Source: Bacteroides stercoris ATCC 43183 (GTDB taxonomy: Bacteria > Bacteroidota > Bacteroidia > Bacteroidales > Bacteroidaceae). From it: 64,000 nt of DNA. The stretch lies in contig NZ_CP102262.1 in the NCBI RefSeq assembly GCF_025147325.1, positions 1,860,001 to 1,924,000 on the forward strand, in the 5' to 3' direction. Made by a program: the position numbers and the translations under genes. The notes under the pieces are model-generated. The model worked only from the letters and a program-made list of their open reading frames with translations. It searched no databases and was not told the DNA's origin. Of this stretch, positions 1 to 64,000 are shown piece by piece (position 1 is the stretch's first letter; each line of letters opens with the position of its first letter).

Positions 1-1
1 T

Positions 2-1258
2 TCTCGTCCCGGCAATTTTCCTGCCAATTTGCAAGGTATATGGCATAATAATGTAGATGGTCCGTGGCGTGTGGACTATCACAACAATATCAATCTGCAG
101 ATGAACTATTGGCCGGCATGTTCTACCAATCTGAGCGAATGCATGAAACCGCTCATAGATTTCATCCGTACTTTGGTAAAACCTGGTGAGAAGACTGCTC
201 AGGCATATTTTGGGGCTCGTGGCTGGACGGCTTCCATTTCTGGAAATATCTTTGGTTTTACTACACCGTTGGAGAGTGAGAATATGTCGTGGAATTTCAA
301 CCCTATGGCAGGACCATGGCTGGCAACACACATTTGGGAGTATTATGATTACACCAGAGATGTGAAGTTTCTCAAAGAAATCGGTTATGAACTGATTAAA
401 AGTAGTGCTAACTTTGCCGTAGATTACTTATGGCATAAACCCGACGGTACCTATACTGCGGCTCCTTCCACTTCTCCTGAACATGGTCCGGTAGACCAGG
501 GAGCAACCTTCGTACATGCAGTAGTCCGTGAAATTCTACTCGATGCTATCGATGCCAGCAAAGTGCTGCGGGTGGATGCTAAAGAACGCAAATACTGGGA
601 GCAGGTATTGGAGAAGTTGGTTCCTTATAAAATTGGGCGCTATGGTCAGCTGATGGAATGGTCCGGTGATATGGATGATCCGAAAGACCAGCATCGTCAT
701 GTGAACCATCTCTTTGGTTTGCATCCCGGGCATACGGTATCACCGATAACCACCCCTGAACTTTCCGATGCTTCCAGAGTGGTGTTGGAACACCGGGGTG
801 ATGGAGCAACCGGTTGGAGTATGGGTTGGAAACTTAATCAGTGGGCGCGTCTGCACGATGGTAATCATGCTTATAAACTTTTTGGTAATCTCTTAAAACA
901 CGGAACATTGAATAATCTTTGGGACATGCATCCGCCTTTCCAGATTGATGGGAATTTTGGTGGCACGGCCGGTGTTACGGAAATGCTGCTACAAAGTCAC
1001 ATGGGATTCATTCACTTGTTGCCAGCTTTGCCCGATGCTTGGAGTGACGGTTCTGTGTCCGGACTTTGTGCCCGTGGAAATTTTTCATTGGATGTATGCT
1101 GGAAAGATGGAAAGCTGCGACAGGTTGACATTATTTCTTATGCGGGAACACCTTGCATATTGAGATATCGGGACGCTGTGCTGATTTTCAAGACTCAAAA
1201 AGGGAAAAGCTATCGTGTAACCTATCAGAATGGATGTCTGATTTTGAATAAACGATAG
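2..1258 (+). CDS. GH95 alpha-L-fucosidase, C-terminal half (cut by window edge)
   Basis: The reading frame is open from the first bases, so the gene begins upstream of the window; about 418 residues remain of a family that is usually near 800. GH95 enzymes are inverting exo-fucosidases that mainly remove alpha-1,2-linked fucose from glycan ends. Seen: the signature beginning SRPGN and continuing to NINLQMNYWPA (the two Asn of NIN match the catalytic Asn pair of the family), PSTSPEH with the likely general-acid Glu, and QIDGNFGG near the end with the conserved Asp. The C-terminal beta-sandwich (LLPALPDAW) is intact and the stop is clean. It lies just before the SusC gene on the same strand and probably belongs to the same locus. 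Whether the missing N-terminus carries a signal peptide cannot be seen. Confidence 0.9.
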   Translation, partial: SRPGNFPANLQGIWHNNVDGPWRVDYHNNINLQMNYWPACSTNLSECMKPLIDFIRTLVKPGEKTAQAYFGARGWTASISGNIFGFTTPLESENMSWNFNPMAGPWLATHIWEYYDYTRDVKFLKEIGYELIKSSANFAVDYLWHKPDGTYTAAPSTSPEHGPVDQGATFVHAVVREILLDAIDASKVLRVDAKERKYWEQVLEKLVPYKIGRYGQLMEWSGDMDDPKDQHRHVNHLFGLHPGHTVSPITTPELSDASRVVLEHRGDGATGWSMGWKLNQWARLHDGNHAYKLFGNLLKHGTLNNLWDMHPPFQIDGNFGGTAGVTEMLLQSHMGFIHLLPALPDAWSDGSVSGLCARGNFSLDVCWKDGKLRQVDIISYAGTPCILRYRDAVLIFKTQKGKSYRVTYQNGCLILNKR

Positions 1259-1490
1259 ATTTCTTGTTCGTATAGTGAAGTTTATGAATTCTTTTCCTGG
1301 TTGGAAATGAATGTAATACCGATGAAATGGGCATAAATGCTTTATTTCAGAAGCTGGAGTCCTTAAAAATACTATCAATGAAAATATAGTGATTTTTAGA
1401 CCTATTAATAGTGATTTTTGTACTTCGGTTTTTGGATTGTTTTGCAATTTTGCAGCGTTGAAACGACAATATTTATTTAAATTTAATTCT

Positions 1491-4400
1491 ATGAGACAAA
1501 GACTTCAAAAGGCGATGCTTGTGATGGTGCTATGTCTGTTGGCTGTAACCACAGCTCTCGCTCAGGCCATTCAAGTGAAAGGTATTGTGTACGATGGTAA
1601 TGGTGAAACGATGCCTGGTGTAAACGTACATGTAAAAGGTGCTGCCAGTGGTACCATAACTGATGTAAATGGTAATTATACTGTTTCTGTTCCAAATTCC
1701 AATTCTATATTGGTATTCTCTTTTATTGGATATACAACGCAGGAAATAAAAGTAGGTAATCGTACCAATATTAATGTAACATTGAAAGACGACTTGCAGC
1801 AATTGGATGAAGTTGTCGTTGTGGCTTACGGTACGGCTCGCAAGGGTGACTTGACCGGTGCTTTGACTACCATGCGTCCGGATGGCAATGAGGCTATGAA
1901 AGCGACATCTATAGACAATCTGCTTGATGGTAAAGTTGCCGGTCTGGTAGTAAATACAGCATCTGCTACTCCGGGCGCTGCTTCCTCTATTACGATTCGT
2001 GGCGCCAGTTCTTTGCGTGGCGATAACCAACCTTTATATGTGATTGATAATATCCCGCAGGCTTCTACCGGTGAATTTGCTTCTTCTGGTATTTCAGGTG
2101 ACTTTCAGATTGCACAAGACCCCTTGGCTTCGCTGAATCCGGCCGATATTGAAGATATTACCATATTGAAGGATGCTTCTTCTACCGCCATCTATGGTAG
2201 CCGTGGTGCTAATGGTGTCATTTTGATTACTACAAAGAAAGGTAAGGAAGGTAAGGCAAAAGTAAGTGCTTCGGCTAACTTCACCATTGCAGAGCCTTCT
2301 GAACTGTTGAATATGATGAGTTTGCGTGAACATGCCTTGTATCGTAATTCGCGTCAGACGGATGAGAAAAACTGGCAGTTCCACCTGGTTGGTGACGAAG
2401 TACGTTATGTATTCGGTGATGCTACAGGTTCTTATGATCCTGATAAACCTGAATCCTATCATGTGCTGGCTGAACGAAACTGGCAGAAAGAAATTTATCA
2501 AACCGCTTTTTCTCAGAACTATTCCGTATCTGTAAATGGTGGTACAGGTAAGACTACCTACTACGTCTCTGCTAATTTCAAGGATATTGAGGGAACCGTG
2601 AAGCAGACAGGACTGAAGCAAGGTGACTTGCGTGCCAACTTGAATGCCGACTTGTCCAAGGCTGTTTCTCTACGTTTGTCCTTGGCTGGTTCTCTCCGTC
2701 AGAACGATATGATGGCCGGTGGTAATACATTGGGTGGTTCTACAGGTGCCGTTTCACGTACGGCTTTGGACTATGCTCCATATGAAATGCCGGAGGACGA
2801 CCCTGCTTTCGACCAAGAAGCTAAAACAACGGTATTCAGTTGGTTAAATGATTATGTAGACTTGGCTGATGATAAAACTTTCAATGCCAGTTTGGACCTG
2901 ACATGGAAAATCAGCAAGTTTTTGCGTTATAATCTCCGTACCGGTGGTAACATCAATACCAATGAACGTAAACGCTGGTATGGTCTGGAGCTGTATCAGG
3001 GTATGAATAATCAAGGTTACTTGGCCATTTCCAATCTTGACAAGAGCAATTACTCGGTAGAGAATCTGGTAATGTATAATACGAAGCTGGGTTCTTGGGG
3101 TAATTTGGATGGTACAGTCGGTATGACTTACGAGGATTACAATTTCTTGAACAAAAATGTTGTCGGAACCAAGTTTTCTGTAATGGAAATGCGCGAAAAT
3201 GGTATGCACATGGCCGGTTCTCGTGAATATCAGACACCTATTCAGAAAGATTATCAGTTGCTTTCTTACTTGGGACGCGTGAATATCAATCTTTTTGAGA
3301 AATATTTGATAACAGCCTCTATTCGTGCCGATGGTTCCAGCAAGTTTGCCAAGAATAATCGTTGGGGGTATTTTCCCTCTGCTTCTATCGCCTGGCGTTT
3401 GGAACAGGAAGAATTCATGAAGAGTTTGAAATGGCTGAGCCAATTGAAGCTTCGTTTGAGCTATGGTATCACTGGTAACCAGAGTATCGATCCGTATTCT
3501 ACTTTTGCCATGTATGGTGGCGGTAGTATTATCTATGCCGACAAACTGGGCAATGCATTGAATACGCTTACTATTACTAACTTGGCAAACAATAGCTTAA
3601 AATGGGAAAAGACAGCTTCCTGGAACGTGGGAGTAGACTTCGGCTTTTGGAATTCCCGTTTGACAGGTACTATAGATGTTTATAATAAGAAAACTACAGA
3701 CTTGCTTATCAGTCGGGATCTTCCGGGTTCGGCAGGTTTCTCTACAACCTATTATAACCAAGGATCATTGACAAACAAAGGTGTGGAATTCTCACTGAAT
3801 GCCTGCATCATTGACCATAAAGACTGGAAATGGAATGTAAGCGGAAATATTGGTGTCAACAAGGGAAAAATCGGTGATTTGGGTATGTTGCCTGGACAAT
3901 TTGGTGCATTGGGTGAAAGAGTCGGTTACTTTGGTAATTCTTTGGGTGACCACTTCGGTGTAGGCCATGTGTTCCTGGCAGGTGAAGCTCCGGGACAGTT
4001 CTACGGTTATGTGACTGACGGTATCGTACAGGTTGACGATGTGGTAGAAGGTAAGGGCATCCGTTATACTAAGGCTGATGGAACGGAAGGTTACTATAAG
4101 ACTGCCATGGGGCAGACATTGAAAGCCGGTGACGTGAAGTTTGTCGACAGAAACGAAGACGGTGTGGTAGATGATAAGGATAAGGATATTATCGGTAATC
4201 CCAATCCGGACTTTACTTATGGTATCCAGACCAGCCTTTCCTGGAAGTCGCTGACGCTGAAAGCTGCTTTCAACGGCGTACAAGGTCGTGATATATTGAA
4301 CACCGGTAACCGTTACATAAACACACCGGGTATGAAGTCCAACAACATCACTTCTGAAGCTTATCAGGGAATGTGGACTGCCGAAAACCCCAGCAATCTC

Positions 4401-4703
4401 TTCCCCTCGGCCAACTTTGAGGTACAGAACATGGTGATGGATCGTTATGTAGAGGATGGAAGTTATTTTCGGTGTTCAGACATTACATTGAGCTATGTTT
4501 TGCCCAAGAGCCTGATTTCCAAAATCGGAATGAAAAACATGTCAGTATTCGCCAGTGTGAAGAATGCCTTCATCCTTACCGACTACAGCGGTTATGACCC
4601 TGAAGTGAACAGTTTTGCCTTCGACGGACTTCGTCCGGGCGTGGATATGAACTCTTATCCTACACCGCGTTCCTACATCTTCGGTTTGAACCTTACTTTT
4701 TAA
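1491..4703 (+). CDS. SusC-like TonB-dependent outer-membrane transporter
   Basis: A 1070-residue outer-membrane importer that, with its SusD partner, takes oligosaccharides into the periplasm using TonB energy. The start chosen is ATG followed by RQRLQKAM because it opens a normal signal peptide (cleavage near TTALAQ); an upstream in-frame extension has no signal character. Order of domains: signal peptide about 1-24, carboxypeptidase-regulatory-like beta-sandwich about 28-108, the SusC marker DEVVVVAYG, plug domain about 115-235 (DNLLDGKVAG, LYVIDNIP, ILKDASSTAIYGSRGANGVI), then a 22-strand barrel ending in the aromatic residue of LNLTF. There is no STN domain, so signalling to a FecR anti-sigma factor is not expected. 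The SusD gene follows after 35 bp. The cargo is inferred from the neighbouring enzymes to be a fucosylated, sulfated host glycan. Confidence 0.95.
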   Translation: MRQRLQKAMLVMVLCLLAVTTALAQAIQVKGIVYDGNGETMPGVNVHVKGAASGTITDVNGNYTVSVPNSNSILVFSFIGYTTQEIKVGNRTNINVTLKDDLQQLDEVVVVAYGTARKGDLTGALTTMRPDGNEAMKATSIDNLLDGKVAGLVVNTASATPGAASSITIRGASSLRGDNQPLYVIDNIPQASTGEFASSGISGDFQIAQDPLASLNPADIEDITILKDASSTAIYGSRGANGVILITTKKGKEGKAKVSASANFTIAEPSELLNMMSLREHALYRNSRQTDEKNWQFHLVGDEVRYVFGDATGSYDPDKPESYHVLAERNWQKEIYQTAFSQNYSVSVNGGTGKTTYYVSANFKDIEGTVKQTGLKQGDLRANLNADLSKAVSLRLSLAGSLRQNDMMAGGNTLGGSTGAVSRTALDYAPYEMPEDDPAFDQEAKTTVFSWLNDYVDLADDKTFNASLDLTWKISKFLRYNLRTGGNINTNERKRWYGLELYQGMNNQGYLAISNLDKSNYSVENLVMYNTKLGSWGNLDGTVGMTYEDYNFLNKNVVGTKFSVMEMRENGMHMAGSREYQTPIQKDYQLLSYLGRVNINLFEKYLITASIRADGSSKFAKNNRWGYFPSASIAWRLEQEEFMKSLKWLSQLKLRLSYGITGNQSIDPYSTFAMYGGGSIIYADKLGNALNTLTITNLANNSLKWEKTASWNVGVDFGFWNSRLTGTIDVYNKKTTDLLISRDLPGSAGFSTTYYNQGSLTNKGVEFSLNACIIDHKDWKWNVSGNIGVNKGKIGDLGMLPGQFGALGERVGYFGNSLGDHFGVGHVFLAGEAPGQFYGYVTDGIVQVDDVVEGKGIRYTKADGTEGYYKTAMGQTLKAGDVKFVDRNEDGVVDDKDKDIIGNPNPDFTYGIQTSLSWKSLTLKAAFNGVQGRDILNTGNRYINTPGMKSNNITSEAYQGMWTAENPSNLFPSANFEVQNMVMDRYVEDGSYFRCSDITLSYVLPKSLISKIGMKNMSVFASVKNAFILTDYSGYDPEVNSFAFDGLRPGVDMNSYPTPRSYIFGLNLTF

Positions 4704-4738
4704 TTCCATTACACTAACAACTTAAATGACTGAATAAT

Positions 4739-6634
4739 ATGAAGAATTTTAAATATATTGCTTTTTCTTTCCTGCTTACCGGCAGTGCTGTTTTGACCGG
4801 TTGTTTGGATGAAGAGCCCCTTTATTCCCAAAATAATTTGGTGATTTTCAGCAGTGAGTCCAATGCCAGGCAAGCTCTCTTGGGATGCTACGGCTATATG
4901 GCTGCTCCCAACGGATATGGTCAGCAATGGCAGGAATTGCCTATCAGCGCTTCTGGCTTTGCTTGGACAAACCGTAATTCCGGTGAAGACCCTAATGTCA
5001 GTTTAAATGTATTGACTTCCAGTACACAAGTGGAGTATGCTTGGAACGGTATGTATAAAGTAATCGCTGAAGTCAATGCTTTCCTTGACTATTTGAACAA
5101 GAGTGAACTCTCGGATGATATCAAAAACAAGCTGGGGGCAGAAGCACGTTTCTTGCGTGGTGTTGCCTATTACAACTTGGTTTCCCATTTTGGTGACGTT
5201 CCCATGAGAACTTCAGCCTCTTCTTCCGATGGAATCGCTATGCCCCGTACGCCGAAAGAACAGGTGTTCGGATTGATTATCGATGATTTCAAGTCAGCTT
5301 TGGTGTTACCGGAAACACAAAATGATGGCTATGCCACAAGTCTGGCAGCCAAGGCTTATTTGGGCAAAGTGTATCATAAAATGGCTTGCTTGGACATTGA
5401 TAAACAAACGAATCTGAACAATGCCAAAGCCATGTTTGATGAAGTGTACGGAAAATATCAACTTCAACCGAAATTTGGCGACTTGTTTGTAGACAATGTA
5501 AATGGAAGTAAAGAATCAATCTTCCAATTGAACTATAACGCAGAGTCCACTTTGGTATTCAATCGTGCTTGTAACCGTTTTGCTCCGGCTCACTCAAACA
5601 GTGGTATCGCATGGGGGACGTACAAGGCAACCAAAGCGCTTTACGACTGGATGCGTGCTACCTATCCCGGTGATCCCCGTTTGGAAATAAATTTCCTTAC
5701 TAGCTGGCGCCAGCATAAGAATAATCAGGCTGATGATGTACCGCAAAAGGGCGACCAACCGTGTGCCAACGACTCTACTTACTCTTATCCGTACATCACA
5801 TATAAGGTGAAAGGTGTCTATGTGATGAAAGACGGAAAACCAGTAATGGAAAACGGCATACCGCTACAGCAAGATTTTGTAGCAGAACTTCCTTATGCAG
5901 ACATGGAAGACCCTTCGAATCCTTCTATAGCAAAATTTGCTGACTATACCAAGATGGCGGAGGCAATGAATCCTGATAAAAAGGTTCCTTTGACAGGTCA
6001 GGCTCTAAAAGACTCCACACGTTTGGCCCGTATTGGAGAAAGTGTACAAACAGATTATGCAGCTTCTGGCAAAGAACACGCTTCTCCCTATTTCGGAAAA
6101 ATGTTCGATAAGAAAGCTACGGGTACACGCAGTCATAAAAATCTGATTGTATACCGTTATGCCGAAATGTTGCTTTTGATGGCCGATGTATATAATGAAT
6201 TGGGGCAGAAAGACCGTGCTATTGATTTAGCTAATGAGGTACTGACACGTGCCCGACAATCATCTGCAGGGACTTCTGCTCAGCCGGCTGACTGGCCGAA
6301 GACTTTGACGCAGGATGAAGTGAGAGAGCATCTGTATTACGAACGGATCTTTGAATTTGCAGGTGAGCCCAATATGTATGAAATGGTACGGTTGAAAGGT
6401 GTGGAACTCTTTAAAAAAGCCTTGGAAAAACACAATAATCATGAGATAACGAGAGCCTCGGTAGAAACGTATCAGGAAACAAAAAATAATAAGCAGGATC
6501 GTCTTTATAACGAAGCGGAAGGTGGAGCATTAACTCAGGACTTCTTGAAGAAGAATCTGCTATTGCCGATACCTTTGTCAGAAATCAATTATAACGAAGG
6601 TATTACGGTAGATGACAACAACTTTGGTTATTAA
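4739..6634 (+). CDS. SusD/RagB-family surface glycan-binding lipoprotein
   Basis: A 631-residue surface lipoprotein that caps the SusC barrel and captures glycan. The signal peptide ends in the lipobox LTGC (Cys22) and is followed by the acidic stretch LDEE, which fits the export signal that sends Bacteroides lipoproteins to the cell surface. The N-terminal SusD tetratricopeptide part includes LGAEARFLRGVAYYNLV, and the C-terminal RagB part includes RYAEMLLLMADVYNELG and the closing LLPIPLSEINYN, all typical of the family. Length is slightly above the usual 500-600. It is co-transcribed with susC, and a strong hairpin with T-run follows 40 bp after the stop. The ligand is not determinable from sequence. 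Confidence 0.95.
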   Translation: MKNFKYIAFSFLLTGSAVLTGCLDEEPLYSQNNLVIFSSESNARQALLGCYGYMAAPNGYGQQWQELPISASGFAWTNRNSGEDPNVSLNVLTSSTQVEYAWNGMYKVIAEVNAFLDYLNKSELSDDIKNKLGAEARFLRGVAYYNLVSHFGDVPMRTSASSSDGIAMPRTPKEQVFGLIIDDFKSALVLPETQNDGYATSLAAKAYLGKVYHKMACLDIDKQTNLNNAKAMFDEVYGKYQLQPKFGDLFVDNVNGSKESIFQLNYNAESTLVFNRACNRFAPAHSNSGIAWGTYKATKALYDWMRATYPGDPRLEINFLTSWRQHKNNQADDVPQKGDQPCANDSTYSYPYITYKVKGVYVMKDGKPVMENGIPLQQDFVAELPYADMEDPSNPSIAKFADYTKMAEAMNPDKKVPLTGQALKDSTRLARIGESVQTDYAASGKEHASPYFGKMFDKKATGTRSHKNLIVYRYAEMLLLMADVYNELGQKDRAIDLANEVLTRARQSSAGTSAQPADWPKTLTQDEVREHLYYERIFEFAGEPNMYEMVRLKGVELFKKALEKHNNHEITRASVETYQETKNNKQDRLYNEAEGGALTQDFLKKNLLLPIPLSEINYNEGITVDDNNFGY

Positions 6635-6673
6635 TCTATTTTTGCCTTAGTAGCAGTTTTGCAGATATTTGCT

Positions 6674-6712
6674 GGAGGCATAGAGTAGTTGTTTGCTCTG
6701 TGCCTCCTTTTA
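6674..6712 (+). terminator. Rho-independent terminator of the susCD operon
   Basis: GGAGGCATAGAG pairs with CTCTGTGCCTCC (12 bp with one G-U pair) around a 10-nt loop and is followed by TTTTATTTATT. It lies directly downstream of susD and separates it from the sulfatase operon. Confidence 0.9.
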
Positions 6713-6887
6713 TTTATTAAGCTAAGTCCGGGATGCACTCTCCATACTAATCAAAATAATATGAAAATAGCGATTATTGGAGTTTTTATAGTAAATATAG
6801 GGCTGTAATCTATATAAGAGCTTGCCATTTTTGCAGACGGAATTAATAATATAGTGTGTGTAATCCATAATTCGTAATCCTAATAAA

Positions 6888-8465
6888 ATGAAAACAACAC
6901 ATGTACTTTTTTCAGTAGCAGGGGTGACTATTGTATCTTCCTCACTTTTTTCTTGCCAGCAAAAGCAGGAACAGAAATATAAGCCGTATAATATTGTGTA
7001 CATCATGACCGATGACCATACGGCACAGATGATGAGTTGCTATGATCGTCGTTATGTTCATACTCCCAATTTAGACCGTATTGCGTCTGATGGAGTGCGA
7101 TTTGCCAATAGTTTTGTGGCCAATTCGCTTAGCGGGCCTAGTCGTGCCTGCATGCTCACAGGTAAACACAGTTGCGGTAATAAGTTTTACGACAATAGTA
7201 CTTGCGTATTTGATGGTACTCAGCAGACTTTCCCGAAAATTTTGCGTGAAAACGGTTATCAGACAGCAATTATCGGGAAGTGGCACTTGGAAAGTCTTCC
7301 TACTGGATTCGATTATTGGGAAATTGTTCCCGGTCAGGGTAATTACTACAATCCGGATTTTATTAACATGAACAACGACACTATCCGGAAGAAAGGATAT
7401 ATAACGAATCTTATCACAGATATGAGTATTGACTGGATGGAAAACTCACGGGACAAGAAGAAGCCGTTCTGTCTGCTCATTCACCACAAAGCCATCCACC
7501 GGAATTGGTTACCGGAAATCAAAAATCTTTCACTTTACGAAGATAAAGTCTTTCCATTGCCGGAAAATTTCCATGATGATTACGAAGGACGTATTGCCGC
7601 TGCTTCTCAGGAAATGGGCATTGCTGAAGATATGGATCTTATATATGATTTGAAAATGCTGAAAGACGGTCAGGAGTCGCGTTTGAAAAAGACATATGAA
7701 TGTATGCTGAACCGTATGGACTCGCTTGAGCGCAAGCAGTTTGAAGATTTTTACGCACCTATTACTGAAGAGTTCTATAAGCTCAACTTGAAAGGCAAGG
7801 AACTGGCGGAATGGAAATATCAGCGGTATATGAGAGACTATATGAAGGTGGTTAAGTCATTGGATGACAATGTCGGAAGAATTCTGGATTATTTGGAAGA
7901 CAAAGGTATGCTGGAAAATACATTGGTGGTTTATACCTCTGATCAGGGATTCTACATGGGTGAGCACGGATGGTTTGACAAACGTTTCATGTATGAGGAG
8001 TCTATGCACACACCATTGCTTATGCATCTGCCCAAAGGGTTGAATGCAAAAGGAGAAATCCGTGAGATGGTACAGAACATCGACTATGCTCCTACCTTTC
8101 TGGAACTTGCTGGCATTCCAGTACCCGAGGATATGCACGGAGTATCATTGCTGCCGCTATTGAGAGGTGAGCATCCGGTGGATTGGCGCAAGGCTTTGTA
8201 CTATCATTTTTATGAATATCCGGCAGAGCATATGGTTAAACGTCATTACGGAGTACGGACAGACCGTTTCAAACTTATTCATTTTTACAATGATATTGAC
8301 ACTTGGGAGCTGTATGACCTGAAGGAGGATCCTACAGAAATGCATAATTTATACGGAAACAGCGACTATGCGTCAATTGTAGATAGTTTGAAAGAAACCA
8401 TGCTGGAGCTGCAAGAGCAGTATAACGATCCGGTGCGGTTCTCGCCGGAACGTGATAGAGACTGA
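6888..8465 (+). CDS. S1-family sulfatase lipoprotein, probably GlcNAc-6-O-sulfatase (S1_11-like)
   Basis: A 525-residue sulfatase that should remove sulfate esters from sugars in the periplasm or at the outer membrane. The lipobox is LFSC (Cys23). Metal ligands are in MTDDH (Asp42, Asp43). The formylglycine motif is SGPSR at residues 82-86, a serine-type site that needs an anaerobic radical-SAM maturase encoded elsewhere. Further family marks are IGKWHLES and YTSDQGFYMGEHGWFDKR. From memory the DDHTAQMMSCYD and GPSRACMLTGKH blocks closely resemble gut N-acetylglucosamine-6-sulfatases, and the adjacent GH20 gene would act on the desulfated GlcNAc; this specificity is inference. It is the first gene of a three-gene operon and the next start follows after 23 bp. 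Confidence 0.92.
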   Translation: MKTTHVLFSVAGVTIVSSSLFSCQQKQEQKYKPYNIVYIMTDDHTAQMMSCYDRRYVHTPNLDRIASDGVRFANSFVANSLSGPSRACMLTGKHSCGNKFYDNSTCVFDGTQQTFPKILRENGYQTAIIGKWHLESLPTGFDYWEIVPGQGNYYNPDFINMNNDTIRKKGYITNLITDMSIDWMENSRDKKKPFCLLIHHKAIHRNWLPEIKNLSLYEDKVFPLPENFHDDYEGRIAAASQEMGIAEDMDLIYDLKMLKDGQESRLKKTYECMLNRMDSLERKQFEDFYAPITEEFYKLNLKGKELAEWKYQRYMRDYMKVVKSLDDNVGRILDYLEDKGMLENTLVVYTSDQGFYMGEHGWFDKRFMYEESMHTPLLMHLPKGLNAKGEIREMVQNIDYAPTFLELAGIPVPEDMHGVSLLPLLRGEHPVDWRKALYYHFYEYPAEHMVKRHYGVRTDRFKLIHFYNDIDTWELYDLKEDPTEMHNLYGNSDYASIVDSLKETMLELQEQYNDPVRFSPERDRD

Positions 8466-8488
8466 TTTTTCACTATATAAATATAGAA

Positions 8489-10810
8489 ATGAAAAAAAAT
8501 ATCTTCATTTTGACCTTCTTCTTTTTGTGTGTCTGCATTCTTTATGTCAGAGGTGAAGAGCGCAAGATGCAAAAATTAGAAATTGTACCTGCACCGGAGA
8601 ATTTTACGCTTGAAAAGGGTAATTTCATATTTAAAGCCAGTACGGTAATCACCGTAGAGGATACAGCTATGGTATCTGTAGCAGAACAGTTCGCCTCGCT
8701 GTTCAATGTTCCTGCAGGCTTTACTCCTCAAGTGAAAACAACAGCGAAAGCCGGTGACGTCTGCCTTCGTTTTGACAGTTCCTTAAAAAAAGAAGCTTAT
8801 CGCCTGGTCATCACTCCTAAGCGGATTAACGTGTATACATCGAGTAAAGAAGGGGCGTTCTATGCCTTTCAAAGCTTGCGCCAACTTCTGCCTTCAGAGC
8901 TGGAGGGAGGAGAGCGTGCAATGAATGTCGACTGGAGCGTACCGGCTGCTACCGTCGATGACAGTCCCCGTTTCGGGTACAGAGGCGTGATGATTGATGT
9001 AGCCCGATATTTTATTCCTAAAGAAGACCTTTTACGTCTGATAGATTGTATATCTTTGTTGAAGATAAATACATTGCACTTGCATCTTACTGATGATAAC
9101 GGTTGGCGCATTGAGATAAAAAAGCATCCTTTGCTTACGGCTGTAGGCTCCCGTCGTGTAGAACGGGAAGGCTTGCTTTTCCATGAGAGGCACAACCAAC
9201 GGCAAGGTGAGCCTACCGTGAAAAAAGGATTCTATACCCAGACGGACATACGCGAGATTGTGGCATATGCTTCCTCACGGTGCATTGAAATTATACCTGA
9301 AATAGATATGCCGGCACACAGCAATGCGGCTCTTGCAGCCTATCCGATGCTTGCTTGTCCTGTAGTGGATAAATTCATAGGTGTGTTGCCGGGACTCGGG
9401 GGGAATCATGCTGACATCATTTATTGTGCGGGGAATGAAAATGTTTATCATTTCCTGCAAGACGTTCTTGATGAGGTAATGGCGCTTTTTCCTTCCCGGT
9501 ATATTCATTTAGGGGGTGATGAGGCTTGGAAAACGCATTGGAAGCAATGCCCGCTTTGCCAGAAACGTATCAGAGAGGAAAAACTGGCGGATGAGGAAGA
9601 TTTGCAAGGCTATTTTATGCGACGTATGAGCAAGTATGTACAAAGCAAGGGGCGTGAAGTGATGGGATGGGACGAACTGACCCAATCGCAGATACCTGAT
9701 GATGCTATTATATTCGGCTGGAGAGGTATGGGTGAAGCTGCGCTAAAAGCAGCCGGGCAAGGGCATCGCTTTGTAATGACTCCTGCTCGTGTCATGTATC
9801 TTATCCGTTATCAAGGTCCCCAATGGTTTGAGCCATATACCTATTTTGGAAATAATACATTGAAAGATATTTATAGTTATGAACCTGTGGAACCGACTTG
9901 GAGTGATGGGATAAAGTCGCTGTTGATGGGTGTGCAAGGTTCTATGTGGACAGAGTTCTGCAACCGGACCAGTGATGTGGAATATATGTTGTTCCCTCGG
10001 TTGGCGGCTGTGGCTGAAGTAGGGTGGACTATACCAGGAAAGAAAGACTGGAGCCGCTTTCTGAAAGCATTGGATCATTTTACGGAACGATTGGCCGTCA
10101 AAGGAGTGAATTTCGCCCAATCAATGTATAATATTCAGCACTCTGTAACGGTTCGCGATGGCAAGTTACAAGTCACCCTGGATTGTATTCGTCCCGATGT
10201 GGAGATAGCCTATACCTTGGACGGGAGTGAACCAACGGTCAACTCTCCGCGCTATGTAAAACCTCTGATTGTAAAACAGAGCACTTTGCTGAAATGTGCA
10301 ACTTTTTACAATGGAAAGTGCATGGGGAAAACGCTGACGTTGCCGGTTGGTTTGAATAAGGCGACAGCTTGTACAGTATATACGGACTCTCCGGCAAAGG
10401 ATGTGCTGGTTAACGGAGTCAGAGGGAGCAGTCGCAGTTCTGACTTTGAATGGGCGTCATGGGAAAATAACGATACAATCTGCATCACCCTTGACTTAGG
10501 CAAGAAAACCTGTATGCAGAAACTCATAATGGGATTCAACAACAGTTACGGCATGGGCATCCACAAACCACGCAGGATAGAGGTCTGGGTATCGCCGGAT
10601 GATCGTCAATACCGGAAAATAAAAGAACAGTCCTTTGCAGAGACGGAAATATTCAGACAGGGTATGTTTACAGAGGATGTACAGTTTGATTTAAAAGATG
10701 AGTCTCGCTATGTGCGTATTGTTGCCTATGGAGCTGGTATGAATCCGCCAACGCATGTTCGTCCGGAGCAAGAAACGAAAGTGTGCATAGATGAGCTAAT
10801 TATTGAATAG
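8489..10810 (+). CDS. GH20 beta-N-acetylhexosaminidase with C-terminal accessory domains
   Basis: A 773-residue exported enzyme that releases terminal beta-GlcNAc or GalNAc by substrate-assisted catalysis. After a hydrophobic signal segment (about 1-22) come the GH20 N-terminal alpha/beta domain (about 30-145) and the catalytic barrel (about 148-500). The barrel contains RYFIPKEDLLRLID, HLHLTDDNGWR, IPEIDMPAH and the catalytic Asp344-Glu345 pair in HLGGDEAW. A chitobiase/FN3-like domain follows (YTLDGSEPTVNSPRY), then a discoidin-like F5/8C domain (about 640-773) that probably binds galacto-configured sugars. Cysteines lie within the signal core but do not form a clear lipobox, so processing by signal peptidase I is more likely. 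It is tightly coupled to the sulfatase before it and the GH29-GH16 gene after it. Confidence 0.94.
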   Translation: MKKNIFILTFFFLCVCILYVRGEERKMQKLEIVPAPENFTLEKGNFIFKASTVITVEDTAMVSVAEQFASLFNVPAGFTPQVKTTAKAGDVCLRFDSSLKKEAYRLVITPKRINVYTSSKEGAFYAFQSLRQLLPSELEGGERAMNVDWSVPAATVDDSPRFGYRGVMIDVARYFIPKEDLLRLIDCISLLKINTLHLHLTDDNGWRIEIKKHPLLTAVGSRRVEREGLLFHERHNQRQGEPTVKKGFYTQTDIREIVAYASSRCIEIIPEIDMPAHSNAALAAYPMLACPVVDKFIGVLPGLGGNHADIIYCAGNENVYHFLQDVLDEVMALFPSRYIHLGGDEAWKTHWKQCPLCQKRIREEKLADEEDLQGYFMRRMSKYVQSKGREVMGWDELTQSQIPDDAIIFGWRGMGEAALKAAGQGHRFVMTPARVMYLIRYQGPQWFEPYTYFGNNTLKDIYSYEPVEPTWSDGIKSLLMGVQGSMWTEFCNRTSDVEYMLFPRLAAVAEVGWTIPGKKDWSRFLKALDHFTERLAVKGVNFAQSMYNIQHSVTVRDGKLQVTLDCIRPDVEIAYTLDGSEPTVNSPRYVKPLIVKQSTLLKCATFYNGKCMGKTLTLPVGLNKATACTVYTDSPAKDVLVNGVRGSSRSSDFEWASWENNDTICITLDLGKKTCMQKLIMGFNNSYGMGIHKPRRIEVWVSPDDRQYRKIKEQSFAETEIFRQGMFTEDVQFDLKDESRYVRIVAYGAGMNPPTHVRPEQETKVCIDELIIE

Positions 10811-10823
10811 AAAAAGAATGACC

Positions 10824-13601
10824 ATGAAAAAGACATTTTTTTCAGTTTTGATGTTGTTGGGCTGTTATACACAGTCCAATGCACAGGAATATTACGAAAA
10901 GCATTTGGAATTTCCACCACAAGCTACGGTGGAGGAGAAAATAGACATGGCATCCCGGTTAGTACCCACACCACAGCAACTGGAGTGGCAGCAGATGGAA
11001 CTAACGGCTTTTTTACATTTTGGTATCAATACTTTTACAGGACGTGAATGGGGAGATGGCAAGGAGGATCCTGCGCTTTTCAATCCCACCGGACTGGACT
11101 GCGAGCAATGGGTGCGTGCCTTGAAAGAAGGAGGTTTCAAGATGGCTGTCATTACTGCCAAGCATCATGATGGCTTTTGTCTATGGCCTACCAAGACTAC
11201 CCGGCATTCTGTTGTCTCGTCACCCTGGAAGAATGGCAAGGGAGATGTGGTGCGCGAATTACGCAATGCCTGCAAGAAATATGGCTTGAAGTTCGGTATA
11301 TATCTTTCACCCTGGGATCGCAATGCCGAATGTTACGGACAAGGCGATGCTTATAACCGGTTCTTCATCGAGCAGCTTACGGAGTTGCTTACCAACTATG
11401 GAGAGGTGCATGAAGTGTGGTTCGACGGAGCCAATGGGGAAGGGCCTAATGGCAAAAAGCAAATTTATGATTGGGAGGCTATTGAGCGTACAATCCGGCG
11501 TTTACAGCCCAAAGCGGTTACTGCTGTCATGGGCGATGACGTTCGTTGGGTAGGCAACGAGAAGGGCATCGGACGTAAGACAGAATGGAGCGCTACGGTA
11601 TTGACTCCTGGTATTTATTCCCGTGCCATAGGACAAAATAAGGAGCTGGGCGTATTTGGCAAGTCAAAAGATTTGGGAAGCCGGGACATTGTGGCGCGCG
11701 CAAAAGAGCTTTTTTGGTTTCCTTCGGAGGTGGATGTATCTATCCGTCCGGGCTGGTTTTACCATTCCAAGGAGGATAGTCATGTAAAATCGCTTGCGCA
11801 TCTGGCAGATATCTACTTCAAGTCGGTAGGATATAATTCGGTGTTATTGCTCAATATTCCACCCGATAAGTCGGGACTTATCCATGAAAATGATTGCCGC
11901 AGGCTAAAAGAGTTCTCTACTTACCTCAAAAATACTTTTGAAAAAGATTATCTGAAGAGGGGGAGAACACGGTGGGAAGCCCTATCAGGTACATCGAAAG
12001 AATACATGGTACGGAAGGATGCTCTTGTAAACACATTTATGATTCAGGAGGATATAACCAAAGGCCAACGTGTGGAAAGTTTTTTATTGGAAGGCTATTG
12101 GGATGGGAATTGGCGGACACTCGCCGAAGGTACTACTGTGGGCTACAAGCGTTTGGTGCGTTTTACAGAGTGCCAACCGGAGAAAATTCGTCTGACGATA
12201 CGCTCTGCGCGTAACGCAGCCCACATTTTGCGTACGGGACTTTTTTATGCCCGTCCGCTGACAGACAATAGCGCTAAAGTGCAGTTGGGCAATGTGCCGG
12301 TAAGCCAATGGCGTCTTTCCGGTACGGATGAGACTATGCGGAAGGCTTTTGATAAAAATGTACAGACAGTATGGCGTACGGAAGGGCTCAAAACATTCAC
12401 TGTAGATTTGGGGCGCGATGCCGAAATCACCGGATTTAGCTATACCCCTGCGCAGGACGATAATCTGGCAGGAACTATCTATAAGTACCGTTTTGAAGTC
12501 AGTATGGATGGCTCGCATTGGAAAACATGTGCCACATCCGGGGAGTTCAGTAACATTATGCATAACCCTGTGACTTGTTTCGTACACTTTGAACAAAGTT
12601 ATAGAGGACGTTTCTTTCGTCTGGTTCCTCTTGCTGAAATAAGTGGGAAACCATGCACATCGATTGCTGAAATAGGAATATTCGCTGTTGCTTTACCTGC
12701 TAAAGATGATGAATCTGCAGTCTATCCCGTTCCCGGTGCACCGCTTACTTTAAAAGTTGGGGATGCCCATCCGTCGGTGGATGGATGGAGTTTTTTCACT
12801 GCACATGAATTTCTGGAGCGGGATACCCGTAATGGACTGCCGTTGGGATTCATCGAACATCGAGGCAAGCATATGAGTCGTGATGCTCGGGTAGATAACA
12901 GCCGTTGTTCGGAAGTGAAGAATGGTGTATTGCAGATTCGTAGCATAGAAGAAGCCGATTCGGTGGATAACCGTTTCGGTAAGCGTGTGAAATTCTCACA
13001 TGGATGTTATCGGACTGCTCTGCCCGGAAGTAGTGAGGAGTGGTGTAATTTTACAGAAAATATGCGCATTGAGGTGCGATTCAAACGTAATGCCTATGAG
13101 GGGTTCAACGATGCGTTGTGGTTTATGGGCAATAATAATCTTCCTTGGCCTGCCAATGGTGAGATAGATCTTTTGGAGAACCCTAAAAGGAAATTGAACA
13201 ACCGTGCTCATTTCACCCTGCACTCGGAAAATCATTATGCCGGTGTCATTGGGGGGGCAGGAAGTGTTACCTCGTCTATTGAAATCAGAGATATGTCAAA
13301 ATGGAATATCTATTGGTTGGAATGGTATCCCGACCGTATAGTAGGTGGGGTAAATGGAGCTACTTATTTTGAGCACAAACGAGGGGAAAATGGTAATACC
13401 GATTGGCCGTGGAGTGATCCTAAAGGTTTCTTTATGATTTTTAGTACCGGTATCTCAACCAATCCCAAAGCATGGGCCGGAGCTGTGAAACCTGAACTGT
13501 GGGACAACAGCGCCATGCCTTGTATGTACATAGATTGGATACGTGTTTATGTCAATAAACAATATAAAGGAGCGGCAGCTCCTGCCGTGAAATACTATTA
13601 G
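10824..13601 (+). CDS. Fusion enzyme: GH29 alpha-L-fucosidase, F5/8C module and GH16 endo-glycosidase
   Basis: A 925-residue two-enzyme protein. The chosen ATG precedes KKTFFSVLM, 13 bp after the GH20 stop; an ATG two codons earlier is also possible. The signal region ends in SNAQ (an LLGC at Cys14 could be a short lipobox). GH29 barrel, about residues 30-370: FLHFGINTFTGREWGDG, TAKHHDGFCLWPTKTT, and VWFDGANG with the predicted nucleophile Asp201. A beta-sandwich and an F5/8C (CBM32-like) domain span about 480-630. The final third is a GH16 jelly-roll with NGEIDLLEN, where Glu780, Asp782 and Glu785 form the ExDxxE catalytic motif, plus IYWLEWYPDRI. GH29 removes alpha-1,3/4 fucose; GH16 enzymes of gut Bacteroides include endo-beta-galactosidases that cut mucin O-glycans. 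Combining both in one chain is unusual. The exact GH16 specificity is inference. Confidence 0.93.
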   Translation: MKKTFFSVLMLLGCYTQSNAQEYYEKHLEFPPQATVEEKIDMASRLVPTPQQLEWQQMELTAFLHFGINTFTGREWGDGKEDPALFNPTGLDCEQWVRALKEGGFKMAVITAKHHDGFCLWPTKTTRHSVVSSPWKNGKGDVVRELRNACKKYGLKFGIYLSPWDRNAECYGQGDAYNRFFIEQLTELLTNYGEVHEVWFDGANGEGPNGKKQIYDWEAIERTIRRLQPKAVTAVMGDDVRWVGNEKGIGRKTEWSATVLTPGIYSRAIGQNKELGVFGKSKDLGSRDIVARAKELFWFPSEVDVSIRPGWFYHSKEDSHVKSLAHLADIYFKSVGYNSVLLLNIPPDKSGLIHENDCRRLKEFSTYLKNTFEKDYLKRGRTRWEALSGTSKEYMVRKDALVNTFMIQEDITKGQRVESFLLEGYWDGNWRTLAEGTTVGYKRLVRFTECQPEKIRLTIRSARNAAHILRTGLFYARPLTDNSAKVQLGNVPVSQWRLSGTDETMRKAFDKNVQTVWRTEGLKTFTVDLGRDAEITGFSYTPAQDDNLAGTIYKYRFEVSMDGSHWKTCATSGEFSNIMHNPVTCFVHFEQSYRGRFFRLVPLAEISGKPCTSIAEIGIFAVALPAKDDESAVYPVPGAPLTLKVGDAHPSVDGWSFFTAHEFLERDTRNGLPLGFIEHRGKHMSRDARVDNSRCSEVKNGVLQIRSIEEADSVDNRFGKRVKFSHGCYRTALPGSSEEWCNFTENMRIEVRFKRNAYEGFNDALWFMGNNNLPWPANGEIDLLENPKRKLNNRAHFTLHSENHYAGVIGGAGSVTSSIEIRDMSKWNIYWLEWYPDRIVGGVNGATYFEHKRGENGNTDWPWSDPKGFFMIFSTGISTNPKAWAGAVKPELWDNSAMPCMYIDWIRVYVNKQYKGAAAPAVKYY

Positions 13602-13690
13602 AAGGAGAACAGGCCGATGTTAAAAGCAGGACTGGGAGTACGGTCCGTTATGTGCAATAGTCGGGATTTGTTTTTTCATATATTGGCAAG

Positions 13691-13726
13691 GAGGAGCAGT
13701 ACACGATGTTGTATCGCTCCTCTTTC
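13691..13726 (+). terminator. Possible terminator of the sulfatase-GH20-GH29/16 operon
   Basis: GAGGAGC and GCTCCTC form a 7-bp stem around an 18-nt loop about 90 bp after the operon's last stop. The following T-run is weak (TTT), so this is a moderate call. Confidence 0.45.
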
Positions 13727-13744
13727 CATTTATAAGCAAGCCAA

Positions 13745-13752
13745 ATAAAATG
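13745..13752. repeat. Target-site duplication, left copy
   Basis: ATAAAATG, identical to the copy on the right side of the insertion sequence. Confidence 0.85.
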
Positions 13753-13780
13753 GGCTCAGCGGAAATATCTGGTTGGTAAG
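13753..13780 (+). repeat. IS left terminal inverted repeat
   Basis: Begins GGCTCAGCGG and ends GGTTGGTAAG; matches the complement of the right end at 21 of 28 positions with no gap. Confidence 0.9.
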
Positions 13781-13793
13781 TTTTAAAATTAGC

Positions 13794-13811
13794 TATCTTT
13801 GCTTACCTTTG
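13794..13811 (+). promoter_or_regulatory. Tandem TAnnTTTG boxes in the IS left end
   Basis: TATCTTTG and TACCTTTG lie one after the other just inside the left repeat and 5 bp before the first transposase ATG. They are candidate -7 elements for transposase expression with a very short leader. Confidence 0.5.
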
Positions 13812-13815
13812 TTTT

Positions 13816-14166
13816 ATGAAACCCGCACAACTCCTTCGTGCCATCCTTCCGGATGTGCTTATAGACAACTTTGATATTGTCAATTTCGACAAGAGTGCTG
13901 ACCGTTTTGATATTTATCTTGATGAAAAAAAAGTTCAACTAAAAGAAGATAAGATCAATCCGGATATCATATCCTATGGTTTTGGTGAGTATCGTACAAT
14001 CCAAGACTATCCTATTCGTGGTCGCGCCACTTATCTCCATGTTCGTAAACGTAAATGGCTTGACAAATCTTCCAATGAAATCTTCAGTTATGACTGGGAT
14101 TTATCCGAATTTGACGGTACACGGCTCAATTCTGAGTTCGTCTCTTTTTTAAAAGAAGGAGATTGA
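13816..14166 (+). CDS. Transposase N-terminal protein of the ISL3-like element
   Basis: A 116-residue protein beginning MKPAQLLRAILPDVL. It corresponds in position to the DNA-binding N-terminus of ISL3 transposases and has a basic stretch LHVRKRKWL where those proteins have their zinc ribbon. No cysteines are present, so a zinc ribbon is not retained. Its stop lies 10 bp before the start of the second frame, which is offset by +1. In the second frame a TAA sits just upstream, so simple -1 slippage cannot join the two; separate translation is the likely mode. Function is inferred from context and resemblance. Confidence 0.82.
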   Translation: MKPAQLLRAILPDVLIDNFDIVNFDKSADRFDIYLDEKKVQLKEDKINPDIISYGFGEYRTIQDYPIRGRATYLHVRKRKWLDKSSNEIFSYDWDLSEFDGTRLNSEFVSFLKEGD

Positions 14167-14176
14167 ATCTACTCCT

Positions 14177-15181
14177 GTGAGCATCAGTGTGCTTGCGGAA
14201 CGTTATGGCGTAAAAGGGCAGACTCTTCGTAAACAATACAAGGAGAAAATCAGTGATTACCGGAACTGGGATCAGCTCGAACATGCGCATGACTATCTCC
14301 TTTATCCTGAAAATATTGGAGAAAAGCTTTCTTTGGATGAAACTTGCCTGAGCAATGGAGATGTTTATACGATTCTGACCAATAAAGCAGCTAAAGGTCG
14401 TAAGGGTGCTTTAGTTGCAATAGTTCGTGGAGTGGCCACAGATGCGGTAAGCGGAATCTTGCGCAGGCTTCCGCACCGGAAACGGCTGTCTGTCAAGACT
14501 GTCACTACAGATTTATCTTCAGCCATGATGCTGACAGTCAGAAAGGTGTTTCCTGCCGCAAAGCTGATCAATGACCGTTTTCATGTACAGCAGCTCATGT
14601 CTGAAGCTGTTGACCAGTTAAGAATACGCTATCGGTGGAAAGTACTTGATGCGGAAAATCAGGCTATCAGGGAGCATCGCCAAAAGAAGAAAGAAACAAA
14701 GAGTAAGGCGGAAAGGGAAAGAATAGGGAAATGGGAACCTGAAAGAATGGAGAACGGAGAAACCCTGTCACAGATAGTAAGCAGAAGCAAGCACATTATA
14801 CTGAAACACTGGAGCAAATGGAATGAACAGCAAAAGACCAGGGCTGCCATTCTCTTTGATAAATTCCCCAAGCTTCTGGAAGGATACAGCCTTAGCATGA
14901 AACTGACAGACATCTTCAACAAGAAGTCAGGTCTCGATGAAGCAAGGCTAAATCTCGCAAGATGGTACAATGAAGTGGAAAAGTTTGACTATATGGAGTT
15001 CAACAAGGTACTTGATACGTTTTCAAACCATAGTACGACCATCATAAATTATTTTGAAGAACGATTGACAAATGCTTCAGCGGAGTCGTTCAATGCTAAA
15101 ATCAAAGCTTTTCGAAGCCAGTTAAGAGGGGTGGCTGATCTGAAATTCTTCATGTTCAGACTGGCTAGGCTATACGCTTAA
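14177..15181 (+). CDS. ISL3-family DDE transposase, catalytic protein
   Basis: A 334-residue recombinase domain starting at GTG. Residues 3-25 form a helix-turn-helix (ISVLAERYGVKGQTLRKQY). The DDE_Tnp_ISL3 core follows with Asp54 in LSLDET, Asp112 in TTDLSSAM, the family motif NDRFHVQ, a charged coiled segment around 165-190, and Glu303 in ASAESFNAKIKAFR. All three acidic catalytic residues are therefore present. The C-terminus LARLYA runs into the right inverted repeat. It lacks the usual N-terminal ~100 residues, which are supplied by the preceding frame. The GTG start is chosen because no ATG precedes the helix-turn-helix in this frame. Confidence 0.9.
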   Translation: MSISVLAERYGVKGQTLRKQYKEKISDYRNWDQLEHAHDYLLYPENIGEKLSLDETCLSNGDVYTILTNKAAKGRKGALVAIVRGVATDAVSGILRRLPHRKRLSVKTVTTDLSSAMMLTVRKVFPAAKLINDRFHVQQLMSEAVDQLRIRYRWKVLDAENQAIREHRQKKKETKSKAERERIGKWEPERMENGETLSQIVSRSKHIILKHWSKWNEQQKTRAAILFDKFPKLLEGYSLSMKLTDIFNKKSGLDEARLNLARWYNEVEKFDYMEFNKVLDTFSNHSTTIINYFEERLTNASAESFNAKIKAFRSQLRGVADLKFFMFRLARLYA

Positions 15182-15188
15182 AAGAAAG

Positions 15189-15216
15189 CTTGCCAACCGG
15201 GGAAATCCGCTGACCC
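15189..15216 (-). repeat. IS right terminal inverted repeat
   Basis: Complement reads GGGTCAGCGG to GGTTGGCAAG, matching the left end. It starts 7 bp after the transposase stop. Confidence 0.9.
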
Positions 15217-15224
15217 ATAAAATG
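15217..15224. repeat. Target-site duplication, right copy
   Basis: ATAAAATG, exact match to the left copy. Confidence 0.85.
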
Positions 15225-15313
15225 GGGCAATATGCGCTTTTCTTTTTCGCTGGGGGGAGTTGCTTTTTACGACCTCTTTGAATGAGTATAAAAGAATGGG
15301 GAAAAGAAAATAA

Positions 15314-15351
15314 AATAAAAAAATCCTTGAATGCTTGGAATTCAAGGATTT
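15314..15351 (-). terminator. Terminator of tRNA-Ala
   Basis: A perfect 12-bp stem (AAATCCTTGAAT with ATTCAAGGATTT, 7-nt loop). Read on the minus strand it is followed by TTTTTTATTTTATTTT, 24 bp after the tRNA 3' end. Confidence 0.9.
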
Positions 15352-15374
15352 GTATAATTAATTTTGATAACTTG

Positions 15375-15448
15375 TGGAGCGTATGAGACTCGAACTCATC
15401 ACCTCGACACTGCCAGTGTCGCGCTCTAGCCAGATGAGCTAACGCCCC
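15375..15448 (-). tRNA. tRNA-Ala(GGC)
   Basis: The minus strand folds into a standard cloverleaf of 74 nt. The acceptor stem GGGGCGT/ACGCTCC contains the G3-U70 pair that marks alanine tRNAs. The D arm has AGCTC...GAGC, the anticodon stem is CGACA/TGTCG with loop CTGGCAG giving anticodon GGC, and the T loop is TTCGAGT. CCA is not encoded. It reads GCC and GCU alanine codons. A -7-like box lies about 42 bp upstream and a strong terminator follows. Confidence 0.97.
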
Positions 15449-15489
15449 GTTGCTAACGTTTGCAGAACTACCTGCTTTATTTGATGGCG

Positions 15490-15497
15490 CAAATATA
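15490..15497 (-). promoter_or_regulatory. -7 box (TATATTTG) for tRNA-Ala
   Basis: Exact TAnnTTTG match on the minus strand, 42 bp upstream of the mature tRNA 5' end. No clear -33 TTTG is seen. Confidence 0.5.
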
Positions 15498-15520
15498 ATG
15501 CATTATTCTGAAATAATTGC

Positions 15521-15528
15521 TATGTTTG
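15521..15528 (+). promoter_or_regulatory. -7 box (TATGTTTG) for the DUF4286-ruvC operon
   Basis: TAnnTTTG match on the plus strand, divergent from the tRNA promoter. Transcription would begin near 15535, which favours the start codon at 15553 over the one at 15538. Confidence 0.5.
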
Positions 15529-15552
15529 CGCAATAAAATGCAAAAAGAAATT

Positions 15553-15858
15553 ATGTTGATCTATAATACGACCTATCATGTAGAGGAAGGACAGGAGAAA
15601 TACTTCCTCACCTGGATGCAGGAATTTTATCTTCCCGAAGTAGAGAAGCACGGTGCGCTGTATGCTCCGCGCATTGCACGCATACTAAGCCATATTGAGG
15701 AGGGAAGTGTCTGTTACTCTGTACAGTTTGAGGTGGAAAATTCAGCCATACTTCATCGTTGGCATCAGGAACAGGGAGTGAAGCTGAACGAGGAATTACT
15801 GAAAATATTCAAGGACAAAGTAATCGGTTTCCCGACATTAATGGAGGTGATAGTGTGA
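15553..15858 (+). CDS. DUF4286 family protein
   Basis: A small soluble protein of 101 residues (106 if the ATG at 15538 is used) starting [13 protein letters not shown], the usual opening of DUF4286 proteins in Bacteroidales. Seen: a compact alpha/beta pattern, no signal peptide or membrane segment, with conserved-looking blocks [13 protein letters not shown] and SVQFEVEN. The family's function is unknown; the length and fold pattern suggest a ferredoxin-like alpha/beta barrel. Its last codons overlap the GTG start of ruvC by 4 bp (GTGA), indicating translational coupling. Confidence 0.85.
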
Positions 15859-16424
15859 TACAGCCGGTAAAGGAAAAAATTATTTTGGGTATCGACCCCG
15901 GTACTACCATTATGGGGTACGGGGTGCTGCGTGTGGCGGGAACCAAGCCCGAAATGATTGCTATGGGTATCATAGACTTTCGCAAATTTGGCGACCACTA
16001 TCTGAAACTTCGCCACATCCACGAACGGGTACTGGGTATTATCGAGAGTTATCTGCCGGACGAACTTGCCATTGAAGCGCCTTTCTTCGGAAAGAACGTG
16101 CAGTCCATGCTGAAACTGGGACGTGCGCAGGGGGTGGCTATGGCTGCTGCCCTGAGCCGTGATATTCCCATTACCGAGTATGCTCCTCTGAAGATAAAAA
16201 TGGCGATAACGGGAAACGGACAGGCATCTAAAGAGCAGGTGGCGGATATGCTGCAGCGCATGCTTCATTTTCCGAAGGAGGAAATGCCCGTATTCATGGA
16301 TGCCACCGACGGGCTTGCCGCTGCCTACTGCCATTTTCTGCAAATGGGGCGTCCTGTTGCAGAGAAAGGATATCACGGCTGGAAAGACTTCATAGCCAAG
16401 AATCCCGACAAAGTAAAACGCTGA
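15855..16424 (+). CDS. ruvC: Holliday junction endonuclease RuvC
   Basis: A 189-residue cytoplasmic endonuclease that cuts four-way DNA junctions symmetrically after RuvAB branch migration in recombinational repair. The start is GTG, overlapping the previous stop; a longer in-frame extension would lie inside the DUF4286 gene and is unlikely. All four acidic catalytic residues are visible: Asp14 in LGIDPGTT, Glu74 in [10 protein letters not shown], and Asp149 and Asp152 in [21 protein letters not shown] and [11 protein letters not shown] are also RuvC signatures. Length is normal. It is coupled to DUF4286 upstream and lies 49 bp before the pullulanase gene. Confidence 0.97.
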
Positions 16425-16473
16425 CCTATACCTTATATATTATACTTAATATTTTATACTTAAAAATACTACC

Positions 16474-18471
16474 ATGAAATTGAACAATCTTGTCATTATC
16501 GGAGTTGCGGCTACAACAGTTGCCAGTTGCGCCCCCTCAAAGAAAGAATACGCGTCGTACGAACTCTATCCGGTCCGTACGGGCAGTCTGGCAGAAATGG
16601 AATATGCTCCGGCTGCTACGCAATTTACGCTTTGGTCGCCTACTGCGGATGAAGTGCGTCTGATGCTGTATGATGCGGGAGAGGGCGGACATGCGTACGA
16701 AACGGTTGCCATGTCGCCCGCCGAAGACGGTACGTGGACGACTAAGGTGGAGCAGGATTTGAAAGGCAAGTTCTATACTTTCAATGTAAAAATCAACGGA
16801 AAATGGCTGGGCGATACGCCGGGTATCAATGCGCAGGCTGTAGGTGTAAACGGTAAGCGTGCGGCTGTTATCGATATGCGGGAAACCGACCCGGAAGGCT
16901 GGGCGGAAGATAAACGTCCGCCGCTGGCATCGCCTGCCGATGTGATAATCTACGAGGTACATCACCGTGACTTCTCCATAGACCCCTCTTCGGGCATTCG
17001 GAACAAAGGCAAGTTCCTTGCAATGACGGAAACAGGTACGGCAAATCCGGACAAGCTGGCAACCGGTATCGACCACCTGAAAGAACTGGGAGTGACGCAT
17101 GTGCACATCCTTCCTTCCTATGATTATGCCTCTGTAGATGAATCCAGACTGGACGAGAACAAATACAACTGGGGGTATGACCCGCAGAATTACAATGTGC
17201 CCGACGGCTCGTATGCCACCGACCCTTATAAACCGGATGTGCGTATCCGTGAGTTCAAGCAAATGGTGCAAGCCTTGCATAAGGCAGGCATCCGCGTAGT
17301 GCTGGATGTGGTGTACAATCACACTTTCAATACGGCCGAGAGCAATTTCGAGCGTACCGTTCCCGGATATTTCTATCGTCAGGCTCCGGACGGCGGTTTC
17401 GCAGATGCTTCTGCATGCGGCAACGAAACGGCGAGCGACCGCCCTATGATGCGCAAATATATGGTAGAGTCCGTATTGCACTGGATAAACGAATACCATA
17501 TCGACGGTTTCCGTTTCGACTTAATGGGCATTCACGACATCGAAACCATGAACGAAATACGCAAGGCGGCAACAGTGGTAGACCCTACCATCTTTATTTA
17601 TGGAGAAGGATGGGCCGCATCGGCTCCCCAATTGGCGCAGGACTCCTTGGCGATGAAAGCCAATACCTATAAGATGCCGGGTATCGCAGCTTTCTCCGAC
17701 GAAATGCGTGATGCGTTGCGCGGTCCGTTCAACGATAACCGTCAGGGCGCTTTCCTTGCCGGACTGCCGGGGGGAGAGGAGAGTATCAAATTCGGTATTG
17801 TCGGTGCTGTCAGGCATCCGCAGGTTGATAATGGAAAAGTGAATTACAGTAAGGCTCCCTGGGCGGAACAACCCACGCAGATGATTAGCTATGTATCTTG
17901 CCACGATGATATGTGCCTGGTGGACAGACTGAAGTCCAGCATCCCCGGTATCACTCCCGAAGAGCTTGCCCGGTTGGATAAGCTGGCGCAAACGGCGGTG
18001 TTCACTTCGCAGGGCGTGCCTTTCATCTATGCAGGCGAGGAAGTGATGCGCGATAAGAAGGGCGTACACAACAGCTATCAAAGTCCGGACTCCGTCAATG
18101 CCATCGACTGGAAACGCAAGACGGAGCATGCCGATGTGTTTGCTTATTATAAAGGATTGATTCAGTTGCGTAAACATCATCCGGCTTTCCGCCTGGGAGA
18201 TGCCGGACTGGTTCGCAAACATCTGGAGTTCCTGCCGGCTGAGGGCGGCAACGTAGTGGCTTATCGGTTGAAAGAGCATGCCGGCGGTGATGCGTGGGGA
18301 GATATCTATGTGGTGTTGAATGCGCGTAAGGAAACGGCTAAGGTATCAGTACCCGAAGGCAAATATACGGTTGTTTGCAAGGACGGATTTATCAGTGAGA
18401 AGGGATTGGGAACGATGTACGGACCGGAGATTTCAGTTCCGGCACAGTCTGCGCTTATTTTCTATAAATAA
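16474..18471 (+). CDS. pulA: Type I pullulanase lipoprotein (GH13_14)
   Basis: A 665-residue alpha-1,6-debranching enzyme for pullulan, glycogen or starch. The lipobox is VASC (Cys19). An N-terminal beta-sandwich (about 45-135, including FTLWSPTADEVRLMLYD) precedes the GH13 barrel. Pullulanase marks are YNWGYDPQNYNVP, VVYNHTF, GFRFDLMG with nucleophile Asp349, YGEGW with acid/base Glu378 and SCHDD with Asp478. Full catalytic machinery is present. It follows ruvC with no obvious terminator between them. The cleft of the C-terminal beta domain (residues about 590-665) is intact. It is not accompanied by SusCD genes here, so a role in glycogen or general starch debranching is as likely as a dedicated starch system. 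Confidence 0.95.
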   Translation: MKLNNLVIIGVAATTVASCAPSKKEYASYELYPVRTGSLAEMEYAPAATQFTLWSPTADEVRLMLYDAGEGGHAYETVAMSPAEDGTWTTKVEQDLKGKFYTFNVKINGKWLGDTPGINAQAVGVNGKRAAVIDMRETDPEGWAEDKRPPLASPADVIIYEVHHRDFSIDPSSGIRNKGKFLAMTETGTANPDKLATGIDHLKELGVTHVHILPSYDYASVDESRLDENKYNWGYDPQNYNVPDGSYATDPYKPDVRIREFKQMVQALHKAGIRVVLDVVYNHTFNTAESNFERTVPGYFYRQAPDGGFADASACGNETASDRPMMRKYMVESVLHWINEYHIDGFRFDLMGIHDIETMNEIRKAATVVDPTIFIYGEGWAASAPQLAQDSLAMKANTYKMPGIAAFSDEMRDALRGPFNDNRQGAFLAGLPGGEESIKFGIVGAVRHPQVDNGKVNYSKAPWAEQPTQMISYVSCHDDMCLVDRLKSSIPGITPEELARLDKLAQTAVFTSQGVPFIYAGEEVMRDKKGVHNSYQSPDSVNAIDWKRKTEHADVFAYYKGLIQLRKHHPAFRLGDAGLVRKHLEFLPAEGGNVVAYRLKEHAGGDAWGDIYVVLNARKETAKVSVPEGKYTVVCKDGFISEKGLGTMYGPEISVPAQSALIFYK

Positions 18472-18498
18472 GAGGGCTTTGGGCACAAGAATGCTGGA

Positions 18499-18564
18499 GT
18501 TTATTCCTGATTACTTAGGTTAAACTGATAGTTTATTAGGAATAAACCTGAAGTTTATTCCTAA
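18499..18564. repeat. Alternating 10-bp repeats forming competing hairpins
   Basis: GTTTATTCCT occurs at 18499-18508 and 18553-18562, and its complement AGGAATAAAC at 18538-18547. Copies 2 and 3 extend to a perfect 12-bp stem with a 5-nt loop; copies 1 and 2 could pair instead. A second small hairpin (TAAACT-GAT-AGTTTA) lies at 18521-18535. It may end pulA transcription, but there is no T-run. Confidence 0.6.
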
Positions 18565-18734
18565 TGAACCTGAAGTTTAATGGGGATAAACTGGTGATGC
18601 ATCCGCGAGAAATGAGAAGAGATAATGAGCATATCCGTTGGCAAGCTAGCGTAATAAGTGGTGGCAGTTTCAGGTATTCCTGAAAAAAGTGAAATAAAAA
18701 CAGAACAATCCCGCTTTGGTTGGGAAAAACTGTT

Positions 18735-18742
18735 TATCTTTG
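18735..18742 (+). promoter_or_regulatory. -7 box (TATCTTTG) for the leader region
   Basis: TAnnTTTG match with a TTTG 16 bp upstream (18715-18718). Transcription from here would produce a ~500-nt leader that includes the hairpin system before the lipoprotein gene. Confidence 0.55.
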
Positions 18743-18856
18743 TAACAGTCCGTTGGGTGCAATGGATCTATATTTTTGTAAGAAGCGTTATTGAAATTAT
18801 CTTCGTCTATCAAACTTCGCAACTTTGAAATGCACTTGAAGGTGATAACAACAACG

Positions 18857-18933
18857 CTCACGTCTGTGTTATATACCTACTTTCTTCCCAGGTATACCGG
18901 GAAGAAAAGTATCTATATACAAAACGACGTGAG
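18857..18933 (+). promoter_or_regulatory. Long leader hairpin (candidate antiterminator)
   Basis: Arm CTCACGTC (18857-18864) pairs with GACGTGAG (18926-18933). Inside it TATATA pairs with TATATA, and TACTTT plus CTTCCC pair with GGGAAG plus AAAGTA around AGGTATACC. The stem is nearly continuous and uses the same GACGTGAG bases that the terminator hairpin downstream needs. Confidence 0.6.
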
Positions 18934-19012
18934 TGGCTGTTGTTTATCTAAGTGCAAGGCAATGCGAAGGCCTGATAGATAAGATAAACAAATACAGCGA
19001 CTCACGTTTTTT
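18927..19012 (+). terminator. Attenuator-like terminator hairpin
   Basis: ACGTGAGT, GCTGT and TGTTTATCT on the left pair with AGATAAACA, ACAGC and ACTCACGT on the right (22 pairs, one mismatch, one small bulge). Six Ts follow immediately. The left arm overlaps the upstream hairpin, so the two cannot form together. Confidence 0.65.
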
Positions 19013-19038
19013 GTATGTTTAACTTAATACTATGCCAC

Positions 19039-19251
19039 ATGACGAAAAAAACACATCTCTCATCCTTTATGCAGTTACAGGCAGCAGCTCAAGACTCCTT
19101 GTATGCTTCCAACCGGGAAATGTTCTATAAGGAAAATTGTACGGAACGAAAAGTGCTGCTTCCGATGCAATTGTATCGGAAAGATATTCTTGCAGGAAGC
19201 ATTCTTGCATTTGCCGGCTGTATTTTACTTTCTAATCCGTTAATCAATTAA
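19039..19251 (+). CDS. Small hypothetical protein with a C-terminal hydrophobic segment
   Basis: A 70-residue open frame (ATG followed by TKKTHLSS) between the attenuator-like hairpin and the lipoprotein gene, ending 11 bp before the latter's start. The last 22 residues (DILAGSILAFAGCILLSNP) could span a membrane; the rest is polar. I do not recognise a family. The position and spacing are compatible with translation in an operon, but codon use is not decisive and it may be only part of the leader. Confidence 0.35.
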   Translation: MTKKTHLSSFMQLQAAAQDSLYASNREMFYKENCTERKVLLPMQLYRKDILAGSILAFAGCILLSNPLIN

Positions 19252-19262
19252 AATTTCTTCTC

Positions 19263-21065
19263 ATGAAAAAGAGTTTATTTTTATTGTTTGCTGCCACATT
19301 TATACTGTGCAGTTGTGCTCATCAGAGCCTTGATGAAATACGTGCAGAACAGACTGCCCTCAATGCCCGACTTTCTGCCCTTGAGGAGTGGCAGAAGACA
19401 GCTAACGTGCAAATCGAGAGTATGCAAAGTCTTATTGCTGCTCTTGCTGATAACGATTACGTTACAGGTGTAAGTGAATTACCAGATGGTTCAGGTTATA
19501 TGATTGCTTTTCTGAAAAATGAAACTGTAATAATAAAGAACGGAAGGCAAGGCGAAAAAGGTAATGACGGCGCTCCAGGTATTGTTCCCAATATAGGCGT
19601 GAAAGAGAACGGCGGCGTTTATTACTGGACTTTGGACGGTTCCTATATATTGGACAACGATGGTAGCCCTCTGCGTGTTACAGGCGAACGGGGCGAGACC
19701 GGTATGAAAGGTGACGATGCTGTTGCTCCGAAAGTCCGCATCAATGCAGTTAGCAAAGAATGGGAAATCTCTATCGACAAAGGTGCTTCTTGGACATCTA
19801 CAGGGGTAAAAGCTATAGGTAAAGACGGCGTTGACGGCACAGACGGGATAAATGGGGCTTCCAGCTCTATTACAGTAGACGATAGCGGCAATTCTGTTAT
19901 TATTACTATAACCAATACGGATGCAGCAGGAATGGTAACTTGCACTGAACTGATAGAACTTCCCCTTTATAGGGCTTTTTACATTGGTGACGACCAGGCA
20001 GGGCAGGCTAATTCCGCCTTAATCATAACTGCCTTTACTACCGAAATTCCTTTCACGTTTCCAGCAGGTTTCAGGGAAAGCGACTGTACTGCTATCATGG
20101 TTCAAGTCGTCAGTGACAAGGGTGTCGGCACCGATATCCGGACACGAGCCGTTGCAACGCCTTGGAGTGCAACAATAACGAAACCTGTTGCTTCACAGGG
20201 AGTTTATACATCTGTTATTACCGTTCATGCTCCTGCGGGCATTGATATTGGCGACAAAGCCATGCTTGAGGTAACCATAGTGGGGACAGACGGAAGAATA
20301 ACATGTGTTGCTCGTGCACTGATTTCCAATATCACAGCGACTGTGGGCGATTATTATTACAGTGACGGCACTTTTTCCACAACTCTTGACAATACGAAAA
20401 CTCCGATAGGTGTCATTTTCCATACAGGTAATGTAGCGGAGAATGATAGTAAATTGAAAGGGAAAATAAGCGATACTTCCAAAACCATTATAATGGGGGA
20501 TGAAGTAAATAGTATTAAAAAGTCTGCACATGGTTTGGTAGTTGCCTTGAAGGATGCAAGCGCTGGCATCAGTTGGCAATCCGTTTATCGGCAAACCGGT
20601 ATAGGTGTCTCCGAAACAAGCCATATATGTGGTTATAGCAATACACAGGCAATGAAGGCATGGAATGATGATGCGAGTAATAGTGGCAGTTTATTAAAAG
20701 CTTATATGGAAATTGCTGCATACACTTCTGACAATCCGACTCCACAGAGCAGTAGCGGTTGGTATTTTCCTTCTGTACGTGAACTCTCCACACTCTGTTC
20801 GGGCTGGGTAGAAAGTGGCTGGTCGGAAAATGGAAACTATGGCGGTATAAATGTTTCCGGAAGTAATGTCAACGTTGTCAATGAGAAGTTAGAGGCTTTG
20901 TCTGACTTCGAAGCTCAAAAAGTTGGTGAAGCTCTTTATTGGTCTTCTTCAGAAGTTCCGGATAATGGCGACAATGCATTTTTTGTAAATATGTACCTTG
21001 GCTACGTGTCGAATGGAGTTAAAGGCAATATGCTTGACCGGGTACGGGCTGTTTTGGCTTTTTAA
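19263..21065 (+). CDS. Surface lipoprotein with DUF4988-like N-terminus, collagen-like segments and a C-terminal lectin-like domain
   Basis: A 600-residue lipoprotein of unknown function; the lipobox is LCSC (Cys18). Residues about 20-95 form a coiled coil followed by a small domain (LNARLSALEEWQKTANV, YVTGVSELPDGSGY) like the DUF4988 region of Bacteroides surface proteins. Three Gly-X-Y stretches follow: GRQGEKGNDGAPG, GERGETGMKGDDA and GKDGVDGTDGINGA, separated by short beta-rich segments. A middle beta-sandwich spans about 235-370. The last 220 residues, with GWYFPSVRELSTLC, YWSSSE and the ending VRAVLAF, resemble the DUF1566/C-type-lectin-like domains of Bacteroidetes. A binding or adhesin role is inference. 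The structured leader upstream suggests regulated expression. Confidence 0.75.
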   Translation: MKKSLFLLFAATFILCSCAHQSLDEIRAEQTALNARLSALEEWQKTANVQIESMQSLIAALADNDYVTGVSELPDGSGYMIAFLKNETVIIKNGRQGEKGNDGAPGIVPNIGVKENGGVYYWTLDGSYILDNDGSPLRVTGERGETGMKGDDAVAPKVRINAVSKEWEISIDKGASWTSTGVKAIGKDGVDGTDGINGASSSITVDDSGNSVIITITNTDAAGMVTCTELIELPLYRAFYIGDDQAGQANSALIITAFTTEIPFTFPAGFRESDCTAIMVQVVSDKGVGTDIRTRAVATPWSATITKPVASQGVYTSVITVHAPAGIDIGDKAMLEVTIVGTDGRITCVARALISNITATVGDYYYSDGTFSTTLDNTKTPIGVIFHTGNVAENDSKLKGKISDTSKTIIMGDEVNSIKKSAHGLVVALKDASAGISWQSVYRQTGIGVSETSHICGYSNTQAMKAWNDDASNSGSLLKAYMEIAAYTSDNPTPQSSSGWYFPSVRELSTLCSGWVESGWSENGNYGGINVSGSNVNVVNEKLEALSDFEAQKVGEALYWSSSEVPDNGDNAFFVNMYLGYVSNGVKGNMLDRVRAVLAF

Positions 21066-21238
21066 GCCGTTTTCTGTTTTTCAACATCGGCTAACAGATT
21101 TTGAATTTCTATTTTCCTTACTTTGTGGTTATACGGTTCTCATATCCGCAAAATTGGTGAAAGTTTGAAAAATGTGAAAACGGAATCGGGAAGTGACAAC
21201 AACAGGAGTGGCGATGTCGGAAAAAGATTTTTTTCTCT

Positions 21239-21246
21239 TATCTTTG
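21239..21246 (+). promoter_or_regulatory. -7 box (TATCTTTG) for the ModF-like gene
   Basis: TAnnTTTG match 29 bp before the ATG at 21276. It supports that start and argues against an upstream extension of the reading frame. Confidence 0.6.
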
Positions 21247-21275
21247 CTCCGTTCAAACCACAAACCATTGACAGG

Positions 21276-22748
21276 ATGCAACAACATACCATACATATAG
21301 CGGGGGGCGTGGCACGCAACCCGCTTGTCCGTTTATCGAACCCCATAACCCTTGATTTTCTCGACGGTGAACATATCGCTATCGCAGGCCCTAACGGGGC
21401 AGGAAAGAGTCTGTTGGTCGATTTGCTTACGGGCAAATATCCCTTGCGCGACGGTACGCTGACATACGATTTCCGTCCTTCCGCCACACAAACCGCTTAC
21501 GACAACATCAGGTACATCGCTTTTCGTGACACCTACGGTTCCGCCGATGCCAATTATTACTACCAGCAGCGTTGGAATGCTCACGACCAGGAAGATGCTC
21601 CGCTGGTGTGCGACCTGCTGGGCGAGGTAAAGGACGAGTCTCTCAGACAGCAACTGTTTGAGCTTTTCCGTATCGAACCGATGCTGGGCAAGAAGGTTAT
21701 TCTCCTTTCCAGCGGAGAACTCCGTAAGTTCCAGTTGACCAAGACGCTGCTTACGGCTCCGCGTGTCCTTATCATGGATAACCCTTTCATCGGACTGGAT
21801 GCTGCTACGCGCGAGCTGTTGTACACTGTCTTGGAGAAGCTGGCGCAACTTGCTTCCCTGCAAATCGTACTGGTACTTTCCATGCTGGATGATATACCGT
21901 CTTTTATTACCCACGTAGTTCCTGTTGACAATAAAACAGTGGGAGAGAAAATGCCGCGTGCAGCCTACCTGCAGGCTTTCCGTGAACAAGATGCCCTCCG
22001 TGCTGAGGCGGATGTCGCTTCTTTGGGCGAATTGCAGCAGCGCATTGCCGGTCTTCCTTACGAAAACATGAACTTTACTTCGGACGAAGTGGTCCGGCTG
22101 AACAAAGTCAGTATCCGCTACGGTGACCGTACGATTCTGAAAGAACTGGACTGGACGGTGATGCGTGGGCAGAAGTGGGCATTGAGCGGTGAGAACGGTG
22201 CGGGCAAGTCCACTTTACTCAGTCTGGTATGTGCGGACAATCCTCAGTCTTATGCCTGCGACATCCGTCTGTTCGGCCGTAAGCGAGGTACGGGAGAGAG
22301 CATTTGGGAAATCAAGAAGCATATAGGTTACGTCAGTCCGGAGATGCACCGTGCCTATCTGAAAAACCTGCCTGCCATCGAAATCGTAGCTTCCGGACTG
22401 CACGACAGCATCGGTTTGTACAAACGTCCGCATGCCGGCCAGATGGCTGTGTGCGAGTGGTGGATGGATATTTTCGGTGTGGCGCATTTGAAGGACAAGC
22501 CTTTCCTGCAACTGTCCAGCGGCGAGCAGCGCCTTGCCTTGCTGGCGCGTGCCTTTGTGAAAGATCCCGAACTGCTGATTCTTGACGAACCGCTGCACGG
22601 GCTGGATACGTACAACCGCCGTCGCGTCAGGAAAATCATAGAAGCCTTCTGCCGTCGTAGGGACAAGACCATGATTATGGTGACCCATTACGAGAACGAG
22701 TTGCCGGAAACGATAACCCACCGTTTGTGCCTGACGCGTAACCGTTAA
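21276..22748 (+). CDS. Two-domain ABC ATPase, ModF/PhrA-like
   Basis: A 490-residue cytoplasmic protein made of two ABC ATPase domains in tandem with no membrane segment. ModF of E. coli has the same length and architecture. Domain 1 has Walker A GPNGAGKS, signature LSSGELRKF and Walker B LIMDNPF, in which the usual catalytic Glu is Asn169. Domain 2 has GENGAGKST, LSSGEQRLA and ILDEPLHGLD and looks fully active. The start is set by the promoter box upstream; an earlier in-frame extension is low-complexity. ModF is linked to molybdate in E. coli, but no modABC genes are nearby, so the role here is open. One intact and one degenerate ATP site suggests asymmetric hydrolysis. Confidence 0.85.
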   Translation: MQQHTIHIAGGVARNPLVRLSNPITLDFLDGEHIAIAGPNGAGKSLLVDLLTGKYPLRDGTLTYDFRPSATQTAYDNIRYIAFRDTYGSADANYYYQQRWNAHDQEDAPLVCDLLGEVKDESLRQQLFELFRIEPMLGKKVILLSSGELRKFQLTKTLLTAPRVLIMDNPFIGLDAATRELLYTVLEKLAQLASLQIVLVLSMLDDIPSFITHVVPVDNKTVGEKMPRAAYLQAFREQDALRAEADVASLGELQQRIAGLPYENMNFTSDEVVRLNKVSIRYGDRTILKELDWTVMRGQKWALSGENGAGKSTLLSLVCADNPQSYACDIRLFGRKRGTGESIWEIKKHIGYVSPEMHRAYLKNLPAIEIVASGLHDSIGLYKRPHAGQMAVCEWWMDIFGVAHLKDKPFLQLSSGEQRLALLARAFVKDPELLILDEPLHGLDTYNRRRVRKIIEAFCRRRDKTMIMVTHYENELPETITHRLCLTRNR

Positions 22749-22788
22749 AATATCCTGCTGATAAAGAACAGACTATGGCGTAAATCGC

Positions 22789-22796
22789 TATATTTG
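22789..22796 (+). promoter_or_regulatory. -7 box (TATATTTG) for the aldolase gene
   Basis: TAnnTTTG match 29 bp before the start codon. Confidence 0.6.
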
Positions 22797-22824
22797 TAAA
22801 ATAAATCCTTAAACAAATTATATT

Positions 22825-23481
22825 ATGAAGTTCTTTATCGACACTGCAAATTTAGACCAGATTCGGGAAGCCTATGATATGGGCGTACTCGACGGAGTGA
22901 CTACCAATCCCTCGCTCATGGCGAAAGAAGGTATCAAAGGCGTGGAAAACCAGCGCAAGCATTATGTAGACATCTGCAACATCGTGCAGGGAGATGTCAG
23001 TGCAGAGGTTATTGCCACCGATTACGAGGGCATGATTAAGGAAGGTGAAGAACTCGCCGCGCTCAATCCGCATATCGTGGTGAAAGTACCCTGCATCGCA
23101 GACGGCATAAAAGCCATTAAATACTTTTCGGGAAAAGGTATCCGCACCAACTGTACACTGGTATTTTCCATAGGGCAGGCGCTGCTGGCGGCAAAAGCCG
23201 GAGCAACTTACGTTTCGCCTTTTGTAGGCCGTCTTGACGACATCAGTGAAGACGGTATCGCTTTGGTGGGTAAGATTGTGGACGTATACCGTTATTATGG
23301 CTACGCTACCCAGGTGCTTGCGGCTTCCATCCGCCATACGGCGCATATCATCCAGTGCATAGAGGTAGGGGCGGATGTAGCTACATGTCCGCTTTCCGCC
23401 ATAAAAGGACTGCTGAATCATCCGCTGACGGACGCCGGATTAAAGAAGTTTCTGGAAGACTATAAACGTGTAAACGGATAG
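22825..23481 (+). CDS. fsa: Fructose-6-phosphate aldolase / transaldolase-like enzyme
   Basis: A 218-residue class I aldolase of the short transaldolase (FSA) family, cytoplasmic, acting on sugar phosphates and often serving as the transaldolase of Bacteroides. Seen: FFIDTANLDQIREA at the start, GVTTNPSLMAKEG, the Schiff-base lysine Lys87 in VVKVPC, TNCTLVFSIGQALLAAKAGATYVSPFVGR and ASIRHTAHI near the end. Length is standard for FSA (about 220) and far below the 315-335 of classical transaldolase. It has its own promoter box. Whether it cleaves fructose 6-phosphate or transfers dihydroxyacetone cannot be decided from sequence. Confidence 0.93.
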   Translation: MKFFIDTANLDQIREAYDMGVLDGVTTNPSLMAKEGIKGVENQRKHYVDICNIVQGDVSAEVIATDYEGMIKEGEELAALNPHIVVKVPCIADGIKAIKYFSGKGIRTNCTLVFSIGQALLAAKAGATYVSPFVGRLDDISEDGIALVGKIVDVYRYYGYATQVLAASIRHTAHIIQCIEVGADVATCPLSAIKGLLNHPLTDAGLKKFLEDYKRVNG

Positions 23482-23493
23482 CTCTTAAATTCT

Positions 23494-23611
23494 TATAAGC
23501 CTATCTTTCACGCATTTCTTAACCAATATTGGCGAGAAATAGAATAAAAAACTTTATTTTTGCCGAATATATTCAGTTTAAGAAAAAGCACCGATGAAAG
23601 ATAGGCTTATA
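23494..23611. repeat. 15-bp perfect inverted repeat spanning the fsa / LtaS-like junction
   Basis: TATAAGCCTATCTTT (23494-23508) is exactly complementary to AAAGATAGGCTTATA (23597-23611). The right arm begins at codon 2 of the next gene, and the gene's -7 box lies between the arms. Confidence 0.8.
23555..23562 (+). promoter_or_regulatory. -7 box (TATTTTTG) for the LtaS-like gene
   Basis: TAnnTTTG match 31 bp before the ATG. Confidence 0.55.
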
Positions 23612-25495
23612 GGATTTCTCAAGACATACTGCTTGTTTATCTGTATATTCGCATTACAGAAACCGTTTTTTATGCTCTTCTACCGTTCCTTGTACGAGGG
23701 CGTTTCGTGGACGGAGTGGTTGGGTGTGATGTGGCATGGACTTCCGTTGGACTTATCGCTTGCAGGCTATCTGACTGCTGTTCCTGGATTGCTCTTTATC
23801 TGTTCTGCCTGGACGGTATCCAATCTTCTTCGCCGTATATGGTACGGTTATTTTGCTTTCGTTTCGGTTTTGCTCTCCGTTATATTTACCGTCGATTTGG
23901 GATTATACGAATACTGGGGATTCCGGTTGGACGCTACGCCTCTGTTCTATTTCTTTTCTTCGCCCAAAGATGCGGTGGCAAGTGTCAGTATATGGGTGGT
24001 AATCGGGGGAATTATTGCAATGGTTGCCTATGCGGCGGCATTATACGGGATATTCCATGGCGTGCTGTTGCGGAAACGGGTTTTCGAACGCATGAAGATA
24101 CCTTATCGGCGTTTGAGGGTATCGGGGGTACTGTTGCTGCTGACCGGATTATTGTTTATCCCGATTCGCGGCGGATTTACAGTCTCCACCATGAATACCG
24201 GGAAGGTGTATTTCAGTACCGACCAGCGCTTGAACCATGCCGCCATTAATCCGGCTTTCAGCTTAATGGAGTCTCTCTCTAAGCAGAAGGACTTCGGCAG
24301 TCAATACCGTTTCATGGAAGCGGATGCGGCCGACCGTATTTTTTCCGGTTTGGCAGACCCTGCCGTTCCGATGCGGGACGGTCTTTCGACAGATTCCCTG
24401 CAGCAGGCTCCGGATTCTTTGCATTCGTTGTTTACGACAAAGCGTCCCGATGTGCTCTTTATCATCATGGAGAGTTTCTCTTCGTGGCTGATGACGACGC
24501 TTGGGGGAGAACCCGGCGTGGCCGTGCAGTTGGACAGTCTGGCGCAAGAGGGCGTTCTCTTCACGAATTTCTATGCGAACAGTTTCCGCACCGACCGCGG
24601 GTTGGTTGCCATATTGAGCGGGTATCCGGCACAGCCCACTACCAGCATAATGAAGTATCCCCGTAAGACGCAGTCTATCCCTGCCATTGCAGGCAGTTTG
24701 AAGAATGCCGGTTACAGGACGAAATATTATTATGGCGGTGATGCCGACTTCACCAATATGCGTTCCTATCTGATGTCGTCCGGTTTTGAGGACATTGTTG
24801 CCGACCGGGACTTTCCGGTATCGGAGCGTCTGAGCAAGTGGGGCGTGCACGATCATCTTGTATTCCGCCGTTTGCTGGACGACCTGAAGGCGGAAGCTGC
24901 CGACAGTACCCTGGCGGGTAGGGAGACGCCGCATTTCCGTGTGTTGCAGACTTCCAGCAGCCATGAGCCGTTTGAAGTTCCGTACAGCCGTTTGGCGAAC
25001 GAACGTTTGAATGCTTTTGCGTATACGGACAGTTGCATCGGTGATTTTGTGAAACAGTTCCGCAGGTTGCCGCAATGGAAGAATACGGCAGTGGTACTGG
25101 TTCCCGACCACTTGGGGGCCTATCCCGAACGTATCGGAAACCTTGAAACGGGCAGATACCGGATTCCTCTGCTGATAGTGGGCGGGGCGGTACGCGGACC
25201 GGAACGTATCGGTATCTACGGTTCCCAACAGGATATTGCCGCTACGTTATTGGCGCAGTTGTCGATACCGCACGGTGAGTTTACGTTCAGCAAAGATATG
25301 CTCAATCCGGCTTCTCCTCATTTTGCTTTCTTTACCGTGCCGGACGCTTTCGGCTTTTTGACGCCGGACAACCAATTGATATTTAATAATGAAGCGGATG
25401 CGATTGTTGTAGATGAAGGCCCGAAGAAAGGGCAAAACCTCTCTTTGGGGCAGGCCTATCTGCAGAAGTTGTATGACGATATAGCCAAAAGATAG
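23594..25495 (+). CDS. LtaS-like membrane phosphoglycerol transferase / sulfatase-fold protein
   Basis: A 633-residue inner-membrane enzyme. About five transmembrane segments lie in residues 8-200, followed by a periplasmic alkaline-phosphatase-superfamily domain (about 285-600). Seen: VLFIIMESFSS (metal ligand Glu), NSFRTDRG with the likely nucleophile Thr333, PDHLGAYPE and GGAVRGPERIGIYGSQQDIAATLL. Gram-positive relatives polymerise lipoteichoic acid; Gram-negative relatives move phosphoglycerol or phosphoethanolamine onto envelope glycans or lipids. Bacteroides lacks LTA, so envelope decoration is the more likely role, by inference. It is followed after one base by a PAP2 phosphatase gene, which points to a joint job in lipid or envelope phosphate chemistry. 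Confidence 0.88.
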   Translation: MKDRLIGFLKTYCLFICIFALQKPFFMLFYRSLYEGVSWTEWLGVMWHGLPLDLSLAGYLTAVPGLLFICSAWTVSNLLRRIWYGYFAFVSVLLSVIFTVDLGLYEYWGFRLDATPLFYFFSSPKDAVASVSIWVVIGGIIAMVAYAAALYGIFHGVLLRKRVFERMKIPYRRLRVSGVLLLLTGLLFIPIRGGFTVSTMNTGKVYFSTDQRLNHAAINPAFSLMESLSKQKDFGSQYRFMEADAADRIFSGLADPAVPMRDGLSTDSLQQAPDSLHSLFTTKRPDVLFIIMESFSSWLMTTLGGEPGVAVQLDSLAQEGVLFTNFYANSFRTDRGLVAILSGYPAQPTTSIMKYPRKTQSIPAIAGSLKNAGYRTKYYYGGDADFTNMRSYLMSSGFEDIVADRDFPVSERLSKWGVHDHLVFRRLLDDLKAEAADSTLAGRETPHFRVLQTSSSHEPFEVPYSRLANERLNAFAYTDSCIGDFVKQFRRLPQWKNTAVVLVPDHLGAYPERIGNLETGRYRIPLLIVGGAVRGPERIGIYGSQQDIAATLLAQLSIPHGEFTFSKDMLNPASPHFAFFTVPDAFGFLTPDNQLIFNNEADAIVVDEGPKKGQNLSLGQAYLQKLYDDIAKR

Positions 25496-25496
25496 A

Positions 25497-26171
25497 ATGA
25501 TATTAGCAGATGTTTTGTCGGGGTTGGTCGAAACGGACACCGACCTGTTGCTCGCAATAAACGGGTGGCGTGCCGAATGGGCGGATTATTTTATGTATGC
25601 CTTTAGCGGGAAGTGGATTTGGGTGCCGTTGTATGCCGCCATCCTTTATGTAATTGTCCGCAACCTGCATTGGAAAGTTGCCATCGGCTGTGTCGTGGCT
25701 ATTGCGCTGACCATTGTTTTTGCCGACCAGGTGGGGGCAACCGTTATCCGTCCGGTAGTGTGCAGGCTTCGTCCGGCGAATCTGGAGAATCCCGTTTCGG
25801 AGTTCGTGCAGATAGTAAACGGTTATAGGGGCGGTCGGTACGGTTTTCCCTCCTGCCATGCCGCCAATACGTTCGGCTTGGCTTTCTTCCTGTTCTATCT
25901 GTTTCGTAACCGTGCCTTGAACTGGTTCATCATGTTATGGGCGGTGGTAACGTGCTATTCCCGTTCTTACTTGGGAGTACATTATCCCGGCGACTTGCTG
26001 GTAGGTGCTTTTGTGGGCTTTGTAGGCGCTTCTCTCTGTTACTGGCTTTTCAGCCGGTTGTGTAAGTATAGGCGTAAAGAGAGTTATGAGCATATCTATG
26101 TTCCAATCTGGGTAGGGGGAATTACCATATCCGGCATTCTGGCTTATGCACTGATACGGGCGATGTTGTAG
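25497..26171 (+). CDS. PAP2-family membrane phosphatase
   Basis: A 224-residue integral membrane phosphatase. The three motifs are RPVVCRLRP (Arg instead of the first Lys of KX6RP), PSCHAANT (the PSGH motif) and SRSYLGVHYPGD (SRX5HX3D). There are about five to six transmembrane helices. Family members dephosphorylate undecaprenyl pyrophosphate, phosphatidylglycerol phosphate or lipid A; LpxF of Bacteroides, the lipid A 4'-phosphatase, is of this type, but sequence inspection alone cannot assign that role. The start lies one base after the preceding stop, so the two proteins are almost certainly co-expressed. Confidence 0.92.
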   Translation: MILADVLSGLVETDTDLLLAINGWRAEWADYFMYAFSGKWIWVPLYAAILYVIVRNLHWKVAIGCVVAIALTIVFADQVGATVIRPVVCRLRPANLENPVSEFVQIVNGYRGGRYGFPSCHAANTFGLAFFLFYLFRNRALNWFIMLWAVVTCYSRSYLGVHYPGDLLVGAFVGFVGASLCYWLFSRLCKYRRKESYEHIYVPIWVGGITISGILAYALIRAML

Positions 26172-26262
26172 CGGCTTGCTTTGTCCGCTTCTTTGAGGCA
26201 AAGGCGAATAAACATCTTTCCTTTGGATTTGTTATCCTTATCGACAGACTAATAAAAACAGA

Positions 26263-27438
26263 ATGCTTATGGTGAGCTTAGGAAGCTGGATGAACGAAAT
26301 CCTCATTGATTGGGGAGTAGACCCGAAACTTGCGAACATGTTTGACGAGACGATCATTGCCGTATTGATGATAGGCGTATCGATAGGGCTGGATTATCTG
26401 TGTCAGGCTATATTTGTAGGGGGGATGAAACATTATACAAAGCGTGCACCCCACCAGTGGAATACATTGCTGATGAAACGCAGGGTGGTGCATCATCTTA
26501 TTCATATCTTGCCCGGTGTATTGGTTTACTTCTTATTGCCCCTGGCCTTTGTGCGGGGAAAAGAGATACTGGACTTCTCACAGAAAATATGTGCGGTGTA
26601 TATCATTGCTGCCATACTGTTCACTATCAACGGCTTGTTGCTGGTGATGCTGGATGTATATAATGCAAGGGACAAGCAGAAGAACCGTCCGATGAAAGGG
26701 TTTGTGCAGGTTCTTCAGGTATTGCTGTTCTTTATCGGCGGCATTGTTATAATCGCGGTGCTGGTGAATAAGTCCCCGATGACTTTGTTTGCAGGCTTGG
26801 GTGCATCGGCGGCTGTACTGATGCTGGTATTCAAAGACAGTATTCTGGGTTTTGTGGCGGGGGTACAGCTTTCTGCCAATGATATGCTGCGTATCGGCGA
26901 CTGGATACAGTTGCCCAATGGAGTAGCCAACGGTACTGTCGAGGAAATCACGTTGAATACTGTAAAGATCCGGAATTGGGATGAGACGATATCTACCGTT
27001 CCGCCCTATACGCTGGTCAATAACTCTTTCCAGAACTGGCGGGGGATGCAGGAGAGTGGCGGACGCCGGGTCAATAAAAATATCTATCTGGATATGACTA
27101 CCCTGAAGTTCTGTACGCCGGAAGACTTGGATGCTATCCGTAAGAATGTACCTCTGATGGCGGATTATCAGCCCGCGGAAGGGGAAGTGCCCACTAACTC
27201 GCAGCTTTATCGTATTTATATTGAACGCTATCTGCGCAACCTTCCGGTTGTCAATCAGGATATGGATTTGATTATCAGTCAGAAAGAACCAACCACTTAC
27301 GGAGTACCCATACAGGTTTATTTCTTCTCCCGCAATAAGGTATGGAGAGAATACGAGCGCATTCAGTCCGATATTTTCGATCATTTGCTGGCAATAGTCG
27401 GCAAGTTCGATTTAAAGCTCTACCAGTATTCCGATTAA
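26263..27438 (+). CDS. MscS-family mechanosensitive channel (YbdG-like)
   Basis: A 391-residue inner-membrane channel that relieves osmotic stress. About five transmembrane segments occupy residues 20-185; the pore-lining helix and MscS beta domain are seen in TLFAGLGASAAVLMLVFKD, VAGVQLSANDMLRIGDWIQL and GTVEEITLNTVKIRNWD. The length and the extra N-terminal helices match the YbdG subgroup rather than short MscS. A second ATG two codons later (MVSLGSW) is an equally good start. Its stop overlaps the convergent nuclease-fold gene by 4 bp. Confidence 0.92.
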   Translation: MLMVSLGSWMNEILIDWGVDPKLANMFDETIIAVLMIGVSIGLDYLCQAIFVGGMKHYTKRAPHQWNTLLMKRRVVHHLIHILPGVLVYFLLPLAFVRGKEILDFSQKICAVYIIAAILFTINGLLLVMLDVYNARDKQKNRPMKGFVQVLQVLLFFIGGIVIIAVLVNKSPMTLFAGLGASAAVLMLVFKDSILGFVAGVQLSANDMLRIGDWIQLPNGVANGTVEEITLNTVKIRNWDETISTVPPYTLVNNSFQNWRGMQESGGRRVNKNIYLDMTTLKFCTPEDLDAIRKNVPLMADYQPAEGEVPTNSQLYRIYIERYLRNLPVVNQDMDLIISQKEPTTYGVPIQVYFFSRNKVWREYERIQSDIFDHLLAIVGKFDLKLYQYSD

Positions 27439-28553
27439 TACAGTAGGCGGAACTCTGCCCATACGGGCAGGTGGTCACTGTATCCCCCTTGATATTTCAT
27501 GCCGTAGTAGGTGCGGAAGGGTTGTTCGTCGCCGTATTTCCGGTCTTCGGTCAGAAGGAAAGGAGCACGGAACACACCGGCTTTCTCCTCTGCGGTGTAT
27601 AAGGGAGAACCTGGCATCAGCAGGTTGCCGGAAAGAATGATATGGTCGAGCAGTCCCCATTCCCCCTGATATTTGTAGCTGCCGAAATGCTTGTTGTCAA
27701 TGCCTTTTCTTGCTAAAAGATGGTAAAGCGTCCGGGAATCCAAAGAGTCCGTTTCTGTGGGCGGTATTCCGGCTTTCAGTATCTTCTGTATGGATTTGTT
27801 GTCAGAATAGTCGTTGAAATCTCCCATAATGATGATTTGAGGGCGGGTGCGGATCCGGAGCAGGCTGTCTGTTGTGTCTTTCAATCTTTGTGCCGCTGCC
27901 AGGCGGTACGGTTCGGACGCTTTTGCCCCGCCGGACCGGGACGGAAAATGCACGACAAATACGTCCAAAGTGTCGGAGTTTAAAAGCTGTCCGCTGACGT
28001 GGAGAATATCGCGTGTGGGGCGGTTGTTTCTGCGAGGTTTCATTACCGGATAGCTTCGGTTGGAAAGTAATTTGAAGATGCCTCTTTGATAGAGCAGCGC
28101 TACATTGATGCCCCGTTCGTCGGGAGAGTGAGTGATTACATAGCGGTAGCCGGCCTCACGCAGGACGGAGTAACGGGTAAGGTCGCGTAGCACACTGTCG
28201 TTCTCCACTTCACAGAGGGCAACCAGTGCGGGTGGTGTCCATTTGCCTGCGGCAATGATGACACGTGCAATGGCATTCAGTTTCTTTTTGTATTTGGTAT
28301 AGTTCCAGCGCCGGACGGCATCGGGCAGAAAGTCACGGTCGTTTTTCAGGGTATCATGGCGGCAGTCAAACAGGTTTTCTACGTTGTAACCCATGATGCG
28401 GAAGGTAAGAGTATCTTTCTTCTCTTGCCCGTGGAGTGGAGCGGAAGTCAGGAAAGCAAGAAGCATCAGAGCGGATAGCGGGATAAAAAGAAGCGGAGCA
28501 TGTCCTCTTTTGCTCCGCATTCTTTCTTTATATCTCCATTTATGTAAGCTCAT
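27435..28553 (-). CDS. Endonuclease/exonuclease/phosphatase-fold exported protein
   Basis: A 372-residue protein with a hydrophobic signal segment (PLLFIPLSALMLLAFL, cleavage near LHGQ) preceded by a long basic stretch; an internal ATG at MRSKRG would give a shorter, more usual signal peptide. The EEP fold is seen from MGYNVENLFD, ALCEVEN (metal Glu), VVHFPSRSGG, IIMGDFNDYSDN and YSDHLPVW (catalytic His). Family members hydrolyse phosphodiesters in nucleic acids, phosphoinositides or sphingomyelin; exported Bacteroides members are often simply called endonucleases. The ATG shares its A with the TGA of pepD (TGATG), a reinitiation arrangement. An 8-bp inverted repeat (GCGGAGCA/TGCTCCGC) lies around the alternative start. 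Confidence 0.88.
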   Translation of the reverse strand: MSLHKWRYKERMRSKRGHAPLLFIPLSALMLLAFLTSAPLHGQEKKDTLTFRIMGYNVENLFDCRHDTLKNDRDFLPDAVRRWNYTKYKKKLNAIARVIIAAGKWTPPALVALCEVENDSVLRDLTRYSVLREAGYRYVITHSPDERGINVALLYQRGIFKLLSNRSYPVMKPRRNNRPTRDILHVSGQLLNSDTLDVFVVHFPSRSGGAKASEPYRLAAAQRLKDTTDSLLRIRTRPQIIIMGDFNDYSDNKSIQKILKAGIPPTETDSLDSRTLYHLLARKGIDNKHFGSYKYQGEWGLLDHIILSGNLLMPGSPLYTAEEKAGVFRAPFLLTEDRKYGDEQPFRTYYGMKYQGGYSDHLPVWAEFRLLY

Positions 28554-30013
28554 CAATTCTTGGCAGGGATATGCTTCAATATATCAAGCAGGTGATCCCA
28601 GAACTTTTGTACAGTGGGGATAAGCATCCGTTCATCGGGAGAGTGTACTCCCTGCAGGGTAGGCCCGAAGGAAATCATATCCAAAGAGGGGTATTTGTCG
28701 AGGAATAACCCGCACTCCAGTCCGGCATGGATAGCCTTTATTTTGGCATCCACACCAAACAGACGCTTATATGATTCCGCCGCAATTTCCAGGATTTCCG
28801 AGTGCGGATTGGGTTTCCAGCCCGGATAGCCGTCGCCGAAAGATACGCTGGCTCCTGCCATTTCGAATACGGTACGTACCATAGTCGCAATGTCTTGTTT
28901 GGAAGACTCGATAGAACTGCGCTGGCTTGTCTCGATACGGATGATGTTACCGGGTTTCATCTTTACGGATGCCAGATTGGTGGAGGTTTCCACAAGACCC
29001 GGAATGTCCTGGCTCATGGCATATACTCCGTGTGGAGCTGCGTAAAGAGCCTGTAACAGACGTTTGGCAGTGTCTTTGTCGATAGCTTTGGCACGGGGAT
29101 TTTCCGATTCGAGGGTAAACTGCAAATCGGGGTCTGCTACAGCATATTCGGCTTCTGCCTGGGCGGCGAATACATTCAAGTCGGTACGCAGTGCATGCTT
29201 GTCGGCTTCGGGGATGGCTATAATGGCATGTGCTTCGCGTGCAATGGCATTGCGCAGGTTGCCGCCGTCGATTTCGCAGAGATACATATCGTACTTCTTG
29301 AAAGTCTGACTCAGGAAGCGGTTCAATAATTTGTTGGCATTACCGAGTCCTAAATGGATATCGCCGCCGGAATGTCCGCCTTTAAGTCCTTTTACCTGTA
29401 CCTTGCAGCAGAAATATCCGGCAGGTACATCCACCTCTTTATAAGTGAATTCGGCTACGGAGTCTATGCCGCCCGCACAGCCGATGAACAATTCTCCCTC
29501 ATCTTCGGAATCGAGATTCAGCAGGATGTCACCGCTCATGAAACCTTCTTGTAAGGCAAAGGCACCGGTCAGTCCGGTTTCCTCGTCTACGGTGAACAGG
29601 CATTCGACAGGTCCGTGTTCGATACTGTCATCGGCAAGGATGGCAAGTTCGGTGGCTACACCGATACCGTTGTCCGCCCCCAGCGTCGTACCTTTGGCTT
29701 TCAGCCATTCCCCGTCTATCTCGGTCTCGATAGGGTCGGTGAGGAAGTCATGCTTCACATCATTATTCTTCTCGCATACCATGTCTACATGCGACTGTAG
29801 CACAACGGTCTTTCGGTTTTCCATGCCCGGAGTGGCAGGCTTTTTAATCAGTACGTTTCCGGCTTCGTCCACCTTTGTTTCCAACTTATGTTTTTCTCCG
29901 AATGCTTTTAGAAAAGCGATAATCTTTTCTTCCTTTTTGGAAGGGCGCGGTACCTGGCAGATTTCCTCGAAATAGTGGAATACGCCAGCCGGTTTCAAAT
30001 CTTTTTTTTCCAT
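28553..30013 (-). CDS. pepD: Aminoacyl-histidine dipeptidase PepD (M20 family)
   Basis: A 486-residue cytoplasmic metallopeptidase that splits Xaa-His and other dipeptides. The di-zinc site is seen in LQSHVDMV, GADNGIG, DEETGLTG, LNLDSED and the C-terminal IHAGLECG. A dimerisation insert fills about residues 205-390. Length equals E. coli PepD (485). It is followed by the nuclease-fold gene with stop/start overlap. A perfect 8-bp hairpin lies in the leader 22 bp before the start codon. Confidence 0.96.
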   Translation of the reverse strand: MEKKDLKPAGVFHYFEEICQVPRPSKKEEKIIAFLKAFGEKHKLETKVDEAGNVLIKKPATPGMENRKTVVLQSHVDMVCEKNNDVKHDFLTDPIETEIDGEWLKAKGTTLGADNGIGVATELAILADDSIEHGPVECLFTVDEETGLTGAFALQEGFMSGDILLNLDSEDEGELFIGCAGGIDSVAEFTYKEVDVPAGYFCCKVQVKGLKGGHSGGDIHLGLGNANKLLNRFLSQTFKKYDMYLCEIDGGNLRNAIAREAHAIIAIPEADKHALRTDLNVFAAQAEAEYAVADPDLQFTLESENPRAKAIDKDTAKRLLQALYAAPHGVYAMSQDIPGLVETSTNLASVKMKPGNIIRIETSQRSSIESSKQDIATMVRTVFEMAGASVSFGDGYPGWKPNPHSEILEIAAESYKRLFGVDAKIKAIHAGLECGLFLDKYPSLDMISFGPTLQGVHSPDERMLIPTVQKFWDHLLDILKHIPAKN

Positions 30014-30034
30014 ATCTTAATAGTTTATAGCAGC

Positions 30035-30059
30035 CAGGATACAAGTGAAGCGTATCCTG
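30035..30059 (-). other. Leader hairpin of pepD
   Basis: CAGGATAC and GTATCCTG form a perfect 8-bp stem with a 9-nt loop between the likely promoter and the pepD start. Confidence 0.55.
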
Positions 30060-30180
30060 ATCTTCTGTTATCTTGTACAAATTAACCTCTTATTGCTAAA
30101 TATGGTTAAATTAATTGGCTATTTTATTTCCCTTTCTCTTTTTTTAGAGTAAAAAAGGGTGCTTAGTCCAACCAAAGCCC

Positions 30181-30188
30181 TATATTTG
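30181..30188 (+). promoter_or_regulatory. -7 box (TATATTTG) for the small membrane protein operon
   Basis: TAnnTTTG match; transcription would start near 30194, exactly where a long leader hairpin begins. Confidence 0.6.
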
Positions 30189-30193
30189 CACCC

Positions 30194-30261
30194 ACAAAAC
30201 AGTGCTGATAAAAGTAAAAACAAATTTCAAATGCTTTTTATCGGACGATATTCTGTTTTGT
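30194..30261 (+). other. Structured 5' leader
   Basis: ACAAAACAG (30194-30202) pairs perfectly with CTGTTTTGT (30253-30261). An inner stem GATAAAAG (30207-30214) pairs with CTTTTTATC (30234-30242) with one bulged T. The start codon lies 13 nt after the structure. Confidence 0.5.
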
Positions 30262-30273
30262 GCAACAAATTTA

Positions 30274-30513
30274 ATGGAAATGCTTGGTACATTATTGATA
30301 ACTTTGTTAATAGTTGCTATTTGCATTGTTTTATTGGGCGTGAAGGTCTTTTTTGTGAAAGGCGGTAAGTTTCCTAACGGACATGTCAGCGGTAATAAGG
30401 CGATGCGTGATAGAGGAATCGGATGCGTGCAGTCGCAAGACAGGGAAGCACAGAAGAAAAGCCGCTTCTCTATCGATGAACTGGAGAAAGCCTTAAACGA
30501 TAGTATGAACTAA
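30274..30513 (+). CDS. Small single-pass membrane protein of unknown function
   Basis: A 79-residue protein. The start MEMLGTLL is chosen because it follows the structured leader and gives an N-terminal transmembrane helix (TLLITLLIVAICIVLLGVKVFF). The cytoplasmic tail has a conserved-looking block GKFPNGHVSGNKAMRDRGIGC followed by QSQDREAQ and a helical end SFIDELEKAL-like (RFSIDELEKALND). I recall similar short proteins in Bacteroides next to OmpH-like genes, but no function is known to me. It resembles NqrM only in size; the cysteine pattern of NqrM is absent. The OmpH-like gene follows after 29 bp. Confidence 0.75.
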   Translation: MEMLGTLLITLLIVAICIVLLGVKVFFVKGGKFPNGHVSGNKAMRDRGIGCVQSQDREAQKKSRFSIDELEKALNDSMN

Positions 30514-30542
30514 ATAAACTAAAAACAATATTTTTACAAATT

Positions 30543-31142
30543 ATGAAGAGATTAAACTACCTCGTAAACGGTTTGGCAGCTCTTGCACTAATCGTTTTAT
30601 TTTCTCAATGCGCCGGTAAAGCGGATAATCAGACGACTAATGCATCAGCACAGGCAGCCGGACTGTCCGGAATGAAAATTGCTTATGTAGAAATAGATAC
30701 GCTTTTGGCAAAATATAACTACTGCGTCGATTTGAATGAGGCAATGGTGAAGAAGAGCGAAAATGTACGTTTGACTTTGAACCAGAAAGCAAAGGACCTC
30801 GACCGTCAGAAACAGGAATTCCAGACAAAAGTTCAGAACAACGCTTATCTGACGCAGGAACGCGCCCAGCAGGAGTATAACCGTATTGCCAAATTGGAAC
30901 AGGATTTGCAGAACTTAGGTAATAAGTTGCAGGCTGAACTGATGAGCGAGAACGAAAAGAACAGCTTGCAGTTGCGTGATTCTATCAATGCTTTCCTGAA
31001 GGAGTATAACAAGACTAAGGGTTACAGTATGATTATCAGCAACACCGGTTTTGACAATCTGTTGTATGCCGACAGCATTTATAACATTACCCGTGAAATT
31101 TTGGACGGTCTGAATGCAAGATACTCTTCTCCAAAGAAATAA
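30543..31142 (+). CDS. OmpH/Skp-family periplasmic lipoprotein
   Basis: A 199-residue lipoprotein with lipobox FSQC (Cys23). The remainder begins with the OmpH-type strand MKIAYVEIDTLLAKYNY, then a long coiled coil (about 80-155, rich in Lys, Gln and Glu), then the closing strand GYSMIISNTGFDNLLYAD. Skp proteins are trimeric chaperones that carry unfolded outer-membrane proteins across the periplasm; the lipid anchor makes this a membrane-tethered version. It shares an operon with the small membrane protein before it and is ended by a strong terminator. Confidence 0.9.
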   Translation: MKRLNYLVNGLAALALIVLFSQCAGKADNQTTNASAQAAGLSGMKIAYVEIDTLLAKYNYCVDLNEAMVKKSENVRLTLNQKAKDLDRQKQEFQTKVQNNAYLTQERAQQEYNRIAKLEQDLQNLGNKLQAELMSENEKNSLQLRDSINAFLKEYNKTKGYSMIISNTGFDNLLYADSIYNITREILDGLNARYSSPKK

Positions 31143-31230
31143 GTTGGAAAATAGTTGCGGAGTATTCTGTTAGCTTGGTTGATATAATGAGTTAAGAAGA
31201 TAACCGTAATAAGTTTATATCATAAAGAAA

Positions 31231-31273
31231 GGAAGTTAATATCATGCTTGGCATGAAGTTAACTTCCTTTTTT
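31231..31273 (+). terminator. Terminator of the OmpH-like operon
   Basis: GGAAGTTAA pairs with TTAACTTCC, with an inner CATG/CATG pairing in the loop, followed by seven Ts. Confidence 0.9.
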
Positions 31274-31292
31274 ATATTCAGTGGCAACTGTT

Positions 31293-31766
31293 TTACTTTA
31301 CCTGTACGATATCATAATTCAAATCGCTTACAGCCTCTTGCAGGCTATCGTTTACCAGTCTTAATGTGGTGTCGTTTACAACCACGAAGTACACGGGAGA
31401 GTCACCGTTGTCGGGAGTCAGCTTATAGGCGGTTTTCTTATTATTGTTAACGTCTTTCTGAATAACCTGACGTTTTCCTTTGGAGGTGAAGGAGGTGTTT
31501 TTTCCCTGTCCTTCCGCATCCAGATAAGTTGTGACCAATGTATAGCCGCTTTCACCGTTAGGGCCTACACTGTCTACACTCAGCACATACTGGATACCCG
31601 GACCGTCGGCAGCTGGAAGTATGCCTTCATAAACGGCTACTGCGGAAGAATCGTTGCCGGCAACAGTCATTACGCCTTCGTCCATGGTGTTGTTGTTTTG
31701 ATTTCCTTTTGATTGGCAGGATACCAATGCAGCGGCAATCGCTGCAATCATCATTACTTTTTTCAT
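31293..31766 (-). CDS. NlpE-like lipoprotein
   Basis: A 157-residue lipoprotein with lipobox LVSC (Cys17) and a Gln/Asn-rich linker. The domain from residue 43 (AVYEGILPAADGPGIQYVLSV) resembles the N-terminal beta-barrel of NlpE, the envelope-stress and copper-associated lipoprotein of E. coli. The cysteine pair that NlpE carries in this segment is absent (GPG here). The body is predicted all-beta with GYTLVTTYL and a C-terminal NDTTLRLVND strand. Function in Bacteroides is unknown. It stands alone between convergent and co-directional neighbours. Confidence 0.75.
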   Translation of the reverse strand: MKKVMMIAAIAAALVSCQSKGNQNNNTMDEGVMTVAGNDSSAVAVYEGILPAADGPGIQYVLSVDSVGPNGESGYTLVTTYLDAEGQGKNTSFTSKGKRQVIQKDVNNNKKTAYKLTPDNGDSPVYFVVVNDTTLRLVNDSLQEAVSDLNYDIVQVK

Positions 31767-31808
31767 TGCTTTAATGGTTTAAATTAATATAAAGAGACGC
31801 CGGTGGCG

Positions 31809-33101
31809 TTATTCTTCATCATTCCGTTTAATAACGAGCAGTTTGTCTACTCTGCCGCGGTCCATATCCATTATTTCAAACTCCAGGTTTCTGTAGCTGA
31901 AAATGTCACCGGCTTTCGGGATGCGTCCTATAAGGAACATGGCGAGCCCGCTTAAAGTGGTAAAGTCCTCTTCCTTCAGGTCATCATAATTCAATATCCC
32001 CATTGCTTCCATAAAGTCATCTATATTCATCGAAGCTTCTACCAGCATGGAACCGTCGGCTCTGGCCACTATTTCCTCTTCTTCCGTTTCGTTCTCTTCC
32101 AGAATATCGCCGAAGATACTTTCCGTCAAATCATGCAGAGTGATAATGCCTTCTGTATTGCCATACTCGTCTACAACAACTCCGAACTTGTTTTTGTTCT
32201 TCTTAAATAGCTCTAAAACCTTTTTGGCATACAAACTTTCGGGAATAAACAAGGGCGGACGCGCAATTGTGCGAAGATTGAACGGTTGCTCACCACCCAG
32301 CATCAGGATAATATCTTTTACAGAAACAACACCTATGATTTCGTCCTTGCCGTTTTCCACCAACAGATATTTGCTGAAGTGCTCTTCCTGGATAATCCGA
32401 AGCACTTCTTCTTGCGTGTCGGAGGGGTGCAACACGATTACATCGCGTCGGTGCGTCATCAGGTCGTTGGCACGTTTGTCCGAGAAGCGGAAAACATCAC
32501 GCAGCATTTCGGTCTCTTCTTTGTCGATAACGCCCTGCTCGGAACTTTGATGCAAAATCATTTTCAGTTCTTCCTGTGTCATCTGCCGTTCTTCCCCGTC
32601 TTTCATGCCGATAAGCTTGTTTGTCAGTTTGGTTGAAGCACTGAGGAGGCAGACAAACGGATAGGATACTTTTGTCAGGATAATCATAAAAGGACTGAGC
32701 AGGGTGGCATAGCGTTCCGGATTGTTCAGTGCCATTGATTTTGGAACCAGCTCTCCGATAATGAGCGACAAATAGGTGATAACGGCTACTGTAGTAACCA
32801 TTGCCAGGTCTTTGGCATACAATTCCAGGCCGGGAATCATGGCAAATAGCGGAGTTACATCATCGGCTATGGCTACGCCGCCATATGCACCTGATATGAT
32901 ACCAATCAGCGTAATGCCGATTTGAATGGTAGATAGAAATTTTTCGGGCTCTTCCAGTTGTTTCAAAACCCCTTTTGCACTTTTGTTTCCTTTACTTACA
33001 AGAGTCTCTAAGCGTGCTTTACTTGAAGATACTAATGCAATTTCGTACATGGCAAAGATGCCATTCAGGATAAGTAGAAATAGAATAATGATAAATTCCA
33101 T
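31809..33101 (-). CDS. CNNM/CorC-family membrane protein (hemolysin-like, DUF21-CBS-CorC)
   Basis: A 430-residue inner-membrane protein. The DUF21 transmembrane part covers about 1-180 (IILFLLILNGIFAMYEIALVSSSKARLE, ITYLSLIIGELVPKSMAL). A pair of CBS domains follows (about 205-330, with MTHRRDVIVL and FGVVVDEYGNTEGIITLHDLTESIFGDI). The C-terminal CorC/HlyC domain (about 345-430) ends in DRGRVDKLLVIK. Family members act in magnesium or cobalt export; the name hemolysin is historical. The gene's promoter box is divergent from the esterase gene. Confidence 0.93.
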   Translation of the reverse strand: MEFIIILFLLILNGIFAMYEIALVSSSKARLETLVSKGNKSAKGVLKQLEEPEKFLSTIQIGITLIGIISGAYGGVAIADDVTPLFAMIPGLELYAKDLAMVTTVAVITYLSLIIGELVPKSMALNNPERYATLLSPFMIILTKVSYPFVCLLSASTKLTNKLIGMKDGEERQMTQEELKMILHQSSEQGVIDKEETEMLRDVFRFSDKRANDLMTHRRDVIVLHPSDTQEEVLRIIQEEHFSKYLLVENGKDEIIGVVSVKDIILMLGGEQPFNLRTIARPPLFIPESLYAKKVLELFKKNKNKFGVVVDEYGNTEGIITLHDLTESIFGDILEENETEEEEIVARADGSMLVEASMNIDDFMEAMGILNYDDLKEEDFTTLSGLAMFLIGRIPKAGDIFSYRNLEFEIMDMDRGRVDKLLVIKRNDEE

Positions 33102-33126
33102 GTTTGGATTACAAATTGTTTGTGTA

Positions 33127-33134
33127 CAAAGATA
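33127..33134 (-). promoter_or_regulatory. -7 box (TATCTTTG) for the CorC-like gene
   Basis: TAnnTTTG match on the minus strand, 26 bp upstream of the start codon. Confidence 0.6.
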
Positions 33135-33194
33135 ATGTTTTTTGGATATTTATTATTAATATTGCCGTTCCTTAAGAAGATTAAACAAAATAGC

Positions 33195-34013
33195 ATGAAA
33201 AACAAACTTTATCTGTTCGTATTCTTATTGCAAGTGCTGGCTTTAAGTGTACATGCCGCACGTGTAGACACTGTGTTTGTAAAAAGTCCTTCGATGAACA
33301 GGGAGGTAAAGGTGGTTTATATCCTTCCGGATAAGGCCGTTGCCGGAAATCCGCAAGCTTGTCCGGTAATCTATCTGTTGCACGGTTATGGAGGCAACGC
33401 ACGTACGTGGATGGGTGTCAAGCCGGAGCTGCCTCGGATTGCCGATGAAAAAGGCGTAATATTCGCATGTCCCGATGGTAAGAACAGTTGGTATTGGGAC
33501 AGTCCCCGGAATTCCGCTTATCGTTATGAAACTTTCATCTCTTCGGAACTGGTGAAGTATACGGATGAGCATTATGCTACGATTCCCAAGAAGAGTGCGC
33601 GTGCCATCAGCGGTTTGAGTATGGGTGGACACGGTGCGTTGTGGAATGCCATCCGCCACAGCGACATATTCGGTGCGGCGGGAAGTATGAGTGGCGGAGT
33701 GGATATCCGTCCGTTTCCTGATAACTGGGAAATGAAGAAGCAGTTGGGCGAGCTTGCCGCCAATGAAGCGGTATGGGATAGTCATACGGTAATCAATCAG
33801 GTTGATAAACTGAAGAACGGTGATTTGGCTCTGATTGTCGATTGCGGTGAAAGCGATTTCTTCCTTGATGTGAACAGGAATCTGCACAAAAGGTTGCTGG
33901 AGTGCAAGATAGACCACGATTTTATAACACGTCCCGGCGGTCATACCGGTACGTATTGGAATAATTCCATAGATTATCACATTCTGTTTTTCTGCAAATT
34001 CTTTAGCAGATGA
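33195..34013 (+). CDS. Exported esterase (CE1 / esterase D-like)
   Basis: A 272-residue alpha/beta hydrolase with a signal peptide (cleavage near SVHAA). The start at MKNKLYLFV is chosen for this signal; an upstream extension has no such character. Seen: oxyanion region LLHGYGGNARTWM, nucleophile elbow GLSMGGHG with Ser142, acid in DCGESDFF, and catalytic His in RPGGHTGTYW. Relatives hydrolyse acetyl or feruloyl esters on polysaccharides or S-formylglutathione; export suggests a glycan ester. Its stop abuts the convergent DUF4595 lipoprotein gene with no spacer. Confidence 0.9.
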   Translation: MKNKLYLFVFLLQVLALSVHAARVDTVFVKSPSMNREVKVVYILPDKAVAGNPQACPVIYLLHGYGGNARTWMGVKPELPRIADEKGVIFACPDGKNSWYWDSPRNSAYRYETFISSELVKYTDEHYATIPKKSARAISGLSMGGHGALWNAIRHSDIFGAAGSMSGGVDIRPFPDNWEMKKQLGELAANEAVWDSHTVINQVDKLKNGDLALIVDCGESDFFLDVNRNLHKRLLECKIDHDFITRPGGHTGTYWNNSIDYHILFFCKFFSR

Positions 34014-34847
34014 TTACTCAATCACATAGCTTACGGTACGGGTATAATCCGTGCCGTAACTGTTTATGACTTCTTTGCAGGAAGTCATGAGATTGCGTTT
34101 GTCAAAAGAGAAGATATAATTGGTGACCTCTTTATTTCCATCGGGGATAATCCGGTCTATTAAAATAGGAAACGGCTCTCCCAGGAATTTCCCGTATAGA
34201 GCGGCTGTATGTAGCGAAAGCGGATATAATTCGGCGAGAAACAGGCAGGGAACTCCTGACAGATTATTTATTCCGTCATTTGCCGGAGTGGTAGCCGTAT
34301 ATGCCTGCCCGTAAGCATCTGTCTTTTGCAGGATGCGCAATGCCTGATAGTTGCCGTAGTCTATGTCGATGGATGCGTATACGCCGTCATTGATGCTTTC
34401 GGTTATGTTTTTCAGGTAATATTTACCTTCCGGAGCGGTGAAATACGAGAAAGTATAGGTGCGGATCGTACCGTTTTCCTGCCGTGTACATGAGGTGGCG
34501 TATCCTTTGTCGTCCAGGGTATAGACTGACACATTGCCGAAATTATCCGTTACTACAGCCTGATGTTCACTATAAGTTACTGATGCTGCGTTTTCAATGC
34601 ACATCGGTTCGCCTTGAACCGAATAACTTTGTACGATAGTGAATCCGGTCAATTGTCCCTGACTGTATGAGTAGGTTTGAGTGGTGGTTACTGTAGGTAC
34701 TCCCGCTTCATAGGTACTTTTTTCCGATAATTGAATTTTGGAAAAGGGTACGGTAGAGCGGTTTCCGTTGACGGTAGAGTCATGATTGTCTTCACAAGCT
34801 GTCATTACTGTGAGTACAACTGACAATGCAAAGACTATTTTTCTCAT
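34014..34847 (-). CDS. DUF4595 domain lipoprotein
   Basis: A 277-residue lipoprotein with lipobox MTAC (Cys18) and an acidic EDNHD after the cysteine, suggesting surface exposure. The body is beta-rich with repeated short hairpins (QTYSYSQGQLTGF, VYTLDDKGYATSC, RTYTFSYF, NYIFSFDKRNLMTSC) reminiscent of RHS/YD-like repeats, as in DUF4595 proteins of Bacteroides. Function is unknown. It lies 29 bp downstream of an S41-family lipoprotein gene and is probably co-transcribed with it. Confidence 0.8.
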   Translation of the reverse strand: MRKIVFALSVVLTVMTACEDNHDSTVNGNRSTVPFSKIQLSEKSTYEAGVPTVTTTQTYSYSQGQLTGFTIVQSYSVQGEPMCIENAASVTYSEHQAVVTDNFGNVSVYTLDDKGYATSCTRQENGTIRTYTFSYFTAPEGKYYLKNITESINDGVYASIDIDYGNYQALRILQKTDAYGQAYTATTPANDGINNLSGVPCLFLAELYPLSLHTAALYGKFLGEPFPILIDRIIPDGNKEVTNYIFSFDKRNLMTSCKEVINSYGTDYTRTVSYVIE

Positions 34848-34876
34848 TATTTCCGTTGTTTAATTCATTGTTTCTG

Positions 34877-36289
34877 CTATTTGACAATCAACCCCTTGCG
34901 CAGGTTCTTTTGAGTGGTGAAACTCCGGACTATGGCAGTGCCTGTTTTTGGGGTCGGCAATTCGACAATTCCAGCTATGACTTGCAGGGCTGTATGGAGC
35001 AAAATTTCGTCAGGCTCGCCTAAGGGCAGATAGTATTGCAGGTAGGATGTTTCGTTGATAGCGATATCCGGCTTAAAGCCTGCGCTATAGTCCGCTTCTC
35101 CGTTAGAGTTGAATACTTCGCATACGACCGGACGTACCGCCCAGGGGTATTTGGGATTGATGAAAGTTTCCGTAGCCACGTATTCTCCTTTGGTTGTCTG
35201 TCCGATGAGCACTACCTTCATATAGGGTTTCAGGCAGTTAATAAGCATTTCCGCTGCACCGGCAGTGGTTCCGCTTGTGATGATATAAACGGTGGGCAGA
35301 TTCAGATTGACTCCGCCTTGCAAGAGTTGGGAGTCCAATATCAGGTCACGGTTTTGGGCGCTTTGCTTATCATTATATTGCAAGAAAGCAAAAGGGCTTT
35401 CCAATTTATCGGCAGGTACAAGGATATCTGCGAGAAGTTGCACGCATTCCATTTCTCCACCGGAATTATAGCGGAAGTCGAGTACAAGATTATTAATGCC
35501 GCGTTGCTTGCATTCTTGGGAGAAAGCACGTAACTCATTGTTGTACTTCTCACTCTGTTCCGCAGTGCCGGCAGTGAAAGAGTTGTATGCCAGATAGGCT
35601 ATCTTGTAATCAGTGCCTTTCAGTTGTATAAAATTTGTGTCATAGATGGCGCTCTCCGTTACCGGACGGACTGCCGGGAGTGCAACATCTCCTGTTTCCT
35701 GTATGATTCCTACCTCTTTATCTTCTTCTTCTTCGTTCTCTCCGTTTTCCGTATCCCCCTCTGTGCCGCCGTTGTTCTCCTCTTTTACTATCACATACTT
35801 TCCGATGCGCAATGTTCGTGCACCGCCATCTATAAGCCTTTCTTCCGTCTTTTTGGTGATGGAGTCGCCGTCGACAAGCATTATCCAGTTGCCGCGTTCC
35901 AGTCCGGCATCCTTGGCGGGAGAGTTCTTTGCCACGTATGATACGAGGGCAGTATAGGTTGTGTCGCTGGTAGCCACTTTATATAATGTGTAGTCAAAAC
36001 CATAACTTGGCAACGGCGTATCCATTATTGAATCGACGGTGGAAAAACCTTTATCGTTTTTTGATAAGATACTTTTTAAGAAAGCGTCCGGAGCCTGAAA
36101 ATAGTTCAGACTGTTGGCAGCCGGAATATCCTCGTACCATAAGTAGACTTCCCGCATCAGGCTGTCCATCCACAGGTCACGCCCTGTCAGCGGATAGTAT
36201 TCTTTCCAGCGGTCTTCTCCGCAGGAAAACAGGCTTGTCAGTGCAAGGAGTCCCAGTAAGGGAAAATATAACAGCTTCCTTATCTTCAT
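34877..36289 (-). CDS. S41-family (C-terminal processing protease-like) lipoprotein, catalytically degenerate
   Basis: A 470-residue lipoprotein with lipobox LFSC (Cys23). Order: helical N-terminal domain (DLWMDSLMREVYLWYEDIP, typical of Bacteroides S41 proteins), PDZ-like domain about 100-150 (NSPAKDAGLERGNWIMLVDG), a highly acidic insert about 178-205 (TEGDTENGENEEEEDKE), then the S41 core with NLVLDFRYNSGGEM and TVYIITSGTTAGAAEMLI. In active enzymes the core reads TASASE with Ser as nucleophile and a Lys 25 residues on. Here these positions are Gly344 and Glu369, although a Lys lies two residues earlier at 367. It therefore looks like a non-proteolytic binding protein. It is transcribed with the DUF4595 gene. 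Confidence 0.88.
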   Translation of the reverse strand: MKIRKLLYFPLLGLLALTSLFSCGEDRWKEYYPLTGRDLWMDSLMREVYLWYEDIPAANSLNYFQAPDAFLKSILSKNDKGFSTVDSIMDTPLPSYGFDYTLYKVATSDTTYTALVSYVAKNSPAKDAGLERGNWIMLVDGDSITKKTEERLIDGGARTLRIGKYVIVKEENNGGTEGDTENGENEEEEDKEVGIIQETGDVALPAVRPVTESAIYDTNFIQLKGTDYKIAYLAYNSFTAGTAEQSEKYNNELRAFSQECKQRGINNLVLDFRYNSGGEMECVQLLADILVPADKLESPFAFLQYNDKQSAQNRDLILDSQLLQGGVNLNLPTVYIITSGTTAGAAEMLINCLKPYMKVVLIGQTTKGEYVATETFINPKYPWAVRPVVCEVFNSNGEADYSAGFKPDIAINETSYLQYYLPLGEPDEILLHTALQVIAGIVELPTPKTGTAIVRSFTTQKNLRKGLIVK

Positions 36290-36318
36290 CAGTCTCTATA
36301 TCATTTGGTTTTCGTCCG

Positions 36319-36326
36319 CAAAAATA
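36319..36326 (-). promoter_or_regulatory. -7 box (TATTTTTG) for the S41-DUF4595 operon
   Basis: TAnnTTTG match on the minus strand, 30 bp upstream of the S41 start. Confidence 0.55.
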
Positions 36327-36405
36327 GCGAATACTTCTTGTATCTACCACAAATATGGTATAAAATTCCCTATTGTATGTCATAGCTTGCTTGGTTTTAT
36401 CCCTC

Positions 36406-36413
36406 TATCTTTG
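36406..36413 (+). promoter_or_regulatory. -7 box (TATCTTTG) for metY
   Basis: TAnnTTTG match 68 bp upstream of the start codon, leaving a leader long enough for the hairpin listed next. Confidence 0.6.
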
Positions 36414-36433
36414 CAACATCCGAGTATAAATCG

Positions 36434-36464
36434 GGGAGGATTGGAAACAGGCTTCTATCCTCTC
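36434..36464 (+). other. Hairpin in the metY leader
   Basis: GGGAGGAT pairs with ATCCTCTC (8 bp, one G-U) around a 15-nt loop, 17 nt before the ATG. GTAT/ATAC on either side can extend the fold. It could be a regulatory leader of a sulfur-metabolism gene, but I do not recognise a known riboswitch. Confidence 0.5.
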
Positions 36465-36480
36465 ATAAATACAACTGACA

Positions 36481-37767
36481 ATGGACACAAAGAATTTACA
36501 TTTTGAGACACTGCAACTTCATGCAGGACAAGAACAGCCCGATCCCGCTACAGATGCGCGTGCCGTACCTATTTATCAGACTACTTCGTATGTATTCCGC
36601 AACTCGGCACATGCAGCCGCCCGCTTTGCGTTGCAAGAGCCGGGGAACATCTACGGCAGACTAACGAATCCCACACAAGGAGTATTCGAGCAACGTGTTG
36701 CCGCCCTTGAAGGCGGTGTTGCAGGGCTGGCGGTTGCTTCCGGTGCAGCGGCTGTGACCTATGCTTTCGAGAATATTACGCGTGCAGGTGACCACATCGT
36801 AGCCGCCAAAACCATTTATGGCGGAACATACAATCTGCTGGCGCATACATTACCGGCTTACGGTGTCACGACCACCTTTGTTGATCCGAGCGATTTATCC
36901 AACTTCGAGAAAGCTATTCAGGAGAATACAAAGGCCGTGTTTATCGAGACATTGGGAAATCCTAACTCCAATGTTATTGATATTGGTGCTGTTGCCGAAA
37001 TCGCTCATCGTCATAAAATCCCTTTGATTATCGACAACACCTTCGGTACTCCTTATCTGATTCGCCCTATCGAACATGGTGCTGATATTGTGATACATTC
37101 CGCCACAAAATTTATTGGCGGGCATGGTACTTCTTTAGGCGGTGTTATTGTAGATGGCGGCAAGTTCGATTGGGTGGCTTCCGGTAAATTTCCGCAACTG
37201 ACCGAACCCGATCCGAGCTATCATGGCGTGCGCTTTACCGATGCGGCAGGTGCGGCTGCATATGCTGTCCGTATCCGTGCCGTTTTGTTGCGCGATACCG
37301 GAGCTGCCATCAGTCCTTTCAATGCCTTTGTTCTTTTGCAGGGTTTGGAAACACTCTCTTTGCGTGTGGAACGCCATGTGGAGAATGCGCTGAGAGTGGT
37401 GGAGTTTTTGAAGAATCATCCTAAAGTGGCGGCTGTGAACCACCCGTCTTTACCAAATCATCCGGACCATGCGTTATACCGGAAGTATTTCCCGAAAGGA
37501 GCAGGTTCCATCTTTACCTTTGAGGTAAGGGGTGGAGAGAAGGAAGCTCAGACATTTATTGACAACTTGCAGATATTCTCATTATTGGCAAATGTGGCAG
37601 ATGTAAAGTCGCTTGTCATACATCCCGCTACTACCACCCATTCGCAATTGAATGAACAGGAATTGGCAGAGCAGGGCATCAAGCCGGGAACGGTACGCCT
37701 TTCAGTAGGGACGGAGCATATAGATGACTTGTTGGATGATTTGTCCCAAGCGTTGGAGAAAATTTAA
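36481..37767 (+). CDS. metY: O-acetylhomoserine sulfhydrylase (PLP-dependent)
   Basis: A 428-residue cytoplasmic enzyme that makes homocysteine (or cysteine) from O-acetylhomoserine (or O-acetylserine) and sulfide. Seen: [23 protein letters not shown] at the start, [44 protein letters not shown], and [15 protein letters not shown] with the PLP-binding Lys. The C-terminus [15 protein letters not shown] and [18 protein letters not shown] is typical. The length of about 430 separates this subgroup from MetB/MetC (about 385). It has its own promoter and a structured leader. It supplies homocysteine for the MetH encoded 14 kb downstream. Confidence 0.95.
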
Positions 37768-37783
37768 GTCCGGAACCAAAGAG

Positions 37784-37823
37784 CATTTCGTCCGATGAAA
37801 CCATTTGTTCGTCGGATGAAATG
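37784..37823 (+). other. Hairpin between metY and mnmA
   Basis: CATTTCGTCCGATG pairs with CGTCGGATGAAATG (14 bp including two G-U pairs) around a 12-nt loop. No T-run follows, so a terminator is not certain; it may be a processing or stability element. Confidence 0.5.
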
Positions 37824-37840
37824 TTAGATACATTATTAAT

Positions 37841-38938
37841 ATGAATATTGCCGTTTTATTATCCGGGGGTGTTGACAGTTCGGTTGTCGTACATCTCCTT
37901 TGTGAGCAAGGTCACCGTCCCTCTCTGTTTTATATAAAGATAGGAAAGGATGATGCCGAGTATATGGACTGTTCGGCAGAGGAAGACCTGGAGATGGCTT
38001 CTGCCGTAGCGCGCCGTTACGGTCTTTCGCTGGAAGTTGTCGATTTACATCGGGAGTACTGGGATAATGTAGCCGCTTATGCTATTGAAAAAGTTAGCCG
38101 CGGGTTCACTCCGAATCCGGATGTGATGTGCAACAAGCTGATTAAATTCGGTTGCTTTGAACAGCGGGTCGGCAGGCACTTCGACTTTACGGCAACCGGA
38201 CATTATGCTACTACCGTTCTGCAGAATGGAAAGACCTGGCTGGGAACAGCCCTCGACCCCGTAAAAGACCAGACGGACTTTCTTGCGCAGATAGACTACC
38301 TGCAAGTGTCCAAACTGATGTTCCCGTTGGGCGGACTGATGAAACAGGAAGTGCGCGATATTGCTTTGAAAGCTCAGTTGCCCAGTGCCCGAAGACGAGA
38401 CAGTCAAGGAATCTGTTTCTTGGGACGGATTAATTATAATGACTTTGTCCGTCGTTTCCTCGGAGAAAAGGAAGGCCGGATTGTTGAGTTGGAAACGGGA
38501 AAGATACTGGGTACGCATCGCGGTTATTGGTTTCATACTATCGGTCAGCGTAAAGGCTTGGGCTTGAGTGGCGGACCTTGGTTTGTGGTTCGTAAAGATA
38601 CGGACGAGAATGTAATTTATGTGTCGCACGGATATGATACGGAACTGCAATACGGACATGAGTTCAGTATGCAGGATTTTCATTTTATTACGGAAAATCC
38701 GTGGGAAGGCATTAAAGATGAGATTCCGGTTACGTTCAAGATACGCCATGCTCCCGGATTTATCGGCGGCAGGCTGTGGCAGGACGAAACAGGCTATCGT
38801 ATTGTTTCAGATGAGAAGTTGCAGGGCATAGCTCCCGGCCAGTTTGGCGTTGTATATGATGAGGCTGCCAAGCTTTGTATCGGAAGCGGGGAAATCAGAT
38901 ATAGTACTCCACCAAATCCACAATGCCCGCTTTCATAG
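37841..38938 (+). CDS. mnmA: tRNA 2-thiouridine(34) synthase MnmA
   Basis: A 365-residue cytoplasmic enzyme that puts sulfur on U34 of Glu, Gln and Lys tRNAs. Seen: the PP-loop LSGGVDSSV at residues 7-15, catalytic cysteines Cys97 in [11 protein letters not shown] and Cys192 in SQGICFLG, the tRNA-contact segment [10 protein letters not shown], and the C-terminal barrel with [19 protein letters not shown]. The final residues after CIGSGEIRY ([11 protein letters not shown]) look like an added tail and overlap the convergent regulator gene by 44 bp. Bacteroides often carries two MnmA paralogues; this is one of them. Confidence 0.95.
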
Positions 38939-39557
38939 CATATTTCGTAGCTTCGTGGGCATTGTTCACATTCAGTTTTCTGAAGATGTTTTTCCGGTGG
39001 CTGTTCACGGTATGGAAACTGAGGTTTCTTTCGGCTGCTATTTCTTTGGTCGTTTTTCCTAATGCAATCTCTTTCAGAATACTTCTTTCGGCAGGCGTCA
39101 GCAGAGCGTTTTGCAGAGTGGGGTGGGGAGCAGCCGACTGGTTATTTCCCGAGAGTAATAAGTTGCTGACGTGATTACATATAAAGCGTTCCTTACGTGA
39201 AGCGCATTGCAGTGCTGTGAGTATCTCTTCTTTGGAATTGTCCTTCAGCACTACTCCGAATGCCATGCTGCTGAACAATACTTGTCGCAGAAAGCCGACG
39301 CTCAGTTCGTCGGAAAACAGTAACCAGTCCGCTGTTTTGAAGCGTTCGTGCAATACAATCAGTTCATCGGCGCCGGTAAAGTCAAACAGTGTATAGTCCA
39401 ATATAACCACCGCTTCGGGATGTAACCGTAGCTGTTGTATAAGCTCCGCTTTATTGTCGGCTTCCAGCAGCAAGGCGGTGTCTTTCTGTTTGCTCAACAG
39501 AAACATCATGCCTGCTTTGGTTATATCTTGATTGTCCGCGATGATAAATTCTCTCAT
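38895..39557 (-). CDS. LuxR/NarL-type response regulator
   Basis: A 220-residue DNA-binding regulator. The start at [10 protein letters not shown] begins a receiver domain directly; a longer reading frame upstream crosses the promoter box and hairpin. Receiver: acidic AD...D cluster at 8-11, phospho-acceptor Asp54 in [10 protein letters not shown] and Lys105 in VVLKDN. Helix-turn-helix about 155-215: [27 protein letters not shown] and [14 protein letters not shown]. No partner histidine kinase is adjacent, so it is an orphan here. The 3' end overlaps mnmA on the opposite strand by 44 bp. Confidence 0.92.
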
Positions 39558-39575
39558 GATGAATATAATATATAA

Positions 39576-39621
39576 AACTCCGCTGCAAATGTACACTTTT
39601 TAAGCGACTTGCAGCGGAGTT
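39576..39621 (-). terminator. Terminator of the DUF4251 gene
   Basis: AACTCCGCTGCAA and TTGCAGCGGAGTT form a perfect 13-bp stem around a 20-nt loop. On the minus strand it is followed by TTTTATATATTAT. It lies 25 bp after the DUF4251 stop and 18 bp before the regulator start. Confidence 0.75.
39586..39593 (-). promoter_or_regulatory. -7 box (TACATTTG) for the response regulator, inside the hairpin
   Basis: TAnnTTTG match on the minus strand that overlaps the loop and the start of the 3' arm of the terminator hairpin. A transcript would start within the 3' arm. Confidence 0.5.
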
Positions 39622-39645
39622 GGGAATATATATATTGTAATAGGG

Positions 39646-40236
39646 CTACCAGGAACGTCCCTTAAAGATATTCGATTGGTTCAACGGCAGCAGGCTGCCA
39701 CTTAAAGTCATAGTATTGGAGTTGAAGTTCGGGCTGATGGTAACGGTTGCATTATTACCGCCGTTGGTCAGCGTAAGGAATATCTGTGCGGAGATGCCGA
39801 TACCCTGGATGCTGAAATTACAGTTGATGTTGCCGCGTTTGTCGGTAGACATTTTCATGTCCGATACCGTCCCGTCCACTGTTACGCCGCCGATACCGTT
39901 AGGACCGGGATAAACCGTGTTGAAAGCCACCTGTACCGTACCGCGTGCCTGATTTACCAATACGAAGTTTGTGTTGGAAGTGACGAAAGCCGTCTGCCCG
40001 TTGCGGAACATTACCTGATTGGCTTCCAATACAAACTTCTGTGCTTTCAGCGCTGCTACGGCATCATCGTAGGAGACCGCGTCGGCTGCCTGCTGTTCCG
40101 CTTTCAGGCGTGCGCGCTCTGCGTCTCTTTGGGCTTTGCGGTCTGCACGGCGTTGTGCGTTACTCTCTTGTGCATACACGGTGGTTGTCACCATGCTCAT
40201 CAATACTAATGCTGCTAATGCAATAAACTTTTTCAT
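39646..40236 (-). CDS. DUF4251 exported protein
   Basis: A 196-residue periplasmic protein with a signal peptide (cleavage at VYAQ). A highly charged helix rich in Arg, Ala and Gln follows (about 25-55), then the DUF4251 beta domain (AALKAQKFVLEANQVMFRNG, TNTNFVLVNQARGTVQVAFN, GIGGVTVDGTVSDMKM, GSLLPLNQSNIFKG). The family is common in Bacteroidales and of unknown function; the fold suggests a lipocalin-like barrel. It is monocistronic, with a hairpin terminator downstream. Confidence 0.88.
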   Translation of the reverse strand: MKKFIALAALVLMSMVTTTVYAQESNAQRRADRKAQRDAERARLKAEQQAADAVSYDDAVAALKAQKFVLEANQVMFRNGQTAFVTSNTNFVLVNQARGTVQVAFNTVYPGPNGIGGVTVDGTVSDMKMSTDKRGNINCNFSIQGIGISAQIFLTLTNGGNNATVTISPNFNSNTMTLSGSLLPLNQSNIFKGRSW

Positions 40237-40367
40237 ACTTAATTTTTGTTTAGGTTTAAATTATATTGTTCGTTATAAGTTTATTGCAAGAACAATGCCC
40301 ATCCGCGATTGTTCACTCTCTTTTTTAATTTTATGAGATTTAAGGAGTTGGCGGCGGGGCTATGAAG

Positions 40368-41789
40368 TTATTTCCTTCTCACTATCTTATATCCGATTGC
40401 CGCAACGAGTATGCTCATCAGCGGGCTGATGAGGTTGAAGAAACAATAGGGGAGATAGGTCAGTGTGGGTACGCTCAGAATGGTGGCCTGAGTCATTCCG
40501 CACGTGTTCCACGGGATGAGGGCCGAGGTTACGGTAACGGCATCTTCCGTGGTGCGGCTCAGTAGGCGACTTTCGTATCCTTTCTTCTCGTAGATGTTGC
40601 TGAACATGTTTCCGGTAAGGATGATGCTGATGTATTGGTCGGCTGTGGCAAGATTGAGAAATATTCCCGAACCGACGGTGGATGCTACCACACTGACCGT
40701 ATTCTTCATGAACCGGACGAATACGGAAGTGATGCTTCCCAGCATACCGCTTGCCGTCATTGCTCCACCGAAACACATGGCGCAGATAATGAGCCATATC
40801 GTGTTCATCATTCCTGCCATGCCCCGTGTGGCAATCAGCTCAGTCAGCATGGCACTGTCACTTTGCAGGCTGGTACTGCCGTACAGGCTCATCATTGTCC
40901 CTTCAAACAAATCATTGTTTCCGGAAATCTCGTGCAGCAGTTCGGGCTGAAATATAATAGCGAAAGTTGCAGCCAGAAGCGTGGATAGAAACAGGGTGAT
41001 GATAGAGGGTACTTTGCGTGCAATCAATATTCCCGTAACCACCGGAACAATCAGCAGCCACGGCGTAATGTGGAATCTGGCATTCAGCGATGCGGTAAAC
41101 TCGGCTATCTGCTCCGTACCGCTGGTTTCGCAGGCAAATCCCATTACCGTAAAGATAACCAGCGTAATGACGAGCGACGGAATGGTGGTAATCATCATGT
41201 AGCGGATATGGCGGAACAGCGGAGTGTCCGTGACGGATGCGGCAAGTACCGTTGTATCCGACAGCGGCGATACTTTATCGCCGAAATACGCTCCCGAAAT
41301 AATGGCACCTGCAATCCAGCCCTCTTCAAACCCTTGCGCCTTGCCTATTCCCAGGAGGGCGATGCCGATAGTGGCGATGGTGGTCCACGAACTTCCCGTC
41401 ATGATGGACACCAATGCGCAGATAACGCAGGTGGAGGTGAGGAAGAAGTCCGGATGTATAATCTGCATTCCGTAGTATATGAGAGTAGGGACTACTCCGC
41501 TAATCATCCATACGCCGCTCAGCGCACCGATAATCAGCAGTATGATAATGGCGGAAGTCACTCCCGCCACATTGTTGGTAATGGCTATTTCGTAATCTCT
41601 CCAGGGAATCCGGTAGAAAGCTACGCCTATAAAGACACAAACGGCTGTGGTGATGAGCAGGGATATCTGGCTTCCGCCGCTCAAAGCGTCACTGCCGAAA
41701 GTGCGGATGGTGGCAAACAGCATTCCTATTAAGAGGACGATGGGGAGAAAGGATACAAGAGGGGAAGGAATTTTCTTTGTTGTACTCAT
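40368..41789 (-). CDS. nhaC: NhaC-family Na+/H+ antiporter
   Basis: A 473-residue inner-membrane antiporter with about 11-12 transmembrane helices. Family marks include SGVWMISGVVPTLIYYG, ALVSIMTGSSWTTIATIG, YFGDKVSPLSDTTVLAA and TTEDAVTVTSALIPWNTCG. These proteins exchange sodium for protons and may also carry malate or lactate in some bacteria. The length is standard. It is a single gene with a -7 box 30 bp upstream. Confidence 0.93.
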   Translation of the reverse strand: MSTTKKIPSPLVSFLPIVLLIGMLFATIRTFGSDALSGGSQISLLITTAVCVFIGVAFYRIPWRDYEIAITNNVAGVTSAIIILLIIGALSGVWMISGVVPTLIYYGMQIIHPDFFLTSTCVICALVSIMTGSSWTTIATIGIALLGIGKAQGFEEGWIAGAIISGAYFGDKVSPLSDTTVLAASVTDTPLFRHIRYMMITTIPSLVITLVIFTVMGFACETSGTEQIAEFTASLNARFHITPWLLIVPVVTGILIARKVPSIITLFLSTLLAATFAIIFQPELLHEISGNNDLFEGTMMSLYGSTSLQSDSAMLTELIATRGMAGMMNTIWLIICAMCFGGAMTASGMLGSITSVFVRFMKNTVSVVASTVGSGIFLNLATADQYISIILTGNMFSNIYEKKGYESRLLSRTTEDAVTVTSALIPWNTCGMTQATILSVPTLTYLPYCFFNLISPLMSILVAAIGYKIVRRK

Positions 41790-41818
41790 GCGATAATCTT
41801 ACTGTAAATATGACGTGA

Positions 41819-41826
41819 CAAAAATA
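41819..41826 (-). promoter_or_regulatory. -7 box (TATTTTTG) for nhaC
   Basis: TAnnTTTG match on the minus strand, 30 bp upstream of the start codon. Confidence 0.5.
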
Positions 41827-41911
41827 CAACAAAACTGCCTAATACCTTTCTATTTTCCTTTCCTGCCAATAAATATTATCAATTCTTTGCGTTTACTTGG
41901 AATTTTGATAG

Positions 41912-41919
41912 TATATTTG
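41912..41919 (+). promoter_or_regulatory. -7 box (TATATTTG) for the sugar kinase gene
   Basis: TAnnTTTG match 35 bp upstream of the start codon, with a TTTG 22 bp further upstream. Confidence 0.6.
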
Positions 41920-41953
41920 ACTTCCCATTGATGCTTTTGAATATATAAGACTT

Positions 41954-43027
41954 ATGAAAAAGAAATCCCTTTCCACCGATAAGAAAGTCGTTACTTTCGG
42001 TGAAGTTATGCTACGGCTTACTACGCCCGGTTTCCGCCGCTTTTCGCAGACTAATGAATTTATTGCTACATATGGTGGCAGTGAGGCTAATGTGGCAGTG
42101 TCTTTGGCGCACTTCGGCATTCCTACGGAATTTGTTACCCGTCTGCCCGATAATGCCGTGTCGCGTGCATGTATCAATTCGCTTCGTGCCAGCGGGCTGG
42201 GGACGGACGGTATTGTATTTGGCGGTAAACGTTTGGGATTGTATTATCTGGAATGCGGCGCAGCTTTCCGAAACTCCAATGTGGTGTACGACCGCGAGGG
42301 TTCTTCTTTCGCCACGCTTCGTCCGGGTATGATCGATTGGGAAACCATTTTTGCCGATGCAGGCTGGTTTCATTGGTCGGGCATTGCTGCCGCCCTTTCG
42401 CAAGAGGGAGCCGACGCTTGCCGGGAAGCGCTTGAAATAGCCGACCGTATGGGGCTTACCATCTCGTGTGATTTGAATTTCCGCAAGAAACTTTGGAACT
42501 ACGGTTGTACTGCTGCCGAAGTGATGCAGCCGTTGGTGCAGTACAGCGATGTCATTTTCGGCGCAGAACCTGAGTATCAGGAGATTCTCGGCATACAGCC
42601 CGTAGGATTTAGAGCTGTTGATACCGCCGATGTTTCTTTTGAGTCTGATTTGCCATCTTTCGAGAAGTTCGGACAAGAGGTGGAGCGACTTGTCCCGCGT
42701 TGTCAAAAAGTGTTTCTGGAATTGCGTAATTCCATAACATCCAATCATAACGTGCTTGCTGCTGTTCTTTATTCCGATGGCACTTTGAAGCATACAGGCA
42801 TTTATGATATTGAACATGAAACAGACCGTGTAGGCGCTGGTGATGCTTTTGTGGGTGGTATGATATACGGTCTGATCACTTATCCGGATGATGACCGGAA
42901 GGCATTGGATTTTGCTCTTGCCGCTTCCGCATTAAAAAATACCGTTTATGGAGACTTCAATCTGGTGACGGTGGATGAGGTGGAAAGCCTGATGAATGGA
43001 AATACATCGGGACGGGTATCGAGATAA
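41954..43027 (+). CDS. kdgK: PfkB-family sugar kinase, probable 2-dehydro-3-deoxygluconokinase
   Basis: A 357-residue cytoplasmic kinase that likely phosphorylates KDG in hexuronate catabolism. Seen: VVTFGEVMLRLTTPGF, YGGSEANVAVSLAHFG (PfkB signature 1), SCDLNFRKKLW, and DRVGAGDAFVGGMIYGL with the catalytic Asp. The Glu/Asn in the GGSEANVA motif and the FGEVMLRL start are typical of KdgK in Bacteroides. Aldolase (kdgA) usually accompanies it but is not seen next to it here, so another ketose substrate is possible. The 3' end is followed by an unusual terminator interrupted by a palindromic repeat. Confidence 0.88.
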   Translation: MKKKSLSTDKKVVTFGEVMLRLTTPGFRRFSQTNEFIATYGGSEANVAVSLAHFGIPTEFVTRLPDNAVSRACINSLRASGLGTDGIVFGGKRLGLYYLECGAAFRNSNVVYDREGSSFATLRPGMIDWETIFADAGWFHWSGIAAALSQEGADACREALEIADRMGLTISCDLNFRKKLWNYGCTAAEVMQPLVQYSDVIFGAEPEYQEILGIQPVGFRAVDTADVSFESDLPSFEKFGQEVERLVPRCQKVFLELRNSITSNHNVLAAVLYSDGTLKHTGIYDIEHETDRVGAGDAFVGGMIYGLITYPDDDRKALDFALAASALKNTVYGDFNLVTVDEVESLMNGNTSGRVSR

Positions 43028-43051
43028 GAAGAGGAAATATCGACAGACAAT

Positions 43052-43265
43052 AGCCCCTTTCGCTGTTCCGTATGAGGGTGTCAAAATACATTTAATGATT
43101 TCTTTTAGGTACGGAATTACACGGATTTCACGAAAAAAGAATAAAGAAAATCTGTGTTTACCGTGTAATTTGTGTTTCCGTGAATTCTGTGTAATTCCGT
43201 GCCTAAAAAATCGTAAGCGAATTTTAGTTTTGACATACCCTCTTAAAAGCGAAAGGGGCTTTTGG
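43052..43265 (+). terminator. kdgK terminator hairpin split by an inserted palindrome
   Basis: AGCCCCTTTCGC (43052-43063) is perfectly complementary to GCGAAAGGGGCT (43249-43260), and the right arm is followed by TTTT. The arms are separated by 185 bp that are largely a palindromic element. Without that element they would form a standard terminator just after kdgK. Confidence 0.7.
43074..43242. repeat. Palindromic intergenic repeat element
   Basis: Imperfect inverted repeat with ends GAGGGTGTCAAAA and TTTTGACATACCCTC. The inner arms AGGTACGGAATTACACGGA and its partner TCTGTGTAATTCCGTGCCT differ by a few bases. It also has internal near-repeats of the CGTGTAATT type. No coding potential is seen. 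The structure is that of a REP-like or MITE-like element. Confidence 0.75.
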
Positions 43266-43285
43266 GTGTGTTTTTCAATAGCTGT

Positions 43286-43918
43286 TTATACTTCTGCCGC
43301 AGTTTCCGTTGCTTCCGGCTGTGCTTCTGCCGTCAGGTTGCGGTAAATGACAGCGGTACATCCAAGTGCTGCCACAGTGTATACAATGGCGATGATGAAG
43401 AGAAGGAGCATTGCAAATCCGCCGCTTGCTATGTTGAAGATAATCATCATAAGGACATAGAAAGCCAGTCCCAACAGGAATGATACGCCGAAGATAGTCC
43501 ATTTGTAACCGTAAGTGGCTTTGTTGCTTCGAATCATGGCTTCGCCCGGAGCCACGCCTTTATCGAGTAAGATGTAGATTGCGAGCGACCAGCCTATGGA
43601 TATGATGATCCCCGGTATAATCATGAAAAACAAGGCGGGAATAATGGCAAGGTACATCAAACCTATCAAGGTGAAATATTCCCCCATGTACTTACGGTAT
43701 TTCCCGTCGAAGATGAATAAGGGGGAAATAACCTTTCCTTTGCTCAATTCAATGGGAATGGTGTTCATAGCGATGGTTGTGCCTACATTCAGGTAAGGAA
43801 TCCAAATGGTGAGCAGCCAGAGAACAGTAGCTCCCAACATGGATACTGCATTTTTAATGCCTAAGCCGATACCTTCGGAAAGAACTCCTGTCACTGTGAT
43901 TTTCTTGTGTGTTTCCAT
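43286..43918 (-). CDS. Multi-pass membrane protein of unknown function
   Basis: A 210-residue protein with about five hydrophobic segments (VLWLLTIWIPYLN, YFTLIGLMYLAIIPALFFMIIPGIIISIGWSLAIYILL, FGVSFLLGLAFYVLMMIIFNI, MLLLFIIAIVYTVAALG). The short C-terminal tail is rich in Glu, Ala and Thr. The pattern GVAPGEAMIRSNKATYGYKWTIFGV between helices, with a charged loop followed by a new helix, resembles membrane domains of the DUF975/glycerophosphodiesterase type, but I cannot assign a family with confidence. It is a single gene with a promoter box upstream. Confidence 0.75.
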   Translation of the reverse strand: METHKKITVTGVLSEGIGLGIKNAVSMLGATVLWLLTIWIPYLNVGTTIAMNTIPIELSKGKVISPLFIFDGKYRKYMGEYFTLIGLMYLAIIPALFFMIIPGIIISIGWSLAIYILLDKGVAPGEAMIRSNKATYGYKWTIFGVSFLLGLAFYVLMMIIFNIASGGFAMLLLFIIAIVYTVAALGCTAVIYRNLTAEAQPEATETAAEV

Positions 43919-43965
43919 AATTAGATGATTTTAGATAAATGTTTATTAATTAAATCTGTATTCGA

Positions 43966-43973
43966 CAAATGTA
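43966..43973 (-). promoter_or_regulatory. -7 box (TACATTTG) for the membrane protein gene
   Basis: TAnnTTTG match on the minus strand, 48 bp upstream of the start. Confidence 0.5.
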
Positions 43974-44035
43974 TAATAATTATGGAGAAAATCAAAGCAA
44001 TTTGAAATTTTTTTTGCGTTTTCCATGAAAAAATA

Positions 44036-45232
44036 TCAAGGGAATAGGGCATGCTGTTGCTCTTTGTGGCAGATGGTAATCAGAAGAGACAGCAGGGTCA
44101 GCACCGTGCCTATGCCTGCTACTCCTACCCAGCCCCAGGTCTGCCAGCAACTGCCGGCGAGGAAGGTCCCCAATGAACCGCCGGTGAAATAGGTTGTCAT
44201 GAAAATAGTGTTTACCCGGTTGGATGCCGAAGGGCATATATCGAAAATGCTCGTTTGGTTACTGAGCTGGATGCACTGCATGCCGATATCTATCAGTAGC
44301 ACGCCGGCAATGATGCCGGCATAGGTGTTGCCGCAGAAGTAGAGCGATGCCCATGCCAGTAGAATCAGACCGCAGCCGATAAAGTTGAAGTTGCGTATTC
44401 CTACTTTTTTCACATATTTCCCTACGAGGGATGCGGTAGATGCACCTGCTATTCCGCATAGTCCCAAAATGCCGATAACATCACTGTCGGCATAGAACGG
44501 GGCTTGTCCCATTTTGAATGCGAGGCACGACCACATCGCGAGGAAAGAGCCGAATGCAATGCCTGCGCGTATGGAGTAGATGCGCAAAGACGGATAGTCT
44601 TTGATAAGGGAGAACAGGGATTTCATCAAATCGCCGTACTTTCCCTGGAATGTAGGCTGTATGTCCGGCAGTATTTTCAGCACGGCAATGGCGCACAGCA
44701 TCATCATGCCTGCCGCAATGAAGTACATTTCGCGCCAACCCAGCACTTCGCCGACAAACCCGCTGACGACGCGCGAGGCGAGTATGCCGGTGAGCAGACC
44801 GGATATGACGATGCCTACGTTGCGTCCTTTATTCTCCGGACGGGAAAACTGGGAAGCTATCGGCACGAAGATCTGCGGTATCATGGAGCAGATTCCGGTG
44901 ATGAGCGAAGCTCCCCATATGATGTAGATGTCGGGGGCCGCACCTATGGCGATGAGCGAGAATATCAATAAGGTAAAGTTTGTCAGGATAATCTTTTTCC
45001 GCTGGTAGAGGTCGCCCAATGGCACGATGAACAGCAAACCGATAGCATAGCCCACTTGCGTTATCATGGCAATAAGGTTGGTTTTGAACTCGGACACGCC
45101 CAGCTCGTGGCGTATTACGTTCAGCAAGGGTTGGTTATAGTACAGATTGGCTACAGAGACACCTGCCACGATAGCAAGCGTCCAGAGTATATGTGCCGGG
45201 AGCCCTCCGTTTTCCTTTAATTCCGTTTTCAT
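44036..45232 (-). CDS. MFS transporter
   Basis: A 398-residue inner-membrane transporter with 12 predicted helices. The start is taken at MKTELKENGG, where MFS homology begins. The loop 2-3 signature is PLGDLYQRKKIIL, and VSVANLYYNQPLL and NQTSIFDICPSASNRVNTIFM resemble the YgaY/sugar-efflux-like MFS group. The substrate cannot be assigned. A perfect -7 box lies only 4 bp upstream of the ATG, so the mRNA would be nearly leaderless if that box is used; an 18-residue N-terminal extension is the alternative. Confidence 0.9.
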   Translation of the reverse strand: MKTELKENGGLPAHILWTLAIVAGVSVANLYYNQPLLNVIRHELGVSEFKTNLIAMITQVGYAIGLLFIVPLGDLYQRKKIILTNFTLLIFSLIAIGAAPDIYIIWGASLITGICSMIPQIFVPIASQFSRPENKGRNVGIVISGLLTGILASRVVSGFVGEVLGWREMYFIAAGMMMLCAIAVLKILPDIQPTFQGKYGDLMKSLFSLIKDYPSLRIYSIRAGIAFGSFLAMWSCLAFKMGQAPFYADSDVIGILGLCGIAGASTASLVGKYVKKVGIRNFNFIGCGLILLAWASLYFCGNTYAGIIAGVLLIDIGMQCIQLSNQTSIFDICPSASNRVNTIFMTTYFTGGSLGTFLAGSCWQTWGWVGVAGIGTVLTLLSLLITICHKEQQHALFP

Positions 45233-45538
45233 GCGGCAAAGATAGTGAAAGGCGAGAGCAGAGGCAAGTGAAAACACAGTTTTCAAACTTGACTGTGCTG
45301 AGCCGCATTCTATCTTAATATAAAGATAGTGAAAGGAAAATAGATGTTTTGCCAGTTGGGATTTTTTGTTTCCTTTAGCGAAACTAAAAGTTTCATGCTG
45401 AGAACTAATAGGTTATACTTCGTTTTATCTGTTATTGTGTATGGCTTTTGTTTTCTTATAACAGGTATATAGGCGTGACAGATACTTGTAAGGATATTAA
45501 TCTGTCTGAAAAACAGTAATGGTTTTATGCTATTATTT
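45233..45538. other. Intergenic stretch upstream of the MFS gene
   Basis: No gene is supported here. A 15-bp direct repeat AAAGATAGTGAAAGG occurs at 45238-45252 and 45322-45336, so the promoter region of the MFS gene is partly duplicated. ATGCGGC/GCCGCAT also recur as an inverted pair at 45231-45237 and 45302-45308. The rest is AT-rich without structure. Confidence 0.7.
45237..45244 (-). promoter_or_regulatory. -7 box (TATCTTTG) abutting the MFS start codon
   Basis: TAnnTTTG match on the minus strand four bases before the ATG. Confidence 0.45.
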
Positions 45539-46693
45539 TTATTCAATCTTGAATTCTGCTGCCATATACCACTTCTTATTTGTACCGTTAAATTCCACTT
45601 CCTTGTAAACCCGATATTGACCGGAAGTATTGTCATTGAACAATGGATAGAGTTTGGCTTTGAAATGGTAATCACCGTCAGGTTTCAATATAATGCCAAT
45701 GTCGTGCACCAAACTGTTGTCATGTAATGGTATCCATTGTTCTCCCTGTTTGCGTGCTACAAAATAATATTCGCCAAAGAATAAATTTTGTTGGCTTAAG
45801 TTCTTGTTGGTTAGTATTACATTTACACTTTCTGTTCCAATCGGGTAAACAGGTTTCTCGGTTTTCATGCTTATTTGCAGTGTGTCGGTATATGCTCTTT
45901 GTGTAAAGGGGGAAGGTTTGCGTACTGCTCCATAGTTAATGGCAGAATAGTTAAGCATCTCCTTTCTGAATAATTTTTGAAAATGAATGGAATTATTAAT
46001 CAGATTCACAAAGATTGAATCACCGCGCATACCAGAGCCATAAATATTCTGTGATGAAATTGTCTTGCCATTCCAAGAGGCGGCATCCATCTGTTTTCTC
46101 AGCCGTTTGGCTCCGGCTTCATCAACTAATTCAAACTCTGCATAAGCAACTTGGGCGTTTCTGTTGAAAGTTTTGTAGATACGATATTTGCCAGCACGAT
46201 TAGGAACTTTGGAAGTATAAAGCTTGATTGTCTGTTCTCCCGAAGGATATTCAGGGTCTAATATCCAAGCTATATCTTCAATAATCGGGTCGGTTGGCAA
46301 TGTTTCCCATTGTCGTTTATCATTATTGTAATAGGTAAGGCTGTAATCGTTTCCACACATATACTCTTGTTGGGAATAATTGGTAACGGTTAGTTTCACT
46401 TCTGTAGTTGACAGTGGATAATAATCGTATTCTGTCTGCATGGAAAGTGAAGTAGGACTGACGGCTTCTCCCGTAGGAATATCACGCGGAACAGGTTGCA
46501 GGACAAAGGATGTTGTTTCCGATGGTTGTTCTTGTTCTTCTTTCGTTGGAATAGGTTTAAATTTAAAAATACTGTCTGGATACAACTCTTCTTGTAACAG
46601 GCTGCTGTCTGCTTCATTTTCTTGCCCTTTCTTAGAAGTAGTGGAATGGCAAGAACATAGGGTTATTAGTAATAAAAATAATATCTGTTTCAT
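45539..46693 (-). CDS. Lipoprotein with two Ig-like domains
   Basis: A 384-residue lipoprotein with lipobox LCSC (Cys15) and a long acidic/Pro-rich linker (about 25-80). Two related beta-sandwich units follow. The first (about 85-195) contains YPLSTTEVKLTVTNYSQQEYMCG and GKYRIYKTF; the second (about 275-384) contains YPIGTESVNVILTNKNLSQQNLFFG and GQYRVYKEVEF. They look like copies of the same bacterial Ig-like (Big_14-type) domain, separated by a helical linker. Function is unknown; a surface or periplasmic binding role is possible. It is monocistronic. Confidence 0.8.
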   Translation of the reverse strand: MKQILFLLLITLCSCHSTTSKKGQENEADSSLLQEELYPDSIFKFKPIPTKEEQEQPSETTSFVLQPVPRDIPTGEAVSPTSLSMQTEYDYYPLSTTEVKLTVTNYSQQEYMCGNDYSLTYYNNDKRQWETLPTDPIIEDIAWILDPEYPSGEQTIKLYTSKVPNRAGKYRIYKTFNRNAQVAYAEFELVDEAGAKRLRKQMDAASWNGKTISSQNIYGSGMRGDSIFVNLINNSIHFQKLFRKEMLNYSAINYGAVRKPSPFTQRAYTDTLQISMKTEKPVYPIGTESVNVILTNKNLSQQNLFFGEYYFVARKQGEQWIPLHDNSLVHDIGIILKPDGDYHFKAKLYPLFNDNTSGQYRVYKEVEFNGTNKKWYMAAEFKIE

Positions 46694-46735
46694 AGTGCGT
46701 ATGTAGTTATTCGTTTAACACTAAGATACCAAAGA

Positions 46736-46743
46736 CAAAAATA
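46736..46743 (-). promoter_or_regulatory. -7 box (TATTTTTG) for the Ig-like lipoprotein
   Basis: TAnnTTTG match on the minus strand, 43 bp upstream of the start codon. Confidence 0.5.
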
Positions 46744-46790
46744 ATAAAAGCACAACTCATTAGCAATCTGAATTGCGCTTTTATTTTATT
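46743..46790. other. Hairpin in the 46.7 kb intergenic region
   Basis: AATAAAAGC-A-CAA pairs with TTG-C-GCTTTTATT (one mismatch) around a 17-nt loop. It lies just upstream of the Ig-like lipoprotein promoter and may add insulation from the operon upstream. Confidence 0.5.
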
Positions 46791-46865
46791 GCCATCATTC
46801 AATCACCGCCTATTATAAGAAGAAATGAGTATCAGAATAGGGAGATAAGTATTGTAATGGATATA

Positions 46866-46904
46866 AAATAAAAATCCCTATAACCATTACAGTTACAGGG
46901 ATTT
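46866..46904 (-). terminator. Terminator of the Fe-S scaffold / GGGtGRT operon
   Basis: AAATCCCT-A-TAAC pairs with GTTA-C-AGGGATTT around a 7-nt loop; on the minus strand TTTTTATTTTAT follows. Confidence 0.85.
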
Positions 46905-46925
46905 ATATATTAGTAATGTATTATA

Positions 46926-47936
46926 TTACTTGTTCAAGGCAGTAGCCACGTCAACCGCACAAGCCACTGTACATCCTACCATCGGGTTGTTACCGATACC
47001 CAGGAATCCCATCATTTCCACGTGAGCGGGAACTGATGAAGAACCAGCGAATTGAGCGTCAGAGTGCATACGACCCATAGTGTCCGTCATGCCGTAAGAA
47101 GCAGGACCGGCAGCCATGTTATCCGGGTGAAGCGTACGACCCGTACCGCCACCGGATGCTACTGAGAAATAGGGCTTACCTGCAAGAACGCGTTCTTTCT
47201 TGTAAGTACCTGCAACAGGGTGCTGGAAACGGGTCGGGTTGGTAGAGTTACCTGTGATGGATACGTCTACGCCTTCTTTCCACATGATAGCCACACCTTC
47301 GCGAACGTCGTCAGCACCGTAGCATTTTACTTTGGCACGAGGACCATCGCTGTATGCGATTTCACGAACAACTTTCAGTTCACCTGTATAGTAGTCGAAT
47401 TGAGTCTGAACATATGTAAAGCCGTTGATACGGGAGATGATTTGTGCAGCATCCTTGCCCAAACCGTTCAGGATACAACGCAAAGGTTCTTTACGTACTT
47501 TGTCAGCTTTAGCTGCGATTTTGATTGCACCTTCTGCAGCAGCGAATGATTCGTGACCTGCCAAGAAAGCAAAACACTTAGTCTCTTCGCGGAGCAACAT
47601 GGCAGCCAGATTACCGTGACCGATACCTACCTTGCGGTCGTCGGCTACAGAACCCGGAATACAAAATGCCTGCAAACCGATACCGATTGCTTCGGCAGCA
47701 TCTGCAGCGTTCTTGCAGCCTTTCTTGATAGCGATGGCACAACCTACAACATAAGCCCATTTTGCGTTCTCAAAGCAGATAGGCTGAGTCTCTTCACACG
47801 TCTTATAAGGATCGAGTCCGGCAGCTTCGCAGATGGCGTTAGCTTCCTCTATGTCTTTGATGCCGTTGGCGTTCAAGGCTTCGATGATACCTTTGATACG
47901 ACGGTCTTGACTTTCAAATTTTACTTCTCTAATCAT
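46926..47936 (-). CDS. GGGtGRT-family protein
   Basis: A 336-residue protein named for its conserved motif, seen here as SGGGTGRTLHPDN followed by MAAGPASYGMTD. Other marks are GVDVSITGNSTNPTRFQHPVAGTYKKERVL and the C-terminal NNPMVGCTVACAVDVATALNK. No signal peptide or membrane segment is present. Cysteines are spread through the N-terminal half (ICEAAGLDPYKTCEETQPICF). The family is found in anaerobes next to an Fe-S scaffold protein, as here; its biochemical role is unknown. The start at MIREVKFESQ is fixed by a clear Shine-Dalgarno AAGGAGGAAAG, rare in this phylum. It lies 19 bp after the scaffold gene. Confidence 0.93.
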   Translation of the reverse strand: MIREVKFESQDRRIKGIIEALNANGIKDIEEANAICEAAGLDPYKTCEETQPICFENAKWAYVVGCAIAIKKGCKNAADAAEAIGIGLQAFCIPGSVADDRKVGIGHGNLAAMLLREETKCFAFLAGHESFAAAEGAIKIAAKADKVRKEPLRCILNGLGKDAAQIISRINGFTYVQTQFDYYTGELKVVREIAYSDGPRAKVKCYGADDVREGVAIMWKEGVDVSITGNSTNPTRFQHPVAGTYKKERVLAGKPYFSVASGGGTGRTLHPDNMAAGPASYGMTDTMGRMHSDAQFAGSSSVPAHVEMMGFLGIGNNPMVGCTVACAVDVATALNK

Positions 47937-47945
47937 AGTTTCTTT

Positions 47946-47950
47946 CCTCC
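47946..47950 (-). promoter_or_regulatory. Strong Shine-Dalgarno before the GGGtGRT gene
   Basis: The minus strand reads AAGGAGGAAAGAAACT before the ATG, placing GGAGG 9 bases upstream of the start. Other genes in this window lack such a site. Confidence 0.75.
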
Positions 47951-47955
47951 TTATA

Positions 47956-48657
47956 TTATTCGTGACGTGGATCAATGTGTTTAACAGCTCCCTGTTCTGC
48001 AGTGAAGCGTCCGTAAGTACCGGTTACTTTCTTCAAAGCTTCGTTGGCATCAGTACCTTTCTTGATTTCATCCATGAATTTACCCATGTGAACGAATTCA
48101 TATCCGCAGATTTCATCGTTTTTGTCAAGAGCAATAGTCTTGATATAACCTTCTGCCATTTCCAGGTAACGGGGACCCTTTGCCAAAGTACCGTATAGAG
48201 TACCTACCTGGCTGCGCAATCCCTTACCTAAGTCTTCCAGACCGGCACCGATAATCAAACCGCCTTCAGAGAAAGCAGACTGAGTACGACCGTAAACGAT
48301 TTGCAGGAAGAGTTCGCGCATTGCTGTATTGATAGCGTCGCAAACGAGGTCGGTGTTCAATGCTTCAAGGATTGTCTTGCCCGGAAGGATTTCAGCAGCC
48401 ATAGCAGCCGAGTGAGTCATACCGGAGCAGCCGATTGTTTCAACCAATGCTTCTTGGATGACACCTTCTTTAACGTTCAAAGTCAGTTTACAAGCACCTT
48501 GCTGAGGAGCACACCAACCTACACCATGTGTCAGACCTGAAATATCAACTATTTCTTTTGATTTTACCCATTTGCCTTCTTCGGGTATGGGAGCCGGTCC
48601 GTGGTTAGGACCTTTCTTTACAACACACATGTGTTCCACTTCGTGTGAATAAGTCAT
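47956..48657 (-). CDS. Iron-sulfur cluster assembly scaffold-like protein (partner of GGGtGRT)
   Basis: A 233-residue cytoplasmic protein related to NifU/IscU scaffolds. Seen: GWCAPQQGACKLTL, TIGCSGMTHSAAMAAEIL and LVCDAINTAMRELFLQIVYGR, which hold the cysteines in a NifU-N-like fold. It is longer than IscU (about 130) and has a C-terminal helical extension (FMDEIKKGTDANEALKKVTGTYGRFTAEQG). It is always paired with the GGGtGRT protein in the genomes I recall, so the two probably act together in metal-cluster handling; that is inference. It is the first gene of the operon. Confidence 0.88.
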   Translation of the reverse strand: MTYSHEVEHMCVVKKGPNHGPAPIPEEGKWVKSKEIVDISGLTHGVGWCAPQQGACKLTLNVKEGVIQEALVETIGCSGMTHSAAMAAEILPGKTILEALNTDLVCDAINTAMRELFLQIVYGRTQSAFSEGGLIIGAGLEDLGKGLRSQVGTLYGTLAKGPRYLEMAEGYIKTIALDKNDEICGYEFVHMGKFMDEIKKGTDANEALKKVTGTYGRFTAEQGAVKHIDPRHE

Positions 48658-48718
48658 AATTAGCTCTTTTTTAAGTTATAATTTAAAAAACGTAGTTCTA
48701 TGTTTTATTAAACGGTCA

Positions 48719-48726
48719 CAAAGGTA
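48719..48726 (-). promoter_or_regulatory. -7 box (TACCTTTG) for the Fe-S scaffold operon
   Basis: TAnnTTTG match on the minus strand, 61 bp upstream of the start. Confidence 0.55.
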
Positions 48727-48835
48727 GTCGTTTTCTTGCTTTCTGCCAACCGTTCAATTTGACTTTTTTATTAAAAATAGGTAATAATAAGTTGTAACTC
48801 TGTGGAATGTAAAGTAGACTTTGCAGTTTTTGTAT

Positions 48836-48843
48836 TAACTTTG
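48836..48843 (+). promoter_or_regulatory. -7 box (TAACTTTG) for the DMP19-like gene
   Basis: TAnnTTTG match 27 bp upstream of the start codon. Confidence 0.6.
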
Positions 48844-48870
48844 CAGCGTTAATTCAATATACATACTATT

Positions 48871-49371
48871 ATGGTAGAAGTTACTGATGCGGCTTTGCAA
48901 CAAGCTGCGGGCGAGGGAATGGATGCTTTCATCCAAGTATTTACAGATGCATATAAAAGAGTGATAGGCGGCGAACTTACTGCCGATACGATGCCGTTGC
49001 TTACCGGAGAACAGCATTCGTTGCTGGCGTATCAGATATTCCGCGACGAACTCATGGAAGGTGGCTTCTGCCAGTTGGTGCAAAACGGATATGGTGGCTA
49101 TATCTTTGCCAATCCGTTTGCCAAAGTAATGCGTTTGTGGGGAGTGGGCGATTTAAGCAAATTGGTGTATGCCGCCAAAAAGATATATGATGTCCATCGT
49201 GAAGATTTGGAACGTGAGCGTACTGATGACGAATTTATGGCAATGTACGAGCAGTATGAGGCTTTTGATGAGTTGGAAGATGAGTTTCTGGAGAAAGAAG
49301 AGGAGTATACGGCTTTGGTTGCAAGCTATGTAGATGAACATTTGGAGTCGTTTGCGAAAATAATAAAGTAA
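48871..49371 (+). CDS. DMP19/DUF4375-like protein
   Basis: A 166-residue acidic soluble protein starting MVEVTDAALQQAAGEG. The central segment HSLLAYQIFRDELMEGGFCQLVQNGYGGYIFANPFAKVMRLWG is the DUF4375 core found in DMP19 family proteins; DMP19 of Neisseria is a DNA-mimic protein. The C-terminal third is strongly acidic and helical (DELEDEFLEKEEEYTAL). Whether it mimics DNA is not known. It is a single gene with its own promoter box. Confidence 0.8.
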   Translation: MVEVTDAALQQAAGEGMDAFIQVFTDAYKRVIGGELTADTMPLLTGEQHSLLAYQIFRDELMEGGFCQLVQNGYGGYIFANPFAKVMRLWGVGDLSKLVYAAKKIYDVHREDLERERTDDEFMAMYEQYEAFDELEDEFLEKEEEYTALVASYVDEHLESFAKIIK

Positions 49372-49424
49372 CGGTTGCAGTATTTTTTAAGTTTCTGCAT
49401 TTACCTTATGTGAATTGAATTTTA

Positions 49425-49432
49425 TATCTTTG
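49425..49432 (+). promoter_or_regulatory. -7 box (TATCTTTG) for the NigD-like operon
   Basis: TAnnTTTG match 16-22 bp upstream of the candidate start codons. Confidence 0.6.
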
Positions 49433-49454
49433 CAAACTCTAAAAAATAATGTTT

Positions 49455-50267
49455 ATGAAACAATTGAAATTCTTAATGGTTGCCTTTACCTTATTAATGG
49501 GCGTTTCTTTTACTTCGTGTCTTAATGATGATGCCGGCGAAAGCATGTATGATGGAATAGGATATGTACGCACTGTAATGGGGAGTTATTTTGTTGATTT
49601 ATATGGCAATACATATCATCCGACAATGGCTTCCGTTACAGAAATGGAAGCTCAGGGCTTTAAAATGTCGGGTACTGATTTAGCTCAGATTGCTTTTAAA
49701 TATGTGGAAGATACTCCGGCAACTAAAGCTGAGGGTGGTACTTTTACTCCGCAGGATTATCGTATAAAGTTAGTCAGTGCAATTGCTGTGGATTCTTATT
49801 CTACCAGATATGCAAGTTCCGTGGAAGATATGGAGACTATACCAGAAACTGCTCCTATTGTGACTTTGGAGCCGACAGACAATTACGGACAGACTTATAA
49901 GCCTTGGATGTATGGTGCTGAAATGCTCGTGTTGCCTATTTCTTGGAAAATGGAGAATAAGGAGGAAATGTTGAAACAGCATACAATGGAATTGGTGTAT
50001 ATAAATGATGAATCTAATGAAAGCAGTACAGAACTTGTCTTTTATTTGAGACATAACAAAGGAACTGATACCAAGACAGATGTTTTTGCTGTTAGAAACA
50101 AAGCTTACGATGTAAAACAAATCATGTCGGATTTTAAAGGAAAGCACGGTAGCTATCCTACAACGATAAGAATTAAAGCAAAAACCGATATGGATGGTGC
50201 TAAATTGCCTGAGAAGTATACAGATTATACAATTGAAAATTTTAAATGGAATCCTTCAAATCAATAA
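49455..50267 (+). CDS. NigD-like lipoprotein
   Basis: A 270-residue lipoprotein starting MKQLKFLMVA (an ATG two codons earlier is also possible), with lipobox FTSC followed by LNDD, an acidic surface-export-like signal. The N-terminal beta domain (GIGYVRTVMGSYFVDLYGNTYHPT) and C-terminal domain (ELVFYLRHNKG, GSYPTTIRIKAKT) match the NigD family, first noted in Prevotella nig operons linked to bacteriocin or immunity loci. The function is unknown. A Yip1-like membrane protein gene follows 7 bp later and is probably co-translated. Confidence 0.85.
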   Translation: MKQLKFLMVAFTLLMGVSFTSCLNDDAGESMYDGIGYVRTVMGSYFVDLYGNTYHPTMASVTEMEAQGFKMSGTDLAQIAFKYVEDTPATKAEGGTFTPQDYRIKLVSAIAVDSYSTRYASSVEDMETIPETAPIVTLEPTDNYGQTYKPWMYGAEMLVLPISWKMENKEEMLKQHTMELVYINDESNESSTELVFYLRHNKGTDTKTDVFAVRNKAYDVKQIMSDFKGKHGSYPTTIRIKAKTDMDGAKLPEKYTDYTIENFKWNPSNQ

Positions 50268-50274
50268 TAATTAA

Positions 50275-50847
50275 TTGAATTACAAAGAACTGTTCCATAT
50301 AGCAATGCAACTGATTTCCTCTCCGGCACGTGCCTGGGAGGAAATTAGTTTAGAGGATAGGCGAAAAGTTTTTACAGCTTTTGTCTATCCTATGATTGGT
50401 TTATGCGGGTTGTCCGTCTTTATAGGCTCTTTGGTGGCTAAGGGATGGGGTGGTCCGCAAAGTTTTCAATATGCCATGACGCAATGTTGTGCGGTGGCGG
50501 TATCCTTGTTCGGGGGATATTTTTTGGCAGCCTATCTCATCAATGGGCTACGTGTCCGTATGTTTGCTATGGACAATGATATACCTTTGGTGCAACAGTT
50601 TGCCGGCTATGCGTTGGTAGTGTCTTTCATGCTGAAAATCATAATCGGCATATTGCCCGATTTCAGTATAATAGCCCTGTTGCTTCAATTTTATATTGTA
50701 TATGTGGTGTGGGAAGGAAGTGCTATTCTGATGAAAATAGCGGAAAAAGACCGTTTAAGGTTTACCATTCTTTCTTCCATGTTGTTAATAGCTTGTCCGG
50801 CAGTAATAGAATTCGTTTTCAATAAGCTGACGGTAGTGCTGAACTGA
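50275..50847 (+). CDS. Yip1-family membrane protein
   Basis: A 190-residue membrane protein with about five helices ([87 protein letters not shown]). The start used is TTG (MNYKELF), 8 bp after the NigD stop; an ATG ten codons in ([15 protein letters not shown]) is the alternative. The N-terminal [11 protein letters not shown] motif is the usual marker of bacterial Yip1-like proteins. The function in bacteria is unknown. It lies between a lipoprotein gene and smpB in one transcription direction. Confidence 0.82.
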
Positions 50848-50855
50848 TTGATTTT

Positions 50856-51308
50856 ATGAAACAAGCTCCTATAAATATTAAGAATAAACGTGCCACATTC
50901 GATTACGAATTGGTAGATACCTATACGGCAGGCATTGTGCTCACCGGTACGGAAATTAAATCTATCCGTTTGGGAAAGGCAAGTCTGGTAGATACGTTTT
51001 GCTACTTCGCCAATAGCGAGTTATGGGTGAAGAATATGCATATTGCCGAATATTTTTACGGTTCGTACAATAATCATAATGCACGTCGGGAGCGTAAACT
51101 GCTGTTGACAAAGAAAGAACTGGACAAGTTGCAACGTGGTTCTAAAGACCCCGGCTTTACCATAATTCCTGTTCGTATGTTCATCAATGAAAAAGGGCTG
51201 GCAAAGGTAGTCGTAGCTCTTGCAAAGGGTAAGAAGCAATACGACAAGCGCGAGGCTTTGAAAGAAAAAGATGACAAACGCGATATGGCGCGTGCATTCA
51301 AACGATAA
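50856..51308 (+). CDS. smpB: SsrA-binding protein SmpB
   Basis: A 150-residue RNA-binding protein that brings tmRNA to stalled ribosomes for trans-translation. Seen: [31 protein letters not shown] at the start, [45 protein letters not shown] and the basic C-terminal tail [12 protein letters not shown]. The length is standard. It starts 8 bp after the Yip1-like gene. The tmRNA gene is not in this window. Confidence 0.97.
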
Positions 51309-51465
51309 GCAGTACGTATAGTAAGTATAAGGTCTGAAGTATAAGCAGGTGTAATATTTATATCTTGATAATTTTATCGGTTGTATTTTAACTTCATACC
51401 TCGTATTTAATACTTCATACCTCATACTTTAAAAAGAATACCTCATACTTTATACTTAAATAAAA
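51309..51465. repeat. Short degenerate repeats between smpB and metH
   Basis: Units of the type TACTTCATACCTCATA recur three times between 51389 and 51453 (ACTTCATACCTCGTATTTA, ACTTCATACCTCATACTTT, TACCTCATACTTTATACTT). No hairpin with T-run and no gene is seen. Confidence 0.6.
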
Positions 51466-54237
51466 GTGGCTTCTATTGAAATGTTGGTGCGTGAGCGCAT
51501 TCTTATTCTGGACGGTGCTATGGGCACTATGATACAACAATACAACTTGACGGAGGATGATTTCCGGGGTAAACGTTTTGCGCAAATTCCCGGACAGTTA
51601 AAAGGTAATAATGATATACTTTGTCTGACGCGTCCGGATGTAATACGGGATATTCACCGTAAGTATCTTGTGGCGGGTGCGGACATTATCGAAACCAATA
51701 CTTTTAATTCTACAAGCGTCAGCATGGCCGATTATCACGTACAGGAGTATGTGCGTGAGATAAATTTTGCTGCTGTAAAACTGGCGCGTGAAGTTGCCGA
51801 TGAATTTACTGTTTTAACTCCCGATAAACCGCGTTTTGTGGCAGGCTCTATCGGGCCTACCAATAAGACTTGCTCCATGAGTCCGGATGTTAACAATCCG
51901 GCTTTTCGTGCATTGACTTATGATGAATTGGCTGCTGCTTATCGTGAGCAGATGGAAGCGATGCTCGAAGCCGGTGTGGATGCGTTGCTGATTGAAACCA
52001 TATTTGATACGTTGAATGCTAAGGCTGCGATATATGCTGCGGAGCAGGCGATGGAAGCTATAGGTGTCCGGGTTCCGCTGATGCTTTCCGTAACGGTTTC
52101 CGATATAGGCGGACGTACTTTGTCAGGACAGACGCTGGAAGCATTTCTGGCTTCTGTGCAACATGCGGATATTTTCTCTGTCGGGCTTAACTGTTCTTTC
52201 GGAGCCCGTCAATTGAAACCCTTTCTTGAACAGTTGGCTGCTCGTGCTCCTTATTATATCAGTGCCTATCCCAATGCGGGATTGCCTAACAGTCTGGGTA
52301 CATACGACCAGACTCCGGCTGAAATGGCAGATGAGATCAGGGAGTACATTCATGAAGGGCTGGTAAATATAATAGGCGGTTGTTGTGGCACTACCGATGA
52401 ATATATTGCTGCATATTCGTCTTTGATAGTAGGAGCTGTGCCACGTATACCGGCTTCTCTGCCCGATAATCTTTGGCTCTCCGGTTTGGAACTGTTGGAG
52501 GTAAAGCCTGAAAACAACTTTATCAATGTGGGCGAACGTTGCAACGTTGCCGGTTCACGTAAGTTTCTGCGTTTAATCAATGAGAAAAAATATGATGAAG
52601 CGCTAAGTATCGCCCGGCAGCAAGTAGAAGACGGAGCGCAGATTATCGACATAAATATGGACGACGGTTTGCTGGATGCGGAAAAGGAAATGACCACTTT
52701 TCTCAATCTGATAACATCCGAGCCGGAGATAGCCCGTGTTCCTGTAATGATAGATTCTTCTAAATGGGATGTGATAGTTGCAGGGTTAAAATGTATGCAA
52801 GGAAAGTCCATTGTCAACTCCATATCTTTGAAAGAGGGCGAAGAAAAGTTTCTTGAACATGCCCGTACTATAAAGCGATACGGTGCTGCCGCAGTCGTAA
52901 TGGCTTTTGATGAACAGGGGCAGGCGGATACGTATGAACGCAGAATTGAGGTGTGCGAACGCGCTTATCGTCTGTTGGTAGACAGGGGCGGTTTCAATCC
53001 GCAAGATATAATTTTTGACCCGAATGTACTTGCAGTGGCTACGGGTATGGACGAGCATAATAACTATGCAGTCGATTTTATCCGTGCTACCGGTTGGATA
53101 CGGAAGAACCTGCCCGGCGCTCATGTCAGCGGTGGAGTCAGTAATCTTTCATTTTCCTTTCGGGGTAATAATTATATTCGTGAAGCAATGCATGCGGTCT
53201 TTCTTTATCATGCCATTCGCGAGGGGATGGATATGGGTATCGTAAACCCTGCCACTTCCGTACTTTACACCGATATACCCGCCGATATTCTGGAACGTAT
53301 CGAAGATGTTGTTCTCAATCGTCGTTCGGATGCTGCCGAGCGGTTGATTGAGACTGCCGAACGGTTGAAAGCCGAGGCGGAAGCGGCTAAGAGTTCTCTC
53401 TCTAACGGTAACTCCCAGCTTTCAAGCTTCAGTTCTCAGCTTGCCTGGCGTGAAGATACCGTAGAGGAACGTTTGAAGTATGCTTTGACAAAAGGCATCG
53501 GAGATTATCTGGAAGAAGACCTCGCTGAAGCTTTGAAAGTTTATCCTAAAGCTGTAGATATCATTGAAGGTCCGCTGATGGCCGGAATGAACCATGTTGG
53601 CGATTTGTTCGGTGCGGGTAAGATGTTCCTTCCGCAAGTGGTGAAAACGGCACGTACTATGAAGAAAGCGGTGGCTGTTCTTCAGCCTGTCATTGAATCG
53701 GAAAAGCAGGAAGGGGCTGCCTCTGCCGGCAAGGTGTTGCTTGCTACAGTGAAAGGTGATGTGCACGACATTGGGAAAAATATTGTTTCCGTAGTAATGG
53801 CTTGCAACGGATATGAGATAATCGACTTGGGAGTAATGGTTCCCGCTGAAACGATTGTGCAGCGGGCCATAGAGGAAAAGGTAAACATGATTGGGCTGAG
53901 TGGCCTTATCACTCCTTCGCTGGATGAAATGGTACATGTTGCCATTGAATTGGAAAAGGCGGGACTCGATGTACCATTGTTGATAGGTGGCGCTACTACT
54001 TCTCCTTTGCACACGGCATTAAAGATTGCTCCGGTTTATCATGCTCCGGTTATTCACCTGAAAGACGCCTCGCAGAATGCAACGGTGGCAGCCCGTTTGA
54101 TGAATCCTAACCAAAAGGAAGAGTTCGTGAAGAAGCTTTCTAACAAGTATCAGCAGTTGCGCGAGAAAAATCAGGAGAAACAAGTTGAAACGGTATCTCT
54201 TGAAGAGGCAAAGGCTAATCGGCTGAATTTGTTTTGA
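51466..54237 (+). CDS. metH: Cobalamin-dependent methionine synthase, lacking the reactivation domain
   Basis: A 923-residue cytoplasmic enzyme that transfers methyl from methyl-tetrahydrofolate to homocysteine via B12. The start is GTG (an ATG five codons later is possible). Domains: homocysteine-binding barrel about 5-325 (ILDGAMGTMIQ; zinc Cys in LNCSFGA and GGCCGTT), pterin domain about 350-620 (NFINVGERCNVAGS), cap and B12 domains about 660-900 with GDVHDIGKN (His767 ligates cobalt). The chain ends at ANRLNLF just after the B12 domain. The S-adenosylmethionine reactivation domain present in the 1227-residue E. coli enzyme is missing. A Ser-rich linker (about 645-662) is encoded by short repeats. 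In trans reactivation is inferred. Confidence 0.95.
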   Translation: MASIEMLVRERILILDGAMGTMIQQYNLTEDDFRGKRFAQIPGQLKGNNDILCLTRPDVIRDIHRKYLVAGADIIETNTFNSTSVSMADYHVQEYVREINFAAVKLAREVADEFTVLTPDKPRFVAGSIGPTNKTCSMSPDVNNPAFRALTYDELAAAYREQMEAMLEAGVDALLIETIFDTLNAKAAIYAAEQAMEAIGVRVPLMLSVTVSDIGGRTLSGQTLEAFLASVQHADIFSVGLNCSFGARQLKPFLEQLAARAPYYISAYPNAGLPNSLGTYDQTPAEMADEIREYIHEGLVNIIGGCCGTTDEYIAAYSSLIVGAVPRIPASLPDNLWLSGLELLEVKPENNFINVGERCNVAGSRKFLRLINEKKYDEALSIARQQVEDGAQIIDINMDDGLLDAEKEMTTFLNLITSEPEIARVPVMIDSSKWDVIVAGLKCMQGKSIVNSISLKEGEEKFLEHARTIKRYGAAAVVMAFDEQGQADTYERRIEVCERAYRLLVDRGGFNPQDIIFDPNVLAVATGMDEHNNYAVDFIRATGWIRKNLPGAHVSGGVSNLSFSFRGNNYIREAMHAVFLYHAIREGMDMGIVNPATSVLYTDIPADILERIEDVVLNRRSDAAERLIETAERLKAEAEAAKSSLSNGNSQLSSFSSQLAWREDTVEERLKYALTKGIGDYLEEDLAEALKVYPKAVDIIEGPLMAGMNHVGDLFGAGKMFLPQVVKTARTMKKAVAVLQPVIESEKQEGAASAGKVLLATVKGDVHDIGKNIVSVVMACNGYEIIDLGVMVPAETIVQRAIEEKVNMIGLSGLITPSLDEMVHVAIELEKAGLDVPLLIGGATTSPLHTALKIAPVYHAPVIHLKDASQNATVAARLMNPNQKEEFVKKLSNKYQQLREKNQEKQVETVSLEEAKANRLNLF

Positions 54238-54261
54238 GGTTTTCACTGTCGTATTGCAGAT

Positions 54262-54334
54262 ATAAGAACAAGAGAACAGAAAAATATGCAGCAAAAAGTA
54301 TACATTGCAACCTACTCTATTCTCTTGTCCTTAT
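54262..54334 (+). other. Long-loop hairpin after metH
   Basis: ATAAGAACAAGAGAA pairs with TTCTCTTGTCCTTAT (15 bp, one mismatch) around a 43-nt loop that includes the palindrome GTATAC. It lies between convergent genes and lacks a long T-run; a bidirectional end signal is possible. Confidence 0.5.
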
Positions 54335-54373
54335 GTCTGAAAATGCTGTAATTTTTATGTCCTATCCCGTGAA

Positions 54374-55798
54374 TCAGCTTTTTATCTTTTTCTTATACTG
54401 TTCAAACCTTGCCGTTATATCTCTCACGAAGTTATAAGTTTCTATCCCACGGAAATACCCGTTCTTGCAAACCGGATCGGTAAAGTACTCTTCATTGCTC
54501 TTCAAGAGGATGAAGTTTTCCACGTTATCCCGCCACACATATTTGTTTTTGCCGTATTTTTCAGCCAATGCCATAGCATCGAATACATGTCCTATACCGG
54601 AGTTATATGATGCCAGAATAAAATTAATCCGTTCTTCTTGGGGAATTTTCGAGAAGCTTTTGGCTGTGGCGGCAATATATTTCGTGGCTGCTTTAATGCT
54701 TTCTTCGGGGTTTTGTTCTTTTCCCGGAGGAACTCCCATGGCACGAGCTGTGGCAGGCATTAGTTGCATCAGTCCTTTTGCACCTGCCCATGAAACGGCG
54801 GTAGTATCAAAGTTGGATTCAGTATAAGCTAAAGATGCCAATAAACGCCAGTCCCAATTAATGTCTGGTGCATATTTCTTGAATAGATGGTCGAAGTGTG
54901 ATATTTTCCCTTCTCGCAGAGATAGAATAGGAGAGTGTGGGATAGCTTTGCCAATTTCAAAATACCGTTTCATACTCGCGGTATAAGCCGGAGAAGTCAT
55001 GTTTTTCTCATGCCATTTATTGGCAGCTTCTGCAAGCTGCGGACAATCTTTACGTACAGCCCACGAAGCCCGTTGGTCGAAACTGATAGAAAGCCCGATG
55101 TTGAGGTTCGGGTAGTACGTGGTATTGAGGCGGGCTACATCATTGTCCGCTACGGTATACGGTATTTTGCCTTGTGAAACTTGCATAATAAGGTCTTCAA
55201 TCGTGATGCTGTCATTGCTGACCTTATGGATATGGATGCCGCCACCCAGCTCCTTGTCCAGATTGACAAGCCGTTCATAATACTTTCCGGGTTTTACGTA
55301 CACATCCTTTCCGATAAGTTCCGTTACATCTTTCAACGGTTTGACGCGGCTGCCTGTACGTTGTACGATGACCTGATGGGTAATCACCTCCTCACCGCAG
55401 TATGTCAGACTGTCTTTCCATTCTTTGGTGATGGGCAGGTTGTAGGCAATAAGATCGCCTTCGCCTGCAAGAAGTCTTTCAATCAGGTCGTGTATGTTTT
55501 TGGCAACTTTTATTTTTAACTTGACGCCGAGGCTTTTGGCAAACTGTTCACCCAATTCATATTGAAATCCCATGTCCTGGCCGCGGTAAATAAAATAGGA
55601 TGTAGAACTGTATAAAGTCAGCACTACCAGTTCTCCGTTATCTTTTATCTGTTGTAAATCAACAGCTTCTTCTTGTTCGGCTGCTGCATTATGATTGCCG
55701 CGACACCCCATAACACTGCAAAGCAAGACTAATGCAATCAGTAATTGACAGTGGAAAGCTGGCAAATTGCGCCCAGTTGGGGAAGTACGCTCGGCCAT
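54374..55798 (-). CDS. mltF: MltF-like membrane-bound lytic transglycosylase
   Basis: A 474-residue lipoprotein (lipobox VMGC, Cys32). N-terminal domain about 50-285: periplasmic binding protein type 3 (VVLTLYSSTSYFIYRGQDMGFQYEL, DLIAYNLPITKEW, PYTVADNDVARLN). C-terminal domain about 305-440: SLT goose-lysozyme-like, with WRLLASLAYTESNFDTTAVSWAGAKGLMQLMPATA, where the Glu of TESNFD is the catalytic acid. This pairing defines MltF, which cleaves peptidoglycan to 1,6-anhydro products. The N-terminal Met and 15 polar residues before the hydrophobic segment are unusual; an internal start is not obvious. It follows udk after 18 bp and is likely in the same operon. Confidence 0.93.
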   Translation of the reverse strand: MAERTSPTGRNLPAFHCQLLIALVLLCSVMGCRGNHNAAAEQEEAVDLQQIKDNGELVVLTLYSSTSYFIYRGQDMGFQYELGEQFAKSLGVKLKIKVAKNIHDLIERLLAGEGDLIAYNLPITKEWKDSLTYCGEEVITHQVIVQRTGSRVKPLKDVTELIGKDVYVKPGKYYERLVNLDKELGGGIHIHKVSNDSITIEDLIMQVSQGKIPYTVADNDVARLNTTYYPNLNIGLSISFDQRASWAVRKDCPQLAEAANKWHEKNMTSPAYTASMKRYFEIGKAIPHSPILSLREGKISHFDHLFKKYAPDINWDWRLLASLAYTESNFDTTAVSWAGAKGLMQLMPATARAMGVPPGKEQNPEESIKAATKYIAATAKSFSKIPQEERINFILASYNSGIGHVFDAMALAEKYGKNKYVWRDNVENFILLKSNEEYFTDPVCKNGYFRGIETYNFVRDITARFEQYKKKIKS

Positions 55799-55816
55799 AT
55801 GTATTGTTCGAATTAT

Positions 55817-56422
55817 TTATAAATGTTTTTTGATATACATTGTGAGAATATCGATTGCTACCTGATTGTTTCCGCCTTCCGGTACGATAAGATCGGCATA
55901 TCGCTTGCAAGGCTCTATAAATTGCAGATGCATAGGCTTCAGAATACGCGTGTAGCGTTCCATTACAGCCTCGGCCGTGCGGCCACGCTCTACGACATCG
56001 CGCTGGATGACGCGGATAAGGCGTTCGTCCGGGTCTGCGTCAACAAAGATTCTGAGGTCCATCATGTTGCGCAGCTTCTTGTCACATAGGGCAAGGATGC
56101 CTTCAATGATAATGACTTCCCGAGGCTCGATGTGGATTGTTTCGGGCTGTCGCGTGCAGGTCAGGTAGGAATAGGTAGGTTGTTCGATGCTTTTGCCTTC
56201 GCGAAGCATGGATACGTGTTTGGACAAAAGTCCCCAGTCGAAAGCATCCGGGTGGTCGAAATTAATATTCTGCCGTTCTTCTACTGGCACATGGCTGCTG
56301 TCTTTGTAATAAGAGTCCTGAGGTAATAAAACTACTTCACCAGCCGGCAGGCTTTCAACAATTTTACGTACGACGGTGGTCTTTCCCGACCCGGTTCCGC
56401 CTGCAATTCCTATTATTAACAT
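55817..56422 (-). CDS. udk: Uridine kinase
   Basis: A 201-residue cytoplasmic kinase of the pyrimidine salvage pathway that phosphorylates uridine and cytidine. Seen: P-loop GGTGSGKTT at 9-17, LLPQDSYYKD, NFDHPDAFDWGLL, VIIIEGILAL and RRD-type lid RVIQRDVVERGRTAE. The length and motifs are standard. The downstream gene is the lytic transglycosylase; the two share direction and a short spacer. Confidence 0.95.
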   Translation of the reverse strand: MLIIGIAGGTGSGKTTVVRKIVESLPAGEVVLLPQDSYYKDSSHVPVEERQNINFDHPDAFDWGLLSKHVSMLREGKSIEQPTYSYLTCTRQPETIHIEPREVIIIEGILALCDKKLRNMMDLRIFVDADPDERLIRVIQRDVVERGRTAEAVMERYTRILKPMHLQFIEPCKRYADLIVPEGGNNQVAIDILTMYIKKHL

Positions 56423-56452
56423 CCGTTTAAGTATATATTTGAAAAAAACGAG

Positions 56453-56460
56453 TATTTTTG
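56453..56460 (+). promoter_or_regulatory. -7 box (TATTTTTG) for the Dabb-like gene
   Basis: TAnnTTTG match, giving a leader of about 58 nt and arguing for the internal ATG at 56524. Confidence 0.55.
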
Positions 56461-56523
56461 TGTCTTAAAAATGTTATTGTTTCGATTGACAAATATAGAT
56501 TAAATCATTTAAATAACAAAGTT

Positions 56524-56823
56524 ATGGTAAAGCATATTGTATTATTTAAGCTGAAAGACGAAGCTTCTGCTGACGAAAAGTTAGCGGCGATGAATGATTT
56601 TAAGAAAGCTATTGAAGCGCTGCCTGCTAAAATACCAGTTATACGTAAGATTGAAGTGGGATTGAACATTAATCCGGCTGAGACTTGGAGTATAGCTCTT
56701 TACAGTGAGTTCGATACTTTGGACGATGTGAAATTCTATGCTGCACATCCCGATCATGTAGCTGCCGGTAAGCTTATAGCCGAGGTTAAGGAAAGCCGTG
56801 CTTGTGTAGACTATGAAGTATAA
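56524..56823 (+). CDS. Dabb-family (stress-responsive alpha/beta barrel) protein
   Basis: A 99-residue soluble protein starting MVKHIVLFKLKDEASADEK, the classic opening of Dabb domains. IRKIEVGLNINPAETWSIALYSEFDTLDDVKFYAAHPDHVAAGKLI covers the rest of the ferredoxin-like fold. Family members dimerise and some are polyketide cyclases or stress proteins; the role here is unknown. An upstream in-frame extension is rejected because the promoter box overlaps it. The dsbD gene begins 20 bp after the stop. Confidence 0.92.
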   Translation: MVKHIVLFKLKDEASADEKLAAMNDFKKAIEALPAKIPVIRKIEVGLNINPAETWSIALYSEFDTLDDVKFYAAHPDHVAAGKLIAEVKESRACVDYEV

Positions 56824-56843
56824 ATAAAATATGGGATAATAAT

Positions 56844-58886
56844 ATGAAGAAAAGTATATTCTCCATACTTCTGTTGCTGTTTGCCGTAGTGGTACAAGCA
56901 CAGATACAAGAGCCGGTTAAGTTTAAGTCGGAATTAAAGACTTTGCAGGCTGGTGAAGCGGAAGTTGTCTTTACCGGAACTATTGATAAGGGCTGGCATG
57001 TGTACTCGACCGATTTGGGCGATGGCGGACCTATATCGGCCACATTCAATGTCGAGTCCATTTCAGGTGCGGAACTTGTCGGAAAATTAAAACCGGTAGG
57101 GAAAGAGGTGGCCGCATTCGATAAGTTGTTTGAAATGAAAGTGCGCTATTTTGAAAATACCGCTCAGTTCGTACAGAAGTTGAAACTGACCGGTGGCGAA
57201 TATAAGGTAGAAGGTTTTTTGGAATATGGCGCATGTAATGATGAGAATTGTTTACCGCCTACACAAGTGCCGTTTAAGTTTTCGGGCAAGGCGGAAGGTA
57301 CAGCCGTTAATGGACCGGCAGCCGATAAGGCTGCGGATGCCGGAAATGTAGAATTGGAAAAATCTTCCGATACCGCTCAAACCGCAGATATGGCCGTTAT
57401 TGGCGGTGCGGAAAGTAATACCGGAATAAATGTTGCCGGTGATGGAACCACCGATCTTTGGAAGCCGGTTATCGATGAACTGCAAGCATTAGGCGAAACC
57501 GTTTCGCAGGAAGATATGTCTTGGATTTATATTTTTATCACAGGATTTGTAGGTGGACTGCTGGCTTTGTTTACGCCTTGCGTATGGCCAATTATCCCTA
57601 TGACTGTCAGCTTCTTCCTGAAACGCAGTAAAGATAAGAAGAAAGGTATCCGCGATGCTTGGACATACGGTGCGTCTATTGTAGTGATATATGTTGGTTT
57701 AGGGCTGTTGGTTACCGGGATATTTGGCGCCAATGCTTTGAACTCATTGTCGACGAATGCTGTTTTTAACATCTTCTTCTTTTTGATGCTGGTCGTTTTC
57801 GCAGCTTCTTTCTTTGGGGCTTTTGAAATTACGCTTCCTTCCAAATGGAGTAATGCCGTGGATTCAAAAGCAGAAAAAACAGGCGGTTTGCTGAGCATAT
57901 TCTTAATGGCATTTACATTGTCATTGGTGTCATTCTCATGTACAGGTCCTATTATCGGTTTCTTGTTGGTACAAGTGTCCACTACCGGTAACATGATAGC
58001 TCCGGCTATTGGCATGTTGGGCTTTGCCATTGCCTTGGCACTGCCGTTCACTTTGTTTGCACTGTTCCCGTCCTGGCTGAAGTCAATGCCCAAATCAGGC
58101 GGTTGGATGAATGTAATCAAGGTAACGCTTGGATTCCTGGAATTGGCGTTTGCGTTGAAATTCCTTTCCGTTGCTGACTTGGCTTACGGTTGGCGCATAC
58201 TCGACCGTGAGACATTCCTGGCTTTATGGATTGTGCTGTTTGCCCTGCTTGGGTTCTATCTGTTGGGCAAAGTCAAGTTCCCGCACGATGATGATGACAC
58301 AAAAGTCAGTGTACCCCGTTTCTTTATGGCATTGGCCTCATTGGCGTTTGCCGTATATATGCTTCCCGGTTTGTGGGGAGCGCCGTTGAAAGCTGTCAGC
58401 GCTTTTGCGCCGCCCATGCAGACTCAGGATTTCAATCTTTACAATAATGAGGTGCATGCCAAGTTCGATGATTACGACCTCGGTATGGAGTATGCCCGCC
58501 AGCATGGCAAGCCGGTGATGCTTGACTTTACCGGTTACGGTTGTGTGAACTGCCGTAAGATGGAACTTGCCGTATGGACCGACCCTAAAGTTAGCGATAT
58601 TATTAATAATGACTATGTACTCATTACACTTTATGTAGATAACAAAACTCCGCTTTCTTCACCGGTGAAGATTATGGAGAATGGTACGGAACGTACTTTG
58701 CGTACGGTGGGCGATAAGTGGAGTTATTTGCAGCGTGTAAAGTTCGGTGCAAATGCGCAGCCTTTCTATGTGTTGATTGACAATGAAGGCAAACCGCTCA
58801 ATAAGTCATATTCGTATGATGAGAGTATTCCGAAGTACATTGAGTTCTTGCAGACCGGATTGGAGAACTACAAAAAAGAGAAATGA
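56844..58886 (+). CDS. dsbD: DsbD-family thiol:disulfide reductase
   Basis: A 680-residue inner-membrane protein that carries electrons from cytoplasmic thioredoxin to periplasmic partners. Signal peptide about 1-19. N-terminal periplasmic domain about 20-150 has Cys pair YGACNDENCLPP. The membrane domain about 230-530 has the redox Cys in FTPCVWPIIPM and SFSCTGPIIG. The C-terminal thioredoxin domain about 545-680 has GYGCVNCRKME (CxxC). All three redox modules are present, as in full-length DsbD. A linker rich in Ala and Asp (about 150-215) joins the first two. A terminator follows the stop. Confidence 0.95.
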   Translation: MKKSIFSILLLLFAVVVQAQIQEPVKFKSELKTLQAGEAEVVFTGTIDKGWHVYSTDLGDGGPISATFNVESISGAELVGKLKPVGKEVAAFDKLFEMKVRYFENTAQFVQKLKLTGGEYKVEGFLEYGACNDENCLPPTQVPFKFSGKAEGTAVNGPAADKAADAGNVELEKSSDTAQTADMAVIGGAESNTGINVAGDGTTDLWKPVIDELQALGETVSQEDMSWIYIFITGFVGGLLALFTPCVWPIIPMTVSFFLKRSKDKKKGIRDAWTYGASIVVIYVGLGLLVTGIFGANALNSLSTNAVFNIFFFLMLVVFAASFFGAFEITLPSKWSNAVDSKAEKTGGLLSIFLMAFTLSLVSFSCTGPIIGFLLVQVSTTGNMIAPAIGMLGFAIALALPFTLFALFPSWLKSMPKSGGWMNVIKVTLGFLELAFALKFLSVADLAYGWRILDRETFLALWIVLFALLGFYLLGKVKFPHDDDDTKVSVPRFFMALASLAFAVYMLPGLWGAPLKAVSAFAPPMQTQDFNLYNNEVHAKFDDYDLGMEYARQHGKPVMLDFTGYGCVNCRKMELAVWTDPKVSDIINNDYVLITLYVDNKTPLSSPVKIMENGTERTLRTVGDKWSYLQRVKFGANAQPFYVLIDNEGKPLNKSYSYDESIPKYIEFLQTGLENYKKEK

Positions 58887-58900
58887 TAAATTAAATTGGA

Positions 58901-58929
58901 AAAAGGATGCTGTATAAGCGTCCTTTTTT
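58901..58929 (+). terminator. Terminator of dsbD
   Basis: AAAAGGA pairs with TCCTTTT and continues with GC/GC near the loop; six Ts end the hairpin. The start of the next gene follows within 20 bp. Confidence 0.75.
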
Positions 58930-58948
58930 CATAATCTGTTTTTTATTT

Positions 58949-59620
58949 ATGAAACACATTATCGACATTGACACTTGGGAACGTCGTGACAATTACGGCT
59001 TTTTCCGAACGTTTTTAAATTCATGGTATTCGGTGACTACCGAGATAGACTGTACGGAGGCCAGCGCTGCTGCAAAACAGTCCGGACACTCTTTTTATCT
59101 TTATTACCTGTATGCGGTTCTCCGTTCAGCCAACGAGGTGGACGAACTCCGTTACCGTACAGACAAGAACGGACAGGTCGTTTTTCATGATCGGGTGGAC
59201 ATCATTTCTCCGATAGCTGTTCCGGGAAAGACTTTTTATACGGTTCGTATTCCTTATCATGAAGACTTCAAACATTTTTATGCCGAGGCCCATGCACTGA
59301 TTACAAACATCCCTGAGGACGGAGACCCTTATAACGCTGAAAGAGTATTGATGCAACAAGGTGATTACGATGTGGTGCATTTGAGTGCAGTGCCCAAGAT
59401 GTATTTCACTTCAACTACTTATACCGTTGCCGAAGCCGGTAACGGCTGCAGCCATCCGTTGATGACTGCCGGTAAAGTGGTGTCCCGCGGAGAGCGTCTG
59501 GTCTTTCCGCTTTCCATATATGTGAATCATGCTTTTGTAGACGGGTCGCATCTAGCGTCCTTCTTTGAAAAGATAGAGAAGCATTTGAAAGAAATTTCGC
59601 ACGGGCAAGCCGTTTTTTAG
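58949..59620 (+). CDS. Chloramphenicol acetyltransferase-fold protein
   Basis: A 223-residue CoA-dependent acyltransferase-like protein of the CAT superfamily. The start at [14 protein letters not shown] matches the usual CAT opening; an upstream extension would lie in the dsbD terminator. Seen: [20 protein letters not shown] and [14 protein letters not shown] with the catalytic His194 and Asp of HxxxDG. Chromosomal CAT-like proteins of Bacteroides are not known to give chloramphenicol resistance as a rule; the natural substrate is unknown. It is a single gene. Confidence 0.9.
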
Positions 59621-59723
59621 CCATAATTCTGCTATCCAGAAAAAACAACTTGGATTTTTTGCCGTAACAATCGGTTTTGTGTAAAGAAATCTGATATTAC
59701 AGTTTTGTTACAGAATTAATCTT

Positions 59724-59731
59724 TAGCTTTG
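59724..59731 (+). promoter_or_regulatory. -7 box (TAGCTTTG) for the DUF2490 gene
   Basis: TAnnTTTG match with TTTG 16 bp upstream; the transcript would start about 35 nt before the chosen ATG. Confidence 0.6.
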
Positions 59732-59773
59732 CACACGTGAAATCAATGTTAAATGATATATTCAGGAACAGTT

Positions 59774-60439
59774 ATGATAAAAAAGGATTCTTATACGTGG
59801 AAAATCTATGGTTGGGTAGTAGCAGTATTATGTATTGTACCTGCTTTTCTGCATGCACAGGAGAAAGACTTTACTACATGGGCAAGTGCCGGTTTTAAAT
59901 ATAAAGTAAAGCCGGCATTTACCTTGTCCGGAAAATTGGAATGGCGTACAAAGGATGATTTGGGTAAGACAGACCGCTGGGGATTGGATGTGGGTGGAGC
60001 CTATTCTGTGCTTCCTTTTCTGAAAGTAGCGGCCGGTTACGAAATCCATTACCGCAATCGTGGAGAAGCCGGTTGGAAATTCCGTCACCGTTATCATTTT
60101 GACGGAACGCTTTCCACGCGTGTACAAAGACTGAAGGTTTCACTTCGTGAGCGTTTTCAACATACTTTCGACAGCAGTGGCGATGAGTTTCGTTGGCGTT
60201 CGCGTGTTAAATTGGCGTATGATATTCCGAAATGCAAGATAGAGCCTTACGCTTCTGTTGAAATGTATAACGGATTGAACCGTGGAGAACGGTTTGATGT
60301 ACAGCGTATGCGTTATCGTGGCGGAGTGGTGCTTCCGTTGTTTTCTGATTGTTGGGAAGCGGACGTCTTTTATTGCCGTCAGTGGGAGAGTAAGGCGCGA
60401 AAAAATATAGTAGGAGTGGCTTGTACTTATTCTTTCTGA
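59774..60439 (+). CDS. DUF2490 outer-membrane beta-barrel-like protein
   Basis: A 221-residue exported protein starting MIKKDSYTWKIYG with a signal peptide ending in FLHAQ (an ATG seven codons earlier is possible). The body is a series of amphipathic beta strands (FTTWASAGFKYKVKPAFTLSGKLEWRTKD, FLKVAAGYEIHYRNRG, RLKVSLRERFQHTF, RSRVKLAYDIPKCKIEPYASVEMYNG) and the C-terminus ends in Phe (ACTYSF), as in outer-membrane barrels. DUF2490 proteins are uncharacterised. It converges with the DUF4421 gene. Confidence 0.87.
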   Translation: MIKKDSYTWKIYGWVVAVLCIVPAFLHAQEKDFTTWASAGFKYKVKPAFTLSGKLEWRTKDDLGKTDRWGLDVGGAYSVLPFLKVAAGYEIHYRNRGEAGWKFRHRYHFDGTLSTRVQRLKVSLRERFQHTFDSSGDEFRWRSRVKLAYDIPKCKIEPYASVEMYNGLNRGERFDVQRMRYRGGVVLPLFSDCWEADVFYCRQWESKARKNIVGVACTYSF

Positions 60440-60452
60440 TGAGAACGGGCTG

Positions 60453-61550
60453 TCATTGTTTTTTCTTGCGGTGTTCCTTTTTCAAGCAGAAGTTAAAGCC
60501 TGCATACACTTGCAGTGTCCCGAAGCCGTTGTTCAATGAGAAATTGTTCCGGTAATAATCGTATGTTCTGCCTACGAATGAAGTACCTGCAAAATATTTG
60601 CTGTTGTTGTACACGATACCTACACGCAGGATGAAGTCGATATTGAAGTTTTTGTACCATTCGTCTGTTTCTTCTTCCGCTTTTCTGATGCGTGAGGTTT
60701 TGTAGGCTACTGCCGGATTAAGTGACAAGCAGGTAAGGCAGTTGCGTGCAAATACCCAGTTATAGGCATAGCCGAAGTTAAGGCTGATATTGGTGTATTT
60801 TATATGATTTACTTTCATGCCCGGATTCATCGTTTCCTGAATGATAGGGGGCAATTGGGTGTAATCAAAATCCAGATTATGCGCAGATACGGAAAATCCG
60901 GTAATAAAAGAGCCGGCACTGCGCCGCTGGTTGGTGGACTGGCTGAAAGCGGCAGGATAAGAAAAGCGTCTGTTATTGAATATATAATATAGATTCAACC
61001 CTTTCATCTTTACTTTCAGCCCGTTGAAATCTTCAGAATAATCGGTTGGAATACGGTCGGAGAACCCTGTTATTTTGTGTATTTTGTAAGAGTTTCCGGT
61101 ACGTTTATAAAAAATATCCACACCTAGTTTAGAACTGTAAAGACTGAGGTCGAACTCTCTGCCTCTTTTTTTTCCGTTTTTCTTTCCGTAAAGTCCGTCT
61201 GAATCGACAGCCCATCCTAGAAAAAGCCAGCGCCAGCCAAAGTAAACGCCTATTTTATTATGTGGTTTTGGTGAGAAACGCAAACGTTGCGGTTCGGGGG
61301 TACCGCTTCCTACGGAATAGTATTCGTAATTAGTGAAATGATCGAGCATTAAGGCGTAGTTATATCGATTGGGGCTGATATATGCTGTATCGAAATCGCT
61401 GAAATCGAGGAATTTTTTTATTGCTCTTTTGATAATTTCCGAACGTTTATGGACAGTACGGTCAGGTGCAATAAAATTGCTTTCTTTATTTTGGGCAAAC
61501 AAAGAAAGCATCACCGACATACATATGCAAAAGCAGATTCCTCTTAGCAT
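60453..61550 (-). CDS. DUF4421 exported protein
   Basis: A 365-residue protein with a signal peptide (LSLFAQ). The pattern of beta strands with alternating hydrophobic residues (FSPKPHNKIGVYFGWRWLFLGWAVD, GVDIFYKRTG, NISLNFGYAYNWVFARN, FNIDFILRVGIVYNNSKYFAGTSFVG, GTLQVYAGFNFCLKK) and the characteristic FLDFSDFDTAYISPNRYNYALMLDH block match DUF4421 of Bacteroidales. It is probably an outer-membrane barrel; the function is unknown. It is transcribed toward the DUF2490 gene, away from the sigma factor gene. Confidence 0.88.
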   Translation of the reverse strand: MLRGICFCICMSVMLSLFAQNKESNFIAPDRTVHKRSEIIKRAIKKFLDFSDFDTAYISPNRYNYALMLDHFTNYEYYSVGSGTPEPQRLRFSPKPHNKIGVYFGWRWLFLGWAVDSDGLYGKKNGKKRGREFDLSLYSSKLGVDIFYKRTGNSYKIHKITGFSDRIPTDYSEDFNGLKVKMKGLNLYYIFNNRRFSYPAAFSQSTNQRRSAGSFITGFSVSAHNLDFDYTQLPPIIQETMNPGMKVNHIKYTNISLNFGYAYNWVFARNCLTCLSLNPAVAYKTSRIRKAEEETDEWYKNFNIDFILRVGIVYNNSKYFAGTSFVGRTYDYYRNNFSLNNGFGTLQVYAGFNFCLKKEHRKKKQ

Positions 61551-61665
61551 TCTATTATTGCTTTATTGATACGAAGATAGTGAATTTCCGTTTAATAAAG
61601 AGTAGAATACGTCCTTTTCCTTTTTTATTTCCTGAATTTTACATAGGTTTGTAACATCATAACGA

Positions 61666-61673
61666 TACCTTTG
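61666..61673 (+). promoter_or_regulatory. -7 box (TACCTTTG) for the ECF sigma gene
   Basis: TAnnTTTG match with TTTG 14 bp upstream, 22 bp before the start codon. Confidence 0.6.
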
Positions 61674-61695
61674 TCGCAAAATCTAAAAATACAGT

Positions 61696-62298
61696 ATGTA
61701 CGCAACCAAAATTCCTAGTGATGAACGTTCTTTGGTACTTCGTTTGATTGAAGGAGAAGAAGATGCTTTTTGTGAGCTTTATGCTGCCTATAAGAATCGT
61801 TTGATATACTTTGCTATGCGCTTTTTGAAATCGCGTGAATATGCGGAAGATATTTTTCAGGATGCTTTTACAATAGTGTGGCAGGGACGCCGTTTCATCA
61901 ATCCGGATGCTTCATTTTCCGCTTATCTGTATACAATCGTGCGAAACCGTATACTGAATCAGCTACGCGATTTGTCTTATCAAGATAAATTAAGGGAACA
62001 GATACTTTCACAAGCTGTGAATTATACCAACGAAACAAGAGATGAAATTATAGCAAACGACTTGCGGCAATTTATTTCCTGTGCATTGCAACAGTTGACC
62101 CCTCGCCAACGTGAAATATTCGAGATGAGTCGGGAGCAACAAATGTCTCATCGTGAAATAGCTGAAGTATTAGGTATTTCTGTTAATACGGTACAAGAAT
62201 CCATTTCCATATCATTGAAAACACTGCGTGCTTATTTGGAAAAGAATTCGATAGTAGGTTCTGATTTGATTTTGATTCTTATTTGTTTGAATTTATAA
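61696..62298 (+). CDS. ECF RNA polymerase sigma factor (FecI-like)
   Basis: A 200-residue sigma factor that directs RNA polymerase to its SusCD promoters when released from FecR. Region 2: EDAFCELYAAYKNRLIYFAMRFLKSREYAEDIFQDAFTIVWQ (about 23-63). Region 4: LTPRQREIFEMSREQQMSHREIAEVLGISVNTVQESISISLKTLR (about 134-178). The C-terminal tail DLILILICLNL is hydrophobic, a common feature of these Bacteroides sigma factors. The FecR gene follows after a 256-bp gap and then an STN-type SusC, a standard trans-envelope signalling order. Confidence 0.94.
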   Translation: MYATKIPSDERSLVLRLIEGEEDAFCELYAAYKNRLIYFAMRFLKSREYAEDIFQDAFTIVWQGRRFINPDASFSAYLYTIVRNRILNQLRDLSYQDKLREQILSQAVNYTNETRDEIIANDLRQFISCALQQLTPRQREIFEMSREQQMSHREIAEVLGISVNTVQESISISLKTLRAYLEKNSIVGSDLILILICLNL

Positions 62299-62554
62299 AA
62301 TGATAAATTCAGGTATTTATTCGACAAAAAATATTGATTTGAACTTGCTTATTTATGTAGAATCACTGACTTTATCTTGTGCTTTTTTGTGTTTTAAGTT
62401 GTTGATAATCATGATTTTATTATTAATAAAGGCTTTTGGTTAACAGTGTATATTAAAAAATATTAATCACACCCCAGTCATTCTTTTCTTATGTGTATAT
62501 CTTAATGTCAAAGGGTTATTTTTAATAATCTTGCTTCATTTAGAATTATATTTT
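62299..62554. other. AT-rich gap between the sigma and anti-sigma genes
   Basis: No gene and no clear hairpin terminator is seen in these 256 bp. The stretch is strongly AT-rich. It might carry the promoter recognised by the sigma factor itself, but no motif is obvious. Confidence 0.6.
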
Positions 62555-63538
62555 ATGAAAAATAGTGAAAATAATAAATCACTGCTGCGTCGTTATTTGG
62601 ACGATCTGTATACAATGGATGATGCCCGTAAGTTGTTGGATGAGTTACAGACTTCGGAGTATGATACAGATATGCTTCAGGATCTGGCTGCTGAAGTATG
62701 GGAAGAAACTTCCCTGCAATCACCGCAGACAGACCTTGAACGCGAACAATATAAAAAAGAGGCGCGACTGTTATTAAAGCGTATAGAGCATAAGAAACGT
62801 ATGTGGATTCGTCGGGCTGCATTGGCTGTGTCAAGTGTGGCTGCGATGGTTTGTCTTGTATTTGGCAGTATTAGTTACATTCGTTATATAGATAGAACAC
62901 AGGTATCTTATTTAGAGGCTTCTACTTCTTTTGGAGAACGCAAGGAAGTACAGCTTCCCGATGGTACGACATTGATATTAAACTCTTGTTCGCGTGTTCA
63001 CTATCCAGATCGTTTTACCGGTAAGGAACGTAGAATAGAACTGGAAGGTGAAGGGTATTTTCGCGTATATCATAATGAGAAGCAGCCTTTCGTAGTGGAT
63101 ACCCGCCACTTCGATGTGCGTGTCTTGGGTACTTGTTTTAATATCAAATCTTATTCTTCGGACGAGGTAGTATCAGTAGATGTGGAAAGTGGTAAAGTCC
63201 AGGTTGATTTGCCGGAAGCGATGATGCGTCTACGTGCTAAAGAGCAGGTGCTTATCAATACTGTTTCAGGAGAATATAATAAGAGACGCGAAGAACGCAC
63301 TATGGCGGTTTGGCGAAAAGGTAATTTACGTTTCAATAGTACTCCGATACATGATGTGGCTAAAGAATTGGAGCGTATGTATAATTGTCGCATTACTTTT
63401 GCTGAGGGACAGAATTTTGACAATCTCATTTCTGGTGAACATGATAATAAGAGTTTGGACGCTGTATTACAGGCTGTGGAGTATACAAGCGGTATTCATT
63501 ACAAGAGAATGGGGAATATGATTCAGCTCTATAAATAG
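62555..63538 (+). CDS. FecR-family anti-sigma factor
   Basis: A 327-residue inner-membrane protein. The start at MKNSENNKSLLRRYLDDLYTMDDA gives the cytoplasmic N-terminal domain (about 1-80) that holds the sigma factor. One transmembrane helix follows at about 88-108 (RRAALAVSSVAAMVCLVFGSISYIRYI). The periplasmic FecR domain (about 125-225) has TSFGERKEVQLPDGTTLILNSCSRVHYPDRF and FDVRVLGTCFNIKSY; the final DUF4974-like domain (about 250-327) has FNSTPIHDVAKELERMYNCRITF. The STN domain of the next SusC should contact this last part. The operon order supports a glycan-specific signalling unit. Confidence 0.94.
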   Translation: MKNSENNKSLLRRYLDDLYTMDDARKLLDELQTSEYDTDMLQDLAAEVWEETSLQSPQTDLEREQYKKEARLLLKRIEHKKRMWIRRAALAVSSVAAMVCLVFGSISYIRYIDRTQVSYLEASTSFGERKEVQLPDGTTLILNSCSRVHYPDRFTGKERRIELEGEGYFRVYHNEKQPFVVDTRHFDVRVLGTCFNIKSYSSDEVVSVDVESGKVQVDLPEAMMRLRAKEQVLINTVSGEYNKRREERTMAVWRKGNLRFNSTPIHDVAKELERMYNCRITFAEGQNFDNLISGEHDNKSLDAVLQAVEYTSGIHYKRMGNMIQLYK

Positions 63539-63584
63539 TGAAAAAATATAAAATACACCCCTGTCTTTGAGAACTACAGTGTAT

Positions 63585-63592
63585 TATATTTG
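63585..63592 (+). promoter_or_regulatory. -7 box (TATATTTG) upstream of the second SusC
   Basis: TAnnTTTG match with TTTG 15 bp upstream. It gives a leader of about 190 nt before the SusC start, with a possible 8-bp hairpin (ATAGGAGC/GCCCCTAT) at 63650-63679. Confidence 0.5.
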
Positions 63593-63790
63593 TATTGTTA
63601 AACATTAATCTATATCGGATATGAAACCACCATCTTAATCTGCCAAAAAATAGGAGCTATCTCTCAGAGCAGCCCCTATACTAGTAATCCGGACAGATAT
63701 TCATTCGTTTCGACCCGTGTGAATAGCGTCTCGTGTATTACAAACCTTTGTTTTAAATAATTTATTACAATTACTAAAACGCACAAATTT

Positions 63791-64000
63791 ATGAATAATC
63801 TTCCTAATACAAAAAGGAAATCTGAAAATGTACATTCATTTTTAGCTTTTTTACTTTTCATATGCTTTTCATTTACAAGTTATTATATACAGGCGCAAGA
63901 AGTGAAGGGCATAACATTAAATGTTCAGAACGAAACGGCAGAAAATGTCTTTAATCAATTGAGTATACAAACAGGACTGAAGTTTTTCTATGATCAAGAA
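63791..64000 (+). CDS. SusC-like TonB-dependent transducer with STN domain (cut by window edge)
   Basis: The first 70 codons of an outer-membrane transporter. After a signal region (hydrophobic core FLAFLLFICFSFTSYYI, cleavage near IQAQ) comes the beginning of a Secretin/TonB N-terminal domain: VKGITLNVQNETAENVFNQLSIQTGLKFFYDQE. The STN domain signals to FecR when substrate is imported, which fits the sigma and FecR genes directly upstream. The rest lies beyond the window, so length and cargo cannot be judged. Confidence 0.88.
   Translation, partial: MNNLPNTKRKSENVHSFLAFLLFICFSFTSYYIQAQEVKGITLNVQNETAENVFNQLSIQTGLKFFYDQE

Follow-up and report, generated by a model that had tools for sequence, protein, structure and literature searches.

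Does a gut Bacteroides couple the removal of capping fucose to the cutting of the glycan chain as a fixed strategy, or is the cutting enzyme free to join other partners? This question is raised by a gene of Bacteroides stercoris ATCC 43183 (10824..13601) located in a 64,000-nucleotide stretch of DNA that was analysed as a whole and is called the window here. From its letters alone, the gene had been read as a complete GH29 fucosidase joined by an F5/8C module to a complete GH16 endo-glycanase. All features of the window described below are encoded on the forward strand.

Domain structure of the fused protein

A domain scan confirmed that GH29 and GH16 reside on one polypeptide of 925 amino acids with F5/8C between them, and a second copy of the fusion was found in the same genome. 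The protein starts with a signal peptide (residues 1-20, 10824..10883, ending SNA/QE), judged by eye to be of type I. The GH29 catalytic domain, counted together with the beta-sandwich at its C-terminus (residues ~45-480, 10956..12263) and delimited by profile and structure matches, is followed by the F5/8 type C (CBM32-like) module (residues 504-617, 12333..12674; domain scan) and by an apparently portable unit of linker and GH16 module (residues ~625-925, 12696..13598), whose boundaries were derived from comparing fusions. No NCBIfam family matched the fused protein at E <= 0.001.

The GH29 Pfam domain scored 138 bits against a cut-off of 25.2. Among solved structures, the GH29-F5/8C half best matched the Bacteroides GH29-F5/8C protein 4ZRX along residues 21-620 (E 3e-251). 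The 586-residue chain of 4ZRX, presumably from B. ovatus, ends where the match ends and, unlike the fused protein, has no GH16. The second-best match was the alpha-1,3/4-fucosidase 3MO4/3UES (E 1e-125 for 3UES), which we take to be BiAfcB; its GH29 active site lines up with that of the fused protein, but its chains of 478-480 residues leave no room for F5/8C and GH16. In an ungapped alignment block, Asp201 (codon 11424-11426) and Glu246 (codon 11559-11561) correspond to residues 172 and 217 of 3UES, presumably the nucleophile and the acid/base of BiAfcB, and both were invariant in 44 aligned full-length homologues. Family membership suggests that the domain is a Lewis-type alpha-1,3/4-fucosidase (subfamily B).

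Profile and fold comparison both assigned the C-terminal domain to the GH16 beta-jelly-roll, the glucanase/O-glycanase fold. A laminin-G or other non-catalytic fold, which the sequence-only reading had named as a possible pitfall, was ruled out in this way. The catalytic motif E780-I-D782-L-L-E785 (13161..13178) conforms to ExDxxE, which was found in 89 of 89 homologue rows. In 14 diverse rows E150, D152, E155, W136 and H166 (module numbering) were invariant, and W145 nearly so. With Asp201 and Glu246 aligned to 3UES and ExDxxE intact throughout, both domains look catalytically complete, as had been claimed. The fusion is real and, judged from sequence, catalysis is plausible at both GH29 and GH16.

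The best sequence match of the GH16 module was SCLam, a non-specific endo-beta-1,3(4)-glucanase, and laminarinases and O-glycanases tied in fold score; identity to the best solved relatives was only ~20-25%. The expected membership in subfamily GH16_3 is uncertain. Its pattern WPA...WXX...WPX is described as 'largely conserved', not universal, by Viborg et al. (PMC6827312). In the alignment of the fused protein two of the three motifs (WFM and WPA) were present, and the first WPA was replaced by N-D-A. Since the fold does not separate glucanases from O-glycanases and one GH16_3 motif is gone, the module was filed as GH16 without subfamily, its placement in GH16_3 being uncertain. To our knowledge, none of the proteins in this GH16 clade has a described activity. 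Compared by published numbering rather than direct alignment, W775 and W766 lie 5 and 14 residues before E780, and W138 and W131 of BACCAC_02680, aromatic platforms of its -1/-2 subsites, lie five and twelve residues before E143 (PMC7419316). The O-glycanases of Crouch et al. (BT2824, BF4060, BACCAC_02680, BACCAC_03717, Amuc_0724) are ~20-24% identical to the module, and the legend of their domain figure names no second catalytic domain, unlike the fused protein, which further differs in its probably periplasmic location, the loss of the first WPA motif and an activity that is putative (PMC7419316).

Occurrence of the fusion

Searching residues 630-925 against ~5.8 billion proteins yielded 89 rows, in which the partner domain was GH29 in 71, sulfatase in 8 and GH20 in 1. 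Five of the other 9 rows start within GH29 (P0001, P0003, P0005, P0010, P0011). The remaining four were P0074, an F5/8C-GH16 protein without GH29, the distant BACON protein P0089, and P0063 and P0069, in which GH92 and phosphoglycerate mutase, respectively, are joined to the module; the latter two look like assembly chimeras and were rejected as true fusions. P0088 has an aberrant C-terminus. The cluster P0002, which shares 99% identity with the window protein, represents 2062 member sequences, whose carriers look like common gut Bacteroides. With two copies in this genome and carriers across several groups of Bacteroidales, the GH29-GH16 fusion is not special to the window locus.

The GH29-F5/8C half had at least 7911 relatives at E <= 1e-100 among 7992 candidates scored. 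GH16 was present on 14 and missing in 106 of the best 120 of these relatives, and P0090 (82%), the nearest GH29 relative of the window protein among the matches listed, also lacks it; hence the coupling of GH29 to GH16 is not essential. As for the survey of GH29/GH16 co-occurrence called for by the sequence-only reading, the fusion is found in most module rows (71/89) and on few of the best GH29 relatives (14/120).

In genome samples, own-clade modules were told apart by a score >420 bits, the next matches reaching <=326 bits. With this genome included in each sample, such modules were found in 2 of 301 family-sample genomes (this genome twice, G224 once), 1 of 393 order-sample genomes (this genome) and 9 of 119 genus-sample genomes. 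The frames of the genus sample were 933 and 929 aa in this genome, 810-813 aa in 4 genomes, 335 aa in 3 and a 234-aa partial frame in 1. These lengths fit GH29-fused, sulfatase-fused and stand-alone forms, an assignment made outside this genome by length alone. Among the matches listed in titles and abstract starts of open-licence PubMed Central, with CAZy/PULDB and subscription papers outside the scope, neither a GH29-GH16 nor a sulfatase-GH16 protein was described, and the exact fused names had no match in open-licence PubMed Central.

Gene neighbourhood

The window opens inside a GH95 alpha-L-fucosidase gene, of which it covers the 3' end region (1..1258) and whose start lies before it; next come genes for a SusC-like TonB-dependent transporter (1389..4703), a SusD-like protein (4739..6634), an S1_11-type sulfatase (6888..8465) and, directly upstream of the fused gene, a GH20 beta-hexosaminidase with F5/8C (8489..10810). 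Just upstream of the window lie the rest of GH95, a GH2 (68%), another GH20 and a GH18 with laminin-G, whose match to the EndoS barrel was weaker. The closest solved structure of the window sulfatase was 7P24 (E 1e-277), listed in a review table as BT3177, an S1_11 enzyme for 6S-GlcNAc; the S1 active-site motif [CS]x[PA]xR.....G reads SGPSRACMLTG. The proposed use of host glycans fits these neighbours, namely the S1_11-type sulfatase closest to BT3177, GH20, GH95 and the upstream GH2.

Thirteen related loci were counted (the window, L003, L006-L014, L016 and L017), those cut short being scored as lacking a gene; L015, L018 and L019 (too short) and L020 (a distant relative) stand outside this count. 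S1_11-type, GH20 and GH2 genes were each present in 11 of the 13 loci, the GH2s sharing 33-100% identity with the L003 copy, and an S1_16-type gene directly follows GH29 in 4 (L003, L008, L010, L013). The order S1_11-type sulfatase, GH20, GH2, GH29-F5/8C(-GH16) was found in 8 loci (L003, L007-L013). GH2 is missing between GH20 and GH29 in the window and in L014. In L017 an additional sulfatase separates GH20 from GH2, L006 starts only with its GH2, and in L016, where no GH20 is in view, a GH2 with 33% identity lies behind the fused gene.

Exchange of partner domains

In the paralogous locus of the same genome (L003), the gene after GH29-F5/8C-GH16 encodes an S1_16-type sulfatase ending PYPDGSIR. 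This sulfatase is closest to 7OZA (E 7.5e-176), given in a review table as BT3796, an S1_16 enzyme for 4S-Gal/4S-GalNAc. Assignment of the partner sulfatase to S1_15/S1_20, and with it a keratan sulfate locus, was dropped, 7OZA and 7OZ9 being S1_16 (4S-Gal/4S-GalNAc). In B. cellulosilyticus, B. oleiciplenus and B. timonensis (L008, L010, L013), GH29-F5/8C stops after ~625-632 codons and GH16 sits on the next gene, the S1_16-type sulfatase, which in L008 and L010 is 85% identical to the sulfatase of the paralogous locus. The S1_16 sulfatases BT3796/BT3057 (7OZA, 7OZ9) are kin of the GH16-bearing B. cellulosilyticus sulfatase. The 7OZA chain of 522 residues is matched nearly whole by the sulfatase and, unlike the B. 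cellulosilyticus protein, lacks GH16.

At the same place, B. stercorirosoris (L007) and an uncultured Bacteroides (L006) carry a 335-codon frame in which a sulfatase-like signal-peptide start, a sulfatase tail and a linker (SYPDGGQAEKKL in L007) precede a stand-alone GH16. This architecture suggests that the sulfatase domain was lost in frame; the stand-alone GH16 of B. stercorirosoris appears to have arisen by deletion. In P0048 the same cassette follows GH20-F5/8C with 70% identity and the motif kept; Pfam lists only GH20 and F5/8C for this protein. P0048 is represented by one listed contig, as is each sulfatase-fused row that falls outside the B. cellulosilyticus group (P0024, P0041, P0051, P0062). 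A stop-to-stop frame of 1565 aa in L009 was rejected as a triple fusion, its first ~620 codons overlapping a GH2 gene in another frame.

Closely related GH16 modules with different partners are ~73-75% identical. Several GH29-borne and sulfatase-borne copies have a linker of the form PKDDET(L/Q)VY in common, which marks the moving unit. The GH16 half looks like a portable cassette of ~300 residues that has moved among exo-enzymes of one kind of locus (GH29, S1_16-type sulfatase and GH20). Because GH16 is also found on a sulfatase (8/89), on GH20 (1/89) and alone, the coupling of fucose removal to cutting, which the sequence-only reading had considered plausible as a new strategy, is not a fixed one.

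Phylogenetic analysis

The module tree of 73 rows has mostly GH29-borne deep branches, and its well-supported (starred) branches require the sulfatase label to change at least 4 times. For this tree, near-identical rows were removed (103 to 73), P0063, P0069 and P0088 were left out, as was L009, in whose supplied stretch the motif did not turn up, and any P row without a sulfatase, GH20 or BACON label was counted as GH29, including P0003, P0009, P0074 and P0077 with a missing or cut GH29. At least 3 changes were forced in a 31-row tree, and a single clade of all sulfatase-fused and stand-alone rows was rejected (AU p 0.0032). Removal of P0024, P0032, P0041 and P0048 left 29 rows with at least 2 forced changes, and the single clade was again rejected (p 0.030). 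This 29-row result still leans on P0051 and P0062, one contig each, which group together. Given this thinning and labelling of rows, and given that the subsets were selected once the first tree had been built, the p values should be read as guides. The GH29 tree of 71 rows (53 fused, 18 plain) required at least 7 changes, 3 of them forced by starred branches; as its plain rows were drawn from the 120 top-ranking of at least 7911 relatives and from a few loci, this tree gives no order in time between the fused and the plain state.

Cellular location, substrate and proposed mechanism

The N-terminus reads by eye as a type I signal peptide, and in many homologues the signal ends A-x-A-Q or similar, so the fused protein is probably periplasmic and then unlikely to begin the breakdown of mucin, a role for which the sequence-only reading had cast its GH16. 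With a Cys at residue 14 (LLGC), the start may also be a lipoprotein signal. A far GH16 relative at the paralogous locus (C1:1008361) has a lipoprotein-like start followed by SEEK and keeps GEIDVMEN; this separate lipoprotein is thus the better candidate for the first cut at the surface. Such surface-type GH16 proteins with DUF5006/DUF5014 (C1:1008361 and L020) come from the same or a similar locus and keep the glutamates of the cassette, but they are separate proteins with a lipoprotein-like start and only 25-33% identity to it.

Because of the neighbouring genes, imported, sulfated, Lewis-type fucosylated LacNAc oligosaccharides are the most likely substrate. Nine gut GH16 enzymes are reported to be endo-beta-1,4-galactosidases on poly-LacNAc, with fucose and sulfate on their products (PMC7419316). 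According to the same report, blood-group sugars (fucose at -3', GalNAc/Gal at -4) are mostly tolerated and slow hydrolysis, so defucosylation could help cutting, although these enzymes accommodate fucose (PMC7419316). We favour, with moderate confidence, a periplasmic GH29-GH16 enzyme of two activities that acts on oligosaccharides imported by SusC/SusD and whose GH16 is a portable cassette. The SusC/SusD pair would import the oligosaccharides, GH29 would remove branch fucose from GlcNAc, and GH16 would then cleave the uncovered beta-linked backbone, most likely at galactose in the manner of mucin O-glycanases. S1_11-type sulfatase, GH20 and GH2 would finish the pieces. In such a pathway the two sites of the fused protein may cooperate.

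We give somewhat less than an even chance to the view that the fusions are a by-product of the neighbourhood, GH16 sliding by deletion or recombination onto the adjacent gene with no catalytic benefit beyond co-secretion. The main partners flank one junction (GH29-GH16 then sulfatase in L003, GH29 then sulfatase-GH16 in B. cellulosilyticus), the stand-alone GH16 of B. stercorirosoris keeps its sulfatase-like start and tail, a 335-aa frame occurs in 3 of 119 genus genomes, and 106 of the 120 best GH29 relatives do without GH16. However, an exo-acting partner (GH29, sulfatase, GH20) in 80 of 89 rows and partner changes recurring in separate lineages exceed what a neutral slide needs. Movement from enzyme to enzyme and a C-terminal place are typical of binding modules, too, but a non-catalytic GH16 serving for binding is very improbable in view of ExDxxE intact in every row, the near-complete invariance of active-site residues across the 14 diverse rows and the module kept as a stand-alone ORF.

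Other substrates have also to be weighed. SCLam as best sequence match and the structural tie of laminarinases with O-glycanases would suit a laminarinase-type beta-glucanase in a locus for mixed or plant/fungal glycan; this is improbable given the BT3177-like S1_11-type sulfatase, GH20, GH95 and Lewis-type GH29 nearby, for which we know of no role in beta-glucan use. GH16, GH29 and S1_11 all occur in porphyran/agar loci, and all three are present here. Nevertheless, a GH16 porphyranase accompanied by a GH29 alpha-L-galactosidase and an S1_11 L-Gal-6-sulfatase is hardly credible, as GH29 is far nearer to 3UES (1e-125) than to the exo-alpha-L-galactosidase 7lnp (1.7e-12), the sulfatase matches BT3177 (1e-277) far better than it does the L-galactose-6-sulfatase 7lha (6e-93), and GH20 is present. 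A sulfated, fucosylated N-glycan (e.g. with 4-sulfated LacdiNAc antennae) instead of mucin is rather unlikely, its short antennae giving no obvious need for an endo-acting GH16, but it would accommodate the GH18 with its weaker EndoS-barrel match, the GH2 and the other GH20 just upstream of the window, as well as a partner sulfatase closest to S1_16 enzymes removing 4S-Gal/4S-GalNAc. B. cellulosilyticus WH2 reportedly grows neither on mucin O-glycans nor on keratan sulfate (PMC3747994), which points the same way and counts against a mucin substrate, although this strain may lack the locus.

Implications

Multi-catalytic glycan-degrading enzymes are already known, and the most interesting aspect here is the GH16 half that changes partners. 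One endo-glycanase cassette attached to a fucosidase, to a sulfatase, once to a hexosaminidase, or standing alone in similar neighbourhoods provides a natural experiment in enzyme coupling, in which related GH16 modules with different partners are directly comparable. It is possible, if doubtful, that the module is a plug-in cutter of a new GH16 clade, one with a distinct bond specificity towards sulfated and fucosylated LacNAc chains, and that it was repeatedly attached to the exo-enzyme removing the cap that hinders its access (fucose, galactose sulfate or terminal HexNAc), so that the choice of partner would report the dominant cap met by each lineage. Annotation of such proteins by one domain, as fucosidase or sulfatase, misses the second enzyme. 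The finding marks a GH16 clade of candidate endo-glycanases in gut Bacteroides that look common.

Genomic context of the fused gene and its relatives

The genome of B. stercoris carries a second copy of the locus (L003, contig C1 1008000-1028000), which is fuller than that in the window. It comprises genes for a surface-type GH16 enzyme (DUF5006/DUF5014), a DUF4988 protein, an S1_11-type sulfatase, GH20, GH2, the GH29-F5/8C-GH16 fusion and an S1_16-type sulfatase. The DUF4988 protein (L003:1470-2852) adjoins the surface-type GH16, and another is encoded in the window (19263-21065); both are possibly surface glycan-binding proteins. Away from the locus, the window also encodes a protein of 633 aa whose C-terminal domain belongs to the sulfatase/phosphatase superfamily (23594-25495).

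In a locus of relatives, L017, the Pfam scan identified a hybrid two-component regulator directly 3' of the fused gene (L017:9597-13610). A candidate of equal frame length occupies the same position in another, L018 (2709-6722). The regulator likely controls the locus in which it lies. Immediately 3' of the fused gene in the window lies an ISL3-type insertion sequence (13816-15181) with a DDE transposase and a zinc-ribbon ORF, the zinc-ribbon match being weak.

Among the homologues, the entries P0001, P0003, P0005 and P0010-P0013 start within the GH29 domain; P0010 represents 243 sequences, the longest contig being 520 kb. Gene calling or frameshifts may account for these starts; alternatively, the GH29 portion may be broken in some strains.

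Just upstream of the window (L004, C1 1850980-1860000), GH2, GH20, GH18 and GH95 genes precede the SusC/SusD pair. The GH18 protein also contains DUF6562 and laminin-G domains, its match to the EndoS barrel being weaker. This gene set hints at N-glycan use.
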